From Gemmatimonadota bacterium (lineage in GTDB: Bacteria; Gemmatimonadota; Gemmatimonadetes; Gemmatimonadales; Gemmatimonadaceae), in the NCBI GenBank assembly GCA_003134685.1, contig PLCA01000003.1, positions 431,174 through 495,173 on the forward strand: a stretch of DNA of 64,000 nt. Reading direction: 5' to 3'. Shown here in pieces: positions 1-64,000 of the stretch. The first letter of the stretch is position 1. Each line of letters opens with the position of its first letter. A model generated the notes under the pieces. That model made no database searches, was not told where the DNA came from, and saw only the letters and a program-made list of their open reading frames with translations. Position numbers and translations under genes: made by a program.

Positions 1-64
1 TGACCGGACGAGCCATGAACTCGCCGAAGGTTTCTCCCTCGCAGTAGCGTGCCTTGGTGATCAT
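1..64 (-). CDS. N-terminal fragment of an unidentified protein (possibly thioredoxin-like), cut by the window edge
   Basis: An ATG at 64 opens a minus-strand frame that stays open to base 1 and gives 21 residues starting MITKARYCEGETF. It lies 12 bases beyond the stop of the acetyltransferase gene and in the same direction, so the two probably share a transcript. The spacing of an early aromatic residue followed by a GxTFxEF-like stretch recalls the N-terminus of some thioredoxin-fold proteins, but this is too short to assign. No Shine-Dalgarno sequence is obvious. Confidence 0.4.
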   Translation of the reverse strand, partial: MITKARYCEGETFGEFMARPV

Positions 65-76
65 GTGATTTGTTTT

Positions 77-589
77 CTAGCGGAGCATGTCGACGTGAAT
101 GATCCCATCTTCCTCGTACGGAGCGGAGACCGTCCTGAATCCGAGCGCGAGATAAAAATCCTCGATCCGGCGTTGCGCCGCGATCTTGATGGGCTGGCCC
201 GGCGCCAGAGATTCGATTCGTCGCAAGGCTTCAGCCATCAGCGCCTTGCCCACACCGGTTCCCCGCACCTCTGGCGCTGTGACGACGCGCCCGATCGAGC
301 CTTCGTCGTAACGCACTCCCGGCTCGAACAGCCGCGCGTAGGCGACGAGAGAGCGACTCATCGGCCCCTGGACCCAGCCAAGGAGATGCCAGGCGTTGGG
401 ATCGCGTCCGTCGGCGTCGGGATAGGGACAGTTCTGCTCGACGATGAAAACCGCCTCGCGAAGCTGCACCACCGCGTAGAGATCCTTAACGGTCAGCTCG
501 CTGAAGCGGGACCACTGCCAGAAAAAGTCGTCGGGGGCTCGCGACGCAATGTCCGGATCCCGCGCGGGTCGCGCGCTTGTCTTACTCAC
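77..589 (-). CDS. elaA: ElaA-type GNAT N-acetyltransferase
   Basis: A 170-residue cytoplasmic acetyltransferase of the GNAT fold, probably using acetyl-CoA to acylate a small amine; the substrate of ElaA proteins is not established. The early LYAVVQLREAVFIVEQ stretch and the following CPYPDADGRD segment are typical of ElaA. The acetyl-CoA loop is RGTGVGKAL at residues 109-117, and a C-terminal YLALGF precedes the last strand. The usual ElaA length is about 150, so the first 20 residues may be an extension. The start codon is GTG with a weak ribosome site. The gene is followed after 12 bases by another minus-strand gene. Confidence 0.88.
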   Translation of the reverse strand: MSKTSARPARDPDIASRAPDDFFWQWSRFSELTVKDLYAVVQLREAVFIVEQNCPYPDADGRDPNAWHLLGWVQGPMSRSLVAYARLFEPGVRYDEGSIGRVVTAPEVRGTGVGKALMAEALRRIESLAPGQPIKIAAQRRIEDFYLALGFRTVSAPYEEDGIIHVDMLR

Positions 590-611
590 TTCCGGTGCCT
601 ATTCTGAGCCG

Positions 612-639
612 TTGAACTCGTCCTCATTCGGATAAAAAT
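612..639 (+). promoter_or_regulatory. Possible promoter just ahead of the M28 peptidase gene
   Basis: TTGAAC at 612-617 is followed after 15-16 bases by an A-rich box around 633-639 (taaaaat). If this is the promoter, transcription would begin at about 645, after the first ATG at 643 and before the second at 679. The later start would then be the one used. The call is by eye and only moderate. Confidence 0.35.
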
Positions 640-642
640 AAC

Positions 643-714
643 ATGCCGCGTAGCACGTTTTGCCGTTTGGCCTCCGCCATGCCGATTAGCACGTTTTGCC
701 GTTTGGCCTCCGCT
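643..714 (+). repeat. 36-base tandem duplication covering the start codon
   Basis: Two adjacent 36-base units begin at 643 and 679. A 27-base core (tagcacgttttgccgtttgg and the next seven bases) is identical at 651-677 and 687-713. Each unit starts with ATGCCG, so the initiation codon itself is duplicated in frame. Confidence 0.9.
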
Positions 715-2184
715 GTTTTGCTCGCCCTTTCATGTTCGCCTCCTCCGTCGACCCAGATCGGGGCGGGACAGGTCGGGACACCAGGGGTCGTCATCGGTAT
801 CGTTTCCCCCGGTATGGGCCCGGCGGCCGTGGTCTTCAGCACGCCCACGCGTCCCACCGGTGCATCCGATGCGACGCTCGGCCTCACCCGCGATCCGGCC
901 CTCGCTGCTGCCATCGGCGACATCTCGGCGTCGGAGATCCGAGCGACGGACTCGACGCTCGTTTCCTTCGGCACCCGCCACACGATGAGCGATACGCTGA
1001 GCAACACCCGGGGAATTGGCGCGGCGCGCCGGTATCTATTCAGCAAGCTGCAGGGATACAGCCAGGCGTGTGGCGGATGCCTTCGCGTCGAGTACGATCC
1101 GGCGATGATGGAGATGCGCGGGCACCCAGAGCACCCGATGGTCAATATCGTCAATGTGGTCGCCTGGCTGCCGGGCCGCGACACGACGAGAGTGCTGGTG
1201 ATGGGCGGCCACTATGATTCGTGCGTCTGCGCCCGCACTGATCTTGGGCCGCTGGCGCGATTCGAGGCGACGCAGGACGCGCCCGGGGCCGACGACGATG
1301 GCTCGGGCACTTCGGCCATCGTCGAGCTTGCGCGGGTATTCTCGAAGCATTTTCCGCACGGGCTCGAAGCATCGGTGATCTTCGTTGCCTACTCCGGCGA
1401 GGAGGAGGGACTATACGGCTCGACGCACCTCGCGCAGCGATTGCACGCGACAGGCTACAAGATCGTGTCGGCATTCACCGACGACATCGTCGGCAACGTG
1501 GTCGCTGACGATGGCAAGGTTGACTCTACCAGCGCCCGGATTTTCGGCGCGGAGCCGGACAACGGTCCGAGCAGGGAGCTCGCGCGCTACGCCTGGGCGA
1601 CGGGAACGATTTATAACCCGTCCTTCCAGATTCTCCCCGTGTTCAGGCTCGATCGCATCTCTCGCGGAGGAGACCACAGCCCGTATGTGAGTCTTGGCGA
1701 TCCAGGGCTTCGTTTCACGGAGCGGCTCGAGAACTACAAGCGCCAACATCTGCCGACCGACGATTTCGCGCACGTGAACTTTGGTTACGTGGCGAACATA
1801 GCCAGGCTCAACGCTTCCGTCGTCGGAACGCTCGCCAACGCTCCGGCTCCACCCGCCGCACTCGCGCGTCGCGATCAGGCGTCGGGAGGACAGAAGTGGA
1901 TGATCACCTGGCGGCCCATTCCAGGCGCGACCACTTACGAGGTCCTATTCCGCCGAACCTTTGCGCCCACGTATGAAAAGATCTATCAGGCTGGAGACAC
2001 GACCTCGTTTCTTCTTCCCGACCAGCTCGACGATGGGTGGGCCGCGGTTCGCTCCGTCGGCTCGAACGGGCATCGCTCACTCACGAGCGCGGTTCCCCCG
2101 CCCTGCCCCACCCTCTCCACGCGGGCGGATTCCGTGGCGGCCGGCGACCTCATCAGGAACTGCATTCGCGCGCCTGGACGCTAA
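643..2184 (+). CDS. Secreted M28-family zinc aminopeptidase-like protein with C-terminal Fn3-like domain
   Basis: A 513-residue exported metallopeptidase. Zinc and catalytic positions of the M28 family are visible: GGHYD (His190), GADDDGSG (Asp217-219), YSGEEEG (Glu253-255), and a late His345 in GGDHSPY. Residues about 400-470 (WRPIPGATTYEVLFRR) look like a fibronectin-III-type beta-sandwich, as in other secreted M28 enzymes. The N-terminus has a hydrophobic run ending ALSC at residue 31, a poor lipobox, so anchoring as a lipoprotein is uncertain. The first 24 residues come from a 36-base tandem duplication, so the start could be 643 or 679. The likely role is periplasmic release of N-terminal residues from peptides. 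Confidence 0.88.
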   Translation: MPRSTFCRLASAMPISTFCRLASAVLLALSCSPPPSTQIGAGQVGTPGVVIGIVSPGMGPAAVVFSTPTRPTGASDATLGLTRDPALAAAIGDISASEIRATDSTLVSFGTRHTMSDTLSNTRGIGAARRYLFSKLQGYSQACGGCLRVEYDPAMMEMRGHPEHPMVNIVNVVAWLPGRDTTRVLVMGGHYDSCVCARTDLGPLARFEATQDAPGADDDGSGTSAIVELARVFSKHFPHGLEASVIFVAYSGEEEGLYGSTHLAQRLHATGYKIVSAFTDDIVGNVVADDGKVDSTSARIFGAEPDNGPSRELARYAWATGTIYNPSFQILPVFRLDRISRGGDHSPYVSLGDPGLRFTERLENYKRQHLPTDDFAHVNFGYVANIARLNASVVGTLANAPAPPAALARRDQASGGQKWMITWRPIPGATTYEVLFRRTFAPTYEKIYQAGDTTSFLLPDQLDDGWAAVRSVGSNGHRSLTSAVPPPCPTLSTRADSVAAGDLIRNCIRAPGR

Positions 2185-2260
2185 CCGCAAGCCCGCGGCG
2201 AACATAGACCGGGACGTTGTGCGGGGCTGATACAATCGTCTTTCTTGGTGAACATCAGTG

Positions 2261-2286
2261 GGCCCCGCGCCGAAGCGGGGCCGTCT
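2261..2286 (+). terminator. GC hairpin between the M28 and serine hydrolase genes
   Basis: A perfect 8-base stem (ggccccgc at 2261-2268, gcggggcc at 2275-2282) with a 6-base loop is followed only by a short gtctta tail. It could terminate the peptidase transcript or lie in the leader of the next gene. The missing T-run keeps confidence modest. Confidence 0.5.
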
Positions 2287-2309
2287 TACTGAACCCTACC
2301 GTCGTCCTC

Positions 2310-3545
2310 ATGAAGTCTCTGACCTCCTTTGCCGTTTTCGCTGTTGCCGCGCTGGTCGCGTGCGCCCCGCCGCCCCCGGCCCGCGTCGCCGTCGCCGCAC
2401 CGCCGCCGATCAAGTACGCCGACCCCGAGGTCGGTCTCAACAACTCCGGACTCGACACAGCGATCGCGGGCAAGCTCGACAAGATCGTCAAAACGGCGAT
2501 GGAGGAAGCGGTGGCCCCGGGAGTCACAATCGCCGTCGGACGCAATGGACACATCGCATACATGAAGGGTTACGGCTACATCGACTGGAATCAGCCAGGA
2601 TCGCCCAAGGCCGACACGAACACGCTCTACGACCTCGCTTCGCTCACCAAGGTCATCGCCACGACCACGCTGGCGATGATTCTCGAGGAAGGGGGCCAGC
2701 TGGATATCAGCCGTACGGTGGTCTCCTACCTTCCCGAGTTCAATTCACCGGAGAAGGCGCAGATCACGGTGAAGCAGATCCTCACACACAGCGGCGGGCT
2801 CGAGGCAGGCGCGAACATTTACGCCACCGCGCGCGGCCGCGAGCAGTACCTGTATCAGATCAACGCGCGTCCGCTCGAGTACACGCCCGGCTCCAGCATG
2901 GTCTACAGCGATTGGGACATGATCATCCTGCAGCTGGTGATGGAGCGAATCACCGGCAAGACGCTCGACGTCCTTGCGAACGAAAAGATCTTCAAGCCGC
3001 TGGGCATGATCGACACCCAGTTCCAGCCGCCGATCGCGCTGCGTCCGCGCATAGCGCCCACGCAGGTCGACGAGGCGCGGGGCGGGCTACTGTGGGGAAC
3101 GGTGCACGACGAGAATGCGTGGGCCATGGGCGGGGTTGCCGGACACGCCGGCCTCTTTTCCACCGCCAAGGATCTCGCTCTTTTCTCGATGATGATTCTG
3201 AACGGCGGCGAAGGTGCGAACGGCGTTCGAATCGTCAAGCCGGCGACGATCGCGCGCTGGACGGCGCGCCAGGGAAAGGAATCAACCCGTGCGCTCGGCT
3301 GGGATTCGCCTGAGGGCGGCTCGAGCGCGGGGCAGTTCTTCTCTCCCTGGAGCTTTGGCCACACCGGATTCACGGGCACCTCGATCTGGATCGATCCCGA
3401 GAAGGATCTCTTCGTCGTGGTCCTCACCAACCGCGTAAATCCGACGCGCAGCAATACCCGGCACGTCCAACTGCGCCGCGACGTGGCCGATGCGGTCCAG
3501 CAATCGGTGCTCGGCGCGCGGATCGTGAACTGGGAAGCTCGTTGA
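2310..3545 (+). CDS. Serine hydrolase of the beta-lactamase/penicillin-binding-protein class C family, lipoprotein
   Basis: A 411-residue protein when started at 2310, where MKSLTSF opens a clean lipoprotein signal ending LVAC (Cys18) and followed by a proline-rich linker. A longer frame from 2217 would bury the signal. The family's active-site elements are present: SLTK (Ser111, Lys114), YSD (199-201, in place of YxN) and HTG (from His351). These proteins include D-aminopeptidases, esterases and class C beta-lactamases, and the sequence does not say which. It acts outside the cytoplasm, anchored to a membrane. The neighbouring NagB-like and NagX-like genes suggest a loose link with cell-wall amino-sugar turnover. 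Confidence 0.88.
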   Translation: MKSLTSFAVFAVAALVACAPPPPARVAVAAPPPIKYADPEVGLNNSGLDTAIAGKLDKIVKTAMEEAVAPGVTIAVGRNGHIAYMKGYGYIDWNQPGSPKADTNTLYDLASLTKVIATTTLAMILEEGGQLDISRTVVSYLPEFNSPEKAQITVKQILTHSGGLEAGANIYATARGREQYLYQINARPLEYTPGSSMVYSDWDMIILQLVMERITGKTLDVLANEKIFKPLGMIDTQFQPPIALRPRIAPTQVDEARGGLLWGTVHDENAWAMGGVAGHAGLFSTAKDLALFSMMILNGGEGANGVRIVKPATIARWTARQGKESTRALGWDSPEGGSSAGQFFSPWSFGHTGFTGTSIWIDPEKDLFVVVLTNRVNPTRSNTRHVQLRRDVADAVQQSVLGARIVNWEAR

Positions 3546-3698
3546 TTTCCGGGCTTGCCCGCTTGAGCAGAGACGCGTACTAGGAGAAACCGTTGGTCAA
3601 CGCTCTTAGCTGGCCGTAGATTTTTCCAGTATGAGAAACTGCAAGAGCATCATCCGGCGCCCGGGCGTAACTTACAGAGTGCGTCTTTCCTCTCGCTG

Positions 3699-5630
3699 AT
3701 GTCATCCTCCCATGAACGAGTCCCCCTCGTCGTCGTCGAGTACGACGAGATCGCCCGCACGATCGCCAGGCGCATCGCCGAGATAGTCAAGGAGCGCCGG
3801 CAGGAGGGGGGCCACGCCGTGCTCGGACTCGCCACTGGCAGCACGCCCATCGGGATCTATCGCGAGCTGATCAAGATGCACCGCGAGGAAGGCCTCGACT
3901 TCTCGGACGTCGTGACCTTCAACCTCGACGAGTACTACCCAATGAAACCGGAGAGCATTCACAGCTATCACCGGTTCATGTGGGAGAATCTCTTCAACCA
4001 CATCAACGTGCGCCCCGAGAACATCCACATCCCTCGTGGCGACGTTCCCCGTGACGACGTGGATGATGAATGCGAGGCGTACGAAGCCGCCATCAAAAAA
4101 GCGGGCGGAATCGATCTTCAGATTCTTGGCATTGGCAAGACCGGGCACATCGGGTTCAACGAGCCCGGCTCGGGCGCTGATTCGCGCACTCGTCGCATCT
4201 CGCTGGACACCGTCACGCGTCGCGATGCCGCCGGCGATTTCTTCGGCGAAGACAACGTGCCCACCGAAGCGATCACAATGGGTGTCGCGACGATCTTGGA
4301 AGCAAGCGAGATCGCCCTCGTGGCAACGGGAGAGCACAAGGCAGCCATCATTCGGCGGGCGGTGGAGGGAGAGCCGGACCCCGACGTCGCGGCGACCTAT
4401 CTTCAGCAACACCCAGCCGCCGTGTTCTACGTCGACTTCGCGGCGGCGGCCGACCTCACGCGCTTTCGAACGCCGTGGGTGCTGGGCGAGGTGAAATGGA
4501 CGCGCGAGAAGGAGATCGACGCCGTCATCTGGTTGAGTGAGACGACCAAGAAATCGGTGCTCAAGCTAGACGAGAATGATTACCGCGAGCACCACTTGAG
4601 TCCGCTACTGTCACGCTACGGAAAGGCTGGTCCCCTCAACGGCGCCGTCTTCAACGCCCTGATCGCCAAGATCCGCGGACGCAGCAAGCTCCCCACCGGC
4701 AAGCGCGTGGTCGTGTTCTCTCCGCACCCCGACGACGATGTCATCTCGATGGGCGGCATGCTCAACAAGCTGCACCAGAACAGGAACGACATCGTCGTCG
4801 CCTACCAGACATCGGGCAACATCGCGGTGTTCGACCACGAAGTTCGCCGCTACGCGGATTTTCTGCGGCGGTTCGGCAACGACTTCGACATCAATGATTC
4901 GAGAGCGGGCGCTTTGATCGAGGAGGTGGAAGAATTCCTCGACTCGAAGAAGGTGGGAGAGACCGACGCGTTCCCGGTGCAGGTGATGAAGCGCGCGATC
5001 CGCGAAGCCGAGGCGGTCTCGGGCATCGAGACCTTCGGCATGAAGCGCGAGCAGGCTCGCTTCCTCAACCTGCCCTTCTATCAGACCGGCAAGGTCAGGA
5101 AGGATCCAATCGGCCCCGAGGACGTGCGCATCGTGCTCGATCTGCTCGAAGAGGAGAAGCCGGAGCTGGTATTCGTCGCCGGCGACCTCTCCGACCCGCA
5201 CGGCACGCACAGGATGTGTCTCGAGGCCATACAAGGCGCTCTCAGCCAGTACTCGGGCTCGCCTCCGGAGATGTGGTACTATCGCGGCGCCTGGCAGGAG
5301 TGGGAGATCGCCGAGGCCGACGTGCTGGTCCCGCTGTCGGAGGACGAGCTGCGGGCGAAGAAGATGGCGATCTTCAAGCACCAGAGTCAGAAGGATCGCG
5401 CGCCCTTCCCCGGGCAGGACGACCGGGAGTTCTGGCAACGCGTCGAGGAGCGTAACCGCAACACCGCGCAGCGCGTCGACCGGCTCGGCCTTCCCGAGTA
5501 CTTCGCGATGGAGGCCTACGTGGTGAGGCGGGCGGGCGTGCCGATCGAACCGGAAACGGTCGCGACGAGCTCGCTCGCGGAGAAAGAGACCTCGCGCCCG
5601 AGAATCGCAACTGCAAAGGCCACGCGCTGA
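3699..5630 (+). CDS. nagB: Glucosamine-6-phosphate deaminase domain fused to a PIG-L/LmbE-type deacetylase domain
   Basis: A 643-residue cytoplasmic two-domain protein. Residues 1-265 are NagB: LATGSTP at 44-50 for phosphate binding, catalytic NLDEYY (Asp77, Glu78), and GKTGHIGFNEP with His150. From about 335 a second domain carries SPHPDDDVISMGG, the zinc motif of the PIG-L/LmbE family, with a later DLSDPHGTHR. NagB alone is about 260 residues. Similar fusions are known in Bacteroidota. The NagB half converts glucosamine-6-phosphate to fructose-6-phosphate and ammonia. The second half may deacetylate an N-acetylated sugar, which would supply the first half, but this is inference. No ribosome site is obvious before the ATG. 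Confidence 0.9.
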   Translation: MSSSHERVPLVVVEYDEIARTIARRIAEIVKERRQEGGHAVLGLATGSTPIGIYRELIKMHREEGLDFSDVVTFNLDEYYPMKPESIHSYHRFMWENLFNHINVRPENIHIPRGDVPRDDVDDECEAYEAAIKKAGGIDLQILGIGKTGHIGFNEPGSGADSRTRRISLDTVTRRDAAGDFFGEDNVPTEAITMGVATILEASEIALVATGEHKAAIIRRAVEGEPDPDVAATYLQQHPAAVFYVDFAAAADLTRFRTPWVLGEVKWTREKEIDAVIWLSETTKKSVLKLDENDYREHHLSPLLSRYGKAGPLNGAVFNALIAKIRGRSKLPTGKRVVVFSPHPDDDVISMGGMLNKLHQNRNDIVVAYQTSGNIAVFDHEVRRYADFLRRFGNDFDINDSRAGALIEEVEEFLDSKKVGETDAFPVQVMKRAIREAEAVSGIETFGMKREQARFLNLPFYQTGKVRKDPIGPEDVRIVLDLLEEEKPELVFVAGDLSDPHGTHRMCLEAIQGALSQYSGSPPEMWYYRGAWQEWEIAEADVLVPLSEDELRAKKMAIFKHQSQKDRAPFPGQDDREFWQRVEERNRNTAQRVDRLGLPEYFAMEAYVVRRAGVPIEPETVATSSLAEKETSRPRIATAKATR

Positions 5631-5664
5631 TTTCAGCTTGGTTTCGTTGGCGTTCTAGCCGGTA

Positions 5665-6108
5665 CGGCGAAGGGGATCCTCTTCGGCTCCGGTCTCTCGC
5701 TCGTTAGTGGTCCGATCGGATCGGTGCGAAACTAGGCATCTGTCGCCCTGAAGCGACGTAAGCGCACCGATTGTCGCTCGTGGGTCGTCGCCTGCGAGGA
5801 ACCCCTCCGCCTTCCCACCGAGTTCGACGCGGGGCCAGACATCTTCCTCGCGCCTCTGGGCGCGCGATCTCAGGTCGCGCGCGCTGTCCTGTTCCCCATG
5901 GACGGGGGCGACGCGGGCACACGCGGCACGAAGCGCCGCTGCAGTTACAGGCTGTGGAGGGAGGTGAGGGTGTCCTCGCCGGCGACGACCCACGAGCGAC
6001 AATCGGTGCGCTTAGGCCCGATCACAGCGACAGATGCCTAGTTCCGCACCGATCCACTCGGACCACCAACGAGCGAGAGACCGGAGCCGGAGAGCACACC
6101 CTCGCCGA
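5665..6108. repeat. 444-base inverted-repeat element (family 1, complete copy)
   Basis: The gap between convergent genes 5631-6141 is filled by this element. Its left arm (about 5665-5815) and right arm (about 5955-6108) are reverse complements over about 150 bases, with roughly 85 % identity by eye. Both ends read CGGCGA-GGG-CTCT-CGGCTCCGG, and the core gcaccgattgtcgctcgtgg is exact in both arms. About 140 GC-rich bases separate the arms. No credible reading frame is present. The left arm and centre recur at 12341-12555. Confidence 0.85.
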
Positions 6109-6141
6109 CCACATGGGCAGATGCTGCTCCAGCGCGCTGAG

Positions 6142-7404
6142 CTAGACCTTCAGTATGATCTTCTTACGGTAGAGAATCAGCAGGATTCCGTACCAGAGCA
6201 GCACGAATGTGATCGCGAACGCCAGTGATGCAACCCGCGGCGGAAGCCAGGGCAGAAACACCGCCTGATAAAATGCGTCCTGAACCGCTGTCGATTTGCC
6301 GTCGTAGTTCACGTGCCAGAGCGTGTAGATCAATCTCGCCATCACACCTGAGCCGACGTACGCCAAAATCGGGTTCACCCCGAAGACCACCATCGGCTTC
6401 GTCCACCACTTCACGTTGCGGTAGTCGACGATCCACATGACCGTCGCCAGCGCAATGCACGCCATTCCCGCGGTGAACAGCACGTAGGAGCTCGTCCACA
6501 GGTTCTTGTTGATCGGGAACGACCAGTTCCACATCAGGCCGATCACCATGGCGATCGATCCGGCGGCGAAGAGTCCGCTGATCCGCTCGAGCAGCGGCTT
6601 TTCCTTCAACGCAATCCAGCGCCCGGCAATGACGCCGAGCATCGCGGTCGCGATCGCGGGAATCGTGGACATCGGACCTTCGGGGTCGAACGTCACGCTC
6701 CCGATCCAGGTGTGATTCGTCCCCAGGATCAGCCGGTCCAGATAGGCCGCGAGGTTCCTGTCCTTGGTGTGCAGCAGCAGCGCCCCAATCTCGTTCTCAC
6801 CTGGAACGGGGATCAGCGTCATCGCGAACCAGTATCCGAGCAGCAGGGTGCCGATGATGACGACTTGCTGTTTGAGCGTCGTCTTCAGTGTCAGCAGTCC
6901 GGCGCAGATGTACACTATCGCGATCCTTGGCAGAACTCCGAGAATGCGGACGTGCTCGATGCGAAAAATGATCCGGTCCCACGCCGTGGCGTTGGGGAGC
7001 GCAGCGATCGTTCCCCATTGGTAGAACGGGAACATCGCCATCGCGAAACCGAGCGCATAGATGATGAGGCCGCGCCGGAGAATCTGTTTGACGAGAGCCG
7101 AGTTGTCGTCGCCGCGCGCGCGCCGCGCCGACATCGAGAGGTACGTCGTGATGCCGACGATGAAAAGGAAGAACGGAAATATCAGATCAGTCGGCGTCCA
7201 GCCATCCCATACGGCGTGCTCGAGCGGCGGAAAAATCGCGCTCCAGGTGCCGGGATCATTCACCAGCAGCATGCCCGCGATCGTGATGCCGCGGAAAACG
7301 TCGAGCGAGACCAGGCGCTCGCGCGCCGGAAGAATTGGCGCGACGGTCGAGGTCGTCCCGTCGTAGCGCGTCGAAATCGCGCGCGGTGCCGCGGATGCGC
7401 TCAT
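6142..7404 (-). CDS. NagX-like/DUF5009 membrane acyltransferase (heparan-alpha-glucosaminide N-acetyltransferase family)
   Basis: About 420 residues with roughly ten membrane segments. The family signature is near the N-terminus: [17 protein letters not shown], then [16 protein letters not shown]. The family includes lysosomal HGSNAT and bacterial NagX, which move acetyl groups across the membrane onto glucosamine-type sugars. The start at 7404 is chosen because AGAGGA lies just upstream; a frame from 7464 would add 20 unrelated residues. The convergent NagB/PIG-L gene suggests an amino-sugar salvage theme. The gene ends 33 bases from the repeat element. Confidence 0.85.
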
Positions 7405-7483
7405 GCGTCCTCTGGTATCTGAGTAATGGCCATTTCTACTATGCATGATATATACGAGCGGCATCGCGGCGCGTTACGCCGCT

Positions 7484-7505
7484 CACCCTCGCCGACGACA
7501 TGCAG
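7484..7505. repeat. Possible solo end of the family 1 repeat
   Basis: The sequence caccctcgccgacgacatg here matches the right tip of the complete element (6096-6114) at 18 of 19 bases. No second arm is visible. It lies in the 124-base gap between two minus-strand genes and may be a remnant or a chance match. Confidence 0.4.
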
Positions 7506-7528
7506 AGGTGCCGACCGAAGCGGACTAT

Positions 7529-9157
7529 TTAGTAAACAGGCCGCAACGGCGGCGACCAGTCCGACAGCCGCCCATCGCCCGTAACTGTAAGCTGACGCAG
7601 CCGCCCCGTGCGCTCATCGAGTACCCAAATCCCCCGCGGATCTCCGATCGCGCCCAGCCGCCGCGTGATGGACAGGTGCCGGCCGTCGGGCGCCCAGGCC
7701 GGATCCTCGTTCTCGCCTTCGTTCGTGAGCTGCGTCATCACACGATCCTTCACGCGTATCGTCCACACCTGGAAGTCGCCGTTCTGCTGCTGATACGCGA
7801 TCTCGTCGCCGCTCGGCGACCAATCCGCCCCCGTCCGATAACTGCGCTTTCCGGGGACCACGGGAGTGAGCAGTCTCAAGCCGGTGCCGTCGAGATTCAT
7901 GGTGTAGAGCTGCGGCGTGAGCGGGCGCGGCGACATGAACACGACCTGCTTTCCATCGGGGCTGAAGCTCGGCGACGTCGTCTCGAAGCCGGTGCGCCCG
8001 ACGAACGGCTTCGGCACCGAGTCGTCACCGGCGGCGCTGGCGAGCATGAGCTCGGCCGGCGAATCTCCGCCACTCGCCCAGACGATGCTCTTTCCATCCT
8101 TGGTGTATACGGGCGTGATGTTCAATCCACGGTTCGAGGCGGTGAGAAGCCTCGGCTTCATCGTGCGCAGATCGATCTGCGCGATCCGCGTCCCTCGATC
8201 GTCCGCATCTGAGTACACGAGATATCGCCCCGATGGATGCCACGAAGGCGAGAGGGCCGCGCCCACCGTCGGAAGCGTGCGCTCGTTCGCGCCATCGCTG
8301 TCCACGAGCTTGAGCTTGGTCCCATCGATGAACGCGATTCGCGTCGCCGCAATTCCGCGCGTGCCCGTGATCCAGCGCTCTAGCTCGTCACTCACGACGT
8401 GAATCCCGAGCCGTCGATCGCGTTCGAGCGAATCGCGCACGACGGAATCCTTCAGGACGATCCGCGCGTAGACCGAGTCGGACCGGAGCGTGTCACGCAC
8501 CGCGTTCGCGCGAAGCAGCACGTCGCGACGATCGAGCTCGCTGGAAAGAGAATCGCGCGCCTCCTGGGCGCTGCGCGCGTTCGCACGGTCGCGTGTCGTC
8601 TTGACCGCAACGCGCTTCGCCGCCGCTTGCGCGAGACTGTCTCTCGTCAACGAGTCCGCCGCCAGGGCGCCCATCGTCACGCCCGCTTTCCTGCCGAGTA
8701 GTGTCGAGAGCGAATCGCGAATCGCCGGCAGCCTGTACACTGGAGCCTTTGGCAGTCGGAAATAATCCTCCTGCCGCAGCCGGCCGCGCGGCACGTCGTA
8801 GACTTCGACGTGCAAACCCGCCACGGTTGGGCGCGCCCTCACCACGAAATTCGCCCGCGTCTGGGCGAGCGGCGCGAAGTTGATGTTCTTCTGACCAGGC
8901 CGCCATATGTCGTCCAGCGTCGCGCTGTCGAGGATGAGCGGCTGCATGCGATCGCCGTAGTCGAAGTCGCGCTGGATGATTGTGCGCGTCGAGTCGCCCG
9001 CCGCCGTGTCGACCTGCAGCACGACGACCGCCGGCGGAATCTCGAGGGGCTTCTGCGGCTTGGGCCGACCCACTACCGGATTCTGACTATGTATCGACGG
9101 AGCCAGCGCGAAAAACGCCACCGCTCCGACGAGCAGCTTGCGACATCGAATGGTCAT
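7529..9157 (-). CDS. Exported PD40 (TolB/WD40-like) beta-propeller protein
   Basis: 542 residues with a Sec signal peptide (MTIRCRKLL, hydrophobic core, then SIHSQ). Residues about 150-250 are rich in Asp, Ser, Arg and Ala and look extended or coiled. The C-terminal half holds at least four PD40 blades, seen as SPSWHPSGRYLVYSD, SPSFSPDGKQVVFMS, DWSPSGDEIAYQQ and DPAWAPDGRHLSITR. Such propellers are found in TolB and in peptidase-associated sensors. No catalytic domain is visible, so a binding or scaffold role in the periplasm is likely. tonB follows upstream on the same strand after a terminator-like hairpin. Confidence 0.82.
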   Translation of the reverse strand: MTIRCRKLLVGAVAFFALAPSIHSQNPVVGRPKPQKPLEIPPAVVVLQVDTAAGDSTRTIIQRDFDYGDRMQPLILDSATLDDIWRPGQKNINFAPLAQTRANFVVRARPTVAGLHVEVYDVPRGRLRQEDYFRLPKAPVYRLPAIRDSLSTLLGRKAGVTMGALAADSLTRDSLAQAAAKRVAVKTTRDRANARSAQEARDSLSSELDRRDVLLRANAVRDTLRSDSVYARIVLKDSVVRDSLERDRRLGIHVVSDELERWITGTRGIAATRIAFIDGTKLKLVDSDGANERTLPTVGAALSPSWHPSGRYLVYSDADDRGTRIAQIDLRTMKPRLLTASNRGLNITPVYTKDGKSIVWASGGDSPAELMLASAAGDDSVPKPFVGRTGFETTSPSFSPDGKQVVFMSPRPLTPQLYTMNLDGTGLRLLTPVVPGKRSYRTGADWSPSGDEIAYQQQNGDFQVWTIRVKDRVMTQLTNEGENEDPAWAPDGRHLSITRRLGAIGDPRGIWVLDERTGRLRQLTVTGDGRLSDWSPPLRPVY

Positions 9158-9229
9158 GAGCGGTTGAATCTAATTCGATCCGGCTATCATACACCGCCCT
9201 CGCTTTGTCGATTCAGGCCCGGGCAACGC

Positions 9230-9259
9230 AAAGCCGCGGAGGAAATTCTCCGCGGCTTT
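9230..9259 (-). terminator. Hairpin downstream of tonB
   Basis: A perfect 12-base stem (aaagccgcggag at 9230-9241 and its complement at 9248-9259) has a 6-base loop. It lies 18 bases past the tonB stop and ends in a short T-run on the minus strand. On the plus strand it is followed by tttactc. Confidence 0.7.
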
Positions 9260-9277
9260 ACTCGATCGGGTTGTTCG

Positions 9278-10048
9278 TTAATGACCGATGTGGAACTGAA
9301 ACGGCATCTGCACTAGCTGCTGAACCTTCTTGCCCCCGATCTGCGCCGCCGAGAACTTCATGCGGGGGAGCGCATCCTTGACGGCGGCGGAGAACGCCGG
9401 ATTGCTCGAGTTAAGGATCTTCAGAGTGCCCGACTCGTAGCGGCCACTCTCGTTGACGACGAACTGCGCCAGAACCGTGCCTTCTACACCGTCAGCCTTC
9501 AGAGCCGAAGGGTATTCCGGGGCTTCTCCGCCGATTTTCGCGACCGGCTTCTCGACCTGGAATTCCATGTATGGGCCGTGGTCCGCGCCCGCGTCTCCTT
9601 CATTGCCGGTTCCGCCCTTCACGCCACTCGACGAACCGCCAGCGACGCCTTTGCCGCTGAAATCATTCTCGTTCGTGAGCGCCTTGGACAGATCGACCGT
9701 CGGCAGCTCGGTGGGAACGCTCACCACCGGCGCAACAACCGTGAACCCCTGAGGCGGAACTTCCTTGGGAAGCTGGGGCACATTGACCACCTTGGGCGCC
9801 TCTGCCTTCGGCTTCGGGGCTTCCTTCGGCGGCGGTGGCGGCTCCTTCTTCGGCGGAGGCGGCTCGGTCTTCTTCATCTGCACGAAGTTGACTTTCGTTT
9901 CCACCTTTTCGGCCTTCCGGGAACCGGCACGGGCGGTGGCAAAGACAGCGAGGAAAATGATCAAAGAGTGCAATATTATGCTGAAGATGGTCCCGCCTGG
10001 CGACCGTCCTTTCTTGTCGGTTCTCTTGGATTCGAGTAGTCGCATCAT
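9278..10048 (-). CDS. tonB: TonB-family energy transducer
   Basis: 256 residues. A single N-terminal membrane anchor lies at about 18-40. A Pro/Lys/Glu-rich periplasm-spanning stretch follows (PPPPKKEPPPPPKEAPKPK region, about 60-90), then a Gly/Ser linker. The C-terminal TonB domain is at about 160-256, with YPSALKADGVEGTVLAQFVV and a final VQMPFQF strand. It couples the inner-membrane proton gradient, through ExbB/ExbD (not in this window), to outer-membrane receptors. AGGGGAG precedes ATGATG at a good distance, so either Met may start it. The orphan plug protein at 61.6 kb is a conceivable partner type. Confidence 0.92.
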   Translation of the reverse strand: MMRLLESKRTDKKGRSPGGTIFSIILHSLIIFLAVFATARAGSRKAEKVETKVNFVQMKKTEPPPPKKEPPPPPKEAPKPKAEAPKVVNVPQLPKEVPPQGFTVVAPVVSVPTELPTVDLSKALTNENDFSGKGVAGGSSSGVKGGTGNEGDAGADHGPYMEFQVEKPVAKIGGEAPEYPSALKADGVEGTVLAQFVVNESGRYESGTLKILNSSNPAFSAAVKDALPRMKFSAAQIGGKKVQQLVQMPFQFHIGH

Positions 10049-10078
10049 TGGATAGCTCCCCTGTTAAAAACGCACTTA

Positions 10079-10084
10079 CTTATA
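10079..10084 (-). promoter_or_regulatory. Possible -10 box of tonB
   Basis: On the minus strand TATAAG lies about 31 bases ahead of the tonB ATG. No good -35 box is seen at 17-18 bases. A GC hairpin with an AAAA loop sits further upstream around 10105-10121. Confidence 0.35.
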
Positions 10085-10179
10085 AGGCAAACACCCGGCC
10101 AACTTGCCCCGTTTTCGGGCAGCAAAAATACACAATTGTGGCATGAAAACGATTGAGGGACCTGGGGCCCTAAATGCAA

Positions 10180-10212
10180 GAAGGGCACGGACTTAGCCGC
10201 GCCCTTCATACT
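10180..10212 (-). terminator. Hairpin downstream of the small secreted protein gene
   Basis: gaagggc at 10180-10186 pairs with gcccttc at 10201-10207, with a further cgg/ccg pairing inside. It lies 30 bases past the stop of the gene ending at 10237. The T-run is poor. Confidence 0.5.
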
Positions 10213-10236
10213 GTCGAGCTGGGGTTGGAGACCTCG

Positions 10237-10755
10237 TTATTTTCCGGCCGGCTTCTTCTTGACAGGCGGCTTCACAGAGGTGGCCTTTTCGGGGGTCGTT
10301 TTGGCCGGAACCGAAGCTGAGCCGGAGCGTTTTCTGGTAAGAATCCCGCACACCGTTTCAAACGCATTCTTGCCGGCGGTGCCGGGCTTCGGGCGGTCCC
10401 AGACCATGTGGGCCTGATCGCGTGGATCGACCTCCCCTTCGTCACGGACGAGAACGTTGTTGACCGCGTAAACCGTGCTCCGGACCCTCTTCACTCTCAC
10501 CGGTGAGCAGCGGACATACGCCCGTTCCACGAGTCGGGTGTACTGTTTCTTGTTCTCGAGAACGCGCGCCCTCGAGTAGTCCCAGCTGGTCACGGTGGTC
10601 CACGTGCCCGGGGACTGAAGGACGACACTGGCGGTGTCGAAAACCACGGTGATGTCAGCATCCTTATACACTTGGCGCCACGGGGCCTGGGCGCTCGCGA
10701 CGCACGGGACAGCGACACATGCGACAAGCAATAACCCACTGGCGTAACGAATCAT
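10237..10755 (-). CDS. Small secreted protein, surface-adhesin E-like
   Basis: 172 residues with a signal peptide cleaved after ASAQA. The mature part (WRQVYKDADITVVFDTASV...TSWDYSRARVLENKKQYTRLVERAYVRC) resembles the small beta-rich domain called surface-adhesin E, in which short strands follow a Trp-Lys-x-Val start. The last 30 residues are Lys/Pro/Thr-rich and probably disordered. Two cysteines (in YVRC and ETVCG) could form a disulfide. GAGGAG lies at normal spacing before the ATG. Function is unknown; the adhesin name is by family resemblance only. Confidence 0.6.
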   Translation of the reverse strand: MIRYASGLLLVACVAVPCVASAQAPWRQVYKDADITVVFDTASVVLQSPGTWTTVTSWDYSRARVLENKKQYTRLVERAYVRCSPVRVKRVRSTVYAVNNVLVRDEGEVDPRDQAHMVWDRPKPGTAGKNAFETVCGILTRKRSGSASVPAKTTPEKATSVKPPVKKKPAGK

Positions 10756-10973
10756 GAAATCTCCTCAGGGTCCCGCGCTCATTGCCCGGGACCGGTTTGT
10801 AATCGGCGTGACCGCGCCAAGGGCGAAACTTGGCAGGCTTGGATTATAAACACCCCACACACGGCATCGCCACTACGCGGATACGATGGAGCTCAAGATC
10901 TCCTGCGGGATCGGGCCCGCCGCGATGGCGGTTGCCGTGTCTACAGCTTAATCCTCGGACCCCGTCAACGGCT

Positions 10974-12224
10974 TCATCCTCGGGCGACCGACGCGGCAAC
11001 CGTCTTGTTGGCCTCTGCGGAGATCTCCCGCATGTCTTTCGGGTTCAGCGCGCGGACGACGGTCAGGATCACGGCAAGCAGCGGTACCGCCACGAGCAGG
11101 CCGAGGAACCCGAAGAGGAGCGCCATCAGCGCCTGAATTCCGAGGGTGAGCGCTGGAGGAATGTTCACTCCGTGCTTCATGAGAACTGGCACGAGTAGGT
11201 GATTCTCGACGAACTGGATCACGAAGTACCCGACCGCGACCACGAGCGCCTTGTGTGGCGAGTCGATGAACGCCATCGCGATCGCCGGGATGGCGGCGAA
11301 GATCGAGCCGACGATCGGAATGAACTTCAGAATTCCCGCGAGAATTCCCAGCGGCAGGGCCGCCTTCACGTGGATCACGAACAAGAAGACCGTCGTTACC
11401 GCGCCGATCACGAGCATCGCGATGAGCTGGGTCACCAGCCATCGCCTGAGTGTCGTGGCGATGCTAGCCAGCGTGATCGCCGCGCGACCACGCTGGCGCG
11501 CCGGAAAGAGCTCGAGCAGCCCGCCGTGATAGAGCGCCGGATCGAAGCCGATGTAGGCGGCTATGAAAAGCACCAGCATGAACGCACCGGACACCGCGAA
11601 GGTCGAAGTGAGCACTCTGAGGAACGAGTGCTGGGCGCCGCTCATCTGCTTGGTGATCTCGCGGCGAAGATTTCCTCCGACTGCCACTGTGTCGGCGCGC
11701 GTCGCCGGCTTGCGGACGATGCCCGAGGCTGCTGGCTTCAGCGTGTCAGTGCGAGCCGAATCGGTTACGACGACTGGGGCAAGTGTGGAATCATTCGGAG
11801 CTGACAGTTGCGCTGCCGCTGTCCGCGGAGTGTCGTTGCTCTCCTCGTTGAACAGGATTCCGAACACGCCGCTGGCGCGGTGCCCGAGCCAGGCATCGAT
11901 CTTGTCCAGCGCTTCTGGGAGCCGCTGCTGAAGCTCTTTTGACTGCGCGCGTAGAATGGGGGCCATTCCGTCGGCGCCGGCGGTCAGGAGACCAAGAAAG
12001 ACGGCAAGGATTATGACGACGCCGAGGGCGCGCGGGACTCTTCGCTTCTCGAACCAATCGGCGCCCTGAGCGAGGGGCAGGCCGAAGAGGACGCCGAGGA
12101 AGAAGAGGAATACGACGGGGTGGGCGATCCAGAGGAGCCGCACCGAGATGTAGAAGCCAAAGATTAGCGCGAGAACGCGCACGACATCCCGCGTAGGTAT
12201 CCGGATCGATTGGCGTGAATCCAT
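10974..12224 (-). CDS. AI-2E family (PerM/TqsA-like) membrane transporter
   Basis: 416 residues with about eight membrane segments. N-terminal segments RVLALIFGFYISVRLLW and HPVVFLFFLGVLFGLPLAQ come first. The conserved C-terminal half contains FIPIVGSIFAAIPAIAMAF and a terminal GFLGLLVAVPLLAVILTVV, as in the family. The loop at about 120-200 is unusually long and polar, rich in Ser, Thr, Asp and Ala, compared with typical 340-370-residue members. Substrates of this family vary (autoinducer-2, sodium/proton), so transport specificity cannot be stated. The 218 bases between it and the next minus-strand gene hold nothing recognisable. Confidence 0.87.
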   Translation of the reverse strand: MDSRQSIRIPTRDVVRVLALIFGFYISVRLLWIAHPVVFLFFLGVLFGLPLAQGADWFEKRRVPRALGVVIILAVFLGLLTAGADGMAPILRAQSKELQQRLPEALDKIDAWLGHRASGVFGILFNEESNDTPRTAAAQLSAPNDSTLAPVVVTDSARTDTLKPAASGIVRKPATRADTVAVGGNLRREITKQMSGAQHSFLRVLTSTFAVSGAFMLVLFIAAYIGFDPALYHGGLLELFPARQRGRAAITLASIATTLRRWLVTQLIAMLVIGAVTTVFLFVIHVKAALPLGILAGILKFIPIVGSIFAAIPAIAMAFIDSPHKALVVAVGYFVIQFVENHLLVPVLMKHGVNIPPALTLGIQALMALLFGFLGLLVAVPLLAVILTVVRALNPKDMREISAEANKTVAASVARG

Positions 12225-12340
12225 GACTAGATGCTAAGCCAGACTTGTGCCCGTCGCGAGTCTCGAGTCGCCCGCTGCTAATCCGTTGCGCCCGTCTTCG
12301 GCGACACGTGCTACTTCGGTGAGTCGGAATGTCGCCGGTG

Positions 12341-12555
12341 CGGCCGAGGGGATCCTCTTCGGCTCCGGGCTCTCGCTCGTTGGTGGTCCGAACGATCGCT
12401 GCGGAACTCAGCATCAATCGCTACGAAACGACGTCAGCGCACCGATTGTCGCTCGTGGGTCGTCGCCTACGAGGACCCCCTCCGCCTTCCCATTGAGTCC
12501 AACGCGGGGCCAGTGATCGCTGTCGCGCCTCCTCGGCGCAGCTCGCGCGCGCTCA
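12341..12555. repeat. Partial family 1 repeat (left arm and centre)
   Basis: From cggccgaggggatcctcttc to about 12491 this matches the left arm of the 5665-6108 element. The following 60 bases (aacgcggggccag and onward) match its central part. The right arm is absent. The shared core gcaccgattgtcgctcgtgg is exact. Confidence 0.8.
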
Positions 12556-12687
12556 CTCTCACCCGCGCGCGGGAGCGCGCCGAGCGAAGCTCGGCATCGT
12601 CGTGTTTTCACGGGTGAACCGCTCGCCCATCGCGGAGTCATGGCAGCCGCGCAAGGCAAACAGCGCGCGTCCGAGAGATCTCGACCA

Positions 12688-12812
12688 GGGAGGCGAGGGG
12701 TGTCCTCTGAAGGAGCGGCCGGAGCCAGCGCCGCCGCCAGGCGGCGCGGTGCAGCGAGCCGCAAGGCGACGCTGCAGGCGAGAGCTCCTGAAGAGGACAT
12801 CCCTCGCCGACC
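12688..12812. repeat. Short inverted repeat with family 1 tips
   Basis: ggcgaggggtgtcctctgaa at 12692-12711 is matched in reverse complement by the segment ending at 12811 (tcggcgagggatgtcctctt on the minus strand). Between them is a GC-rich stem (cgccgccgccaggcggcg). The tips carry the same GGCGAGGG-TCCTCT motif as the larger elements, so this may be a miniature relative. Confidence 0.65.
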
Positions 12813-12858
12813 CCGCGCGATGGGTCACAGGAAGGCGCGATGTAGGACGCGCACCGAC

Positions 12859-13064
12859 TTGACCAGCGCGTATCGTGCGATAGGTTAAATCGAATATGGT
12901 GCGCGGATACAGAACGCTTAGGTGTTGTCGGACAGACCTCGCAACCGAGAGGAGCTGAGCGTTTCGCGCACGTCATAAACGAAATTGCATAGCTAGGAGC
13001 GCAACGCTCACGCAGACCGCAGCCATGCCGCGCCTCTCGACGAGACGCGGCTTTTTTCTTTTCT
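12859..13064 (+). ncRNA. Candidate small RNA or leader ending at a strong terminator
   Basis: No plus-strand protein gene precedes the strong intrinsic terminator at 13027-13064, yet something must be terminated there. TTGACC at 12859-12864 and TAGGTT at 12881-12886 are a possible promoter (16-base spacer). Downstream, gcgcg...aacgcttag (12901-12921) can pair with ctgagcgtt-cgcgc (12955-12971), giving a closed stem of roughly 70 bases. It is not a tRNA, since no T-loop is present. It may be a free RNA or an attenuating leader for the ATP-grasp gene 30 bases on. Confidence 0.4.
13027..13064 (+). terminator. Intrinsic terminator upstream of the ATP-grasp gene
   Basis: gccgcg (13027-13032) pairs with cgcggc (13046-13051), with tctc/gaga inside and a two-base bulge. 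The run ttttttctttt follows at once. It is on the plus strand, 30 bases before the next start codon. Confidence 0.8.
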
Positions 13065-13093
13065 CTTTCTCGAACTCAGCGCCGAGGGGATGA

Positions 13094-14134
13094 ATGCCCG
13101 CAACACCCGATGGACCGATCGCGATCTACTACGAGCACCCCGACTGGTTCAGGCCACTCTTCTCCGAACTGGACCGGCGAAGGGTTCCATATGTGCGAGT
13201 GGACGCCTCGGCGCACTCGTACGATCCGTCCGAGCGTCAGTCTCCATATTCGCTGGTCTTCAACAGGGCTAGCCCGTCCGCGTACCTCCGCGGCCACGCT
13301 CAGGTCACCTTCCACACGTTGAGCTGGCTGAGACATCTGGAGCGCATCGGCGTTCCCGTCGTGAACGGGTCCGCGCCCTATGAGATGGAGACTTCCAAGG
13401 CGCTCCAGCTCGACATCCTCGACGAGCTGGGACTCCCGTATCCGAAAGCGAGGGTCATCAACAATCCGGCCCTCGCTCCCCAAGCCGCGAAGGGCCTCCG
13501 CTTTCCGATAGTCGTGAAAGCCAACATCGGCGGAAGCGGGGCCGGCATCACCCGCTTCGATAGCGCGGAGTCTCTTGCTGGGGCTGCCAAGGCGGGGACG
13601 ATCGACATGGGGATCGACAAGGTCGCCCTCGTCCAGGAGCTGGCGCCGCTCCACAACGGACACATCACGCGCGTAGAGGTTCTCGACGGAAAGTTTCTCT
13701 ACGCCATCAACGTTTATCCGGCGGGGGATTCTTTCAATCTCTGCCCGGCCGACATCTGCCAGACCACCGACGGCCAGCAGCTGTCGCGCACCGCGTGCGC
13801 GGTCGATGCCCAGAAGAACGGCATGCGAGTCGAGCAGTTCAAACCGGCGCGCGAGATAATCCGCGAGGTCGAGCGAATCGCGGCCCGCGTGGAGCTCGAC
13901 GTAGGGGGAATCGAGTACCTGATCGATGATCGGGACGGCCGTCACTACTTCTACGATATCAACGCGCTGTCCAATTTCGTCGCGGATGCGCGGAACGTGA
14001 TCGGATTCGATCCGTTCGAGCGGCTCGTCGACTACCTGGTCGGGCGAGTCACCAGCTCCTCGGGAGCGGGGCTGGAGGTCGCGGCTGTCGGAGCGGCGGC
14101 AGCGGCGGCGTCAGCAGCCGCGGGAGCAGCCTGA
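13094..14134 (+). CDS. ATP-grasp ligase, RimK/glutathione-synthetase-like
   Basis: 346 residues, cytoplasmic. ATP-grasp features: the ETSKALQLDIL helix, FPIVVKANIGGSGAGI as the glycine-rich ATP loop (about 140-155), a later VALVQEL, and the metal-binding YFYDINALSNF near 295-305. The family joins a carboxylate to an amine or thiol via an acyl phosphate; the substrate here is unknown. The last 25 residues are almost all Ala and Gly. Its TGA overlaps the ATG of the flavin monooxygenase (tgATGa arrangement, 1-base overlap), which suggests coupled translation and a shared pathway. A terminator sits just upstream, so expression may depend on read-through. Confidence 0.85.
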   Translation: MPATPDGPIAIYYEHPDWFRPLFSELDRRRVPYVRVDASAHSYDPSERQSPYSLVFNRASPSAYLRGHAQVTFHTLSWLRHLERIGVPVVNGSAPYEMETSKALQLDILDELGLPYPKARVINNPALAPQAAKGLRFPIVVKANIGGSGAGITRFDSAESLAGAAKAGTIDMGIDKVALVQELAPLHNGHITRVEVLDGKFLYAINVYPAGDSFNLCPADICQTTDGQQLSRTACAVDAQKNGMRVEQFKPAREIIREVERIAARVELDVGGIEYLIDDRDGRHYFYDINALSNFVADARNVIGFDPFERLVDYLVGRVTSSSGAGLEVAAVGAAAAAASAAAGAA

Positions 14135-15174
14135 TGCGGTACGGATACTGGCTCCCCGTTTTCGGCGGATGGCTGCGGAACGTCCCCGACGAAAACATGA
14201 GCCCGACCTGGGACTACGTGAAACGCCTGGCGCAGCGCAGTGAGCAGATCGGCTACGACATCACCCTGATCGCCGAGCTGTTCATGAACGACATCAAGGG
14301 AATCGATGCGGATTCGCTCGAGGCCTGGTCCACCGCGGCGGCGCTCGCGGCGGTGACGGAGAAGCTGGAGCTGATGGTGGCGGTGCGCCCGACTTTTCAC
14401 GAGCCGGCGATCTTCGCCAAGCAAGCTGCGAACATCGACCACATCTCGGGCGGACGTCTCGCACTCAACGTCGTCTCGTCGTGGTGGAAGGACGAAGCCA
14501 GGCGCTACGGCATCAATTTCGAGGAGCACGACGACCGCTACGCGCGCACCGACGAGTGGTTGCGCGTCGTGAACGGAGTGTGGACGGAGCCGCGATTCAG
14601 CCATGCGGGCAGCCACTACAAGGTCGAGGAGACGATTCTCGAGCCGAAGCCGTTCCGACGCCCGAGGCCCACGATTTACGCGGGGGGTGAGAGCCCGGCC
14701 GCCAAGGAGCTGATATCGCGGACGTGCGACGCGTACGTGATGCACGGCGATCCATCCGACCGCGTTGCCCCCAAAATCTCCGACATGCGCGCTCGACGCG
14801 AAAAGATCGGGTTAGGCCCGATGCAATACGGCGTCGCCGCTTACGCGGTCGTTCGCGATACTGAGGAGGAGGCACAAAAGGAGCTCGCACGGATAACGAA
14901 CGTGCAGCCCGGGACGCCGGGTTATCAGAACTACCAGGACTGGATCTCGCACACGGCGCTCGACCAGCAGGTGAGCCTGGAGGACTACTCGGTCTCGAAC
15001 CGCGGTCTTCGCGCGGGTCTGGTCGGAACGCCCGAGAAGGTCGCCGATCGCATCCGGGATCTGGAATCAGTGGGGGTGGATCTGCTGCTGCTTCAGTTCA
15101 GTCCGCAACTCGAAGAGATGGAGAGGTTCGCCGAGACAGTCATGCCGCTCCTGGAAGGCGCGGCAATAGGGTGA
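14134..15174 (+). CDS. LLM-class flavin-dependent monooxygenase (SsuD-like)
   Basis: 346 residues with the luciferase-like TIM-barrel pattern of alkanesulfonate monooxygenases. Visible stretches are GYDITLIAELF, LMVAVRPTFHEPAIFAKQAANIDHISGGRLALNVVSSWW (middle), the DRYARTDEWL helix, and PTIYAGGESPAAKELI near 190. It would use reduced FMN and oxygen to oxidise a small substrate in the cytoplasm. It is the second gene of a coupled pair with the ATP-grasp ligase and has no SsuABC transport genes beside it. Scavenging of sulfonates is therefore less likely than a joint modification pathway; that is inference. Confidence 0.88.
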   Translation: MRYGYWLPVFGGWLRNVPDENMSPTWDYVKRLAQRSEQIGYDITLIAELFMNDIKGIDADSLEAWSTAAALAAVTEKLELMVAVRPTFHEPAIFAKQAANIDHISGGRLALNVVSSWWKDEARRYGINFEEHDDRYARTDEWLRVVNGVWTEPRFSHAGSHYKVEETILEPKPFRRPRPTIYAGGESPAAKELISRTCDAYVMHGDPSDRVAPKISDMRARREKIGLGPMQYGVAAYAVVRDTEEEAQKELARITNVQPGTPGYQNYQDWISHTALDQQVSLEDYSVSNRGLRAGLVGTPEKVADRIRDLESVGVDLLLLQFSPQLEEMERFAETVMPLLEGAAIG

Positions 15175-15202
15175 GGGCGGGCGGACACCGGCATCCCCAC
15201 GA

Positions 15203-15403
15203 AACCGAGGCAGGGAGCTGTAGGCGAAGCGCGCTACTAGGCCGGGAGCTTTCATACAGGCGTAGCAGCGCCGCCCAAATCTGAGTTTCAGGCGCGTCGA
15301 ATTGGCCGCTCCTGCGCGGCGAACTCATTCCGCGGAATCTCGAATGCCACCTGAAAAGCCCCTAGCCTGTGAGCTGCAAGGCATTTAGCTCCCTGCCTCG
15401 GTT
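15203..15403. repeat. 201-base near-palindromic element (family 2 candidate)
   Basis: aaccgaggcagggagct at 15203-15219 is exactly complementary to 15387-15403. Inside, tttcagg at 15284 pairs with cctgaaa at 15348, and flanking bases are partly symmetric. It fills the gap between the convergent monooxygenase and Crp genes. The tip resembles the tip of the 51932-52128 element (AAC-GAG-AGGGAGCTG pattern). Confidence 0.7.
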
Positions 15404-15427
15404 AGTGGCAAGTGAGCCTCACGCACT

Positions 15428-16192
15428 CTAGGTCCAGCCAAACAACTCACCCTGCCTGGCCCTGATAATCCGGTAGCACTCGCACGCCGCTTTCTCGAGG
15501 CCGACGCGGTTGACCACGGTGATGTTGCCGCGGCCGTGCGCGATGAGGCCAGCCTTCCCCAGAATCCCCATCGCCACCGTCACGCCCGGCCGCCTCACTC
15601 CCAGCATCTCGGCCAGGAATTCCTGTGTCAGGTCGAACTGGTTGCGCCCGACGCGGTCCTCCGACATCAGCAGCCAGCGCGCGGCCCGCTGCTCGATGAC
15701 ATGGAGTCTGTTGCACGCCGCCGACTGCGAGACTGTCTCGAACACGAATTGGCTGTAGCGATGCAGGAGCCGGCTGAGACCTTCGAACTCCCGCGCCAGC
15801 TCAAGAAAATCATCCGTGACGAGGCGCCTCGCCTCGCCAGAGATCTGACCGATCGCCTTGAGGCGCGACGAAGAGACACCGTGAAAAGCCGGCATCCCCA
15901 CGAATCCATCGTTCCCAACAGTCATCGACTCGACCGCGTCGCCATCTTCCATCTCCGTAACGAGCGAGATCACGCAGTTGTCCGGGAAGTAAGCAAAGGG
16001 AATTGGCTCATTCCTTCGGAAAACGATTTCCTCGGATGCGATTGTCACCGTCTCGCACCGCTCGAGCACCGCCTTCAGCTCTTTCGGAGGCAGAAGATTC
16101 AGGATCTTGTTGCGAATGCCGACCGCAGGGGCGCGCTTCGGGGCTGACCCTCCCCGCTGGACGTGACGAGCGTGGATCGATGGAACTGTCAT
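15428..16192 (-). CDS. Crp/Fnr-family transcription regulator
   Basis: 254 residues. The cyclic-nucleotide-binding-like fold covers about 30-145, with IVFRRNEPIPFAYFPDNCVISLV. It lacks the usual RxS cAMP-binding loop and has no Cys cluster for an iron-sulfur centre. A dimer helix follows, then a winged helix-turn-helix at about 185-235 (LTQEFLAEMLGVRRPGVTVAMGIL). Members of this kind often respond to unknown signals. It is divergent from the PilB-type gene across 259 bases and may regulate it, but that is inference. The first 25 residues look poorly conserved, so a later start is possible. Confidence 0.87.
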   Translation of the reverse strand: MTVPSIHARHVQRGGSAPKRAPAVGIRNKILNLLPPKELKAVLERCETVTIASEEIVFRRNEPIPFAYFPDNCVISLVTEMEDGDAVESMTVGNDGFVGMPAFHGVSSSRLKAIGQISGEARRLVTDDFLELAREFEGLSRLLHRYSQFVFETVSQSAACNRLHVIEQRAARWLLMSEDRVGRNQFDLTQEFLAEMLGVRRPGVTVAMGILGKAGLIAHGRGNITVVNRVGLEKAACECYRIIRARQGELFGWT

Positions 16193-16404
16193 AAAGAGCC
16201 GGAAACCGCCCCATTGGGACGTTGTAAGAGTTTAGGACCGCTAGGATCGCCGACGAGGTAATCCTGGCGCGCATGGCCGGTTTTGCAAGTACCGAACCGA
16301 GGCCAGCTTACGAGCGGCGACCGCGGAACGGGCCTCTCGGCAGCCCCGGTTCCCGTCGCCCCTCAGGTGTTATCTTCGGAGGGTCAGAACAGTCATTTAC
16401 ACGG

Positions 16405-16427
16405 CCTGCCCTCTATAGAGCAGCAGG
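16405..16427. promoter_or_regulatory. Palindrome upstream of the PilB-type gene
   Basis: cctgc-c-ctctatagag-ca-gcagg is a 10-base perfect palindrome flanked by 5-base complementary arms, 25 bases before the ATG at 16452. It could be an operator for the divergent Crp/Fnr regulator or a leader hairpin. Confidence 0.4.
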
Positions 16428-16451
16428 GAAAGAAGCGCCCCACTGGAAGAC

Positions 16452-19169
16452 ATGACGATACCTGCTGATCCACAGCCCAACGAGCGAAAATTCCGCTTCA
16501 AGGACGAGTGGCTGGTCGCCCTCGTTGGGACCATGCCAGGCGTCACGCCCGAGTTGATCAAGCGTTGGCGCTTTCAGCAGAAGCCATACGTCGCGCAGGC
16601 GCTCATCGACGGTGACGTCCTGTCGTTCAAGGAGATCGCCGAAGTCGTCAAGGAAGCCTTCCGAATCGACTACGTCGATCTGAATCCCAACGAAATCGAC
16701 AAGAACGCAGCGCAGATCCTTCCTGAGAAGCTTTGCCGGGAGCACAACGTGCTGCCCGTAAAAGTCGACAGTCGCATGGTCTGGCTCGCCATGGCCAACC
16801 CGCTCGACCAGGAAGCGATCCAGCGCGTGAGCTGGGCGACCAGTCGCGAGGTAACGCCGCTATTCTGCCCGCCGGGGCAACTCGACAAGCTGGTCTCGGA
16901 CACGCTCCGCCCCGATGCGATGATCTATGGCCTGATCGAGAAGCTCGACCAGGCCGTCGGCGTCGAGCAGATCAAGGAGGAGGAGCAGAACGAAGCCGCG
17001 CTGCTGCGCGTGCATGCGCCGGTGATCAAGCTCGTCGACGCGATCATCGCCAACGCGATCAAGCTCCGCGCTTCCGACATCCACATCGAGCACGACGAGA
17101 CATCGACGCTGGTGCGCTTCCGCATCGATGGCCTGCTGAAAAACATCATGGTGCTCCCGCGCTTTATCGGCGTCGGCCCTGTGGTCTCGCGCATCAAGAT
17201 CATGTCCGACCTGGACGTCGCCGAGCGTTTTCGCCCGCAGGACGGGCGCGCGAAAGTGCGCGTAGGCGGAGAGGAAGTAGCTCTCCGCGTTTCCGTGCTG
17301 CCGACGCGCGTCGGGGAAAAGGTCGTGATGCGCCTCCTCAACGAGAAGTCGGTGCAGGTCTCGATGGCAACGCTCGGCTTCATGCCATCGCTGCTGGAGA
17401 GATTCCAGGCGCTTCTCATGCGCGAGCAGGGAATCCTGCTCGTGACCGGGCCGACCGGCTCCGGAAAGACGACAACCCTCTACGCCGCGCTCAACACGCG
17501 CCGCGGCGAATCGGTGAACATCGTCACAGTTGAAGACCCGGTCGAGTACCGCCTGAGCGGCGTTAACCAGGTGCAGGTGAACGAGAAACAGGGCCTCACC
17601 TTCGCCGGCGTGCTGCGCTCGGTGCTGCGCCAGGATCCGGACGTGCTGCTCGTCGGAGAAATCCGCGACCAGGAGACGGCGAATATTGCGTTCCAGGCCG
17701 CGATGACGGGACACCTTGTGCTCTCCACGCTGCACACCAACGACGCGATCGGCGCGATCCCGCGTCTGTCCAACATCGGCGTCGAGCCGTTCAGGGTCGC
17801 GGCTGGTCTCATCGGCGTCACCGCCCAGCGTCTCGTGCGCAGAGTGTGTCCCCACTGCCGGTTCGAGGCACCAATCGAGGAGCTACACCCGATGGTTCGC
17901 GCCGCGCAGCAGCGCGTCTACGGAACGGCGAGGCACGTGAAGGCGACCGGGTGCGCCGAGTGTGGGTTCACCGGTTACACGGGACGCCTTCCGATCATCG
18001 AGTTTCTCGAGATCACGCCTGAGATCCGCGGGATGATCACGATCGGCAAGACGGCCGACGAGATCCGCTCGCACGCGCTGCGGACGAATGCGCTTCACAC
18101 ATTCGACGCCGACGCGCTATGGCATATTGCCGAAGGCGACACCACCGCCGAGGAAGTAATTCCGTACACGGAGTTCGAGCGTCGCCGGACTCCGCGCTCC
18201 AACACGCCGCGGGTATCCGCAGAGTACGTTCCCGAGCTCGACGCGGACGGAGTGGCCAAGCCATCGAGAGTGCTGCTGGCGGTCGGTGACAAGACGGATC
18301 GCGTGCGCTTCAACGACATCCTGGTGGAAGCCCGCTTCTCCGTGCAGATAGCCAACGACGGCGCGGCCGCGCTCGGCATTCTGGCGCAGGATCCGCCCGA
18401 CGCGCTGGTCGTGACACTCAAGCTTCCGATCCTCGATGGACGGCAGGTCGTACACGCGGCACGCACGGTCGTCGGGCTGGTGGACATGCCGATCATCGTC
18501 GTGGCGCCGGCGGGCTCGGAGAGCGAGACCAATGATCTGTTGTCGCAGGGCGTGGACGATGTCCTCCACGAGCCGATCGATGCAAGTCGATTCCGCGCAC
18601 GCGTAACCGCGGTGATGAGGAGCCGCGGACTCTGGTCGGAGACGGAGGAAGTAATGCGCCCGCTCATCCCTCAGGACGAGGCGGAGCGGCTGGTGGAATT
18701 CCGCCTGAGCGGTGCCGCCATCGAATCGCCACCAGAGGAGCGCTTTGACAAGATCAGCCGCATGGCGCAGCGCGTGTTCACCGTTCCCTTCGCCGGCATT
18801 TCGTTCGTCGAGGGCGACCGCCAATGGTTCAAGTCCAGGCAGGGCCTTCCCATCCCCGACAGCACTCGCGACCACTCCTTCTGCGGCCATGCGATCAATG
18901 GCGACGAAGTCTTCGTGGTGGAGGATGCGGTGCTCGACCCGAGATTCGCAGAGAATCCGTTGGTGCTCGGGGAGCCGCACATCAGGTTCTACGCGGCCCA
19001 GCCAGTGAAGGGACCGGGTGGCCACAACGTCGGGACGCTCTGCATCATGGACAAGGTGCCGCGCGAGTTCGGCGACGAGGACGTCGAGTCATTGCGCGAC
19101 CTGGGCGAGATGGTCGAGAAGGAGTTGCGGGCCAAGGACCGCAAAAAGCCGGTGGCCCCGCCCGACTAA
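16452..19169 (+). CDS. PilB/GspE-type secretion ATPase with C-terminal degenerate receiver and GAF domains
   Basis: 905 residues, against about 560-570 for ordinary PilB/GspE. An MshEN-type N-domain covers about 20-150. The ATPase has Walker A GPTGSGKTTT (about 333-342), Walker B DVLLVGEIRD (about 397-406) and the His box STLHTND. Zinc cysteines CPHC (about 466) and CAEC (about 500) follow. From about 605 a receiver-like fold appears, but the phospho-acceptor Asp is Thr (VVTLKLP) and the switch Lys is replaced (HEPID), so it cannot be phosphorylated normally. Residues about 755-900 form a GAF domain (RDHSFCGHAI...GTLCIMD). It powers pilus or pseudopilus assembly at the inner membrane. No other pilus genes are near. 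Confidence 0.9.
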   Translation: MTIPADPQPNERKFRFKDEWLVALVGTMPGVTPELIKRWRFQQKPYVAQALIDGDVLSFKEIAEVVKEAFRIDYVDLNPNEIDKNAAQILPEKLCREHNVLPVKVDSRMVWLAMANPLDQEAIQRVSWATSREVTPLFCPPGQLDKLVSDTLRPDAMIYGLIEKLDQAVGVEQIKEEEQNEAALLRVHAPVIKLVDAIIANAIKLRASDIHIEHDETSTLVRFRIDGLLKNIMVLPRFIGVGPVVSRIKIMSDLDVAERFRPQDGRAKVRVGGEEVALRVSVLPTRVGEKVVMRLLNEKSVQVSMATLGFMPSLLERFQALLMREQGILLVTGPTGSGKTTTLYAALNTRRGESVNIVTVEDPVEYRLSGVNQVQVNEKQGLTFAGVLRSVLRQDPDVLLVGEIRDQETANIAFQAAMTGHLVLSTLHTNDAIGAIPRLSNIGVEPFRVAAGLIGVTAQRLVRRVCPHCRFEAPIEELHPMVRAAQQRVYGTARHVKATGCAECGFTGYTGRLPIIEFLEITPEIRGMITIGKTADEIRSHALRTNALHTFDADALWHIAEGDTTAEEVIPYTEFERRRTPRSNTPRVSAEYVPELDADGVAKPSRVLLAVGDKTDRVRFNDILVEARFSVQIANDGAAALGILAQDPPDALVVTLKLPILDGRQVVHAARTVVGLVDMPIIVVAPAGSESETNDLLSQGVDDVLHEPIDASRFRARVTAVMRSRGLWSETEEVMRPLIPQDEAERLVEFRLSGAAIESPPEERFDKISRMAQRVFTVPFAGISFVEGDRQWFKSRQGLPIPDSTRDHSFCGHAINGDEVFVVEDAVLDPRFAENPLVLGEPHIRFYAAQPVKGPGGHNVGTLCIMDKVPREFGDEDVESLRDLGEMVEKELRAKDRKKPVAPPD

Positions 19170-19214
19170 CAACGCCCTGCAGCTATTGCGCGATCGTCCG
19201 ACGGATGCCAATAT

Positions 19215-19235
19215 ATCGTTAGCTATGCTAACGAT
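19215..19235. promoter_or_regulatory. Perfect operator-like palindrome of the VOC-MarR-DinB operon
   Basis: atcgttagc-tat-gctaacgat has two exact 9-base arms around a 3-base centre, 20 bases before the GTG start of the VOC gene. Size and TTAGC/GCTAA symmetry fit a MarR-family site, and a MarR regulator is encoded one gene downstream, so autoregulation is likely. Confidence 0.7.
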
Positions 19236-19255
19236 CTCCATCAGCGGAGCGCTCT

Positions 19256-19651
19256 GTGACCAGTTCACCAGTCTCACTTTCGCGCATCAAACAGATCGCA
19301 ATACCAGTCCACTCTGTGGACGAGGCCAAAACCTTCTACCGCGACGTACTCGGATTGCGACATCTGTTCGATGCACCTCCAGCCCTTTCATTCTTCGATT
19401 GCGGCGGCGTGCAAATGATGCTCGCCGGTCCGGCAGCCCAGGGTAAGGACGGAGACCAGCAGCACGCAGTCCTGTTCTACGACGTCAGCGACATCAAAGA
19501 GACGCACGCCCGCATCAAGTCTTCCGGCGCGAAGAGCTTGGCGGAGCCACGGGTCATCGCCCGCATGAATGGAAAAGAGATCTGGGTCTGCGAGCTCTCG
19601 GACGGCCAGGGGAACGTCGTCGGCCTGATGAGTGAAGTTCCGGAAGCGTGA
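19256..19651 (+). CDS. VOC-superfamily (glyoxalase/bleomycin-resistance fold) protein
   Basis: 131 residues, one VOC module: KQIAIPVHSVDEAKTFYRDVLGL at the N-terminus, a central FFDCGGVQMML, and a C-terminal ELSDGQGNVVGLMSE strand carrying the acidic ligand position. VOC proteins bind a metal and isomerise, cleave or sequester small molecules. The exact role is not visible. The start is GTG after GGAG. The stop overlaps the GTG of the MarR gene (gtga), so the two are co-translated. With MarR and DinB this looks like a small stress or toxic-compound response operon. Confidence 0.87.
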   Translation: MTSSPVSLSRIKQIAIPVHSVDEAKTFYRDVLGLRHLFDAPPALSFFDCGGVQMMLAGPAAQGKDGDQQHAVLFYDVSDIKETHARIKSSGAKSLAEPRVIARMNGKEIWVCELSDGQGNVVGLMSEVPEA

Positions 19652-20118
19652 CGAAGGGTAAGGACGCGGAGGCGCTCGCAGACCAGCTCCATTCGGCGGC
19701 TATCCACCTCTTGCGCCAGCTGCGAAAGCAAGACGACGCCGGCGGACTCTCGGCTCCCCGGCTCTCCGCCCTCTCCGTCGTTGTCTTTGGCGGACCTCTC
19801 ACTCTCGGTGAGCTAGCGAGGGCCGAACAGGTGAAGCCGCCGACGATGACCCGGATCGTGACGGGCCTCGAAAAGGATGGTCTCGTCAGGCGAAAGGGCG
19901 ACACACGCGACAGGAGGTTGACGCACATCGAGGCTACGCCGAAAGGCCATAAGGTTCTGGCAGCCGGGCGCGCTCGCCGGGTCGAAAAGCTGGCAAATGC
20001 CGTCGGGCAGATGAAAACGAGGGAGCTGGCGGAGCTTCGACGAGGGGTTCAGCTTGTGAGAGACGTGGTCGCGAGCATGCGCGGCAAGCCGGCGCGATCC
20101 AGCGAGGAACGAACATGA
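19648..20118 (+). CDS. MarR-family transcription regulator
   Basis: 156 residues. The winged helix-turn-helix is clear: PLTLGELARAEQVKPPTMTRIVTGLEKDGLV, then the wing RKGDTRDRRLTHIEATPKG at about 85-110. N- and C-terminal helices form the dimer interface. MarR proteins usually repress their own operon and are released by phenolic or oxidising ligands; the palindrome at 19215-19235 is the likely target. It starts at GTG overlapping the VOC stop by 4 bases and its stop overlaps the ATG of the DinB gene by 4 bases, so it sits in the middle of a three-gene operon. Confidence 0.9.
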   Translation: MTKGKDAEALADQLHSAAIHLLRQLRKQDDAGGLSAPRLSALSVVVFGGPLTLGELARAEQVKPPTMTRIVTGLEKDGLVRRKGDTRDRRLTHIEATPKGHKVLAAGRARRVEKLANAVGQMKTRELAELRRGVQLVRDVVASMRGKPARSSEERT

Positions 20119-20636
20119 GTCGCCCCAAATCCGATTTCGAAGCGCTGCGGGAAGACCTGCATAAGGTCTACGACGGCGACCCGTGGCACGGCTCGTCGAT
20201 CACCGCTGTGCTCAAAGGCATTGATGCCGACGCCGCGGCGCTGAGGAACATCCCGCGGGGCCACACGATCTGGGAGATCGTGCTTCACATGACGGCGTGG
20301 ACGCACGAGGTTGCCTCCCGCGTCTGGGGCTCCGCCCCGAAATCTCCGCCCGAGGATTGGCCAACGCCCAATGTCAGTGGAGGAAAGGCCGCCTGGCGGT
20401 CGGCACAGGGAGATCTCGCAGCCGCTCACAAGGAGCTGGAGGCCGTGGTTGATTCGCTCGAGCCGGACGACCTGCTTCGTTGGATCGGGGACCAGCGCGA
20501 TCCGTCGCTCGGGGCCGGCGTGACCGTCGGGACACTGATCCGGGGCCTGCTCCAGCACCACGCGTATCACGAGGGCCAGATCGCTCTGCTCAAGCGCGCG
20601 GTCGACACTTTCCACCCGGGCCGCCGTAAGGCCTGA
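20115..20636 (+). CDS. DinB-family four-helix protein
   Basis: 173 residues of the DinB/YfiT metal-binding four-helix bundle. Histidines placed for a metal are in IWEIVLHMTAW (about 60) and LLQHHAYHEGQIALL (about 150). Family members include thiol transferases that use mycothiol or bacillithiol, and damage-inducible proteins of unknown role. Its place behind VOC and MarR suggests detoxification of an electrophile. The ATGA overlap with MarR indicates translational coupling. Confidence 0.85.
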   Translation: MSRPKSDFEALREDLHKVYDGDPWHGSSITAVLKGIDADAAALRNIPRGHTIWEIVLHMTAWTHEVASRVWGSAPKSPPEDWPTPNVSGGKAAWRSAQGDLAAAHKELEAVVDSLEPDDLLRWIGDQRDPSLGAGVTVGTLIRGLLQHHAYHEGQIALLKRAVDTFHPGRRKA

Positions 20637-20729
20637 ATCGCCCGGCAGGGCAAACAAATCCCGCCCCGCCGGTGTCTAATTCCATAGCTTGACTACCTGT
20701 ACCGGCATCTCTCTCTCCTTCCCAACCAC

Positions 20730-22505
20730 ATGAGAACCACCATCCTGAGAACCACCGCCCTGGTCGCGGCGTCTCTTATTGCGGGCTCGGCTGCCGCTCA
20801 ACAGGCCGCGACCGCTCCTTCCGACGCCGGCGCGCCGCCGACCTGGGATGTGCTGATGCGCGGTCGTGTTCACACGCCGACTCCTACGACCGCCGCCATC
20901 ACACCCGCCGACCTCAAGACTCGCCTTTACATCTTCGCCGACGATTCCATGCAGGGTCGTCTGTTGGCGACCGCCGGCAACGTGAAAGGCGTGGAATACA
21001 TCGCGAGTGAAGTGAAGCGGATGGGCCTCACTCCGATGGGCGACAACGGCAGCTTCTTCCAAGCGGTGAACGTCGTCGATCGCAAGTTCGACGCGGCCAG
21101 CAAGCTGGTGGTCGGGACGACCGAATTCGCTCCATGGACGGATTACGTTCTGCGGGATCAGGGTTCAGCTGCCCGAACCCTCAACGGAGTGCAGGCGATC
21201 TTCGGCGGAACGTGGGGCGATTCCGCCTCGCTCATCGATCCTGCCGCAACCGCGGGAAAGCTCGTGGTGCTCAGAGTCAATGCTGCCGGCGTGACGCAGG
21301 GTTCGGGCGGCGGCGTGAATCGCGGGATCGCGACGCAACACTTCGCCAACGCGGCCGGGATCGCCGTCGCGAGTCTCGAAGCCATGCCCCCACAGATGAT
21401 TCAGATCTTTCGGCAGCCGAATCAGCTTCTCAAGGATGGAACTGATCCCGTGCTGCCTTCGTTTCTTTACATCAATAGCCGTGTCGCGGACGCGCTGCTC
21501 GGCGCCAGCATCGACAGCGCGAAAGTCGGCGCTGTCGGATCGGCTGTCACATCGACGCCCCGTTTTGTGGAGTCCCCAACCGAATATCCGGCGCGGAACG
21601 TGGTGGCGGTGATCCGGGGCAGCGATCCGAAGCTGCGCGACGAGTACGTAGCGATCGGGGCGCACAACGATCACATCGGCTGGAGCACGCGTCCGGTCGC
21701 GCACGATTCGATCTACGTCGTCAACCATCTCTTCCGCACCGGTGGCGCGGACGATCGTCCGCCGCAGCTCGATGCCGCGCAGCAGGCGCAGGTCAACGCG
21801 CTGATCGCCGACATCAGGAAGCGCTCGAACGGCGCGTCAGCACGACCGGATTCGATTTACAACGGCGCCGACGACGATGGCTCGGGCAGCGTGAGCGCGC
21901 TCGAGATCGCGCAGTATTTCGCGGCGCAGAAGGTCAAGCCCAAGCGGTCGCTGCTGTTCGTGTGGCACGTCGGCGAGGAAGCCGGTCTCTATGGATCGGA
22001 GTGGTATACCGACCATCCGACGGTGCCGCGTGATTCGATCGTCGCGCAGCTCAACATGGACATGATCGGTCGCGGTGCGGCTTCCGATAACACCGGAATG
22101 ACCAAGGCCGGCGTGAAAAACCACGGCAATCCCGACTACGTGCAGCTCGTTGGATCGCGCCGCCTGTCTACCGAGCTCGGCGATCTCGCTGAAACGGTGA
22201 ATCGCGGCGAGAAGCGTCCGCTGGCCTTTGACTATTCGATGGATGCGAACGGACATCCACAGAACATCTATTGCCGCAGCGATCACTATGAATATGCGCG
22301 CTACGGAATTCCCATCATCTTCTTCACGACTGGCGGACACGCCGACTACCATCAGGTGACCGACGAGCCGCAGTACATCGACTACGACCGTATGGCGCGA
22401 GTAGCGCAGTACGTTGCGGATCTCGCCACCAGGGTCGCGAACAACGATCACCGTCCGGTCGTAGACAAGGCCAAGCCGGATCCGCACGGACAGTGCGTAC
22501 AGTAA
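20730..22505 (+). CDS. Secreted M28-family aminopeptidase with PA domain
   Basis: 591 residues with a signal peptide ending SAAAQQ. A PA (protease-associated) insert occupies about 120-260. The di-zinc centre of M28 is visible: IGAHNDH (His about 311), NGADDDGSG (Asp about 381), GEEAGLYGSEW (Glu pair about 414), NMDMIGR, and a late GGHADYH. It should cleave N-terminal amino acids from peptides in the periplasm or outside. It is longer than the M28 protein at 643 and belongs to a different branch. No Shine-Dalgarno sequence is visible. A strong terminator lies about 105 bases after the stop. Confidence 0.9.
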   Translation: MRTTILRTTALVAASLIAGSAAAQQAATAPSDAGAPPTWDVLMRGRVHTPTPTTAAITPADLKTRLYIFADDSMQGRLLATAGNVKGVEYIASEVKRMGLTPMGDNGSFFQAVNVVDRKFDAASKLVVGTTEFAPWTDYVLRDQGSAARTLNGVQAIFGGTWGDSASLIDPAATAGKLVVLRVNAAGVTQGSGGGVNRGIATQHFANAAGIAVASLEAMPPQMIQIFRQPNQLLKDGTDPVLPSFLYINSRVADALLGASIDSAKVGAVGSAVTSTPRFVESPTEYPARNVVAVIRGSDPKLRDEYVAIGAHNDHIGWSTRPVAHDSIYVVNHLFRTGGADDRPPQLDAAQQAQVNALIADIRKRSNGASARPDSIYNGADDDGSGSVSALEIAQYFAAQKVKPKRSLLFVWHVGEEAGLYGSEWYTDHPTVPRDSIVAQLNMDMIGRGAASDNTGMTKAGVKNHGNPDYVQLVGSRRLSTELGDLAETVNRGEKRPLAFDYSMDANGHPQNIYCRSDHYEYARYGIPIIFFTTGGHADYHQVTDEPQYIDYDRMARVAQYVADLATRVANNDHRPVVDKAKPDPHGQCVQ

Positions 22506-22574
22506 ACCCGGATTTTTTTCACTAGCCACCCATCACCGTCGTGCTCTCGCAGACACGGGGATGAAAAAGCCTGA

Positions 22575-22595
22575 CGCCGGCGCAGCCAGCCGGCG
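22575..22595 (+). other. GC hairpin preceding the terminator
   Basis: cgccggc at 22575-22581 pairs exactly with gccggcg at 22589-22595. It is followed by a second hairpin of related sequence at 22609-22642, so the two may act in tandem. Confidence 0.5.
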
Positions 22596-22608
22596 ATTGC
22601 AAAACGAA

Positions 22609-22650
22609 AACCCGACGCCGGCTCATTTGCCGGCGCCGGGTTTTTCCTTT
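22609..22650 (+). terminator. Strong intrinsic terminator after the M28 gene
   Basis: A 14-base stem with one mismatch (aacccgacgccggc / gccggcgccgggtt) and a 6-base loop is followed by tttttcctttg. It shows that the open frame continuing upstream of the transpeptidase gene to 22561 is not translated. Confidence 0.85.
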
Positions 22651-22767
22651 GTGGCTCTGGCCCGACTTTCGCCTAGTTCACCGGAAAACCGTCAAATCGG
22701 CCGTCAGAATCCACCACGACGTATGTCCGAACCCCTCACTACGTCGCCTAAGGATCCACAGACCCAT

Positions 22768-24528
22768 ATGAGCTCAATTACTATGGCATTTTGCTCCGTT
22801 CGCTCACGAGCAGCCTTGATGGCTCTGCTGTCAGGATTCGCAGTCCTTCCCGGTTGCAAGCGGGGCGAGACGGCGAGCACCGGCAAGACTGAGAATCCAC
22901 AGACGTGGGCGCCGGAAAAGCTCACGTCAGTGCAGGGCGTTCCGGCCACCGAGATCGAAGCGCTGATACAGAAGAAGCTGGATGGCCCGAAACTGGACCG
23001 GATCGACGACGACCAGTGGGGTCACACCAAGCGCCTCTACAAGATCTACGGAAGCAATCCGCTCTGGCTCACCAGCAACGGGCTCCATCAGACGCGCACG
23101 AAAGCCCTTACCGATGCGATTCTCGCCGCCAACACCGACGGAATGCGACTCGACGACTATCCAGTCGGCGCCCTCGCGCAGGCGATCGGCACGCTCAAGC
23201 AGACCAAGACTCCGACCGCCGAGCAGCTCGCGACGGCGGACGTCATCCTGACGGCCTCCTATACGTCCCTTGGTGAGGATCTTCTCACCGGACAGGTGGA
23301 TCCGCGCACTGTCGCGCAGGCGTGGCACGTCGATCCCGAGGAAGAGAATATCGACAGCGCTCTCGTCAGAAACCTGCGCTACGAACGGCTCGACAAAGCT
23401 CTGGCGACGATGCGTCCGACCGACGACGACTACGCCGGCTTGAGCAAGCAGCTGCAGAATTATCGCGTCATTGTCGCAAAGGGCGGCTGGCAGCCGGTTC
23501 CTGCGACCGAGAACCTCAAGCCGGGATCGCCCGCGAATCCAACGCTATTGGCCGCGGTGCGCAACAGGCTCGCTGTCGAGGGAATCGTCCCCGCGAGCGG
23601 CGCCAACAAGGCATCAATGGTTCCGTCTCCGCAGGGCGCGAGTACATCTCCAGCTGGCAGCTACGATCGTGAGCTGGCGGCTGCGGTAGCACTCTTTCAG
23701 GAGCGCCACGGCATCAATGTCGACAGTTCCCTTGGCAAAGAGACGATCGAATCCATGAACGTCCCGGCGAGCTATAGGCTCGGCGAGATCGCGGCGAACA
23801 TGGAGCGGTTCCGCTGGCTCCCGAGAAGCTTCGGGTCTCGCTACATCTTCGTGAACGTGTCGGCGTTCAAGCTCGAGGCGTACGATAGCGGGCAGAAAAC
23901 CCTCGAGATGAAAGTCATCGTCGGTCAGGAATATCAGGACAAGGCCACGCCGGTATTCGCGGACTCGCTGGAGACCGTCGTGTTTCGCCCTTACTGGAAC
24001 GTGACGCCGGATATCGCGGCGAAGGAAGTTTTTCCGAAGGGCGCCGCCTACATGGCGCGCGAGAACATGGAGACCTACCAGGAGAATGGTCAGACGCGCG
24101 TTCGTCAGCGTCCCGGTCCCAAGAACGCGCTCGGCTTCGTGAAATTCCTCTTCCCGAACGACTTCAACATCTACCTGCATGACACGCCGAACCACGAGCT
24201 GTTCAAGGAAGATGTGCGCGCGTTCAGTCATGGCTGCATACGGGTGGAAAAGCCGGCCGAGCTGGCGCAGTGGGTTCTGGGATGGCCCGCGGACAAGGTT
24301 CAGGGAGAGATGGATAACCCGCCCGACAACAAGTCGGTGAAGGTGCCGAAAAAGATTCCGGTCTTCATCACCTACTTCACGACGTACATCGACAACGGCC
24401 AGCTGTACTTCGGAAACGACCTTTACAATCGAGACGACAAGCTCGTGCCCATTGTCATGTCGGGGGCGATGCCGAGCAAGGAAATCGTCGACGCGATTCA
24501 GGCGCTGCGAAGGATCGCCAGCACCTGA
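22768..24528 (+). CDS. YcbB-type L,D-transpeptidase, lipoprotein
   Basis: About 586 residues from the ATG at 22768, chosen because the upstream frame contains a terminator and because a lipoprotein signal (AVLPGC, Cys30) then falls at the right place. A scaffold domain covers about 60-240, a peptidoglycan-binding helix bundle about 290-340 (AVALFQERHGINVDSSLGKETIESMN), and the YkuD catalytic domain about 360-540. The active site SHGCIRVE has His488 and Cys490. The enzyme makes 3-3 cross-links between mDap residues or attaches proteins to peptidoglycan in the periplasm. Weak AAGGA lies upstream of the start. Confidence 0.9.
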   Translation: MSSITMAFCSVRSRAALMALLSGFAVLPGCKRGETASTGKTENPQTWAPEKLTSVQGVPATEIEALIQKKLDGPKLDRIDDDQWGHTKRLYKIYGSNPLWLTSNGLHQTRTKALTDAILAANTDGMRLDDYPVGALAQAIGTLKQTKTPTAEQLATADVILTASYTSLGEDLLTGQVDPRTVAQAWHVDPEEENIDSALVRNLRYERLDKALATMRPTDDDYAGLSKQLQNYRVIVAKGGWQPVPATENLKPGSPANPTLLAAVRNRLAVEGIVPASGANKASMVPSPQGASTSPAGSYDRELAAAVALFQERHGINVDSSLGKETIESMNVPASYRLGEIAANMERFRWLPRSFGSRYIFVNVSAFKLEAYDSGQKTLEMKVIVGQEYQDKATPVFADSLETVVFRPYWNVTPDIAAKEVFPKGAAYMARENMETYQENGQTRVRQRPGPKNALGFVKFLFPNDFNIYLHDTPNHELFKEDVRAFSHGCIRVEKPAELAQWVLGWPADKVQGEMDNPPDNKSVKVPKKIPVFITYFTTYIDNGQLYFGNDLYNRDDKLVPIVMSGAMPSKEIVDAIQALRRIAST

Positions 24529-24606
24529 GCCGTCACGGGCCGGGGCGCCCGTGGAATCATATACATAGGTTTGTTGGCGACGTAGTTGCGGTGATATCGC
24601 CGTTCG

Positions 24607-25017
24607 ATGCCAATCACGTATACGCTCTCACGCGAAGAGCGGCTGATAAAGTCGTCCGCGACAGGTGTAGTCGGCGTAGAAGATCTGCATCCCTTCCTGG
24701 ATGCATTGGTCGCTGACCCCGATCTCGTGCCCGGCTTGCGCTGGCTACACGACGCGCGTGAGGCAGAGCCCGACATCACGATCCTGCAGCTCGCCGAAAT
24801 CGCGAACAGGGTGCTCCGCCTGACCAAGCTCGGCCTGGGTCGCATCGCGATCGTAGGCCAGTCGCGGGCGACCTACCGGATGGCGAAAACGTTTTCCGTC
24901 CTCGCGCGGGCCTTGGGAATCGACGTAGACATCTTCACCGATCTCCCGGCGGCCGAGGCGTGGCTCGACGACGAGGGCGGACCGCACGACACGGGGGAGA
25001 CCCCGCTGCCTCGCTAG
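24607..25017 (+). CDS. SpoIIAA/STAS-like small cytoplasmic protein
   Basis: 136 residues. The pattern is that of SpoIIAA-like (STAS/SEC14-related) proteins: an N-terminal strand pair (ITYTLSREERLIKSSATGVVGVED), FLDALVADPDLVPGLRWLHD, then GRIAIVGQSRATYRMAKTF and a final DIFTDLPAAEAWL helix. No catalytic residues are evident. Function in such proteins is generally unknown. Its stop codon shares the palindrome CTAG with the stop of the convergent ABC ATPase, so the genes overlap tail to tail by 4 bases. Confidence 0.68.
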   Translation: MPITYTLSREERLIKSSATGVVGVEDLHPFLDALVADPDLVPGLRWLHDAREAEPDITILQLAEIANRVLRLTKLGLGRIAIVGQSRATYRMAKTFSVLARALGIDVDIFTDLPAAEAWLDDEGGPHDTGETPLPR

Positions 25018-26129
25018 CGCTCGATCGCGTATGGTGACGCGTCGATGCGGCTGCCGGTCTCCGCATCGAAGATGTGCACGCCTTCGGGGCGAATCCGGAT
25101 CGAGACGATGTCGCCGGGTTTGATCAGCTCTTGTGGGGGAGCGACCGCGACCAACCGATCCCCGCCCGAGAGCGTGACGTAGACGATCTGCTCGTTCCCC
25201 ATCGGCTCGACGACGGCCACTTCGGCCTTCGGTCTGTTCTCGCCATCGCCGCTCACCTCGATGTGCTGTGGGCGCACGCCGAGGAAGACGCGACGGCGGG
25301 TTCCTCCGTCGCAGGGAACGTCGAGGGTGAGATCTATCCCTTTGAACGTGCACATCCCAATCCGGCCAGCGGCACCGTCGGGGCGCTGAATTACTCCCTC
25401 GATGAAATTCATTGCCGGGCTGCCGATGAATCCGGCGACGAACTTGTTGGCGGGCCGGCGGTAAAGCTCCATTGGCGTGGCGATCTGCTGCAGCACCCCC
25501 TCCTTGAGCACCGCGATGCGGTCGCCCAGAGTGAGCGCCTCCGACTGGTCGTGGGTGACGTAGACCATCGTTGCGCCGAGCTTGCGATGCAGCCGCGCCA
25601 GCTCGACGCGTGTCTCGACGCGAAGCTGTGCGTCGAGATTGGACAGCGGCTCGTCGAATAGAAACGCCAGGGGCTCGCGCACGATCGCGCGTCCAAGCGC
25701 GACGCGCTGGCGCTGCCCACCCGAGAGCTGCGCGGGTTTCCGGTCCAGCAATGCCTCGAGGCCAAGGGAGGCAGCGATCGCATTCACCCGCCCGGCGATA
25801 ACCGCAGGCGCCTGCTTCCTGATGCTGAGCCCGAATCCGAGATTCTGGCGGACGGTCATGTGCGGGTAGAGCGCGTAATTCTGGAAGACCATGGCGATGT
25901 CGCGCTGCTGCGGCGGAAGGTCGGTGACGTCGCGCTCGCCGATGCGAATCACGCCATCGCTGACGCGCTCGAGGCCGGCCATCAGTCGGAGCACGGTCGA
26001 TTTGCCGCTGCCCGAGGGACCGACGAGCACGAGGAGCTCGCCATCGCTCGCTTCCAAGCTGAGGTCACGCGCGGCAACGTAGCCGTTAGGGTAGGTCTTA
26101 TCCACGTGCTCCAATGCTATTCGGGCCAT
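25014..26129 (-). CDS. Carbohydrate ABC transporter ATPase (MalK/UgpC type), locus 1
   Basis: 371 residues. Walker A GPSGSGKS is at 37-44, Q-loop VFQNYALYPHMTV, signature LSGGQ at 135-139, Walker B FLFDEP at 156-161, and switch His in YVTHDQ. From about 240 an OB-type (TOBE) regulatory domain follows, as in MalK and UgpC, which energise oligosaccharide importers. It is the last gene of a locus whose permeases and binding protein are upstream on the same strand. A palindromic element of about 190 bases separates it from them, which may lower or uncouple its expression. One such ATPase often serves several importers. Confidence 0.93.
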   Translation of the reverse strand: MARIALEHVDKTYPNGYVAARDLSLEASDGELLVLVGPSGSGKSTVLRLMAGLERVSDGVIRIGERDVTDLPPQQRDIAMVFQNYALYPHMTVRQNLGFGLSIRKQAPAVIAGRVNAIAASLGLEALLDRKPAQLSGGQRQRVALGRAIVREPLAFLFDEPLSNLDAQLRVETRVELARLHRKLGATMVYVTHDQSEALTLGDRIAVLKEGVLQQIATPMELYRRPANKFVAGFIGSPAMNFIEGVIQRPDGAAGRIGMCTFKGIDLTLDVPCDGGTRRRVFLGVRPQHIEVSGDGENRPKAEVAVVEPMGNEQIVYVTLSGGDRLVAVAPPQELIKPGDIVSIRIRPEGVHIFDAETGSRIDASPYAIER

Positions 26130-26148
26130 TCATTTCTCCTCATTAACT

Positions 26149-26334
26149 CAACTGAACAGGCGGGAGGCGTCAGAGGCATAGTCGCCAGTTTTTAGTTCAC
26201 TACGCCCGGACTTGCCTCAGTGGCGTGAGAGGAACAGCACTGCTGTCCCTTTCCTGCACGAGATAAGTCCGGGCGTAGTGAACTGACAAGCTGGCATCTC
26301 TGCTACTGACGCCTCCCGCCAGTTCCGTTGCAGT
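26149..26334. repeat. Nested inverted-repeat element inside the locus 1 ABC operon (family 2)
   Basis: Two nested exact inverted repeats: ggcgggaggcgtcag at 26159-26173 with 26306-26320, and agttcactacgcccggactt at 26194-26213 with 26265-26284. The centre contains acagca-c-tgctgt. Outer tips (caactgaaca and its partner) match at 13 of 16 bases and resemble the tips of the element at 51932-52128. The whole 186 bases could fold into one long hairpin. Confidence 0.8.
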
Positions 26335-26344
26335 TGCATTTATT

Positions 26345-27169
26345 TCATCCCTTCACGGCACCAGCGGTGAGCCCCTGCACGATCCGCCGTTGAAACACGA
26401 GAACCATTGCCGCTACGGGCGCTGTCGCGACAACGGCCGCCGCCAGAATCTCTCCCCAAGGCACCTGGTACTGCCCACGGAACAGAGCTATCGCCACCGG
26501 AACCGTCTGCCGCTCTGGTCCGAGAGTGAAGGAGAGGGCGAACAGGAACTCGTTCCAGCAGTAGATGAATGTGAGAATTCCCGTCGTCGCCAGGCTCGGC
26601 ACGGCGAGTGGCAGCAGGATTTTGGTGAAGCTCTGTAGTCGCGTGGCGCCGTCTACATGCGCGGCCTCCTCGAGATCCTTGGGGATCTGTCTGATCGACC
26701 CCGTCAGCACCCACACCGTCAGTGGCATGGCGAAGGTCATGTACGGCATGATGAGTCCGGGGTACGTGTCGATCAGATGCAACGAGCGGAGCAACAGATA
26801 AAGCGGACTCACAATCGAGATTTGCGGGAACATCGTTACCGCGAGGATGAACCCCATGATCGCGGCCTTGCCACGGAATTCGATTCTGGCGAGAGCATAC
26901 GCCGCAAGCGTTCCGACGATCAGGCAGAAGATCGTGGTCGTTCCCGCGACGACCAGCGAGTTGCGGATCGGCGTTATGAAATCACGCTCGGTGAACAGCG
27001 CCCGGTAGTGATCGAAGATGAGGTGCTGCGGCCAGAGCGACGGATCGCGAAAGAGCGCGGCGTCGGACGTGAGCGATGCGACGATCGCCCAGTAGAATGG
27101 GAAAAGGGTGAACAGCATCAGAGCGACGAGCGCCCCGCCGAATACCCATCTCCCGGTGGCGAGCTTCAT
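26345..27169 (-). CDS. Sugar ABC transporter permease, MalG-like, locus 1
   Basis: 274 residues, six membrane segments. The cytoplasmic coupling motif EAAHVDGATRLQSFTKILLPLAVP (about 190-213) is the EAA loop that docks to the ATPase. The C-terminal segment WNEFLFALSF is typical of MalG-type partners. Its start overlaps the end of the MalF-like gene by 4 bases. With its partner it forms the channel for an oligosaccharide. Confidence 0.93.
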   Translation of the reverse strand: MKLATGRWVFGGALVALMLFTLFPFYWAIVASLTSDAALFRDPSLWPQHLIFDHYRALFTERDFITPIRNSLVVAGTTTIFCLIVGTLAAYALARIEFRGKAAIMGFILAVTMFPQISIVSPLYLLLRSLHLIDTYPGLIMPYMTFAMPLTVWVLTGSIRQIPKDLEEAAHVDGATRLQSFTKILLPLAVPSLATTGILTFIYCWNEFLFALSFTLGPERQTVPVAIALFRGQYQVPWGEILAAAVVATAPVAAMVLVFQRRIVQGLTAGAVKG

Positions 27170-28071
27170 GATTCCTCTCCCCCGAGCCGCACGCCTAGTC
27201 CACGCACGTAGAACATCGCGAGGCCGAACGTGATCGCAAAGATCACGACCGAGAGCGCGGAGCCATAGCCGAAACGGAGATTCTGGAGCAGCGCGTTAAA
27301 GGTGTAGAGCGCCACCGGCTCGGTGGACGTGCCTGGCCCTCCACCCGTGAGAACGTAGATCAGATCGAAGACGCGGAATCCGTCCAGCGTTCTGAAGATC
27401 AGCGTCACGAGAATCGCCGGCTTGAGCAGCGGCAGCGTGATGTGCCGGAGCTGCCACCACGCGTTCGCGCCATCCACCGCCGCGGCTTCATACAGAGTCA
27501 GGTCGATATTCTGTAGTCCCGCCAGGAGCAGCAGCGCGACGAAGGGGGTCGTCTTCCAGACGTCGGCGAGAATTACCGGTACCCACGCGGTTGATGCCTG
27601 GATGAACCAGACCATCGGCTGCCTCAGGATTCCCGCGTCGACCAGGAGTGCATTGGCGATTCCGCCCTGGGACTCGAAGATGAAGCGCCAGAGGAGCGCG
27701 GCCACCACCGTTGGAATCGCCCACGGCACCAGGACCGCGGCCCGCACGAATCCACGTCCACGAAAGACGCGATTCATCGCGAGGGCGAGGAAGAGTCCGA
27801 TCAGGAGCTCCAGCGAAATCGAGACGACCGTGAAGAACGCGGTGTGACCGAGCGCCGCCCAGAAGCGCGGATCCTTTGCGATCTCGATGTAATTCGCGAG
27901 CCCGACGAACGGCTTGCCGAGCCACGGCATCCTCAGCTCATGTAGATGCAGCGATTCCCAGAAGGTCCAGCCGAGGGGGAAGATCGCGATGAGAGCGATG
28001 ACGCCGAGCGCTGGCGCGACGAGTGTCCAGCCGAGCCGAGCCTCGTGTCCAAGGCGGGAGATCTTTTTCAT
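27166..28071 (-). CDS. Sugar ABC transporter permease, MalF-like, locus 1
   Basis: 301 residues, six membrane segments. The EAA motif reads YEAAAVDGANAWWQLRHITLPLL (about 200-222), followed by DLIYVLTGGGPGTSTE, which is characteristic of MalF/UgpA-type subunits. It overlaps the binding-protein gene and the MalG-like gene by 4 bases each, so the three are translationally coupled. Confidence 0.93.
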   Translation of the reverse strand: MKKISRLGHEARLGWTLVAPALGVIALIAIFPLGWTFWESLHLHELRMPWLGKPFVGLANYIEIAKDPRFWAALGHTAFFTVVSISLELLIGLFLALAMNRVFRGRGFVRAAVLVPWAIPTVVAALLWRFIFESQGGIANALLVDAGILRQPMVWFIQASTAWVPVILADVWKTTPFVALLLLAGLQNIDLTLYEAAAVDGANAWWQLRHITLPLLKPAILVTLIFRTLDGFRVFDLIYVLTGGGPGTSTEPVALYTFNALLQNLRFGYGSALSVVIFAITFGLAMFYVRGLGVRLGGEES

Positions 28072-29396
28072 GGCGCCGATTCCTTCGCGGCACCCGTCAT
28101 GAGCTTGCGCATCCCCGTCCGCTCGATCAGAGCATTGATGCGCGCTGCCGCCGAGTTGAGGGCATCCCTCGGCTCTGCCTGGCGTACGAGGGCGCGGTGC
28201 AATTCGATCTGCAAGATCTCGGAGAGCTCCGTGTAGATCGGAGTTACGGGCCGGGGCGTCGCGCTCTCGATGGCTCGCCGAGCGTTGTCGAGCGGGATCG
28301 CGATTGCGGTGCGGAGGCGCGCGTCGTTGTACAGCGCTGGGCGCGTCGGGTATTGTCCCACCGCCTGCGCGCGCTCGAGCATCTGCTCGGGTGCGGTGAG
28401 ATAGGCGATGAGCTTGTATGCGGCGTCGGGGTGATCCGCGTAGGCGTTGATCGCGAGCTGCGCTCCGCCAAGCGCCGCGGTGGAGTGTCCGCCGGGAGCA
28501 GCTCCCGACGCCGGCATCGGTGAGACGGCGAACTTTCCGGCGACTTTGGATTGCGCGGTGTCGCTCATCGCCGCGACAGGGTACGGCCAGTTGCGCATGA
28601 AGACGGCGTTTCCATTCTGGAATGCGAAGCGCGCTTCTTCCTCGTGCCAGGTGAGCACGTCGAGCGGAGCGACGTTCGTCTTGTACAGCTCGTCGCGCAT
28701 GAACTCGAGCGCGCGCACGGCCTCGGGGCGATTCACGACGACTTCGCCCTTGTCATCGATGATGCGGCCACCAAACGCTCCGAGATATTCCACGAAGCCG
28801 GTGATCAACCCTTCGTAGCGCGCGCCCTGCCAGACGATTCCATAGCGTGGCCCACCGCGACGCGACATCGCCGCCTGGGCGTCGGCTACCATTTCCTCGA
28901 GCGTCTTCGGCTCATTTGGAACGAGATCGGTGCGACGATAGAGGAGCCCGACGTCCGCGAACCACGGCAGCGCGTAAAGCTTCCCCGCCCACGTGTTGGC
29001 CGTGATCGTCGCTGGAAAAAACTCCGCTCTGGGCGGCCCGTACTTGTCGAGCGGCAGCACCCACCCCGCGGCCGCGAACTCCGGAGTCCAGACGACGTCG
29101 AGCTGGAGGATGGAAGGATTGCCCACCCGGGCATTGAGCCACTGGACGTAGAGTTGGTGCCGCTGCGACGCGTCGTCGGGCGTGCGCTGGAGCTCGACCC
29201 GGATTCCGGGATTGAGCTGCATGAACCGCTGTAGCTGCTTCGCGACAAGCGTCCCCTCGGCGCCCAGCGCGGAGCCTGAGAAGGTGAGAACAGTCTCGTT
29301 GGGGTTGGAAGCTCGCCCGCAGCCCGTGAGCAGCCACGCGGCGCAGAGGAATGCGTGCGCGGTCGATCGCACGAGGAAAACCCGGTCGAGCCTCAT
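28068..29396 (-). CDS. Sugar ABC transporter substrate-binding lipoprotein, locus 1
   Basis: 442 residues with a lipoprotein signal ending LLTGC. Family-1 extracellular binding-protein features: LTFSGSALGAEGTLVAKQLQRF, LQLDVVWTPEFAAAGWVLPLD, YALPWFADVGLLYRRTDL, and FMRNWPYPV in the hinge region. These match trehalose/maltose/disaccharide binders. It captures the sugar in the periplasm and hands it to the permeases encoded next. It starts 2 bases after the stop of the large toroid-like protein. Confidence 0.92.
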   Translation of the reverse strand: MRLDRVFLVRSTAHAFLCAAWLLTGCGRASNPNETVLTFSGSALGAEGTLVAKQLQRFMQLNPGIRVELQRTPDDASQRHQLYVQWLNARVGNPSILQLDVVWTPEFAAAGWVLPLDKYGPPRAEFFPATITANTWAGKLYALPWFADVGLLYRRTDLVPNEPKTLEEMVADAQAAMSRRGGPRYGIVWQGARYEGLITGFVEYLGAFGGRIIDDKGEVVVNRPEAVRALEFMRDELYKTNVAPLDVLTWHEEEARFAFQNGNAVFMRNWPYPVAAMSDTAQSKVAGKFAVSPMPASGAAPGGHSTAALGGAQLAINAYADHPDAAYKLIAYLTAPEQMLERAQAVGQYPTRPALYNDARLRTAIAIPLDNARRAIESATPRPVTPIYTELSEILQIELHRALVRQAEPRDALNSAAARINALIERTGMRKLMTGAAKESAP

Positions 29397-29397
29397 G

Positions 29398-31917
29398 TCA
29401 GTAGACGCCGAGTCGCTTCAGAACAAACTGTACCGCGAGATCGGTCATGTTCCAGAGCTGCACATCTGTGCTTGCTCCGTAGCGAATCGGCTTGAGCGTT
29501 CCGCCGTCGATTTCATAACTCCATAGCTCATTGTGTTTCAGCCCGGACGAGTCCACCGCGAGGTAGGTTCGCATGAGTGCGCCGCGCATCGCATCGACGT
29601 ATTCAATGAGATCCTGACTCCTGGATCGCGCGCTGTCATTCCTCGCGCCGGAGATCTGATTCGCGAGTCCCAGTAGTATCAGATTCACTTCCCTCCCCCA
29701 CACGACCCGCGGCGAATGGTACGTGTCTTTCCGAAACGCCTCCCAGACAGCGGGTGATGCGTAGGCATCATTCGCGACGACGGGACCGAGTCCACCGACG
29801 AACAATCCCACCGGGTACGGTCGCATTATGGCACTGACATCACGTTGCACAGACGCGATCGCCTCGGGTGTGGTATCTCTGCCGTCTCGCAGCAGGAGCC
29901 ACGTCGCAGGATCCGTGTTCACGACCGGAATTGGCTTGCCCGCCGAATCGAGGGAGATCGCAAGGAAAGTGAGGGGCAGCGTGTCAGCAGCCGTCTTGGC
30001 AAGTTCCGCCCGCCAGTATGACCGCTCTCCAGCGGGAATCGATTGCAGCTTTGCCGCGACCCTGGTCTTGATATCCTCGGGGGTCAGCGTGACGACGAAG
30101 TGCCGCGTTGCGCCGCTCCAGTTCTGAATCGCGCGCTGGAGTAACGCCGGGTCGCGCGCCAAATCACCAAGCGGCGTTCCTGCCCCGCTCCCCGGTGCGA
30201 ATGCGGCGAGATCGCTCTGGGAGAGCCCCATCGCGCGGAGCGACGCCAGAATCTCGGCGATCGACTGCAGCGCGCGCGGCACCCAGATCGCGTTGATGTC
30301 CATCTCGAATCGGCCGTTCGCGTAGCCGGCGTTGCTGTCGCGCCAGCTGATCGACCGCCAATGCGTCGAATCGAGACGAGGCGATCCGATGAGATTCTGA
30401 ACGACGGGATCGCGCGCGTAGGGCGCGGCCAGCGTCGACACGAGGGCGAGCTCCTTCAGGAGAAGCCCAATCCGCGGCCCTCTCCCATCCGACGAGTCCA
30501 TCAGGAATGCTTTCTTTCGCGCCGCGGTCACAGCGGCATTCCCGAGGTAGCGCGCGACGACCACCGGCAGCTGGAATTCGTCGTCGCGCATGTGATAGTT
30601 CTCTCGGACCTTCTGCAGATCCGCGAGCGGCGCGCGCGCGTGGGCGAGCGCCGTGTCAGCCGCCGATCGGCTTCCGCGCCGGATCAAACGGAAATACTCC
30701 ACCATGTGCGCGTTGTATTCCGCGGCATTCTCACGGATCGCCTGCCCGCCCAGCGCTTCTTCGTGACTGACATCGCCTTCCGGCCCGAGCTTTCTGAGCG
30801 CGCTCGCGATCACGAATTCGGGCATCGCATCGGTCCACACCGACTGCATCATCAGCGACGTCATCATCATGTCGCGGCCGAAGTACGTCGCGTAGTTGGG
30901 GAGCCCGGCCATCAGCTTCTCTTTGGAGCTGAGTAGCTCGGTGCCACGCACGTCGCGCTCGAGCTGGCGATAGCGGGAAACCGTCGCGGCGGCAGTCGCA
31001 TTCTTGGCGACGTTACCGCGCGCGCGGTCAGCCGCGACGCGCGCGTCGCTCAGGAAGCGAAGAAACGCGGTGTTGAATATCTGATCCCGCCCGAGCGGAG
31101 TAAGCGCCGGCGCATCAGTCGTCACGCGGACCGTCAATCGAATCGGACGATTGGCGTTGGCGCGGATCGAGATGATCGGCAGCGTCACCAGCATTGAAGC
31201 GTCACGCGGATCGGGGCTCAGATCGAGCTGAAGATTCGTTTTCCCGTCGAGCGTCGTCTGAGACGCCGTTACTCCGCGCCGGTCGCGCACGCCCGTAGTG
31301 ATGAGGTCGGGCTCGAGCCTCGCCCTCAGATCCGACGTCAACCCGGCGTTGAGGAATCCCAGCTGCCGCTGCCGCTCGGCCGGATCGAGGCGATCCAGAT
31401 TTGCGATCAGCTCCTCCTGCTCTCGCAATCTGAAGGTTGGCCAGTCGAACAGATCGAGTTCACGCCCCGAATAGCCGAGATCGCGCTCGACGCGCATGGA
31501 GCCGAGCAGGACCCAGCCGATCAGGATTTGTGGCGCATTCGCGACGAGCTGGTACTCGATCGTGCGGCGATTGCCCGCCTGGGACACAATGGCATCGGCC
31601 GATCCCCACTCGAGGCGAATCGGCTTGCCCGCTCCGTCCCGGACGGTGAAGCCGACGCTCTCGTTCACCGCGTCCGGTAGGAGATTCACGACGCGTCCGC
31701 TCCGGGCGTCGAGGTAGACTTGCACGACATTCCCTTTCGTGTCGCGGAAAAAGCGCGTCTGGTACCCCTGGTACGCGGCCGGATCGTCGAGTCCCTGCTC
31801 GGGGAAGGCGAGCACTGGTTGTACGGTGCGCGTCTGTGCGACGACGGGCGCCGCGCTCAGCGCGAGAGCAGCAAGAAGCACGACGGTCGAAGCAGCCAAC
31901 GCGTACATCCTGGTCAT
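29398..31917 (-). CDS. Large exported protein resembling (alpha/alpha)6-toroid glycosidases, unassigned
   Basis: 839 residues from the ATG at 31917, chosen because GGAGAAGA precedes it and a Sec signal follows (cleavage after PVVAQ). A frame from 31974 would add 19 residues. The N-terminal third is beta-rich. From about 330 it is helical, with NYATYFGRDMMMTSLMMQSVW, which resembles the GRD segment of amylo-1,6-glucosidase-type debranching enzymes. Later FEMDINAIWVPRALQSI and NELWSYEIDGG look like toroid turns. No sure catalytic acid can be named. It leads the ABC operon, so it probably trims or binds the transported sugar in the periplasm. Confidence 0.65.
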   Translation of the reverse strand: MTRMYALAASTVVLLAALALSAAPVVAQTRTVQPVLAFPEQGLDDPAAYQGYQTRFFRDTKGNVVQVYLDARSGRVVNLLPDAVNESVGFTVRDGAGKPIRLEWGSADAIVSQAGNRRTIEYQLVANAPQILIGWVLLGSMRVERDLGYSGRELDLFDWPTFRLREQEELIANLDRLDPAERQRQLGFLNAGLTSDLRARLEPDLITTGVRDRRGVTASQTTLDGKTNLQLDLSPDPRDASMLVTLPIISIRANANRPIRLTVRVTTDAPALTPLGRDQIFNTAFLRFLSDARVAADRARGNVAKNATAAATVSRYRQLERDVRGTELLSSKEKLMAGLPNYATYFGRDMMMTSLMMQSVWTDAMPEFVIASALRKLGPEGDVSHEEALGGQAIRENAAEYNAHMVEYFRLIRRGSRSAADTALAHARAPLADLQKVRENYHMRDDEFQLPVVVARYLGNAAVTAARKKAFLMDSSDGRGPRIGLLLKELALVSTLAAPYARDPVVQNLIGSPRLDSTHWRSISWRDSNAGYANGRFEMDINAIWVPRALQSIAEILASLRAMGLSQSDLAAFAPGSGAGTPLGDLARDPALLQRAIQNWSGATRHFVVTLTPEDIKTRVAAKLQSIPAGERSYWRAELAKTAADTLPLTFLAISLDSAGKPIPVVNTDPATWLLLRDGRDTTPEAIASVQRDVSAIMRPYPVGLFVGGLGPVVANDAYASPAVWEAFRKDTYHSPRVVWGREVNLILLGLANQISGARNDSARSRSQDLIEYVDAMRGALMRTYLAVDSSGLKHNELWSYEIDGGTLKPIRYGASTDVQLWNMTDLAVQFVLKRLGVY

Positions 31918-32068
31918 TAATATCTTCTCCAACTCGCACGGGCGCGGGGAATCGGGGCTGGGATAATGTGGCACTCTAGGACCGCTGCGTCATTAGCGTT
32001 CTTGAGTTTGCTGCCTGGGCCTGGTTTGTCGAGCTTTAGCTGGTGTCCACTCGCACGCTAACCCTTAA

Positions 32069-33853
32069 GTGAACTCTCTCGACCTCGCTCTCGTCGGCAA
32101 CGGTAGCATCGGCGCGCTCATAGATGCCCAGGGCGCCATCGCGTGGTGCTGCTTCCCCCGCTTCGATGGCGACCCGGTTTTTTGCTCGTTGCTCGCGGGC
32201 GACTCGCCCCGGGGCAAACCCGGTGCGTTCACCATCGAGCTTGAAGGTCTAGTCAGAACCGAGCAGCAGTACCTCCCCAACACTCCGATACTCGTCACCC
32301 GCTGCTATGACGCGAAGGGGGGTGGCGTCGAGATCACCGATTTCTGCCCGCGTTACGAGAAGGACGCCGAGTTGATCTGTCCCGAGCTGCTCGTGCGCCA
32401 GGTGAGACCGATCGTGGGACGGCCGAACATCCGCGTTCGCGTCGACCCCGCCACCGATTACGGTTGCGCGAAACGCCAGCATGCGCTCGGCGGCGGTCAC
32501 ATCAGTTACGCCGGCGAGCAGGCGCTCCGGCTCACTACCAACGCTCCGACCGAGGCGATCGTCGACCGCACGCTGTTTCATGTCCACGAAACCATCACCT
32601 TGATGTTCGGGCTCGACGATCCCATCACGGGCGACGTTACGAGCGCGGGCGCCACGATGCTCGAGCGAACCACAGCGTATTGGCGCAATTGGGCACGGTC
32701 GCTTCAAACCCCATCCGAATGGCGCGACGCGGTGATTCGCGCTGCGATCACGCTCGAGCTGAACGTGTACGAGCCAACAGGCGCCATCATCCCGGCGATG
32801 ACGACGTCGATCCCTGAGGCTCCCAACACCGCCCGCACGTGGGACTACCGCTACTGCTGGCCCCGTGATGCCTACTTCACCGCCGACGCGCTCAGCCGCC
32901 TCGGCGAGACCCGAACGATCGAGCGCTACCTCGCCTTCCTCCTTGACGTAGCCGCAAAGACGGTCGACGCGCATCTCGTTCCGATTTACACGATCGACGG
33001 TGGACCAATCCCGACGGAGCACGTGGCCAAGTGCCTGCCCGGCTATCGAGGCATGGGACCCGTGCACGTCGGCAACAAGGCGAGCGAGCAGGCTCAGCAC
33101 GATCTCTACGGTGAAGCCGTGCTTACGGCCGCACCTCTCTTTCTGAATTCGCGACCGAGCCAGGCGGGCGACGAGTCACTGTTGGCGAAGCTCGAGCGAT
33201 TCGGCGAGCACGCCGCTCGACTATATGAAGTTCCCGACGCCGGACTGTGGGAGCTGCGCGGCGCCGAGCGGGTTCACACGTATTCGAGCATCATGTGCTG
33301 GGCCGCATGCGACAGACTCGCGAAGTACGCCGATCGCCTCGCGCTTGCCAATCGTGCCGAGTATTGGCGGTCGCTGGCGACGAGTATCCACGAGGTGGTC
33401 TCGCGGCGCTCCTGGAGCGTGAAGCTCAACGCATTTACGGCGACCATGGACGGCGACTCCCTCGACGCGAGTCTGCTGCTAATGCCGCGACTGGGATTCC
33501 TCGAGGCCAAGGATCCGCGCTTCGCTGGAACTGTCGCCGCGATCGAGAAACAGCTCAAGCACGGCGACTTTGTATATCGTTACGTCGAGCGTGACGACTT
33601 CGGTTATCCGGAGAATGCGTTTCTCGTTTGCACCTTCTGGTACATTGAGGCGCTGGCTGCAATGGGAGGCAAGCGGCGCGAAGAAGCGCGCGTGCTGTTC
33701 GAGAAAGTGCTCGCCGCGCGCAACCCGCACGGGCTGCTGGCGGAGGATCTCGATCCCCGCACACTCGAGCAGTGGGGGAATTTTCCGCAAACCTACTGCA
33801 TGGCCGGGGTTATCGACTGCGCACTCGGTTTGACCGAGACTGCTTCGAACTGA
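32069..33853 (+). CDS. Glycoside hydrolase family 15 enzyme (glucoamylase/trehalase-like)
   Basis: 594 residues with a GTG start and no signal peptide, so cytoplasmic. The N-terminal beta-domain begins LALVGNGSIGALIDAQGAIAWCCFPRFD, as in bacterial GH15 proteins. The (alpha/alpha)6 barrel has WDYRYCWPRDAYFTADAL (about 258-275) and ERDDFGYPENAFLVCTFWYIEALA (about 507-530). GH15 enzymes hydrolyse terminal alpha-glucosidic bonds, and some cleave trehalose. It is divergent from the locus 1 ABC operon across 150 bases and likely processes the imported alpha-glucoside. Confidence 0.92.
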   Translation: MNSLDLALVGNGSIGALIDAQGAIAWCCFPRFDGDPVFCSLLAGDSPRGKPGAFTIELEGLVRTEQQYLPNTPILVTRCYDAKGGGVEITDFCPRYEKDAELICPELLVRQVRPIVGRPNIRVRVDPATDYGCAKRQHALGGGHISYAGEQALRLTTNAPTEAIVDRTLFHVHETITLMFGLDDPITGDVTSAGATMLERTTAYWRNWARSLQTPSEWRDAVIRAAITLELNVYEPTGAIIPAMTTSIPEAPNTARTWDYRYCWPRDAYFTADALSRLGETRTIERYLAFLLDVAAKTVDAHLVPIYTIDGGPIPTEHVAKCLPGYRGMGPVHVGNKASEQAQHDLYGEAVLTAAPLFLNSRPSQAGDESLLAKLERFGEHAARLYEVPDAGLWELRGAERVHTYSSIMCWAACDRLAKYADRLALANRAEYWRSLATSIHEVVSRRSWSVKLNAFTATMDGDSLDASLLLMPRLGFLEAKDPRFAGTVAAIEKQLKHGDFVYRYVERDDFGYPENAFLVCTFWYIEALAAMGGKRREEARVLFEKVLAARNPHGLLAEDLDPRTLEQWGNFPQTYCMAGVIDCALGLTETASN

Positions 33854-33858
33854 ACAAC

Positions 33859-33877
33859 AGCAAAAGAAGAGGACCTG
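33859..33877 (+). repeat. 19-base direct repeat, first copy (before the kinase gene)
   Basis: agcaaaagaagaggacctg here matches agcaaaagaagacgacctg at 35341-35359 at 18 of 19 bases, and both are preceded by aactga. The first copy supplies the ribosome site of the kinase gene. The second forms the left arm of the long terminator after it. Confidence 0.75.
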
Positions 33878-35317
33878 ATGCTCGCCGACGCGACTCGCAA
33901 AAAGCTTTCCGCCGCGGAATCCGCACGCCAGGATCAGCAATGGCGCATCTGGATTCCTCTCGCGGCTGTAGTACTCGCGCTCGTCGCCTTGGTCGTGATC
34001 CCGGTAGTCCGCACGCGGCTCGTCGAGCCTCTGCACGAAGACCTGCGATCAGTAATCGAACCCGGGCGCAGTCTGGTGACGCGTATCCACGTCGCGCTCG
34101 CGGTCGAAGGGGTTCTGGTCCACCGCATCCTCGAGCAGCCGGACACCGCGCTCACGGCTCGGTACCGCAGCGCGGTCGCCGACGAGCTGGCGGCTTACGC
34201 GGGACTCCAGCCGTTGATGGTCCACCTGGGGCCCGACGCCAGGAGGGAGTTCAGAGACCTGAGCGCGCTACAATTGGAATGGCACTCTGCGATCGACCAG
34301 TCACTGGCAGTAGCGCGTGGAACGAGTCGGGTAAAGGATCCTTTTTATAGCGCCAAATATGAGGATCTGCTGGTGGCTGCCTCCCGCCTCGACCAAGCGC
34401 TGAGCGTAGGAGCGCAGCGACGATGGGTCGAAATTGCGGCTATGAATCGCACGCAGGGTTGGGTGGCTGTGCCGGTCGGCATTCTCGCGCTGGGTGCAGC
34501 CCTCATTGTCGGATGGCTCGCCCGCCGCCTCCGCCTGTTTGCAGTCACCGCCGAAAGCAGGCGCGCCGAGCTCCAACAGGCCATCGAGGCGCGCGCTCGC
34601 ATCATGAGAGGAGTGAGCCACGACCTGAAGAATCCGCTCCACGCAATTCTTGGCCACACTGAGCTTCTCCAACAGGGAATCAAAGGCCCTCTGACCGACG
34701 AGCAAAAAGCGACGCTGAGCCGGATACGCAAATCCGTCGACGCGTTACTCTCTCTCATCAACGACATCCTGGACTTATCCCGCGCGGAGGGCGGCCAGTT
34801 GAGGATCACGCCCGGCGAGACGCGGGTCTTGCCCGTTATCCGCGAGACCATCGACGAACATTCGGCAAGCGCCGCCGCCGCCGGACACAGGTTGGACGTT
34901 CAGCTTCCCGGTGATTTTCCGCCGATAACTACGGATCCGCAGCGCGTGCAACAGATACTCGGAAACCTGCTCTCCAACGCCATCAAATACACGCCGGCAG
35001 GCGGACAGATCAAAGTGCGCGCGGAGATAAGGACGCGCGACGGCGTCACGGGCGCCCAGCGTTGGGCCGCGATCGAGGTAATCGACACCGGGCCGGGCAT
35101 CCCGAGCGATCAGGTCGACCGAATATTTGACGAGTTCTCCAGGTTGAAGATCCATGAAGACATGCCTGGGGCAGGCCTCGGCCTGGCGATTGCGCGTCGG
35201 GTTTCACGCCTCTTGGGGGGCGATCTTACCGTGACGAGCGTTGATAGCCGCGGATCAGCGTTCACTCTCTGGCTGCCGCTTGAGATCGACGCGTCGGGAG
35301 AGAAAACGCCGGCGTAG
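33878..35317 (+). CDS. Sensor histidine kinase
   Basis: 479 residues. A first membrane segment lies at about 26-46 (WIPLAAVVLALVALVVIPVV), a periplasmic helical sensor at about 50-190, and a second segment at about 195-215. HisKA follows with GVSHDLKNPL (phospho-acceptor His248). The ATPase domain has ILGNLLSNAIKYTP (N box), IDTGPGIP (G1) and GAGLGLAIARR (G2). It has no response regulator beside it, so its partner is elsewhere. It is 24 bases downstream of the GH15 gene and may share its transcript. It is flanked by a 19-base near-identical direct repeat. Confidence 0.93.
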   Translation: MLADATRKKLSAAESARQDQQWRIWIPLAAVVLALVALVVIPVVRTRLVEPLHEDLRSVIEPGRSLVTRIHVALAVEGVLVHRILEQPDTALTARYRSAVADELAAYAGLQPLMVHLGPDARREFRDLSALQLEWHSAIDQSLAVARGTSRVKDPFYSAKYEDLLVAASRLDQALSVGAQRRWVEIAAMNRTQGWVAVPVGILALGAALIVGWLARRLRLFAVTAESRRAELQQAIEARARIMRGVSHDLKNPLHAILGHTELLQQGIKGPLTDEQKATLSRIRKSVDALLSLINDILDLSRAEGGQLRITPGETRVLPVIRETIDEHSASAAAAGHRLDVQLPGDFPPITTDPQRVQQILGNLLSNAIKYTPAGGQIKVRAEIRTRDGVTGAQRWAAIEVIDTGPGIPSDQVDRIFDEFSRLKIHEDMPGAGLGLAIARRVSRLLGGDLTVTSVDSRGSAFTLWLPLEIDASGEKTPA

Positions 35318-35340
35318 GCGCGAGGCGCAACTGACTGCAA

Positions 35341-35359
35341 AGCAAAAGAAGACGACCTG
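35341..35359 (+). repeat. 19-base direct repeat, second copy (after the kinase gene)
   Basis: agcaaaagaagacgacctg matches the copy at 33859-33877 with one difference. It runs into the left arm of the terminator at 35348. Confidence 0.75.
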
Positions 35360-35416
35360 CCCGGAGCTCCCAGCTTAAAAGCTGGGGGCTCCGGGCAGGT
35401 CGTCTTCCCTTTTTTG
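35348..35416. terminator. Very long bidirectional terminator hairpin
   Basis: A 29-base arm (35348-35376) pairs with 35379-35407 with a single G-U type mismatch. The plus side is followed by cccttttttg and the minus side by cttcttttgc. It lies between the convergent histidine kinase and symporter genes and can terminate both. The stem is far longer than usual. Confidence 0.92.
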
Positions 35417-35457
35417 TTAGCGCCGAGGGATCTGTCTCGCGCTAGTAAGCAACACCC

Positions 35458-37068
35458 TTATCTGAATACTATCCAAAGCGCACCGATTATTGCCGCGAGC
35501 AGCACCGACAGCGTGATTTGCAGGCTCCTCTCTCGAGGACTTGTCTTTACGGCGTCCGATGGCGCAACGGTCTGAAGTGTGAGATCCGCGACGCGCTCAG
35601 TAGCCGGAGGTGGAGTCATCATACTCACGACAATAAGTATTGCGCTGCACAGGAGGAAGAGAAGTGCCGCGAAATGGAGAAAGTTGATCCCTGCGAGCCA
35701 CGACCAAAACGTCCCGCTCGGCAACTTGGCCCTCGCAAGCTCCAGCACCAGACGCGAAAAACCGATCACGAAGCCCGACCATAATGCGGCGAGAGCACCC
35801 TTCCCATTAAGCCGTGGGCTCAGGACCCCCAGGAGGAAGACCGCCGCGATCGGTGGTGCGATGTACGCCTGGATGCTCTGTAGATAGATGTAGAGCTGCG
35901 ACGAGACGAATTTCATGGCCGGAATCCAGGCGAGTCCCACGAATACCAGTATCACCGTGGTCACACGCCCCACGAACACCAGACGCGCCTCACTGGCCCT
36001 CGGCCTCCACTTGCGGTAGACGTCCCATGTCAGCAGGGTCGAGACAGAGTTGAACGCGGAAGCGAGTGAGCTCATTAGTGCCGCGAGCATCCCGGCGAGG
36101 ACGAGGCCCTTGAATCCGATCGGGAGAAGGCGCGTGACGAGTATCGGATAGGCAGCGTCGGTCATGCCGCCTCTAACGTCCGCGTACAACGCATAGGCGA
36201 TGATGCCGGGGAGCACGAAGATGAAGACCGGAAGAATCTTCAGATAGCCGGCGAAGATCGTCCCACGACGGGCTTCCTCGATGTTGCGGGCCGCCAGGAC
36301 GCGCTGGACTATGTGTTGATCCGTACACCAATACCAGATGCCGAGGATCGGTGCTCCGAAGACAACTCCTGTCCAGGGGAAATCCTTGTGGTTGGACGGT
36401 TTCCACATCGAGAAAAAGTCAGGCGGCACTCTGGCTTGAAGCCCGGACCAGCCGCCCACTGCATGGAGACCGATGAACATCAGGGTAACTGATCCCACGA
36501 TCAGCACCACGGCCTGCATCACCTCGGTATAGATCACCGCGCGCAGTCCACCGAAAATCGTGTACAGCCCGGTAATGACGATGAGGATGGCCGCGCTGGT
36601 CCAGAAATCGAACCCTGTCACCGCTCGCATCACGACGCCGCCGGCGTACAACGTGACGCTGATCTTCGTGAGCACGTAACCGACTATGGACACCCAGGTG
36701 AAGTATGAGCGCGCGGCGGGGTTGTAGCGGCGCTCGAGGAACTCCGGCATGGTGTAAACGCCGCTTCGCAGATAGAAGGGGACGAACAGCCAGCCCAGGA
36801 GCAACAGGATGAAGCTCGCGAGCCACTCGAAGTGGCCGACGGCCAGGCCGCTCGACGCTCCGGTTCCGGCGAGCCCCACGAGATGCTCGCTCCCGATGTT
36901 GGAAGCGAAGAGGCTGGCTCCGACCGCAATCCAACCCACATCCCTGCTCGCGAGAAAGAAGTCCGAGCTCACGTTTTTCTCTTTACGCGCGGCCCAGTAG
37001 GCGATCCCCGAGAGCACGAGGAAGTACGCTACGATCACGAGGATGTCGATGATGCTGAGGTTGCTCAT
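35458..37068 (-). CDS. Sodium:solute symporter (SSS family, SglT-like)
   Basis: 536 residues, about 14 membrane segments. Family signatures: FFLASRDVGWIAVGASLFASNIGSEHLVGLAG near the N-terminus, YTIFGGLRAVIYTEVMQ in the middle, and GMLAALMSSLASAFNS with the sodium-site serines. The C-terminal cytoplasmic loop carries WIPAMKFVSSQLYIYLQSIQAYIAPP. SglT-type members import glucose, galactose or other monosaccharides with sodium. It is divergent from the mannoside operon, which suggests a second uptake route for its sugars. Confidence 0.92.
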   Translation of the reverse strand: MSNLSIIDILVIVAYFLVLSGIAYWAARKEKNVSSDFFLASRDVGWIAVGASLFASNIGSEHLVGLAGTGASSGLAVGHFEWLASFILLLLGWLFVPFYLRSGVYTMPEFLERRYNPAARSYFTWVSIVGYVLTKISVTLYAGGVVMRAVTGFDFWTSAAILIVITGLYTIFGGLRAVIYTEVMQAVVLIVGSVTLMFIGLHAVGGWSGLQARVPPDFFSMWKPSNHKDFPWTGVVFGAPILGIWYWCTDQHIVQRVLAARNIEEARRGTIFAGYLKILPVFIFVLPGIIAYALYADVRGGMTDAAYPILVTRLLPIGFKGLVLAGMLAALMSSLASAFNSVSTLLTWDVYRKWRPRASEARLVFVGRVTTVILVFVGLAWIPAMKFVSSQLYIYLQSIQAYIAPPIAAVFLLGVLSPRLNGKGALAALWSGFVIGFSRLVLELARAKLPSGTFWSWLAGINFLHFAALLFLLCSAILIVVSMMTPPPATERVADLTLQTVAPSDAVKTSPRERSLQITLSVLLAAIIGALWIVFR

Positions 37069-37222
37069 GGCGTTTCTTCGGTGAGAGAGAAGTGGACGGC
37101 CGAGCCCTTTTGCTACGCTCCGCGATCTCTAAAGCGGAGTCCGCGAAGAATCTGAAGCATTTCGGGGTTGAGCGCTACGGATGCCGGGCCGACGGGCGGT
37201 CCTGCCCGCTCGTTGACTCGCT

Positions 37223-37251
37223 TGACACCGGGCGGGCTGACTCCCACATTC
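37223..37251 (+). promoter_or_regulatory. Possible promoter of the mannoside operon
   Basis: TTGACA at 37223-37228 is followed after 17 bases by CACATT (3 of 6 to consensus), 25 bases before the ATG at 37277. The 208-base divergent gap also holds a gggc-ggtcct-gccc hairpin at about 37193-37208. Confidence 0.45.
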
Positions 37252-37276
37252 GCCACCACCCGCAGAGGAGGCATGA

Positions 37277-38197
37277 ATGAGCAGTGAGATCACTCGGCGG
37301 ACGTTTCTCGTTGGAGCGGGTGCCGGAGCCGCGGGACTCATCGGGCTCAGGCCCGCACCCGCCGAAGCCACAGATCTGATCGCGGCCGAGCCTCGGCGCG
37401 AAGCTGAGCTCGATGCCGGGCGGTCTGCATCGGCGTTCAAGCTCTCGGTCACGCGGTGGCCTTTTCACCAATTCACTCTCGACCAGCTGTGTCAGATGTC
37501 TCGAGAGCTGGGACTCGATTCGGTCGAGCTCCTCGAGCCGGAGGAATGGGCGATTCCAAAGCGCTACGGACTCACGTGCGCAATGGGATACGCGACCGTC
37601 CCGAACCCGGACACACGACTCACGCAGGGCTTCAACCGGGTCGAGAATCACGCCTGGCTCATCCCGGCTTATCAACGCGCAATCCCGCTCGCGGCGGTGG
37701 CTGGAGTGCCGAACGTGATCTGCTTTTCCGGAAACCGTGCCGGTCAGAACGATGACGAGGGTCGGGCAGTCTGCGCGCGCGGGCTCGCTCCCCTTGTCCC
37801 AATCGCGGAGCGTCACGGCGTGACGCTGTGCATGGAGCTGCTCAACTCGAAAATCGATCATCCGGATTACCAGTGCGATCACACCGCGTGGGGCGTGGCG
37901 CTCGCAAAGCAGGTCAATTCGGACCGATTCAAGCTGCTTTACGACATCTACCATATGCAGATCATGGAAGGCGACGTGATCCGCACGATCCGCGACAACC
38001 ACCGATATATTGGGCATTACCATACAGGCGGGGTACCAGGACGGCACGAAATCGATTCCTCCCAGGAGCTGAACTATCCGGCAGTCATGCGAGCGATCGC
38101 CGAATCGGGATTCACGGGGTACGTGGCGCAGGAATTCGTCCCCACACGCGATCCGCGCACTTCACTCGCTGAAGCTGTCCGGCTCTGCCGTGTGTAG
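37277..38197 (+). CDS. Tat-exported TIM-barrel isomerase/epimerase-like protein (hydroxypyruvate isomerase type)
   Basis: 306 residues. A twin-arginine signal (TRRTFLVGAGAGAAGLIGL) ends near residue 35. The xylose-isomerase-like barrel follows, with MELLNSKIDHPDYQCDH, LLYDIYHMQIMEGDVI, IGHYHTGGVPGRHEID and GYVAQEFVPT, placing the metal-binding Glu, Asp and His as in hydroxypyruvate isomerases. Tat export means it folds with its metal before reaching the periplasm. A good GAGGAGG ribosome site is present. It is first in the run leading to the GH130 and ABC genes, 3 bases ahead of the next start, so an isomerase acting on the locus sugar is likely. Confidence 0.85.
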   Translation: MSSEITRRTFLVGAGAGAAGLIGLRPAPAEATDLIAAEPRREAELDAGRSASAFKLSVTRWPFHQFTLDQLCQMSRELGLDSVELLEPEEWAIPKRYGLTCAMGYATVPNPDTRLTQGFNRVENHAWLIPAYQRAIPLAAVAGVPNVICFSGNRAGQNDDEGRAVCARGLAPLVPIAERHGVTLCMELLNSKIDHPDYQCDHTAWGVALAKQVNSDRFKLLYDIYHMQIMEGDVIRTIRDNHRYIGHYHTGGVPGRHEIDSSQELNYPAVMRAIAESGFTGYVAQEFVPTRDPRTSLAEAVRLCRV

Positions 38198-38200
38198 CGC

Positions 38201-39265
38201 GTGATGGCCAACCGCGCGTCAGAAAACCCGATCATCACCCCGGCGATGGTCCTGCCTTCGAGGCCGGACTTCGAAGTGCTGGGTGTGTTCAATCCCGCTG
38301 TCACTCGACACGACGGACAGGTGGTGCTGCTGGTGCGCGTGGCGGAGGCTCCGCGGAAGATGTCGAGCGCGCTGGCGGCCGCGCCCATCTTCAATGCGGA
38401 CACTGGCCGCATCGAGATCAAGCGGTGGCAGGTCACCGAGAAAGGGCCGGATGTGAGTGATCCGCGGCTCGTAGTCGACAATGGGAAGACCTGGCTCACG
38501 TCGATGTCGCACCTGCGAGTCGCGCGCTCCACTGACGGCATCCATTTCGACGTCGAAGGACTACCGGCACTCGTTGCCGCAAACGCATACGAGTCGTTTG
38601 GGCTGGAAGACCCGCGCATCACGCACCTCGACGGCGTGTACTGGATCACCTACACCGCCGTGTCGCACTACGGAATCGGGACGGGTCTCGCCTCGACCCT
38701 CGATTTCAGAACGTTCGAGCGGCACGGGGTCATCTTCCCGCCTCCCAACCGCAACGTCACGATCTTTCCCGAGAAGATCGGGGGGCTGTACGCGGCGCTG
38801 CACAGACCTATGCCGGAAGGTCTGGGACAGCATTCGATCTGGACCGCAAGATCGTCGGATCTGAAATCGTGGGGGAGCCACCGCCTCGTCGCGACGCCGA
38901 GGGACGGCGGCTGGGATGACACGAAGGTGGGAGGCGGGGCGGTGCCGTTCCGGGTGCACTATGGCAAGGAAGATGGCTGGCTGGCGATCTATCACGGCGT
39001 CACTGGCTCGCCGCCCACCTACTCGCTCGGCGCCCTGCTTCTCAATCGGCACGATCCCTCTCGAGTGAGAGCGCGCTCGCGCGAGCCGATTCTCAAGCCC
39101 GAAGCGCCGTACGAGCGCGAAGGATTCTTCGGCAGCGTCGTGTTCACGTGCGGCGCCCTGACGGACGGCGATCTCGTGCGCGTCTACTACGGCGCCGCCG
39201 ATGGCGTCACGGCTGTGGCCGATCTGTCCCTACAGGAGATTCTATCGGGACTGGTGGAGGCGTGA
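38201..39265 (+). CDS. GH130-family beta-mannoside phosphorylase-like enzyme, first copy
   Basis: 354 residues, no signal peptide. A five-blade propeller of the GH130 type: VFNPAVTRHDGQVVLLVRVAE, ESFGLEDPRITHLDGVYWITYTA (catalytic region), NRNVTIFPEKIGGLYAALHRP, a WDDTKVGGGAVPF phosphate-pocket segment, and a final VYYGAADGVTAVA. GH130 enzymes phosphorolyse beta-1,4- or 1,2-mannosidic bonds to mannose-1-phosphate, saving ATP in the cytoplasm. The start is GTG directly before an ATG at 38204. The stop overlaps the GH5 start (gtga). Confidence 0.92.
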   Translation: MMANRASENPIITPAMVLPSRPDFEVLGVFNPAVTRHDGQVVLLVRVAEAPRKMSSALAAAPIFNADTGRIEIKRWQVTEKGPDVSDPRLVVDNGKTWLTSMSHLRVARSTDGIHFDVEGLPALVAANAYESFGLEDPRITHLDGVYWITYTAVSHYGIGTGLASTLDFRTFERHGVIFPPPNRNVTIFPEKIGGLYAALHRPMPEGLGQHSIWTARSSDLKSWGSHRLVATPRDGGWDDTKVGGGAVPFRVHYGKEDGWLAIYHGVTGSPPTYSLGALLLNRHDPSRVRARSREPILKPEAPYEREGFFGSVVFTCGALTDGDLVRVYYGAADGVTAVADLSLQEILSGLVEA

Positions 39266-40437
39266 GCTTCGAGCTCGGCATCAACTATTGGCCTCGCCGT
39301 AGCGCGATGTACATGTGGGAAGATTTCGACCTGGGCGAGGTGCGCGAGGACATGACGCACATGGCCGACCTCGGCTTCGATGTCGTGCGGGTGTTTGCAC
39401 GGACGAAGGACTTCCTCCCCGCTCCGTCGACTGTGGACGGCGGCATGATCGCGCGACTGGTTGAAGTAGTCCGCGCGGCCGCGGACACCGGGCTCAGGGT
39501 GGTGCCGACGCTCATCGTCCTCAACATGAGCGGCACGATCTGGTGGCCGGCCTGGATGCTCGACGCAAAGGGCCGGCCGGGAGATCTCTTCTCGGATCCG
39601 GTCATCCTTCGCTCACAGGCAGTGTTGGCGCAGACGTGCGCGCGCGCCCTCGCCGGCGACGCAACGATCCGCGGGTTCGACCTCGCGAACGAGATCGATG
39701 ACGCCCAGCTCCCCCGGTCGCGGGAAGCGGCCTGCGCATGGGGCTCGATGCTCGCGAACACGATCCGGGAAGAGGCGCCGGGCGCGCAAATCCGGATCGG
39801 AGCGCACCTGCCATCTTTGACTACCGATAACAACATGCGCGTGGACGATCTCGCCGACATCGTCGACGAGGATGTGATGCACGCTTATCCACTGTATTCG
39901 GACTTCGCCCGCTCATTCCTCGATCCGGAGCTGGTCCCGTTCTCGTGCGCATTGACGGCCGGACTCGCGGGTGCAGGGCGTCGGCCTCTGATGCAGGAAT
40001 TCGGGATGTGCACCGCCCCGAGCGGATCCCCCGGGCGCACAATCACCGACGATTTCCTGGGAGTCCCGAGGTCGCAATACCTGGCGTCGGAGAAGGAGCA
40101 GGCGGCGTATTACGAGGCCGTGCTGGCGAGATTGCTGGCGACCGGCGCTGCCGGTGCCTACGCGTGGTGTTACGCCGACTACGACCCTCGATTGTTCGAA
40201 CGACCCCCGCTCGCGACCGCCGTCCGGGAGCGGACGTTCGGGCTCGTGCGCGCGGACGGGAGCGAGAAGCCCGCTGCCAACGTGTTCCGGAGATTCCGGC
40301 AGCGTCGCGACGACGGCACGCTGGCGCAGGGGGAAGTCGCTCCAGTGCTCGACGTGAGCGCCGATGACTACTACGTGGAGCCGGCAAAGCACTTCGGACG
40401 CCTCTATTCAAAATGGGTGGCGCGGGGAACTTCATGA
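39262..40437 (+). CDS. GH5-like beta-mannanase/cellulase-type glycosidase, cytoplasmic
   Basis: 391 residues from the GTG at 39262, which overlaps the previous stop by 4 bases; an upstream frame to 39148 is only overlap with GH130. The barrel starts FELGINYWPRRSAMYMWEDF. The acid/base lies in FDLANEID (Glu144) and the nucleophile in LMQEFGM (Glu246), the spacing of clan-A enzymes. There is no signal peptide, so it works on imported oligosaccharides rather than polymer. Its ATGA overlap with the next gene keeps it in the coupled operon. Beta-mannosidase or mannanase activity is inferred from the two flanking GH130 genes. Confidence 0.85.
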   Translation: MSFELGINYWPRRSAMYMWEDFDLGEVREDMTHMADLGFDVVRVFARTKDFLPAPSTVDGGMIARLVEVVRAAADTGLRVVPTLIVLNMSGTIWWPAWMLDAKGRPGDLFSDPVILRSQAVLAQTCARALAGDATIRGFDLANEIDDAQLPRSREAACAWGSMLANTIREEAPGAQIRIGAHLPSLTTDNNMRVDDLADIVDEDVMHAYPLYSDFARSFLDPELVPFSCALTAGLAGAGRRPLMQEFGMCTAPSGSPGRTITDDFLGVPRSQYLASEKEQAAYYEAVLARLLATGAAGAYAWCYADYDPRLFERPPLATAVRERTFGLVRADGSEKPAANVFRRFRQRRDDGTLAQGEVAPVLDVSADDYYVEPAKHFGRLYSKWVARGTS

Positions 40438-41420
40438 TCGCGCCGCTCGAGCGTCTTGCGACCAACCCACTCATTCGCCCCTCGGACATTTCGTTCGTCA
40501 AGGCGAGCGGAACGTTCAATCCTGGAGTGACAGTCGACCGCGCGAGCGACAGGGTCCTGCTGCTCGTTCGGGTGTTCGAGGAAGCTTCACGGAGATCGTG
40601 TCTCGGGCTGGCGCTGTCGTCGGACGGCAAGCGAATCGACGAGATATGGGATCGCCCCGCGGTCGCGCGCGATGCGCCGTACGAGCATTGGGGCGTCGAG
40701 GACGCCCGCATCACCTATTTCGAGAGCGAAAAGCGCTATGCCATCACCTACACCGGGTACTCGCGCGACGGACCCCGGGTGTGCCTGATCACGACCGACA
40801 ACCTGCTTACTCCAACGAGCTACAAGCGTCACGGCCCGCGCATCGACGGTGAAAACAAGAACTGCGTGATCCTGCCGGAGAAGATAGACGGCAAGTACGT
40901 CATCCTCCATCGGCCAATGCCCCGCATCGTTTGCATCAAAGTGGCCAAGCTCGAAAAGAAGTGGCCGGCGAACGGTGTGCCCCTCGTTGGACCGCAGCCA
41001 AATACCTGGCGGAGCTCGCGCGTCGGCGCCGGCGCGCCGCCCGTGCGCACGGACATCGGCTGGCTGTTTCCATTTCACGGCGCAACATCAATCGAAGAGG
41101 GGAACGTCTACTCGATGGGCTGGTGCGTGCTCGATCTGAAGAACCCGGAAAAGGTTCTCTACGTGTCAGATGCGCCCGCGCTCACGCCGGAAGCGCCCTA
41201 CGAGATCCAGCGAGAGTCGATCCCGCAGGTAGACATGGCGAACTTCAGGACAGGCGTGCGCGTTGTCTTCCCACAGGGTCTGGTCGAGCGAGGGGAAGAT
41301 TTCCTGGTTTACTATGGAGCCGCTGACGTCTCGGTTGCGGCGGCGCGCGTCAACAAGCGCGAGCTGATATCGTCTCTGGGAGAAGCCATCAGATTGAAGC
41401 AGGGCGGAATCCCCCTGTGA
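40434..41420 (+). CDS. GH130-family beta-mannoside phosphorylase-like enzyme, second copy
   Basis: 328 residues from the ATG at 40434 in the ATGA overlap. The propeller motifs are TFNPGVTVDRASDRVLLLVRVFE, HWGVEDARITYFESEKRYAITYT, NKNCVILPEKIDGKYVILHRPMP, WRSSRVGAGAPPV and VYYGAADVSVAAA. It is only moderately similar to the first copy, so the two may split chain lengths or linkage types, as seen with paired GH130 enzymes. It is cytoplasmic. Its stop overlaps the GTG of the fused binding protein. Confidence 0.92.
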   Translation: MIAPLERLATNPLIRPSDISFVKASGTFNPGVTVDRASDRVLLLVRVFEEASRRSCLGLALSSDGKRIDEIWDRPAVARDAPYEHWGVEDARITYFESEKRYAITYTGYSRDGPRVCLITTDNLLTPTSYKRHGPRIDGENKNCVILPEKIDGKYVILHRPMPRIVCIKVAKLEKKWPANGVPLVGPQPNTWRSSRVGAGAPPVRTDIGWLFPFHGATSIEEGNVYSMGWCVLDLKNPEKVLYVSDAPALTPEAPYEIQRESIPQVDMANFRTGVRVVFPQGLVERGEDFLVYYGAADVSVAAARVNKRELISSLGEAIRLKQGGIPL

Positions 41421-44131
41421 CCCCTGCGTTTCACACTGGGCCAAATGGAGTTGCGGTCCCCGATCCTCGGCCGCGCTTTCTCCGAATCCTGATCGCGACG
41501 CTAGGCCTTTCTTGCTCTTTCCTCGTCGCGTCATGCGGCCGCAACTCGGAAAACCACGCTTCGCCTCGAGGGCCGGCGCCCACTGCTGTACGATTGGACC
41601 ATCTCCAGCACCTCGGCCGTAACGCGGTGGTCCGGGGTCGGCCGGTTCGGGTAGTTTCACTCTACGCGGAGGCGCCTGACTATCGTCCGACCGGCTCTCC
41701 AGCGCGCGACGGATTCGAGGGAATCGCCAGCCTCGACGATGCCGCGCGCGCGGCGGTTGTCTATCTCCGCGAGTACGAGGCAACGGGGGACACCGTCATC
41801 CGCGACGAGGCCGTTCGACTCCTGCGCTTCGTCACGGCGATGGAACAGGGTGACGGCGAGTTCGTCAATTTCATCGACTCCGCCGGTCGGCTGAATCGCG
41901 ACGCGCCTAGCAGTCGACAGAGCATGTCGTACTGGGCCGCGCGCAGCATCTGGGCACTCGGCGAAGCCGCGCGAGTGCTTGGGCCTCAGGACTCGACAGT
42001 GTTGAAGAGCATGCGTCCGGTGCTGAGTCGCGCGGTTTCGCGAATGGCGGAAGAGATCGACGCGGGCCGCCTCATCGGCGGATCGACCACGGCAACGTCG
42101 GAAGCGCTGCTCGGTCTGCTCGCGGCGCAGCGCGCCGATACCGCGAATGCACTCGTCCCGTTGGCGACGCGCACCGCCCGACTGCTTGCGGCGCACTCGG
42201 AGGGCGACAACAAGACCGCACCGTGGGGCGCGTATGTCGATCGAGCGAGTGCTCCCTGGCACGCGTGGGGAGCGCGATCTCCGGAGGCGCTCGCGATTGC
42301 CGGCAGCACCCTTGGTCATTCAGAGTTTACGGCTTCGGCCAGAAAGGAAGCGGACGGACTGTGGGGCAGATTCCTCCTCGCTGGAGGCATCCCTTCGGCG
42401 GTCGCCCCCAACGGGACAGCTACATGGTATCCCCAGATCGCGTACGGCATCGGCCCGATCGTCGAAGGGTACCTCGCATTGGCCGAGGTAACTGGACAGC
42501 GTCGCTATGCAGTTTTCGCAGGACTCGCCGCAGGCTGGTTCCTCGGCAACAATCCCGCGGGCGTGAGCATGTACGACGAGAAGACCGGTAGAACCTTCGA
42601 CGGGATCGACGGCCCATCGCCAGTGAAGGTGAATCGGAACTCGGGAGCTGAGTCGACCATCGAGGCGTTGCTGGCAATTCAGAAGGCTACGAGCAACCCG
42701 GATGCGGCGGAGTACCTGCATTACCGTCCGGTCGGCAATCAATCGCCTTTGCTTGCGAACGTTCCCGAACGGCGAGAATACACCGGGCCCGGCGGAAGTC
42801 GTCTCGTACTTCGCCGAGGGCCCGCCGGCGTTGAGATCGCGCGCGACGATCAGTCAGTCGGCAACAATGAAGTCGCTGCCAGGGACGCTGCCGCCGGGTC
42901 GGACAAGCCGTCGACACCAATCACGCTGACGTATTGGCCAGCTGCAAACCCGGTCGAGACGAGCGTCGCCAATCGCCTCGCGTCGCAGTGGAATCAGGAG
43001 CACCCCGATGTGCAGGTGCGAGTGCAGCCTTTGCCCGCCGGCCGCTCCTCCGAGGAGGTTCTACTGGCGGCGATCGTCGCCAAGGCGACGCCGGACGTCA
43101 GCTCGAATGTCTCGTCGGCGCTGCTGGCGCGGCTGGTTCGAGCGGGCGGTGTCGTGCGCCTCGACAATCGCGTCGCGACGTCGGCGCGGCTCAGGGAGCG
43201 CACAAACTCGGCGATGCTCGCATCCCTACGCCTGCCGGACGGCGGGATCTACGCGTTCCCCTGGAAGACGAATCCGATGATGTTGATGTACAACGTCGAC
43301 CTGTTCAAGGCGGCAGGGATCGGCCCGCCGCGCACCCAGAGCGAGCTGGTGCAGGCCTGGCACAAGCTCGCCCGCGACACCGACGGCGACGGCCGCCTCG
43401 ATCATTGGGCGATGTGGGCCACGCTCAAGACGACGTGGTACGAGCGCTTCTACGATTTCTATCCACTGTATCTTGCCAGCTCGGGCGGCAGGACGCTGGT
43501 GAACAACGGGAAGATCGTCTTCGACAACGAAGCAGCGGTCGCGGCGCTCGACGTGTTGCGCCGCGGCTTCGCCGAAGGGGTACTTCCCAGGTCGAATTTC
43601 GCGCTGGGACGCGATCCTTTCGCCGATGGCACCGTAGCGATGAAGATCATCGGACCCTGGTTCGTGAAGGAGCTAACCGACATCAAGATCCCCAGCTTGC
43701 ACTACGACGTCGCGCCTGTGCCGGGCGCGGATGGGACGGATCCGGCCAATCGTTATGCTTTCGCCGACTTGCGCAGCATCGCGATTTTCTCGACGACGCG
43801 TTATCCCGACGCCGCTGCGAGCTTTGTCGCATACCTCACGTCGCCTGCCGCCGACCGCATGCTGATCGAAGAAGCGAGCCAACTGCCGTACCGGCGGCGT
43901 CTCGCGACCGATCCGCGATTCACAGTTTCTCTCTCGAAATGGCCGACGCTCTCGACCTACGCCAACTATGTCGAGCGATCGCGCGATCTGGACCTCGATC
44001 CTGACGTGGTCGAGATTTTCGATCTTCTTTCGGAAGCCTACGAGGAGTCCGCGATCTACCAGACCACTTCGGTGAAGGATGCGTTGGCGAAGGCCGCCCG
44101 CGAGGCAAGGAACATTGTGAATGCGCGCTGA
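41417..44131 (+). CDS. Lipoprotein fusing a six-hairpin glycosidase-like toroid to an ABC sugar-binding protein
   Basis: 904 residues, GTG start in a GTGA overlap. The lipoprotein signal ends LVASC (Cys40). Residues about 60-450 are helical-hairpin repeats with AGWFLGNNPAGVSMYDEKTGRTFDG (about 372) and NRNSGAESTIEALLA (about 405), a pattern of (alpha/alpha)6 sugar-processing toroids. After a short linker, about 500-904 is a full family-1 solute-binding protein: TLTYWPAANPVETSVANRLASQW, YAFPWKTNPMMLMYNVDLFKAAGI and AMKIIGPWFVKEL. Ordinary binders are 400-440 residues. It is followed by two permeases and an ATPase, so the binding half must serve that importer. The toroid may trim or sense the ligand. 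Confidence 0.85.
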   Translation: MTPAFHTGPNGVAVPDPRPRFLRILIATLGLSCSFLVASCGRNSENHASPRGPAPTAVRLDHLQHLGRNAVVRGRPVRVVSLYAEAPDYRPTGSPARDGFEGIASLDDAARAAVVYLREYEATGDTVIRDEAVRLLRFVTAMEQGDGEFVNFIDSAGRLNRDAPSSRQSMSYWAARSIWALGEAARVLGPQDSTVLKSMRPVLSRAVSRMAEEIDAGRLIGGSTTATSEALLGLLAAQRADTANALVPLATRTARLLAAHSEGDNKTAPWGAYVDRASAPWHAWGARSPEALAIAGSTLGHSEFTASARKEADGLWGRFLLAGGIPSAVAPNGTATWYPQIAYGIGPIVEGYLALAEVTGQRRYAVFAGLAAGWFLGNNPAGVSMYDEKTGRTFDGIDGPSPVKVNRNSGAESTIEALLAIQKATSNPDAAEYLHYRPVGNQSPLLANVPERREYTGPGGSRLVLRRGPAGVEIARDDQSVGNNEVAARDAAAGSDKPSTPITLTYWPAANPVETSVANRLASQWNQEHPDVQVRVQPLPAGRSSEEVLLAAIVAKATPDVSSNVSSALLARLVRAGGVVRLDNRVATSARLRERTNSAMLASLRLPDGGIYAFPWKTNPMMLMYNVDLFKAAGIGPPRTQSELVQAWHKLARDTDGDGRLDHWAMWATLKTTWYERFYDFYPLYLASSGGRTLVNNGKIVFDNEAAVAALDVLRRGFAEGVLPRSNFALGRDPFADGTVAMKIIGPWFVKELTDIKIPSLHYDVAPVPGADGTDPANRYAFADLRSIAIFSTTRYPDAAASFVAYLTSPAADRMLIEEASQLPYRRRLATDPRFTVSLSKWPTLSTYANYVERSRDLDLDPDVVEIFDLLSEAYEESAIYQTTSVKDALAKAAREARNIVNAR

Positions 44132-44168
44132 ACGGAAACCGCGAAGGAACATGGTGAATGCGCGCTGA
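44107..44168 (+). repeat. Duplicated 25-base segment at the binding-protein/permease junction
   Basis: aaggaacattgtgaatgcgc plus five bases (44107-44131) recurs at 44144-44168 with one change, a 37-base period. The first copy encodes the end of the binding protein. The second, in another frame, supplies AAGGA and the ATG of the permease. Confidence 0.85.
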
Positions 44169-45021
44169 GCAGAAGACTGCTTCGCTGATGGCGGGGCCGT
44201 ACGCGGCGTTTCTGCTCGTATTCGCCGTGTACCCGATCGCGTTCGCGCTCGTCCTCGTCTTCCTACAGTGGGATCTCGTCACGGCGCCGACGTTTGCTGG
44301 TGCCGACAATATTCGGCTGCTCGTCCACGATGGGCGATTCTGGCGTGCCGTCGTCAACACGTTTGTGTTTCTCAGCATCCACGTGCCGCTCCAGATCGTC
44401 ACGGCGCTCGCGCTCGCGCTCACGCTCAATCGCCAGCTCGTTGGTCGTTCCTTCTGGCGGGCCGCCTTCTTTCTCCCGGTCGTAATCTCGGGCGCCGTCG
44501 TCGCGATTCTCTGGAGCCAGCTCTACGCCACCGATGTCGGGCTGATCAACCGGCTGCTGTTGAAGATCGGAGTGTCGCCGGTTCCCTGGCTCACCGATCC
44601 ACGAACAGCCATGCCCGCGATCGCGGTGATGGTTACCTGGAAGAACGTCGGCTTCTACGTGATCATCTACCTGGCCGGGCTCCAGTACATCCCTCGCAGC
44701 TGCCAGGAAGCGATCGAGATCGAAGGCGCGTCCGCGTGGCAGCGGTTCCGGTACCTGACTCTGCCGTCGCTGCTGCCGCAGACGATTCTCGTCGTCACGC
44801 TCTCTACCATAAACGGCTTCCAGCTCTTCATCGAGCCGTACGTGATGACTGGAGGGGGCCCGCTCAGGCGCACATACTCCGTGGTGCTCTACCTGTACAA
44901 CAACGCCTTCGCGTACCAGAAGATGGGCTATGCGGCGACGATCGGTGTCGCACTGGCGCTGATCATCGGCATCGTCGTCCTTGCTCAGCGTCGCCTGATT
45001 GGGAAGGCTGAAGCCCTATGA
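44158..45021 (+). CDS. Sugar ABC transporter permease, MalF-like, locus 2
   Basis: 287 residues, six membrane segments. The EAA loop reads CQEAIEIEGASAWQRFRYLTLPSLLP (about 180-205), followed by FIEPYVMTGGGPLRRTYSVVLYLY, typical of MalF/UgpA. The ATG at 44158 lies in the second copy of a duplicated segment that also gives AAGGA upstream. It ends in an ATGA overlap with the MalG-like gene. Together they form the channel for the oligosaccharide captured by the fused lipoprotein. Confidence 0.93.
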   Translation: MRAEQKTASLMAGPYAAFLLVFAVYPIAFALVLVFLQWDLVTAPTFAGADNIRLLVHDGRFWRAVVNTFVFLSIHVPLQIVTALALALTLNRQLVGRSFWRAAFFLPVVISGAVVAILWSQLYATDVGLINRLLLKIGVSPVPWLTDPRTAMPAIAVMVTWKNVGFYVIIYLAGLQYIPRSCQEAIEIEGASAWQRFRYLTLPSLLPQTILVVTLSTINGFQLFIEPYVMTGGGPLRRTYSVVLYLYNNAFAYQKMGYAATIGVALALIIGIVVLAQRRLIGKAEAL

Positions 45022-45833
45022 AGCAGCTCCGCAGAATCGTTCTATATGCAGGACTGAGCATCGCTGCAATTACCTTCATCTATCCGTTCCTCTGGATGGC
45101 GTCGAGCACGTTCAAGCCGCCCGTCGAAGTCGGCTCGCTGGCACTGATTCCGCATGACTTCACGCTCGACAACTACCGCACGATGTGGGCGCGGGCTCCC
45201 TTCGGACGCGCGCTCGTGAACAGCACCTTCGTGGCAACCACGATCACGCTTGCGGTGCTGGTGTTCGGTTCGATGACGGCGTACGCGATGGCGCGACTCA
45301 ACTTCCGCGGCCGGCCCGCCCTCAACGCAGCGACGATCGCGGTGCTGATGGTACCCGGCCAGCTGACGCTGATTCCGCTGTACACATTGATCGTGCAGCT
45401 CGGATGGGTCGACACCTACGCTGCTCTCATCGTTCCGTACCTGTTCAACGCCACGGCGATCCTGATGTTGCGGCAATTCTTCCTGCAGATCCCGCAGTCG
45501 CTCATCGATTCCGCCCGCATGGACGGAATGAGCGAGCCGCGCATTCTCTTCACCATTTTCTGGCCGTTATCCAAGCCCGTGCTGTCGATCGTCGCGATAT
45601 TCACCTTCATGGGTGCGTGGAACGAAGTGCTCTGGCCGCTGCTCGTGGTGCGCGAGCAAAACCTGATGACGCTTCCGCAGCTGCTGACCGTTTTCGCGCT
45701 CGGCGGCGGCGCGGGTTCGGTCGGCGTCTCGCTTGCCTCGGCGATGGTACTGGTAGTGCCGGTGGTTGTCGCTTACGCATTCCTCCAGCGGAACTTTATC
45801 GAGAGCATGGCCGGCTCCGGGATCAAGGGCTAA
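45018..45833 (+). CDS. Sugar ABC transporter permease, MalG-like, locus 2
   Basis: 271 residues, six membrane segments. The EAA-like loop is DSARMDGMSEPRILFTIFWPLSKPVL (about 168-193), with Asp-Ser-Ala in place of the commoner Glu-Ala-Ala, and WNEVLWPLLV follows. It overlaps the MalF-like gene by 4 bases and ends 2 bases before the ATPase start. Confidence 0.92.
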   Translation: MKQLRRIVLYAGLSIAAITFIYPFLWMASSTFKPPVEVGSLALIPHDFTLDNYRTMWARAPFGRALVNSTFVATTITLAVLVFGSMTAYAMARLNFRGRPALNAATIAVLMVPGQLTLIPLYTLIVQLGWVDTYAALIVPYLFNATAILMLRQFFLQIPQSLIDSARMDGMSEPRILFTIFWPLSKPVLSIVAIFTFMGAWNEVLWPLLVVREQNLMTLPQLLTVFALGGGAGSVGVSLASAMVLVVPVVVAYAFLQRNFIESMAGSGIKG

Positions 45834-45835
45834 CG

Positions 45836-46948
45836 ATGCCATCAGTCACGTTCGAGCACGTCACCAAGCGCTTCGGCGACGCAACAGTGATCGAGGATTT
45901 CGATTTACAAGTAGCGGACGGCGAGCTGCTCGTGCTGGTCGGCGGATCTGGATCCGGGAAGTCGACGATCCTGCGGATGCTCGCTGGCCTGGAGACCGTG
46001 ACCTCGGGCAGGATCCGGATCGACGACCGCGATGTGACCGACCTCGCTCCGCGTGACCGCGACGTCGCGATGGTGTTCCAGGACTACGGGCTGTACCCTC
46101 ACATGACCGTGCGCGACAACCTTTCGCTCGGACTTCGCCTCAGAAAGATTCCGCGCCACGAGATCGAACGCCGCGTTACGTGGGCGGCCAGCATGCTCGG
46201 CCTCGAGCCCCTGCTCGATCGCAAGCCGAAGGCGTTGTCCGGAGGTCAGCGGCAGAGGGTCGCGATGGGACGCGCCATGGTGCGCGAGCCCAAGGTGTTT
46301 CTCTTCGACGAGCCCCTCTCCAATCTGGACGCCGGTCTCCGGGCTCAAATGCGCATCGAGATCGGTAGCCTTCAGGATCGGCTCAAGACCACCACCGTCT
46401 ACGTCACGCATGACCAGGTCGAGGCGATGACTCTGGGCGACCGGATCGTCGTGCTCGCGGACGGACGCATCCAGCAGATCGGCCGGCCGATCGAGTTGTA
46501 CCGAACTCCGGTCAACCGCTTCGTTGCGGGATTCATTGGCACGCCGGCAATGAACTTTATCGAGGGAACACTCGTCGCGGACGGCGGTCGAATGTTTTTC
46601 AGCGCTGAAGCCGCGCGTTTGAAGATGAGAGCTGGCACCGCTGAATCGAGCGAGCCGATAACGCTTGGGATCCGGCCGGAGGATCTGCGGATGGATTTCA
46701 TTCCTCAGCAGCCGACACACGGATCCGCTGACTTCGACACGTTAACCGGGCGCGTCGTGCTGGTCGAGCGGCTCGGTGGAACCAGCCACGTTCATTTTCA
46801 GGTTGGCCCGCACCGATTGATGGCGTCCGTTGCGAGCGATTCACTGCCGGAGGTCGGACACGACATCACGGCGCATGTTCCAGCCGCTCGGGTACATCTG
46901 TTCGGCGGCGATGGCCGTGCCATCGGACGAACAGCGGAGATCGTCTGA
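45836..46948 (+). CDS. Carbohydrate ABC transporter ATPase (MalK/UgpC type), locus 2
   Basis: 370 residues from the ATG at 45836; the same frame is open further upstream but only as a shadow of the permease. Walker A is GGSGSGKS at 36-43 (Gly where Pro is usual), Q-loop VFQDYGLYPHMTV, signature LSGGQ at about 134-138, Walker B FLFDEP, and switch YVTHDQ. The C-terminal TOBE domain covers about 235-370. It is a clear paralogue of the locus 1 ATPase. Its stop TGA lies inside a CTGA that probably starts the next gene. Confidence 0.93.
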   Translation: MPSVTFEHVTKRFGDATVIEDFDLQVADGELLVLVGGSGSGKSTILRMLAGLETVTSGRIRIDDRDVTDLAPRDRDVAMVFQDYGLYPHMTVRDNLSLGLRLRKIPRHEIERRVTWAASMLGLEPLLDRKPKALSGGQRQRVAMGRAMVREPKVFLFDEPLSNLDAGLRAQMRIEIGSLQDRLKTTTVYVTHDQVEAMTLGDRIVVLADGRIQQIGRPIELYRTPVNRFVAGFIGTPAMNFIEGTLVADGGRMFFSAEAARLKMRAGTAESSEPITLGIRPEDLRMDFIPQQPTHGSADFDTLTGRVVLVERLGGTSHVHFQVGPHRLMASVASDSLPEVGHDITAHVPAARVHLFGGDGRAIGRTAEIV

Positions 46949-49617
46949 CAACTTTCCCACCTGCGCTCGGCCCTCTGCGGGCTAAAGCTCTCGTCGCGAT
47001 TGCGCTCGCGCTCATCGCTTGCGCCAGGATCTCTCAGAGGACACCGCAGGTTATTCCCGTCACATCCGGTCGGACAGGCCGGAGCGTCTCGGCCGATAGC
47101 GCTCCGGTCAGGGGGCAAGGTGCAGATCTATTGACGATTGAAAGCGTGAAGGAAGTTGGTCAAATCGAAGTCGGCAGCCCATATGTGGGCATCGAGATTC
47201 ACAAGAGCTTTCCGTTGTTGAATCGGATAAGCTTTTACTACCCGGTAGCAAACAGTATCGATATCAGTGACGATTACTGGAAGCGTGAGACTTTCAGAAT
47301 CATGTCCATCGGACTAAGGGTGGGTGGTTCCCCAAAACGCTTTCTCGAGCATCAGGTTTATAAAGTCTCTCAGACACCATACTCTGTTTCCTTCCATGGA
47401 AACGATTCTGGCAGTCACGTCAGAATCACTTATGAGTTTTGCAGGAACGAGCCAGCTATGGTGGTTACCTACGAGATAACCAATACATCTGCGACCACGA
47501 AAGACTATGAAGTGTATACCCGACTGGAAACGACACTTCGAACAAGCCACACTTACAAACTTATTGATAGCGCATCTACCGACTTTCAGACCAGCGGATC
47601 AATAATCAGGACGAACTATCCTTTTGTGGAAACCGGGAATGCGCAAATATTTGTCATGAATTCAGGGCTGCAGCCGTCGAGTTTTACAACGAGGCAGCCA
47701 AAGAATACTGGATTCTCAAGCCTCGACGATTGGTGGTTGAACACCGACAGCCCTCTTCCGGCAACACTAATTCCGCGAGAGAAACCAGACAAACCCCTCG
47801 CTGCGTTCACCTACAACAAACAGTTACCTCCTGATTCATCAATCACGATTATCCAGATTGTTGGATCAGCATTGATTTCAGAAGCGGCGGCGAAGACGGC
47901 TTTCCTGCTCACGCACTACCAGCGTGAAGTCAAAGCGTACAAGGATTACATCATCAAGGAGGCTTTGGCCCGGCCTGACATCGTTACCGGCGATAACGAT
48001 CTGGATTTGACTTCGCGGTGGTCAAGGGCAGTCCTGGCAACGAACGCCCATTACCTGCATGGCCGAATAGTTCCTATGCCTGCCCAAGCGGAATACAATT
48101 TCTACTTTACTCACGATGCATTGCTCACCGATTTGGCGGCGGTGAATTTCGATCTGGCAAGAGTCAGGAACGACTTGGAGTATATAGTCAGTTTAGCCGA
48201 CACAGATCGAACCATACCCCACGCCTACTATTGGCAGGATACAAAGTACACGACTGAATATGCGGGCCCGGAGAACTGGAATCACTTCTGGTTCACGCTT
48301 GTGGCTGCACGTTATCTGCGCCACTCAGGGGACCGTGAGTTTCTGGCGCGCCTTTATCCCTATATCGAGAAGAGCATTCAGACTGCGCTGAAGAATAAAG
48401 GCGCAGACGATCTGATGTGGTCCTCGCGGCCGGACTGGTGGGACATTGGTCGTAATGTGGGACCACGGGCGTACATGACGATTCTGGCCATTCGTGCATT
48501 GAGGGAGTTCGACTTTATATCGAGCTCATTGAACCGTGATGGGTCGCAATTGGAGGCCTATGAGAATCTCGCCACTCGAATGAATAAGCAGCTGGTCGAC
48601 CGGCTCTGGGATGACCAGCTGAACTACCTGATAAGCTATTACGAGGATGGAAAAGAGGATCGCCACATATATATGGGATCTCTGTTGGCCTCACATTTTG
48701 GCTTGCTCGATGATGCCAGGAATCGAAAGCTGCTAACGACTGCCAAGGCAAAGCTATTGGATGAACGACTGGGCCTGTACACGCTGTATCCAATGGACCT
48801 ACATCTGCTTATCGATTACATGAGATTTGCCGGTAATGAGGCCGGCCAACCTTATCACTATGCCAACGGCGGGATCTGGCCTCACGGAAATGCCTGGTAC
48901 GCTCTCGCGTTAATCAACAATGGATTGAACAAAGATGCTTTTGAATTCATGAAGCGGACTATGACCCTGAACGGGATAACAAATAGTCCCAATGGCCAGC
49001 CTGCTTTGTATGAGTACAGAATAAGTGACAAAAGCGATCCGGCCGTTTATGGAAAGATTGACAAACCTCAATTCCTGTGGGCGGGCGGCTGGTACCTCTA
49101 CACTCTGTATAATCTGTTCGGCCTGAGGGAAAATGAATGGAATATCTCGTTCAGCCCTTTTATCCCCAAAGGTGTGGATTCCGTACAGTTGACCGTGATC
49201 CTCAAGGGCGTCCCTGTAAGTGTCGATATCAGGGGAGAGGGGAGCACGCTATCCTCCATCTCATTCGATGGAAGGGACATCCCATCAGCTGTTGTGCCGG
49301 AGGATATCAAAGACTTGAGAAAGATCGGCGTAACATTAGGGGATGCCGTAACGCCGTATCTAAGTTCGGCTAATGCTTTAGTAATTTCTCCAGTCTATGA
49401 CAGAGAAACGAAGAAACTTGAATTTGATCTCGAGTCTTTTGCAGGCCATTTAATCGAGGTGGGAGTTGTATCCCCGACGGCAAAGCAAAGTATTGCGATA
49501 AATGGTCGTTATATCAGCAGTGGGATTACGGAATCAAGAACCAACGGGAGCTATAAGATTCATCTGCAGCACGTTTCCAGATCGAAGAGAAATCATTATT
49601 CAGTAACGGTGAAATAG
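46945..49617 (+). CDS. Low-GC (alpha/alpha)6 glycosidase-like lipoprotein, probable CTG start
   Basis: The frame has no ATG or GTG upstream, and its only TTG (47131) leaves 828 residues without a signal. Reading back, the frame encodes LRAKALVAIALALIAC, a good lipoprotein signal with lipobox LIAC. The only start compatible with it is CTG at 46945, overlapping the ATPase stop as CTGA, like the ATGA/GTGA overlaps earlier in the operon. This gives 890 residues. The body has an N-terminal beta-sandwich, then a toroid with WSSRPDWWDIGRN, HIYMGSLLASHFGLLDD, YHYANGGIWPHGNAWYALAL and FLWAGGWYLYTLYNLFGL. It resembles amylo-glucosidase and phosphorylase-like toroids. Body GC is visibly lower than that of its neighbours. 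Confidence 0.75.
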   Translation: MTTFPPALGPLRAKALVAIALALIACARISQRTPQVIPVTSGRTGRSVSADSAPVRGQGADLLTIESVKEVGQIEVGSPYVGIEIHKSFPLLNRISFYYPVANSIDISDDYWKRETFRIMSIGLRVGGSPKRFLEHQVYKVSQTPYSVSFHGNDSGSHVRITYEFCRNEPAMVVTYEITNTSATTKDYEVYTRLETTLRTSHTYKLIDSASTDFQTSGSIIRTNYPFVETGNAQIFVMNSGLQPSSFTTRQPKNTGFSSLDDWWLNTDSPLPATLIPREKPDKPLAAFTYNKQLPPDSSITIIQIVGSALISEAAAKTAFLLTHYQREVKAYKDYIIKEALARPDIVTGDNDLDLTSRWSRAVLATNAHYLHGRIVPMPAQAEYNFYFTHDALLTDLAAVNFDLARVRNDLEYIVSLADTDRTIPHAYYWQDTKYTTEYAGPENWNHFWFTLVAARYLRHSGDREFLARLYPYIEKSIQTALKNKGADDLMWSSRPDWWDIGRNVGPRAYMTILAIRALREFDFISSSLNRDGSQLEAYENLATRMNKQLVDRLWDDQLNYLISYYEDGKEDRHIYMGSLLASHFGLLDDARNRKLLTTAKAKLLDERLGLYTLYPMDLHLLIDYMRFAGNEAGQPYHYANGGIWPHGNAWYALALINNGLNKDAFEFMKRTMTLNGITNSPNGQPALYEYRISDKSDPAVYGKIDKPQFLWAGGWYLYTLYNLFGLRENEWNISFSPFIPKGVDSVQLTVILKGVPVSVDIRGEGSTLSSISFDGRDIPSAVVPEDIKDLRKIGVTLGDAVTPYLSSANALVISPVYDRETKKLEFDLESFAGHLIEVGVVSPTAKQSIAINGRYISSGITESRTNGSYKIHLQHVSRSKRNHYSVTVK

Positions 49618-49649
49618 AGTTCTCCCCGCTTCTTTGACGATTCCCACGC

Positions 49650-49866
49650 CTATAATAGCCGGTGTTCTGGGTTATACTGCCGCCTGATTTATCAATTTGA
49701 CCCTGTGGAATTGGATAGACAGAGTTGAAGTCCTGGAACTATTTCCCGAGAGCGGTCAACACCGGCTTAGCTATTCCCCATCTTTTCAGGTCATTGAATC
49801 GTTGCGACTCGAATCCCAGCTCCACTCTCCCCTCATGCATTAACCAGCCCTTTATCTGGTTCTTGC
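49650..49866 (-). pseudogene. Decayed SusD/RagB C-terminal fragment
   Basis: On the minus strand VELGFESQRFNDLKRWG (about 49790-49830) matches the SusD C-terminal motif (ERR-EL-EG-RF-DL-RWG). After an in-frame TAG at 49739-49741, the same frame continues FNSVYPIPQGQIDKSGG and ITQNTGY, the equally typical YPIP-EI-QN-GY tail. The stop sits where Tyr would be expected (KYF), so a single base change explains it. No SusD N-terminus or receptor gene adjoins. SusD proteins bind glycans on the outer membrane in Bacteroidota. The fragment is convergent with the low-GC glycosidase and probably arrived with it. Confidence 0.78.
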
Positions 49867-49906
49867 CAGTGGAGGCGGTGCTCCAGCCGCTCCTGTGCAC
49901 TTGGTC

Positions 49907-49933
49907 GGCGGAGATGGCCGCGCCATCTCCGCC
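49907..49933. other. Perfect 12-base hairpin
   Basis: ggcggagatggc (49907-49918) pairs exactly with gccatctccgcc (49922-49933) around a 3-base loop. It lies 20 bases past the stop of the minus-strand secreted protein gene. No T-run follows on either strand, so termination is only possible. Confidence 0.6.
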
Positions 49934-49953
49934 AGACTTTGAGCGGCGCGGAG

Positions 49954-50523
49954 TTACTTCTTTGTAGACGAGATCGGAACCATGATGTGTGCGTAGGGTG
50001 TGCCCTTCCACATTACCCAGGGACCGCCGCTCTGCCGTGTGGTGGGTATCCCCTCCAATGCGCTCGGATCCGTCACGAGGAGCATGATGTGCGGCGGATC
50101 ATAACCCCACTCATTATCGGCGGTCGCTTTCGTCGCATACGGGTCCTTGTTGCTGCCGTACGCCCCACCTGGTGCGATCATGTAGGAGATGCCGGCGTGC
50201 GAGACCTTCGGCATGGTCTTGGTCATCATCGCGCTCATGAAGCCCATCCACTGGTCATCGACGCACATGGGATCGTTCCCTTTTGTGTTCGGAAAATCGG
50301 GAAGACAGGTCCACCCATTCGTCCCGGCACGGAGAGTTGTCATCTGCGCACCCTCGGTCGCTGGCCAATCCATGATCGTCGCATTTCCGGAGATGGAGCG
50401 TGGCGCCGCAGCCATCGCGGCGACGATCTTCTGGGCTTTCGTCTTTTTCCCTTGCGACAGGGCCTGACTGCCGGGAATGGTCAGGAGCATTGCGAGCCCG
50501 ACCAGAGTTACGGTGCGGTGCAT
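49954..50523 (-). CDS. Secreted protein of unknown function
   Basis: 189 residues with a signal peptide ending SQALSQG. The mature part has WPATEGAQMTTLRAGTNGWTCLPDFP, DPMCVDDQWMGFMSAMM, SYMIAPGGAYGSNKDPYAT and PHIMLLVTDPSALEGIP, a conserved-looking single domain with two cysteines (WTC and MCV). I do not recognise a characterised family and no catalytic motif is clear. It is the only gene on this strand here. A 7-base palindrome (ctacaat-agag-attgtag, 50633-50650) lies about 110 bases upstream of its start and could be an operator. Confidence 0.75.
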   Translation of the reverse strand: MHRTVTLVGLAMLLTIPGSQALSQGKKTKAQKIVAAMAAAPRSISGNATIMDWPATEGAQMTTLRAGTNGWTCLPDFPNTKGNDPMCVDDQWMGFMSAMMTKTMPKVSHAGISYMIAPGGAYGSNKDPYATKATADNEWGYDPPHIMLLVTDPSALEGIPTTRQSGGPWVMWKGTPYAHIMVPISSTKK

Positions 50524-50817
50524 ACGACCTCCATGAAACTGTTTGATACGGCTACGACGACTCGCGCCAGCATCCCCGTGTCGCGTCTCGACGTGCGGGA
50601 AGCCTGGTTGGCCAACACTTCAGCAATCGCGACTACAATAGAGATTGTAGCTGTCGTGAAGATTACGTTGCCTATTTCCGCCCCGGAAGAGCGTCCGACG
50701 GGCGACCGGCGGCTCGCCGCGAATCTGCTCGCGGGCAGGATTCTTCAGTTGCAGTTCGTCGTTACAAAGCTGAGACACGCCATAAGTCACTAATTCGCCA
50801 CAGGAATCGTCTATTGG

Positions 50818-50846
50818 TTGACACGTTTCCCGCGCGCCGATAGGTT
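50818..50846 (+). promoter_or_regulatory. Promoter-like sequence in a gene-free stretch
   Basis: A perfect TTGACA (50818-50823) is followed after 17 bases by TAGGTT (50841-50846). The same TTGAC and TAGGTT boxes occur at 12859-12886, also ahead of a terminator with no protein gene between. Confidence 0.5.
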
Positions 50847-51055
50847 GCAATCAAGAGCGTGATCAAGCGCTCAATCAAAATCAACGATCGCAAAATGATC
50901 CTCATCGCTCACCGCTTCACGAATAAGATGCTCGGCGCCGCAATGAATTGCGACGACGGGACGCGTGGCGCGCGACGGCGACGGGGTTAACACACCTGAT
51001 ACTTGCCAAGATTCGCCCCCGCGTCCTGGATCGATGCGGGGGCGTTTTCATTATT
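50847..51055 (+). ncRNA. Candidate small RNA between promoter-like boxes and a terminator
   Basis: The 593-base gap 50524-51116 holds no convincing gene. Within it, the stretch from the TTGACA/TAGGTT boxes to the terminator at 51014-51048 is about 200 bases. A 31-codon frame (ATG at 50895, ending at 50990) encodes MILIAHRFTNKM and an Arg-rich tail, but has no ribosome site. A non-coding transcript, or a short leader of the HAD gene, fits better. Confidence 0.35.
51014..51052 (+). terminator. Intrinsic terminator before the HAD gene
   Basis: cgcccccgc (51014-51022) pairs exactly with gcgggggcg (51036-51044), followed by ttttcatta. It is 65 bases upstream of the HAD start and no plus-strand protein gene precedes it. 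Confidence 0.75.
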
Positions 51056-51116
51056 GATCATCGGTGAGCGTGAGTCTGACGACCGTCAGAAACGCGCCGC
51101 CCTGAATGGAGGATAG

Positions 51117-51926
51117 ATGAGGAAGTATTACCTGCTGGTGAGCGACTTCGATCAGACCCTGAGCTTCAACGATTCCGGGCTCGTCCTGGCCGAGATGCTC
51201 GGCATTCCTGATTTTCAGGAGAAAGTCGCCAACCTATCGCGCCTCAACCTGGTGCAGTCTGGCGCGGAGCTCACGTATCTCCTGCGGCACGATCCGGATT
51301 TTCGCCGCGTGCGGGAGGACGACCTCGTCGAGGTGGGCCGTCAGATCCGGCTCAAGCGCAACATCGCGCTGCTCGCCGAGTTTCTGAAGGACGGGATCGA
51401 GGGCTTCAGGTTCGATTTCTATGTCGTGTCGGCTGCTCCGTGGCTGGTCGTCCACTCGGCGCTCCAGGGGCTCGTGCCCCCGGATCACATCATCGGCGCG
51501 CACTTCGGCTTCAGCGCCGAAACCGGTGAGGTGGAATCGATCATTCAGGTTCCCGCGGGTTACGGCAAGGTCGCCGCGGTCGATTCGCTGCGGGTGCGCC
51601 TCGGCGTTCCCAGCGATCGCGTCGTGTACGTCGGCGACGGAAGCTCCGACATTCACGTGATGCTTCACGTCAATCGCGGCGATGGCCTGACGATCGCGGC
51701 GTCTGAAGCGCGGCACATCGCGCAGATCGCGCGGCGCACCGTGATCAGTGATGACGCCCTCAGCGTCCTGATTCCGATCCTGGAAGAGATCTGCGGTTAC
51801 GACCAGTCCCAGATCCGACTGGTGTTCGAGGAGCAGGGGCTGCTGATTCAGGAGTGGGACCGGGTGCGGACGGACTGGCTCACGATTCGTGATGGGTCGG
51901 GAATGACCGTGGAGCCCGCTGCGTAA
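51117..51926 (+). CDS. HAD-superfamily phosphatase (phosphoserine-phosphatase-like)
   Basis: 269 residues, cytoplasmic. Motif I is SDFDQTL (Asp10, Asp12), motif II VVSAAPW, and motif [15 protein letters not shown] (about 173-184), the layout of MtnX/phosphoserine-phosphatase-type HAD enzymes with a C1 helical cap. The last 40 residues extend beyond the usual core. GGAGGATAG sits directly before the ATG. It hydrolyses a small phospho-metabolite that cannot be named from sequence. A palindromic element follows at once. Confidence 0.87.
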
Positions 51927-51931
51927 GACTG

Positions 51932-52128
51932 AACTGCAACTGAACGAGAGGGGAGCTGGAAGCTTGTATGCTTATGGCTATCAAGCTTCCAACGTCGGGA
52001 CGTTACGAGGTGGCGCGAAGGTACGAGCAGTTGCTTTTGCCCCGGCCGCGCCGGTAACGTCGCGGCGTCGTGCTGCTTATAGCTTTCAGCTTCAAAGCTT
52101 CCAGCTTCCCTCTCGTTCAGTTGCAGTT
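51932..52128. repeat. 197-base near-palindromic element (family 2)
   Basis: The 34-base tip beginning aactgcaactgaacgagagg (51932-51965) is complementary to 52095-52128 with one mismatch. The interior is also partly symmetric: gggacgttacg at about 51997 and gtaacgtcgcg at about 52053 pair. It begins 6 bases after the HAD stop and ends 26 bases before the SemiSWEET start. The tip resembles those of the element at 26149-26334. Confidence 0.85.
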
Positions 52129-52153
52129 TGCCGTTTCCTCGACCTCCTCTACG

Positions 52154-52402
52154 ATGATCCAGTATCTAGGCTACTTCGCCGGCACTCTCACTGTCGTGTC
52201 GTTCGTCCCGCAGGTCATCAGAACCTGGAAGACTCACCACACTCGCGATCTCTCATTCGGGATGTTCGCCCTGCTCGTTACGGCGAGCTCGCTCTGGATC
52301 GTCTACGGGATCGTGATCAAGGATTGGCCGGTGATCCTCACCAATACCGGAATGGTGTTGTTGACCGGCTCGATTGGAGTCGCCAAGCATCGATTTGGAT
52401 GA
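52154..52402 (+). CDS. SemiSWEET-type sugar transporter
   Basis: 82 residues from the ATG at 52154; an upstream frame only reads through the palindromic element. Three membrane helices, with the family's VSFVPQVIRTWKTHHTRDLSFGMF (Pro19-Gln20 of the PQ motif) and LTNTGMVLL with the Asn of the sugar pocket. SemiSWEETs dimerise to make a six-helix facilitator for sucrose or glucose in the inner membrane. Its placement near GH31 and the two ABC loci fits release or uptake of monosaccharides. Confidence 0.93.
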   Translation: MIQYLGYFAGTLTVVSFVPQVIRTWKTHHTRDLSFGMFALLVTASSLWIVYGIVIKDWPVILTNTGMVLLTGSIGVAKHRFG

Positions 52403-52519
52403 TGCGAAGGCAGGTTCTTCTCAGATGGAGTGATCCGCTCACGTAAGGCGCGTATTGAGGCGTAAGCTGCAGGATCTTAGATTGAAGGTCCCTGCCACTC
52501 ACCTCGAAGGTCCGCCGTC

Positions 52520-55213
52520 ATGTTTGATACTCTGAGCCTTTCGCATATCCTGATGGTTTTGGTGATCGTTCTGCTTTTCTTCGGTGCTAAACGGATCCCC
52601 GAGATCGCAGGCTCCATGGGCAAGGGCATCCGCGAGGAGCAGCGCAGAGCCGAAGCGGCTCCTTTGATGCGACCGCTGAACATCACAGATTCATCACATT
52701 GGGCAGCTTACGGTAATCTTGCGACGTTGAGAAAAGCCGCGGCATTTCTCGCGCTCACGATTGTGGCGCACCAGCCGCTCGCGGCGCAGGCAAACGCGAA
52801 ATCGGCTGCCCTCTCACGGGGTGGACTCCTGGCGCAGCAGGCCGCCTACACCTTCCTGGGCAATTCACGGGGATACGACCGCGTTCCCGGCGGCATCTTG
52901 ATACGCGCCGATCACGGCGCGGTGCTAATCGAAGCAATAGCGGGAATTGGGGCGCGAATTCGCGTGCGCTTTTCGGATGGAACTCCCTCGTTCCCGACGC
53001 CGCACTCTCTGGCGACTGGCGACACCGCGCCGAGACTGGGTAATGCTGTCGTTCATGAGGCGGGTGATACCGTCCTCGTTTACGCTGAGGGATTGGTCGT
53101 GCGCGTAGCGCGGCATCCAGTCCGCCTGAGTGTCACCGACAGTGTAGGACATGAGCTTCTCGCCGAGTCTTTCGGCGCCGGGGTGTGGCAGGGGAGGCTC
53201 GCTCACGTTCTCCGCGATCTGCCAGCCACTCGTTACTACGGACTCGGCGAGCAGCCGATGCCATTGCTTCGCAACGGCTCCGTGTTTCCGCTCTGGAACA
53301 CCGATCGCTTTGGCTACCGTCCCGGCGACATGCCGATCTACTCCTCGATTCCGTTCTATCTCGGAGTTCGTGATGGCATTGCGCACGGCATTCTGTACGA
53401 CAATCCGTTCCGGGCGGAATTCGATTTTTCCGCCAGAATGCGATCCGCGCTCTCCTACATGTCCGAAGGCGGGATCGATGGCGGAGAGCTTCGATATTAC
53501 GTGATTCCCGGGCCGGGACTCGACAGCACGCTCGCGCGCTACACGCGACTCACCGGCAGGACGCAGCTGCCGCCTCGCTGGTCGTTGGGGTATCACCAGA
53601 GCCGGTACAGCTATTTCCCCGACACGACCGTCGAGAATCTCGCGCGCGAATTCCGCCGGCGTGACATTCCCGCTGATGTGATTCATCTCGACATCCACTA
53701 CATGAATGGATATCGGAATTTTACTTTCGACCCGGAGCGTTTCCCCCAGCCGAAGCGCTTGCTCGACACGCTCGCGGCGGAAGGATTCAAGGTGGTGACG
53801 ATCGTCGATCCTGGTCTCAAGGTCGACAGCAGTTGGTCGGTCTATCGTGACGGCCTAACGCGAGGCGCGTACATCACGCTTCCTGATGGATCTCCGTACG
53901 TAGGTGTCGTCTGGCCAGGCCGAAGCGTCTTTCCCGATTTCTCCCGAGCCTCGGTGCGCGACTGGTGGGGCGCACAACACCAGGCGCTCGTCGACGTCGG
54001 CGTCCGCGGCGTGTGGGACGACATGAACGAGCCGGCATCCTTTGGTGGTCAGACGATTCCCGATATCGTCCAGTTCGAGGGCGACGGGCACCCGGGGACT
54101 CATCTCGAGTATCACAATCAGTATGGGACGCTGATGGCGCGTGCGACCTTCGACGGATTCCATCGGCTCCGGCCGGAACGCCGCCCCTTCGTCATCACGC
54201 GTGCCGCGTACGCCGGCGTGCAACGGTACGCCACCGTTTGGACTGGCGACAACAACTCGACCTGGGAACACCTCCGCGTGTCGATCCCCATGATCCTCGG
54301 GCTTGGGCTCTCGGGCATTCCGTTCACAGGGAGCGATATCGGCGGCTTTAATGGGGCACCGGGCGCGGAGCTGTACGCGCGATGGCTGCAATCGGCAGCG
54401 CTCATTCCGTTCATGCGCACTCACGCAATGATCGGAACCCCGAGGCGCGAGCCGTGGAGCTATGGCCCCCAGTACGAGCGCGCGAATCGGGCGACGATCC
54501 GGCTGCGCTATCAAATGATGCCCGCGCTCTACACCGCGTATTTCCAGCACACGCGGCAGGGAAGTCCGGTCGTGAGACCGGTCTTCTGGAACACACTCAC
54601 CGATTCAGCCGCGCTCGGCACCGACGACGAATTCATACTCGGCGATCACCTGCTGGTGGCGCCAGTAGTTGATTCGGGCGCAGTGAGTCGAAGCGTCTAC
54701 CTGCCGGCGGGTCGCTGGTATCGAATGGGAAGCGGAGAGGCCTACGACGGCGGTCGTTCAGTTACGGTTCAGGCACCAGGTGTCCTCAACGACGGAGGCG
54801 ACACGACCGGTCTCCGCGGATTACCGGTGTTCGCGCGCGCGGGCGCAGTGATACCGTCATCGGCTGTCGTTTCGTACGAGGGTCAGCGTCGACTCGATAC
54901 CCTGAGCATCGATATCTATCCGGGCACCGCCACGAGCGAGCTGTACGAGGATGCGGGCGAGGGTTACGCGTATCAGCGCGGAGAGTATCGGCGGACGACG
55001 TTTACGACGTCTGGCGCTCCGCTCTTGTCGATGACTTTGGCGCAGACGGGATCTTACGCGGGCGCCGGCTCATTCAAGCTCACGATTCACGATGTCTCAC
55101 GCCCTCAGCGAACTTTGGTCGACGGTCGCTCGGTGCAAACCGTGTACGATGGCCCGCGACGCGAGATCTATCTCGTGATCCCCTCACGCGCGCGACGCCT
55201 GCAAATCGAGTAA
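52520..55213 (+). CDS. TatA-like N-terminus fused in frame to a GH31 alpha-glucosidase
   Basis: 897 residues. Residues 1-45 are a TatA/TatE protein: MFDTLSLSHILMVLVIVLLF, then FGAKRIPEIAGSMGKGIRE. No stop follows. From about 70 a second signal-like segment (LRKAAAFLALTIVAHQPLAAQ) leads into a complete GH31 enzyme. Its nucleophile is Asp501 in WDDMNEP and its acid/base is Asp577 in WTGDNNSTW, with a C-terminal beta-sandwich (YEDAGEGYAYQRGEY). GH31 enzymes hydrolyse terminal alpha-glucosides. AAGG lies upstream of the first ATG. GH31 could instead start at ATG 52667 or TTG 52727, both without good ribosome sites. Confidence 0.87.
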   Translation: MFDTLSLSHILMVLVIVLLFFGAKRIPEIAGSMGKGIREEQRRAEAAPLMRPLNITDSSHWAAYGNLATLRKAAAFLALTIVAHQPLAAQANAKSAALSRGGLLAQQAAYTFLGNSRGYDRVPGGILIRADHGAVLIEAIAGIGARIRVRFSDGTPSFPTPHSLATGDTAPRLGNAVVHEAGDTVLVYAEGLVVRVARHPVRLSVTDSVGHELLAESFGAGVWQGRLAHVLRDLPATRYYGLGEQPMPLLRNGSVFPLWNTDRFGYRPGDMPIYSSIPFYLGVRDGIAHGILYDNPFRAEFDFSARMRSALSYMSEGGIDGGELRYYVIPGPGLDSTLARYTRLTGRTQLPPRWSLGYHQSRYSYFPDTTVENLAREFRRRDIPADVIHLDIHYMNGYRNFTFDPERFPQPKRLLDTLAAEGFKVVTIVDPGLKVDSSWSVYRDGLTRGAYITLPDGSPYVGVVWPGRSVFPDFSRASVRDWWGAQHQALVDVGVRGVWDDMNEPASFGGQTIPDIVQFEGDGHPGTHLEYHNQYGTLMARATFDGFHRLRPERRPFVITRAAYAGVQRYATVWTGDNNSTWEHLRVSIPMILGLGLSGIPFTGSDIGGFNGAPGAELYARWLQSAALIPFMRTHAMIGTPRREPWSYGPQYERANRATIRLRYQMMPALYTAYFQHTRQGSPVVRPVFWNTLTDSAALGTDDEFILGDHLLVAPVVDSGAVSRSVYLPAGRWYRMGSGEAYDGGRSVTVQAPGVLNDGGDTTGLRGLPVFARAGAVIPSSAVVSYEGQRRLDTLSIDIYPGTATSELYEDAGEGYAYQRGEYRRTTFTTSGAPLLSMTLAQTGSYAGAGSFKLTIHDVSRPQRTLVDGRSVQTVYDGPRREIYLVIPSRARRLQIE

Positions 55214-55246
55214 TTAGCGGGGCAGAACAACCCCTCTCCACGACTA

Positions 55247-55252
55247 TATAAT
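55247..55252 (+). promoter_or_regulatory. Consensus -10 box placed for a leaderless transcript
   Basis: A perfect TATAAT ends 6 bases before the ATG at 55259, so transcription would begin at about the start codon. The -35 position reads agaaca (3 of 6). A similar TAGATT ends 6 bases before the ATG at 57274. Confidence 0.6.
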
Positions 55253-55258
55253 CGTCCC

Positions 55259-57202
55259 ATGTCGCACCTTATTTTGTGGCGCCGCGGAGCGCTCGTCTCA
55301 GCCCTCCCTCTGCTCGCCGCGTGCAGCGGATCTTCCAGTACCGAGCGCTCGGCGGCCGGCGCGGCCCCGGCGTGGCTGGTCGAGCGGGGCCGCCAGGAAG
55401 CCGAGATGGCGGCGCGGTCGAGCGTGCTTCACGACTTCAAGTTCACGGATCAGAGGCAGGCCAGCGGCATCACGTTCGAGAACCGGGTCGTAGACGACGC
55501 GGGCAAAGACTACAAGCTGGTTCACTACGACCACGGAAATGGAGTGTGCGCCGCGGACATCGATGGCGATGGGCTGCCCGATCTCTATTTCGTCACCCAA
55601 CTCGGCACCAGCGAGCTCTGGAAGAACCTGGGCAACGGCCGGTTCGTCAATATCACCGACCAGGCGGGGCTCGCAATGCCGGACGCGATCGCGGTCGCGT
55701 GCTCCTTCGCCGACATCGACAACGACGGCCTTCCCGACCTATTCGTCACGACGGTGCGCCACGGGAATCGGCTCTTTAAAAACCTCGGCGGTGGGAAGTT
55801 TCGCAACATCACCAAAGAGGCAGGAGTGGGATACGTCGGCCACTCCTCCGGCGCGGTGTTCTTCGACTACGACGGCGACGGCTTGCTCGATCTCTTCGTG
55901 ACCAATGTGGGTGTGTACACCAGCAACGAGCGGGGGCCGGGCGGGTACTTCGTAGGTCTGCCCGACGCTTTCATGGGCCACCTCCACCCCGAGCGCGCGG
56001 AAACAAGCATTCTCTATCACAATCTGGGCGGCGGCCGGTTCAAGGACGTTACGCGCGAGGTCGGGCTCGTGGACAAGAGCTGGAGCGGCGACGCGACGGC
56101 GCTCGACATCAACCGCGATGGGTTTCCCGACCTCTACATCCTCGACATGCAGGGAGGGGATCACCTCTGGCTCAATGAAGGCGGTAAACATTTTCGCGAC
56201 GCGACGGCGAAATATTTTCCGAAGACTCCGTGGGGCTCGATGGGGGTGAAGGTCTTCGACTTCGATGGGGATGGTCGGCTCGACATCTTCGTCACGAGCA
56301 TGCACCCGGACATGTGGGTAAGCATCCCCGCCGGCGACTGGGCGGCCGAGGGGCGCAAGGCGGATTCATCGACGGTGGCTCCCGGGATGATTCCCGGAGG
56401 GAAGTCTGGCTTCTTCTTCGGAAACGAGCTGTTCGTGAACCAGGGCGGCGGTCGATTCAGGGAGGTGTCGGATTCCGTCGGCGTCGAAACGTATTGGCCC
56501 TGGGGGCCCAGCGTGGACGACTTCAACGCAGATGGATGGGACGACATTTTCATCGCCGCGGGCATGAACTTCCCTTACCGATACGGGATCAACTCCCTGC
56601 TTCTCAACGAGGGAGGTCGCCGTTTCTTGCCGAGCGAATTCGTAGTGGGCGTGGAGCCGCGAACGAACGGCGCAACGGAGCAGGTGTGGTTCACCCTCGA
56701 TTGCAAGGGAGGGGACGCGTTCAATCCTTTCTGTCGCCCCTGTACCATGCCCGGGGCGATCGACATAAGGTGCCACGTCGATTCCGCGGGCAAGGTGACG
56801 ATGATGGGCTCGCTGGGATCGCGCTCCGCGGTCGCACTCGACCTGGACGATGACGGTGATCTCGACATCGTGACCAACGAGTTCAACGGGCGTCCGCAGG
56901 TTCTCGTCAGCGACCTTGCGCAGCGACACCGCATCCACTTTCTCAAAGTCCGCGTTCGCGGAACGCGCTCGAATCGGGAGGGGCTCGGTGCGGAGGTTAC
57001 CGTCGTGTTGCCCGACGGGCGTCGGATTCTGAAGCTCCTCGACGGTAAGTCAGGGTACCTCTCTCAGAGCGACCTGCCACTTTATTTCGGCCTCGCGGAT
57101 GCTGACCACGCCGGATCGATCGAGGTCCGCTGGCCGTCGGGTCGACAGCAGACGGTGGCCGGACCGATCAGGTCAGGGACCATCGAGATCGTCGAGAAGT
57201 AG
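55259..57202 (+). CDS. CRTAC1-type lipoprotein with FG-GAP/VCBS repeats and ASPIC/UnbV domain
   Basis: 647 residues. The lipoprotein signal ends LLAAC (about Cys22). Calcium-binding FG-GAP turns recur: [65 protein letters not shown], forming a seven-blade propeller. The C-terminal ASPIC/UnbV domain runs from about 560 (FLKVRVRGTRSNREGLGAEVTV...VRWPSGRQQTV). Such proteins sit on the cell surface or in the periplasm. Their ligand is unknown, though they often accompany glycan-utilisation genes. It probably has a leaderless mRNA. Confidence 0.92.
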   Translation: MSHLILWRRGALVSALPLLAACSGSSSTERSAAGAAPAWLVERGRQEAEMAARSSVLHDFKFTDQRQASGITFENRVVDDAGKDYKLVHYDHGNGVCAADIDGDGLPDLYFVTQLGTSELWKNLGNGRFVNITDQAGLAMPDAIAVACSFADIDNDGLPDLFVTTVRHGNRLFKNLGGGKFRNITKEAGVGYVGHSSGAVFFDYDGDGLLDLFVTNVGVYTSNERGPGGYFVGLPDAFMGHLHPERAETSILYHNLGGGRFKDVTREVGLVDKSWSGDATALDINRDGFPDLYILDMQGGDHLWLNEGGKHFRDATAKYFPKTPWGSMGVKVFDFDGDGRLDIFVTSMHPDMWVSIPAGDWAAEGRKADSSTVAPGMIPGGKSGFFFGNELFVNQGGGRFREVSDSVGVETYWPWGPSVDDFNADGWDDIFIAAGMNFPYRYGINSLLLNEGGRRFLPSEFVVGVEPRTNGATEQVWFTLDCKGGDAFNPFCRPCTMPGAIDIRCHVDSAGKVTMMGSLGSRSAVALDLDDDGDLDIVTNEFNGRPQVLVSDLAQRHRIHFLKVRVRGTRSNREGLGAEVTVVLPDGRRILKLLDGKSGYLSQSDLPLYFGLADADHAGSIEVRWPSGRQQTVAGPIRSGTIEIVEK

Positions 57203-57273
57203 GAATTGCAAGGTAGTCTTCGGTTGCAGTCTCACCCGAAGTAGGAGCGCGTCGAACCCAGTAGATTTACGAG

Positions 57274-58161
57274 ATGCCCCGCATCGTCTCGTTCCTTCCC
57301 GCCGCCACTGAGATCACCTACGCGCTCGGCGCGGGCGCAGACCTTGTCGGGCGCTCGCACGAGTGCGACTACCCGCCTCAGGTGCGCTTGCTTCCGGTCG
57401 TGAGCAAACCAGCGCTGCCGCTCGAGGGACTGTCGCAGAGGGAGATTGACCGCGCCGTCGCCGCGCACCTCGCCACCGGTGAAAGCCTCTATCTGGTCGA
57501 TGAAGTGCTCCTCGACGAGCTGAGGCCCGACCTCGTGTTCACCCAGGACCTGTGTCAGGTCTGCGCTCCCTCGGGAAATGAGCTGAGCAGGGCGCTGCGC
57601 GACATGTCGCAGCCGCCCCAGGTGCTATCGCTCACGCCTCGCAATCTGGCGGAGATCGCGGAGAACATTCTCGCGATTGGCGACGCCACGGGCAGAAACG
57701 AAGCGGCGCGGAAGCTTGTCGAAGAGAGTCACGACCGAATCCAGAGAGTCGTAGCAGCCGTCGGGGAGTCGCCTCCCCGTTGTGTCACGTTCCTCGAGTG
57801 GACCGAGCCGCTCTTCTGCGGCGGTCACTGGGTTCCGGAAATGGTCGCGGCAGCGGGTGGAGAAGACACCCTCGGTCAACCCGGCGCCGATTCGCAGCGA
57901 ATCACCTGGGACGATGTAGCCGCGTCGGAGCCGGAGATGCTGATCGTGGCGCCGTGCGGTTACGGCTTGAAGGAGGCGATCGAGGTAGCGAAGCGTCTGC
58001 CGCGAATCACCGATGCGGAAGTCTACGCCGTGGATGCGAACGCGTACTTCGCGCGTCCTGGCCCCCGTGTCGCGGAGGGCGTGGAGCTGCTCGCGCACCT
58101 CTTTCATCCCGATCGATTCGAGTGGCCGCACCAACACCGGCCGTGGACGCGCATCGGCTGA
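57274..58161 (+). CDS. Cobalamin-binding protein, BtuF/TroA-like, without signal peptide
   Basis: 295 residues. The type III solute-binding fold begins PRIVSFLPAATEITYALGAGADLVGRSHECDYPP. It continues with DLVFTQDLCQVCAPSGNEL and CVTFLEWTEPLFCGGHWVPEMVAAAGGED and ends with DAEVYAVDANAYFARPGPRV. These are the hallmarks of the soluble cobalamin-binding group. There is no signal peptide or lipobox, so it is probably cytoplasmic or exported by an unknown way. No BtuCD genes are near. Role in corrinoid handling is inferred from the family. Confidence 0.87.
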   Translation: MPRIVSFLPAATEITYALGAGADLVGRSHECDYPPQVRLLPVVSKPALPLEGLSQREIDRAVAAHLATGESLYLVDEVLLDELRPDLVFTQDLCQVCAPSGNELSRALRDMSQPPQVLSLTPRNLAEIAENILAIGDATGRNEAARKLVEESHDRIQRVVAAVGESPPRCVTFLEWTEPLFCGGHWVPEMVAAAGGEDTLGQPGADSQRITWDDVAASEPEMLIVAPCGYGLKEAIEVAKRLPRITDAEVYAVDANAYFARPGPRVAEGVELLAHLFHPDRFEWPHQHRPWTRIG

Positions 58162-58172
58162 GAAGAACGGCA

Positions 58173-61100
58173 TCATCGAGTCCCTGTTGCCTGTGGCTTC
58201 AAAGCTAGCGGGCGAAGGATCTCGAGCTTATCGTCGTTCCGCGCGATGACAATCAGCCGCTGGCCGTTGGGCCCTCTCAGTTCCTTCATGTGCCTGACCT
58301 GACCCTCGATGAAGAGGTTTGCGGCCGCGAGATCGACCGACTCGAAATGGCCCATGCCGTTTCCTCGAAGCAAGAGCCCGTAACTCGCATCATAGCGGCC
58401 CAGCACCGGCGTGACACCATAGAAGTTTCCTCCAACCAGAAGGTCGGTGAGTCCATCCCCATCGAAATCATCGGCGATCACAGCGTAAATCGGAGCGAAT
58501 TGCGCCTCGACCGGCAGGGGCGTCAGGTTGAACGTCCCGTTTCCGTTGTTGATCGCTACAGCGCTGGCGAAGTCCTTTGCCTCCAGGACCTTTGCCGACC
58601 TGATCTCCGACGCCGGGAAGATGTCTTCGATGCGACTTGCTCCGAAATCCGCGTATGACGTGTATTTGCTCCTAAGCTGTGGAAATAATTGCACGAATTC
58701 GTCGCGCCCGGCCAGCGGATAGCTCACTCCATTCTTGTAGAAAGTGAGAACCTGCGCGAGCGTTCCGTTGTGGAAGAAATCGTTGACGTATAGTTGCGCC
58801 GGCTCCTTCGGGGTGGCCTTGATGTACGAGTTCAACCCGAGATTGCCGAGTACGAGATCCTTCCGGCCGTCGCCGTTGAGATCGACCGCGGTAACTGTGT
58901 TCCACCAGCCATTCGTCTCCGACAGTCCCGCCTCCGCGGTTCGATCCACGAAGTGGCCGTTCTCCTGGTGAAAGACCTTAACGGGCATCCATTCTCCGAC
59001 CACTACCAGATCGAGTTTCCCGTCGTTGTCGTAGTCGATCCACGCCGCCGATGACACCATGCCCACCTCGGACAGGCCAGGGGCCTTTTCGAGAGTGACG
59101 TCGGTGAAGTGCCCCGTCCCATCGTTTTGCAGCAGGTGACTGTGTGGCGCGACACCGTACTTTCGACCCTCCACTCTGCTCCCCAGGAACAGATCCGGAT
59201 AGCCGTCACCATTGAAGTCACCGACGACGACGCACGAGCCGTTCTCGAAGATTGGCGGCAGTGCCGTCGTATCGCGGTGGAAGTTGCCCTTGCCGTCGTT
59301 GATGTAGAGGCGGGGCCTTAGCGGCTCGTCATTCCCCGAGAACTCGTTGCCGCCGCTTACGACGAGGAGATCCTGATAGCCGTCGCCATTCGCATCGAAA
59401 AACACGGCGTCGACGTCTTCAGCGAGACTGTCCGCGCGCAACGCGGGCTGGTCGCTGGGGCGGAAGGTCCCATTGCGCTGTTGGATGAACAATTGCCCGG
59501 GCTGCCACTTCGCCCCCCCGACATAAATGTCATCCAGGCCATCGCCATTTACGTCGCCGACAGCGAGAGCCGGACCCTCGGTGGAGAGGAGGTGCGGCAT
59601 CAACGGCTCGCGGTTCCAATCAAAGAAGGTGTTCTCTTCGTGCTTGAAGTCGATCCCGGTTCGCGCCGTCACATCTGCAAACAAGGGATGTGGCGGAGGT
59701 CCGGTGTGGTAATCGTATTTTCCTGCCGCATCGGTCTGATTTAGCGTCAGGATGCGGTCCGCCGCCACATTCGTCAGTACCTGAAAGCGACGGTCGGGCC
59801 AGACGACGATCAGAGAATCGGCGCGCGGCGAATTGCCGAGCCCGAAGTGGAGACGAGGATCGACGGACGATTCGAACCCCCGGGTGGGCATCTCCTCCAA
59901 GAATTGCGTCGTGCCGTGATTCTTGAGCGTCACCTTGGCGCCGATTCCACCGGTGTTTTTTCCGCTGCCCTTCAGCATAACCTCGAGATAGTGGTTCTTG
60001 TTGACCTCGCGCGCGTGGTTTCTATAGATGCTCGCCGGCGCGTTGATGTTGTTCACGACCAGATCGAGCGCGCCCGAGTTATTGAGATCGACGTACGCCG
60101 CGCCATTGGAGAAGCCCGGCTGCCCGAGTCCCCACGCGTCCGCCATGTTAGTGAACGTCAGATTGCCGTTGTTGTGAAACGCAAAGTTGGCGATGGGAAT
60201 CTGCGGCATCTTCTTGAGGAGAGAGAGGTTCTCCTGCGTGATTCCCCGCGCCAGTGACGCCTGCACCGCCTCGTTGCCAACGAAGTTGAGGTAATCCATG
60301 TCGTTCGGCCGCCGGTAAATGCCGTTCGTGATGAACAGATCCTTGAACCCATCGTTGTCGAGATCGGCGAACAGAGGCGCCCAGCTCCAGTCGGTCGCAT
60401 ATACGCCGGCGAGATAGCCGATCTCGCTGAACCGCCCGTCACCGCGATTGAGCTGGAGCGTGTTGCGCGCGTACTGCGGATAGTAGCCGGCCTTCACCCT
60501 CATGTTGAAGAGGTTGAAGCCCTCGGCGCCGGCCGAGGTATTCAAGATCTTCTGCTGCTCGGGAAGCATGTCGACGACCATGAGGTCTGGGCGCCCGTCA
60601 TTGTTGAAGTCGGCCGCGTCGGCGCCCATCGAGAAACGGCTGGTGTGACCGAGCATCTTCGCGATCGACTCCGTAAAGGTTCCGTTGCAGTTGTTGATGT
60701 AGACGTAATCGTTTTCCTGAAAATCGTTGCCGACGAAGATGTCCGGGCACCCATCGAGATTGAGATCACTGACTACTACGCCGAGACCATAGGCCTCGAG
60801 CCCGCCGTAGAGACCAGCCTGCTGACTCACGTCGGTGAAGTGGCCGCCGTCGTTCCGATACAGACGGTCGCCTGTGCTCGGGATTCGCACGTTCCGCTGC
60901 GGCCTCAGGCTAATGCCGCGCTGGGTGTCAGTCGCATGATTGAGCAGGAACATGTCCAGATCCCCGTCGCCGTCGTAGTCGAAAAAGACCGCTTGCGTCG
61001 AATAGCCCGAGAACGAGAGCCCGTACTCCGCCGTTCGGTCGGTGAATGTGCCGTCACCGTTGTTGATGTAGAGCACGTTGTGTCCGTGCTGGCCCAGATA

Positions 61101-61643
61101 GTCTACCGCGGACACGTAAATGTCGAGCAACCCGTCCCCATTTACGTCAGCCATCGTAACCCCTGTTTTCCAACCGGGCGGTCCAGCTACACCCGCTCTA
61201 TCGGTGACGTCCTCGAACTTGTAGTTGCCCTTGTTGATGTAGAGCCGGTTGGGGCCGAGGTTTGACGAGAAGTAGAGGTCGGGCAGGCCATCGCCATTGA
61301 CGTCGCCGACGGCGACGCCGCCACCGTTGTAGTAGTAGAGGAAGTTCAGGATGTTGAAGTCAGGCTTCTCCGGCAGGTTGTTGGCGAATGTGACACCGGT
61401 AGTGCTCGGCGACAACAGCTCGAAAAGCGGCTCGGGGGTCTTCGTCCGGCTGCAGGCAGAGAGCGCAGCGACGCTCGCGACCAGAAACAGCGCAGCCGCC
61501 CGCCCGATGATGCTATCCGCCGTAGATGAGTGCAGAATGCCGAATCGCGTCAAAAAATGGGCACGGCTAATGCAGCCTCGTCGTACTGCTTCTTCTGGCC
61601 TCGTTCCCAGGAGTCTTAATGCCGTTTTCCTCGCCACGTCCAT
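58173..61643 (-). CDS. Large CRTAC1-type lipoprotein with two FG-GAP propellers and a central ASPIC/UnbV domain
   Basis: 1156 residues from the ATG at 61643; a TTG at 61553 would place the lipoprotein signal (VAALSAC) at a more usual distance and would avoid overlap with the divergent gene. FG-GAP turns such as [29 protein letters not shown] and [13 protein letters not shown] make the first propeller. ASPIC/UnbV lies at about 545-640 ([22 protein letters not shown]). A second set of turns ([41 protein letters not shown]) follows to the end. It is a surface or periplasmic lipoprotein of unknown ligand and a paralogue of the partial gene ending at 62089. Confidence 0.9.
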
Positions 61644-62095
61644 TGCTCTCTTGCGGTCTCCTCGTTGCGCTCATGTCCGCATGCGCTTCCGCCAATTCAG
61701 CGAGTACCGGGAGAACTCCGCCTGACCGGCCCCTGCCGCCACCGAACCAGGGAACAATCGTAACGGCAGACGACATTGACCACAGTACCACTGTCGACCC
61801 GATCGAGCGGACTCTGGCCGCACGCGTGCCGGGTGTAATCATCACGCACGCGGCGGACGGCGGACTCGCCATCCGCATACGTGGGCAGACCACGATTAAC
61901 GGAGAAACCGAACCGTTGTACGTGATCGACGGCCTGCCGGTACAGTCCGGTCCGGGGGGAAGTCTGACAGGAATCAATCCCAAGGACATCGCCTCGATCG
62001 AAGTGCTCAAGGATGCATCAGCCACAGCGTTCTACGGGGTGCGGGGATCGAACGGCGTAATTGTCATAAAGACCAAGCACGCGCCGGATCAGTGA
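61619..62095 (+). CDS. Stand-alone TonB-receptor plug domain lipoprotein
   Basis: 158 residues. The lipoprotein signal ends LMSAC (about Cys22). Residues about 45-155 are a SusC-type plug: [39 protein letters not shown], then [35 protein letters not shown]. Ordinary receptors follow this with a barrel of 700 or more residues; here a stop comes directly after the plug. As a lipoprotein it cannot occlude its own barrel and may bind TonB or a barrel partner in the periplasm. It overlaps the neighbouring divergent gene at its 5' end and the convergent one by 7 bases. Confidence 0.88.
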
Positions 62096-64000
62096 CCTGA
62101 AAGATTGGCCAGCGCGTGTGTCGTCCGGAAGATGAGAGGACGATCATTGTTCCGCGTCACCACGTATCTATCACCGTTCGGGGTGCGTACACGCTCAATG
62201 TCGCGCGCCTGTCCGGGAACGAAGAAGCCACTATCCAACGCGCGCACTGGGGTGAAATGCCCCTTTCCGTCTCCGCGCAAATAGAGCCCATAACTGGCGT
62301 CCATCTTTCCGATCTCGGGCTTGACGCCATCGAAATTTCCGGCGAGCAGCAGATCGACCTTTCCATCTCCGTCGAAATCCTTGGCCAGGATGCCGTAGAC
62401 GGGCGCGACCTGAGCCTCGAGCGGCAGCGGGATCATCGTGAAGCTGCCGTCGCCGTTATTCCTGACCAGGGTCGTTGCAAACGTGTATGCTTTTTTTACG
62501 ACGGCGCCTTCGAGATCCTTTTTGGGGATCACATCCGATACGACCTGCTTCGCGTAGTCCTTGTAAGTGGGGTAGCGATCCTTGAGGTATGTCAGCGACC
62601 GTATCAGGTCGTCGCGCAACTCCAGCGGGTACTCAACGCCACCGTGATAGTACGAGACGATCTGCTGTGCGAATCCTGTGTGCGCGAAATCCTTGACGTA
62701 CATGGACACCGGCTCTTTCGGGGTCGCCTGCAGGCGTGTGTTGAGACCAAGGTTCCCCACTATGAAATCCACCCGGCCGTTACCAGTGAAATCTCCCGCG
62801 ATGATGCGGTTCCACCAGCCGTTGCTGTTCTCGAGACCGGGGATCTTCATCTTTTCGAGACGTCCGTTGCCCATGTTCTTGAAGATGGTGATCGGCATCC
62901 ACTCGCCGACGATGACCAGGTCCAGCTTCCCATCCCCGTCGACATCTTTCCACATCGCGTCGGTAACCATGCCGACGTGCGAGAGTCCCGGTGCCAGTTT
63001 GTCGGTGACTTCGGTGAAGTGGCCCTTGCCATCGTTCTTGAGCAGAACGCTCTGCGGATCGATGCCGTAGCGTCCGGGAACCGAGCGGCCGCCGACGAAA
63101 AGGTCGATGGTGCCATTGCCGTCGTAATCCGCTGCTGCCGCGCGCGATCCGCTCAGGTACAACGGCGGCAGAGCGCCCACCGCTTTCCTGAAGTTGCCCT
63201 TGCCGTCGTTCAGATAGAGCCGGTCTTCTAGCGCCGGCGCCATATCCGAGAACTCCGTCCCGCCCGTGACTACGTAGAGATCAGGAAAACCGTCGCCATT
63301 CGCGTCGAAGAACACGCCGCTGATGTCCTCCGAGATCTTGTCCTGCTCGAGAAGCTTCTCGTTCGTGCTGACGAACGACCCGTCTTTCTGTTGAATGAGG
63401 ATCTTGCTAGGCTGATCCTTCGCGCCGCCGATGAAGATGTCGTCCAGTCCGTCGCCGTTGACATCGGCAACGGCTATGTCGGGACCTTCGGTCGAGAGCA
63501 TCTTGGGCATCAGTCGCTCACGGTCGAAATCGACGAAATCGTTCTCGTGGTGCACGAAGTCGAGTGCGGTCTGCCGCGTGACGTCGTTGAAGAGCGGTGT
63601 GACCGGCCTGGGTAACTCCGTCTTCGGGACGGTTGATCCTGATTGCTTGATCGTGAGACGCTGATTCGCCGCGACATTTTTCAGCAAGCTCTGCCGCCCG
63701 TCGGGCCAGGCGACCGTCACCGTGTTGACCGTATCGCTGTGGCCGAGTCCAAACGTCAGCACGTAATCCACGCTCGACTGAAAGCCGCGCGTCGGACTGA
63801 CCTCCTGATACTGCATCTGCTTCCCGACCTTGAGCGTGACATTCGCACCTACGGCGAATCGGTTGTGGCCTTCTCCATCGAGCTTCACCTGTAAGTAGTT
63901 ATTCTTGGTGAGCGTGCGCGCGTTGTTGCGGTAGACGAACGCGGTGTCGTTCTCGTTATTCACGATCAGATCGAGCGCACCGTCTCCGTCCAGGTCCGCG
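62089..64000 (-). CDS. CRTAC1-type FG-GAP/ASPIC-UnbV protein, N-terminus beyond the window
   Basis: At least 637 residues; the frame remains open through base 64000 (it still reads a [12 protein letters not shown] turn there), so the start lies outside. The visible part begins with the end of a first propeller, then ASPIC/UnbV ([22 protein letters not shown]...[12 protein letters not shown]). A second FG-GAP set follows: [55 protein letters not shown]. It aligns along its length with residues 530-1156 of the gene at 58173-61643, so the two are paralogues. The ligand is unknown. Confidence 0.9.

Follow-up and report, generated by a model that had tools for sequence, protein, structure and literature searches.

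The question raised by this locus is whether one gene of a Gemmatimonadota bacterium encodes both a glycosidase-like toroid and a complete ABC solute-binding protein (SBP), and what the toroid would then contribute to the importer encoded beside it. The gene lies in a stretch of 64,000 nucleotides of contig PLCA01000003.1, referred to here as the window, and is a single 904-residue frame without an internal stop; the whole-genome copy is the same. Its features and neighbours are collected in Table 1. From the lipobox, the product is likely a membrane-tethered lipoprotein, lipobox-like motifs also being present in several relatives, and nothing in the sequence before the SBP part resembles another signal peptide. 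The original prediction of one lipoprotein carrying a toroid and a complete binding domain, followed directly by genes for two permeases and an ATPase and with domain boundaries near residues 480 and 500, is supported by the likely lipobox at C40, by Pfam and PDB matches to both parts, by the models and by the gene order.

Table 1. Features of the fusion gene and its cluster (positions in the window)
Feature	Position	Strand	Evidence or remark
Xylose-isomerase-like TIM barrel, Tat-like signal, head of cluster	37277..38197	+	AP_endonuc_2, 1.1e-27
GH130 phosphorylase-like enzyme 1	38201..39265	+	top PDB match Lin0857, 1.1e-94
GH5-like enzyme	39148..40437	+	start likely near 39262; top PDB match 7bob; weak Pfam Cellulase
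GH130 phosphorylase-like enzyme 2	40413..41420	+	top PDB match 7fip, beta-1,2-mannobiose phosphorylase, 3.7e-42
Fusion gene, toroid + ABC solute-binding domain	41417..44131	+	904 aa; frame, Pfam, relatives
Signal sequence to lipobox-like VAS-C (C40), predicted lipid anchor	41417..41536	+	sequence
Toroid domain, residues 57-436	41585..42724	+	PDB 7tem match, AlphaFold2, Foldseek, invariance
D107 codon	41735-41737	+	in toroid domain
D108 codon	41738-41740	+	in toroid domain
E412 codon	42650-42652	+	in toroid domain
Toroid beta tail, residues 437-478	42725..42850	+	strands 452-456, 462-468, 471-477 (model)
Linker, residues 479-500, predicted disordered	42851..42916	+	pLDDT <50
ABC solute-binding domain, residues 501-904	42917..44131	+	SBP_bac_1; PDB 4gqo
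ABC permease 1	44158..45021	+	BPD_transp_1
ABC permease 2	45018..45833	+	BPD_transp_1
ABC ATPase, MalK-like	45836..46948	+	370 aa from likely start; ABC_tran, OB_MalK, TOBE_2
Glycosidase-like toroid enzyme without evident export signal	47131..49617	+	MGH1-like_GH 1.2e-10, Glyco_hydro_94 1.6e-9

Residues 513-812 match SBP_bac_1 (PF01547) with an E-value of 1.3e-31 and 111.2 bits against a cut-off of 26; SBP_bac_8 (PF13416) is also matched (91.3 bits, cut-off 27), and the domain matches PDB 4gqo (Lmo0859) at 2.4e-36. These Pfam scores above cut-off, together with the permease and ATPase neighbours, place the protein by sequence in the SBP family of ABC importers. Permeases follow the fusion gene in all 13 relatives that have downstream sequence.

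A missed stop or an assembly join between two genes would make the fusion an artefact, a concern that had accompanied the original prediction. Eighteen fusion loci were found in other records, 17 of them gemmatimonad-type and one from Gemmatirosa kalamazoonensis (L043), and 12 of the 18 show the fused frame at full length, the remaining 6 being cut by contig ends. The isolate G. kalamazoonensis carries the fused frame on a complete replicon. Because relatives in other records carry the same fusion, an assembly join or missed stop can be ruled out; with no evident second signal peptide before the SBP either, an artefact is hardly conceivable. A phage origin was considered, and no phage match was found. 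The fused toroids form one clade in the tree (support 97/85), and all 15 exported-type toroids among the strong matches in 395 Gemmatimonadota genomes are fused to an SBP. In this survey, 133 of the 395 genomes matched at E-values up to 1e-3; 108 of these genomes had only weak, partial matches (9.4e-10 or weaker) and were left out of the toroid family counts. The one weakly matching protein that was inspected (L041) looks like a member of a thioredoxin-domain family that carries a distantly related toroid. In a set of 297 genomes, 38 matched, with 25 loci classified and 13 unclassified; the classified loci comprised 24 GT4 fusions and one SBP fusion (L046), which lies on a short contig and duplicates the site of L018. 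Judged from these sequences, the fusion is a clade-wide architecture and not a one-off, and the opposite expectation, that relatives would always keep two genes, fails in the Gemmatimonadota; relatives in other phyla do keep two genes. A locus labelled automatically as an SBP fusion (L104) holds two genes, as the reading frames at this site, also listed as L116, show.

Split forms were found on the Sphingomonas plasmid pSZ.B2R2_3, where separate genes for toroid and SBP share a cluster with permease and GH130 genes, and in Bacillota, where a separate toroid gene lies beside SBP, permease and GH130 genes in 5 of 5 strong loci (genomes G843, G864, G841, G771 and G918). These clusters resemble that of the window in bringing the four components together and differ from it in that toroid and SBP are encoded separately; the Bacillota toroid proteins, in addition, have extra C-terminal parts, one of them a CBM9 module. 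The beta tail of the toroid is also where stand-alone relatives stop, P0160 and the P0221 group extending only slightly beyond it. In a third setting, the toroid makes up the C-terminal portion of GT4 glycosyltransferases encoded beside a GH130 enzyme, and these proteins are likely cytoplasmic. They share the toroid family and its nine invariant residues with the window protein, but their fusion partner is GT4 and not an SBP, and they lack W281, H282 and W284; their toroids are about 23-29% identical to that of the window.

Residues 57-434 match PDB 7tem (YPO2471) with an E-value of 2.2e-38. An AlphaFold2 model of residues 40-490 has an alternating-helix (alpha/alpha)6 fold with a mean pLDDT of 91.5, and with this model (Foldseek/VIA) the relationship to 7tem extends over the whole domain in both sequence and fold. 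YPO2471, a "putative exported protein" released in 2022, has a solved chain of 427 residues without an SBP part; a literature search found no publication on it and none on a toroid-SBP fusion. The toroid matched no Pfam family at E-values up to 1, so that PF00759 (GH9), PF03663 (GH76) and PF07221 (2-epimerases) are all unmatched, and the enzymes of these three groups (the GH76 members being alpha-mannanases) are 7-17% identical to it. By sequence, then, the toroid is a member of a distinct family without a Pfam model, whose only close solved relative is YPO2471. Its fold neighbours are carbohydrate-active enzymes, of which the nearest after 7tem are 2-epimerases, not hydrolases. In a model of the whole fusion protein (mean pLDDT 58.1), the SBP half was too poor to place the domains relative to each other.

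Nine residues, including D107, D108, D387, D395 and E412, are invariant in all 53 toroids compared, and in the model they sit at pocket-side loops and helix starts, D107/D108 and E412 being located at the first and last inner helix. One face of the toroid holds 39 of the 45 positions conserved at 98%, compared with 195 of 372 positions overall (p = 3e-7). The original prediction had proposed to see whether catalytic acids line the pocket, and the model places invariant acids on the side that faces it. GH9 enzymes have an Asp base at the first inner helix and a Glu acid at the last, and GH76 enzymes have two neighbouring catalytic Asp residues. In VC0615, a GH9 enzyme, the residues used are Asp140 and Glu546 (PMC6096475). 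When the toroid and GH9 profiles were compared with short rows left out, the pairwise probability was 71.9, but the acids were not paired, E412 not being aligned with the GH9 acid; one relative (L113) scores 23.2 bits against PF00759, under the cut-off of 27.7.

The neighbouring enzymes suggest a substrate. In 16 of the 18 fusion loci the contig extends upstream beyond the toroid, and all 16 have a GH130 gene. In the window, enzyme 1 matches a beta-1,2 enzyme in the PDB at 1.1e-94 and a beta-1,4 enzyme at 1.8e-43, and enzyme 2 does so at 3.7e-42 and 6.3e-20. For both, NF050092 and NF052550 are the best-scoring NCBIfam families, though under cut-off, with 412.1 of 550 and 204.8 of 450 bits for enzyme 1 and 165.8 of 550 and 164.7 of 450 bits for enzyme 2. 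The Sphingomonas GH130 matches Lin0857 at 8.7e-103 and is likewise below its NCBIfam cut-off (431.6 of 550), and all five Bacillota GH130s pass the NF052550 cut-off of 450 bits for beta-1,2-mannobiose phosphorylase, with scores between 473.5 and 535.7. The one GH130 tested beside a GT4-fused toroid matches beta-1,4-mannooligosaccharide enzymes first (1.4e-52 vs 3.2e-45). The GH5-like enzyme is nearest to the endo-beta-mannanase 7bob (1.2e-31) and GH5_18 enzymes. A proposed 1,2-beta-oligomannan uptake cluster of Thermoanaerobacter, Teth514_1785-1796, also combines an ABC importer with two GH130 phosphorylases and a GH5 enzyme, and differs from the window in its separate SBP, Teth514_1796 (PMC4264767); a hypothetical protein, Teth514_1791, is encoded there as well.

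We consider that the fusion protein might be a tethered depolymerase and receptor for beta-1,2-mannan in one chain, a reading to which we give about an even chance. The substrate is suggested because of the GH130 neighbours, and catalysis is predicted because the invariant acids sit on the pocket side in the model. The toroid, predicted to be tethered at the membrane, would cut beta-1,2-linked mannan, probably by inverting chemistry in which Glu412 is the acid and either Asp107 or Asp108 the base. The fragments would then be captured by the binding domain and passed to the importer, whose genes follow immediately. Transfer between the two domains, which are joined by a linker of 22 residues, would depend on a raised local concentration of product and not on a closed tunnel. 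The two GH130 enzymes would afterwards split the imported oligosaccharides by phosphorolysis, yielding mannose 1-phosphate, a route proposed for Thermoanaerobacter (PMC4264767). The CBM9 module on a Bacillota toroid protein, the carbohydrate-active fold neighbours and the flexible linker are points in favour of the tethered depolymerase; points against it are that 7tem has no assigned function, that the window and Sphingomonas GH130s score below cut-off, that the nearest folds after 7tem are 2-epimerases, that the tested GT4-side GH130 matches beta-1,4 enzymes first and the GH5 is nearest to an endo-beta-mannanase, and that the GH9 acid is unpaired with E412. To our knowledge, no member of the toroid family has a known activity.

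The original prediction had left it undecided whether the toroid cuts or serves as a second sugar-binding site. A toroid that does not cut and instead gathers long-chain mannan near the receptor would suit its fusion to a binding domain, and the aromatic residues W281 and W284, kept in all 48 non-GT4 toroids, agree with such a site. However, four Asp and one Glu are among the nine invariant residues, even in GT4-fused toroids without an SBP, which looks like chemistry, and one relative has a CBM9 of its own for binding. Because the nine pocket-side residues never vary, cutting is favoured, and we regard binding alone as unlikely. It is rather improbable that the toroid is some other carbohydrate enzyme (an epimerase, isomerase, lyase or transglycosylase) acting on the sugar ahead of its binding by the SBP: the toroids compared have a single conserved pocket-side His, H282, which is missing from the GT4-fused ones, whereas 2-epimerases of PF07221 have two catalytic His, and PF07221 is unmatched at E-values up to 1.

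The same arrangement of cutting and catching might instead serve for beta-1,4-mannosides, or for a glycan in which mannose linkages are mixed. The resemblance of the GH5 to an endo-beta-mannanase, the GH130 scores under the beta-1,2 cut-offs and the beta-1,4 leaning of the tested GT4-side GH130 would all fit. Both window GH130s, however, match beta-1,2 enzymes much better than beta-1,4 enzymes, and a GH5 also occurs in the Thermoanaerobacter beta-1,2 cluster (PMC4264767), so that we hold this substrate to be quite improbable.

If the toroid of the favoured tethered depolymerase does cut, it would add an outer step, depolymerisation, to a pathway of beta-1,2-mannan use of which so far the inner phosphorylases are known, and 7tem, solved but unannotated, would gain a function together with its Pfam-less family. 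A literature search at the level of titles and abstracts found no description of a beta-1,2-mannanase, although one may exist in print. A bolder and doubtful extension is that the toroid represents a glycoside hydrolase family of its own and is the extracellular beta-1,2-mannanase still missing from the beta-1,2-mannan pathway, that the Gemmatimonadota welded it to the importer receptor as a one-protein machine that keeps its product from competitors, and that the same catalytic toroid, in its separate fusion to GT4, would trim or release a growing chain. A cutting toroid linked covalently to an importer receptor would also make it possible to test directly whether transfer at the membrane is of benefit, since fused and split versions both exist and can be compared: some other bacteria keep toroid and receptor as separate neighbouring genes, unlike the Gemmatimonadota group with its one gene.

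Some further observations concern the surroundings of the cluster. A link between the toroid and the protein encoded at 29398-31974, a neighbour of the window's second importer, was rejected, as there is no similarity between them; that protein had no Pfam match, and its best PDB match (E = 0.44) was unconvincing. It is uncertain whether the glycosidase-like enzyme downstream of the importer belongs to the same system. The gene for GH130 enzyme 2 overlaps the start of the fusion gene, inside which it ends, and the place of the TIM-barrel gene is conserved in three other loci (L005, L010 and L017).

The fusion is real and clade-specific, and its two proteins stand side by side elsewhere. The single frame claimed in the original prediction at 41417-44131 was confirmed as 904 aa, stop-free, and a lipobox-like VAS-C40 ends its signal sequence. 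The C-terminal half was, as had been claimed, an ABC solute-binding domain (SBP; SBP_bac_1 match at residues 513-812, E 1.3e-31), whose nearest solved relative was Lmo0859 (4gqo, 2.4e-36; next SBP 3.9e-16). No Pfam family was found for the N-terminal half, even at E 1, and its residues 57-434 matched PDB 7tem (YPO2471) at 4.2e-39. The structure prediction called for on this half gave a confident toroid with AlphaFold2 (mean pLDDT 91.5; 60 sequences, some rows being database fragments of fusions), followed by a three-strand tail at residues 452-477. In the full-length model, residues 479-500 had pLDDT < 50, and the SBP half was poor, probably due to an alignment with close fusions only, and was left out of use.

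A protein search with residues 45-490, whose length filter hides short proteins, matched 1530 proteins, with SBP domains in all of the 120 matches listed. The suggested genome survey yielded 17 gemmatimonad-type loci, of which two lie in MAGs whose titles read Acidobacteria; a further two matches, from Paenibacillus, covered the SBP part alone (21% identity). With the isolate Gemmatirosa kalamazoonensis included, the full-length fused frame was present in 12 of 18 loci, while six are truncated at contig ends. Identity of 14 full-length relatives to the window protein was 60-97% for the toroid, 30-92% for the 437-500 stretch and 67-99% for the SBP. Strong toroid matches (E 3.7e-64 or better) occurred in 25 of the 395 Gemmatimonadota genomes surveyed, comprising 15 SBP fusions, nine fusions to a GT4 glycosyltransferase and one GT4-type toroid with no GT4 part found. 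In another 108 genomes the matches were weak and partial only.

The 15 fused toroids came out as one group in a 53-toroid tree (support 97/85), with the stand-alone protein P0160 as sister; of 200 bootstrap trees, 99% gave the fused toroids a single origin. Because P0160 and the stand-alone P0221 group end just past the beta tail, the fused toroid appears to comprise an entire stand-alone unit, reaching to about residue 478. A Sphingomonas plasmid carries a 422-aa toroid gene with a 4-base overlap with the SBP gene; two permeases and a GH130 come next, and the toroid and SBP are 33% and 26% identical to the respective halves of the window protein. In Bacillota, the phylum of a Paenibacillus genome, a toroid search at 1e-30 matched 12 of 249 genomes; in all five strong loci (E < 1e-95) toroid, SBP, permeases and GH130 are separate genes of one cluster, with toroid and SBP as direct same-strand neighbours in L113, L115 and L116, and the seven weaker genomes were GT4-type by best match. 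Since the genes are separate yet neighbouring in both groups, the fusion likely joined two proteins already side by side.

D107, D108, R111, N151, R176, Q340, D387, D395 and E412 were invariant in all 53 toroids compared (15 fused, 12 stand-alone, 16 Sphingomonas-like, five Bacillota, five GT4-fused), whereas W281, H282 and W284 were constant in the 48 non-GT4 toroids and missing from all five GT4-fused ones. Of the 45 positions with 98% conservation in the 60-row alignment, 39 fall within the loops and helix starts of a single face (p 3e-7), which the analyst delimited from the model's helices and which spans 195 of 372 positions. One Bacillota toroid protein carries an added CBM9 module, and the fold neighbours after 7tem were 2-epimerases (Z to 29.1), GH76 mannanases (26.4) and GH9 (25.8), at 7-17% identity. 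From these lines the toroid is predicted to be a carbohydrate enzyme, and adding the gene neighbours favours a hydrolase. The placement of D107/D108 at the first inner helix and of E412 at the last is reminiscent of GH9, for which Asp140 and Glu546, 8.4 A apart, were postulated in VC0615 (PMC6096475); a profile alignment with GH9 did not pair these toroid residues with the GH9 acids.

The unnamed toroid family on which the fusion is built is tied to GH130 genes, mostly of beta-1,2-mannoside type. A GH130 was present in all 16 fusion loci (of 18) with sequence upstream of the toroid, lying upstream in 15 (a GH5 between in one) and downstream in L019. Best PDB matches of both window GH130s were beta-1,2-mannoside enzymes, Lin0857 (1.1e-94) and 7fip (3.7e-42), given as beta-1,2-mannobiose phosphorylases (7FIP being Teth514_1789) in a review table from PMC8950772. 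The window GH130s scored under NCBIfam equivalog cut-offs, as did the Sphingomonas GH130 (431.6 of 550), which matched Lin0857 at 8.7e-103; all five Bacillota GH130s passed that of NF052550 (beta-1,2-mannobiose phosphorylase). For Thermoanaerobacter, PMC4264767 proposes uptake of 1,2-beta-oligomannan by a clustered ABC importer and phosphorolysis by two GH130s, and that cluster likewise includes a GH5. Against a beta-1,2 substrate, however, the window GH5 is closest to an endo-beta-mannanase, and the GT4-side GH130 (one tested) leans to beta-1,4 enzymes.

A GH130 was present at the loci of all 24 classified GT4 fusions from one further phylum and of all 9 from Gemmatimonadota; these fusions, whose toroid belongs to the family described here, are possibly a mannan-building counterpart. 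Such GT4-toroid proteins are encoded, together with a GH130, at loci L034-L039 and L077-L100. In L044, a Sphingomonas paeninsulae plasmid, a GT4 gene is followed by several short annotated frames, one matching the toroid end, near GH130 and mannose-metabolism genes; this stretch looks broken up.

In the proposed mechanism, the protein runs from a predicted lipid anchor through the toroid and a flexible linker (about 22 residues) to the SBP; the toroid would cleave chains near enough for the SBP receptor to reach, and the receptor would pass the pieces to the permeases. The linker suggests that hand-over would work by enriching the pieces locally and not through a sealed channel. The predicted function of the fusion protein is directly testable.

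Coordinates of other features in the window
Feature	Position	Strand
Glucosamine-6-phosphate isomerase-like and PIG-L deacetylase-like domains in one protein	3699-5630	+
Type II/IV secretion ATPase, MshEN, response-regulator receiver and GAF, 905-aa frame	16452-19169	+
Second sugar ABC importer, complete with ATPase, two permeases and SBP, and its neighbour	25014-31974	-
858-aa protein beside second importer	29398-31974	
Importer ATPase	45836-46948	+
Glycosidase-like gene	47131-49617	+
GH31 gene, adjoining the FG-GAP/ASPIC-UnbV trio	52520-55213	
FG-GAP/ASPIC-UnbV repeat protein, first of three close together	55259-57202	+
FG-GAP/ASPIC-UnbV repeat protein, second	58173-61643	-
FG-GAP/ASPIC-UnbV repeat protein, third	62089-63963	-

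The 858-aa protein matched no family in Pfam or NCBIfam, and none of its PDB matches was convincing. The importer ATPase is 91% identical to that of L005 and only 41-47% identical to those after permease 2 in eight other fusion loci (L006, L007, L008, L010, L011, L013, L015, L020), and thus may have been replaced locally. The glycosidase-like gene has a GC of 0.485, against near 0.62-0.65 for its neighbours, and 98.2% DNA identity to L010, against 75-89% for the other operon genes; it therefore looks to have been exchanged recently between related genomes.
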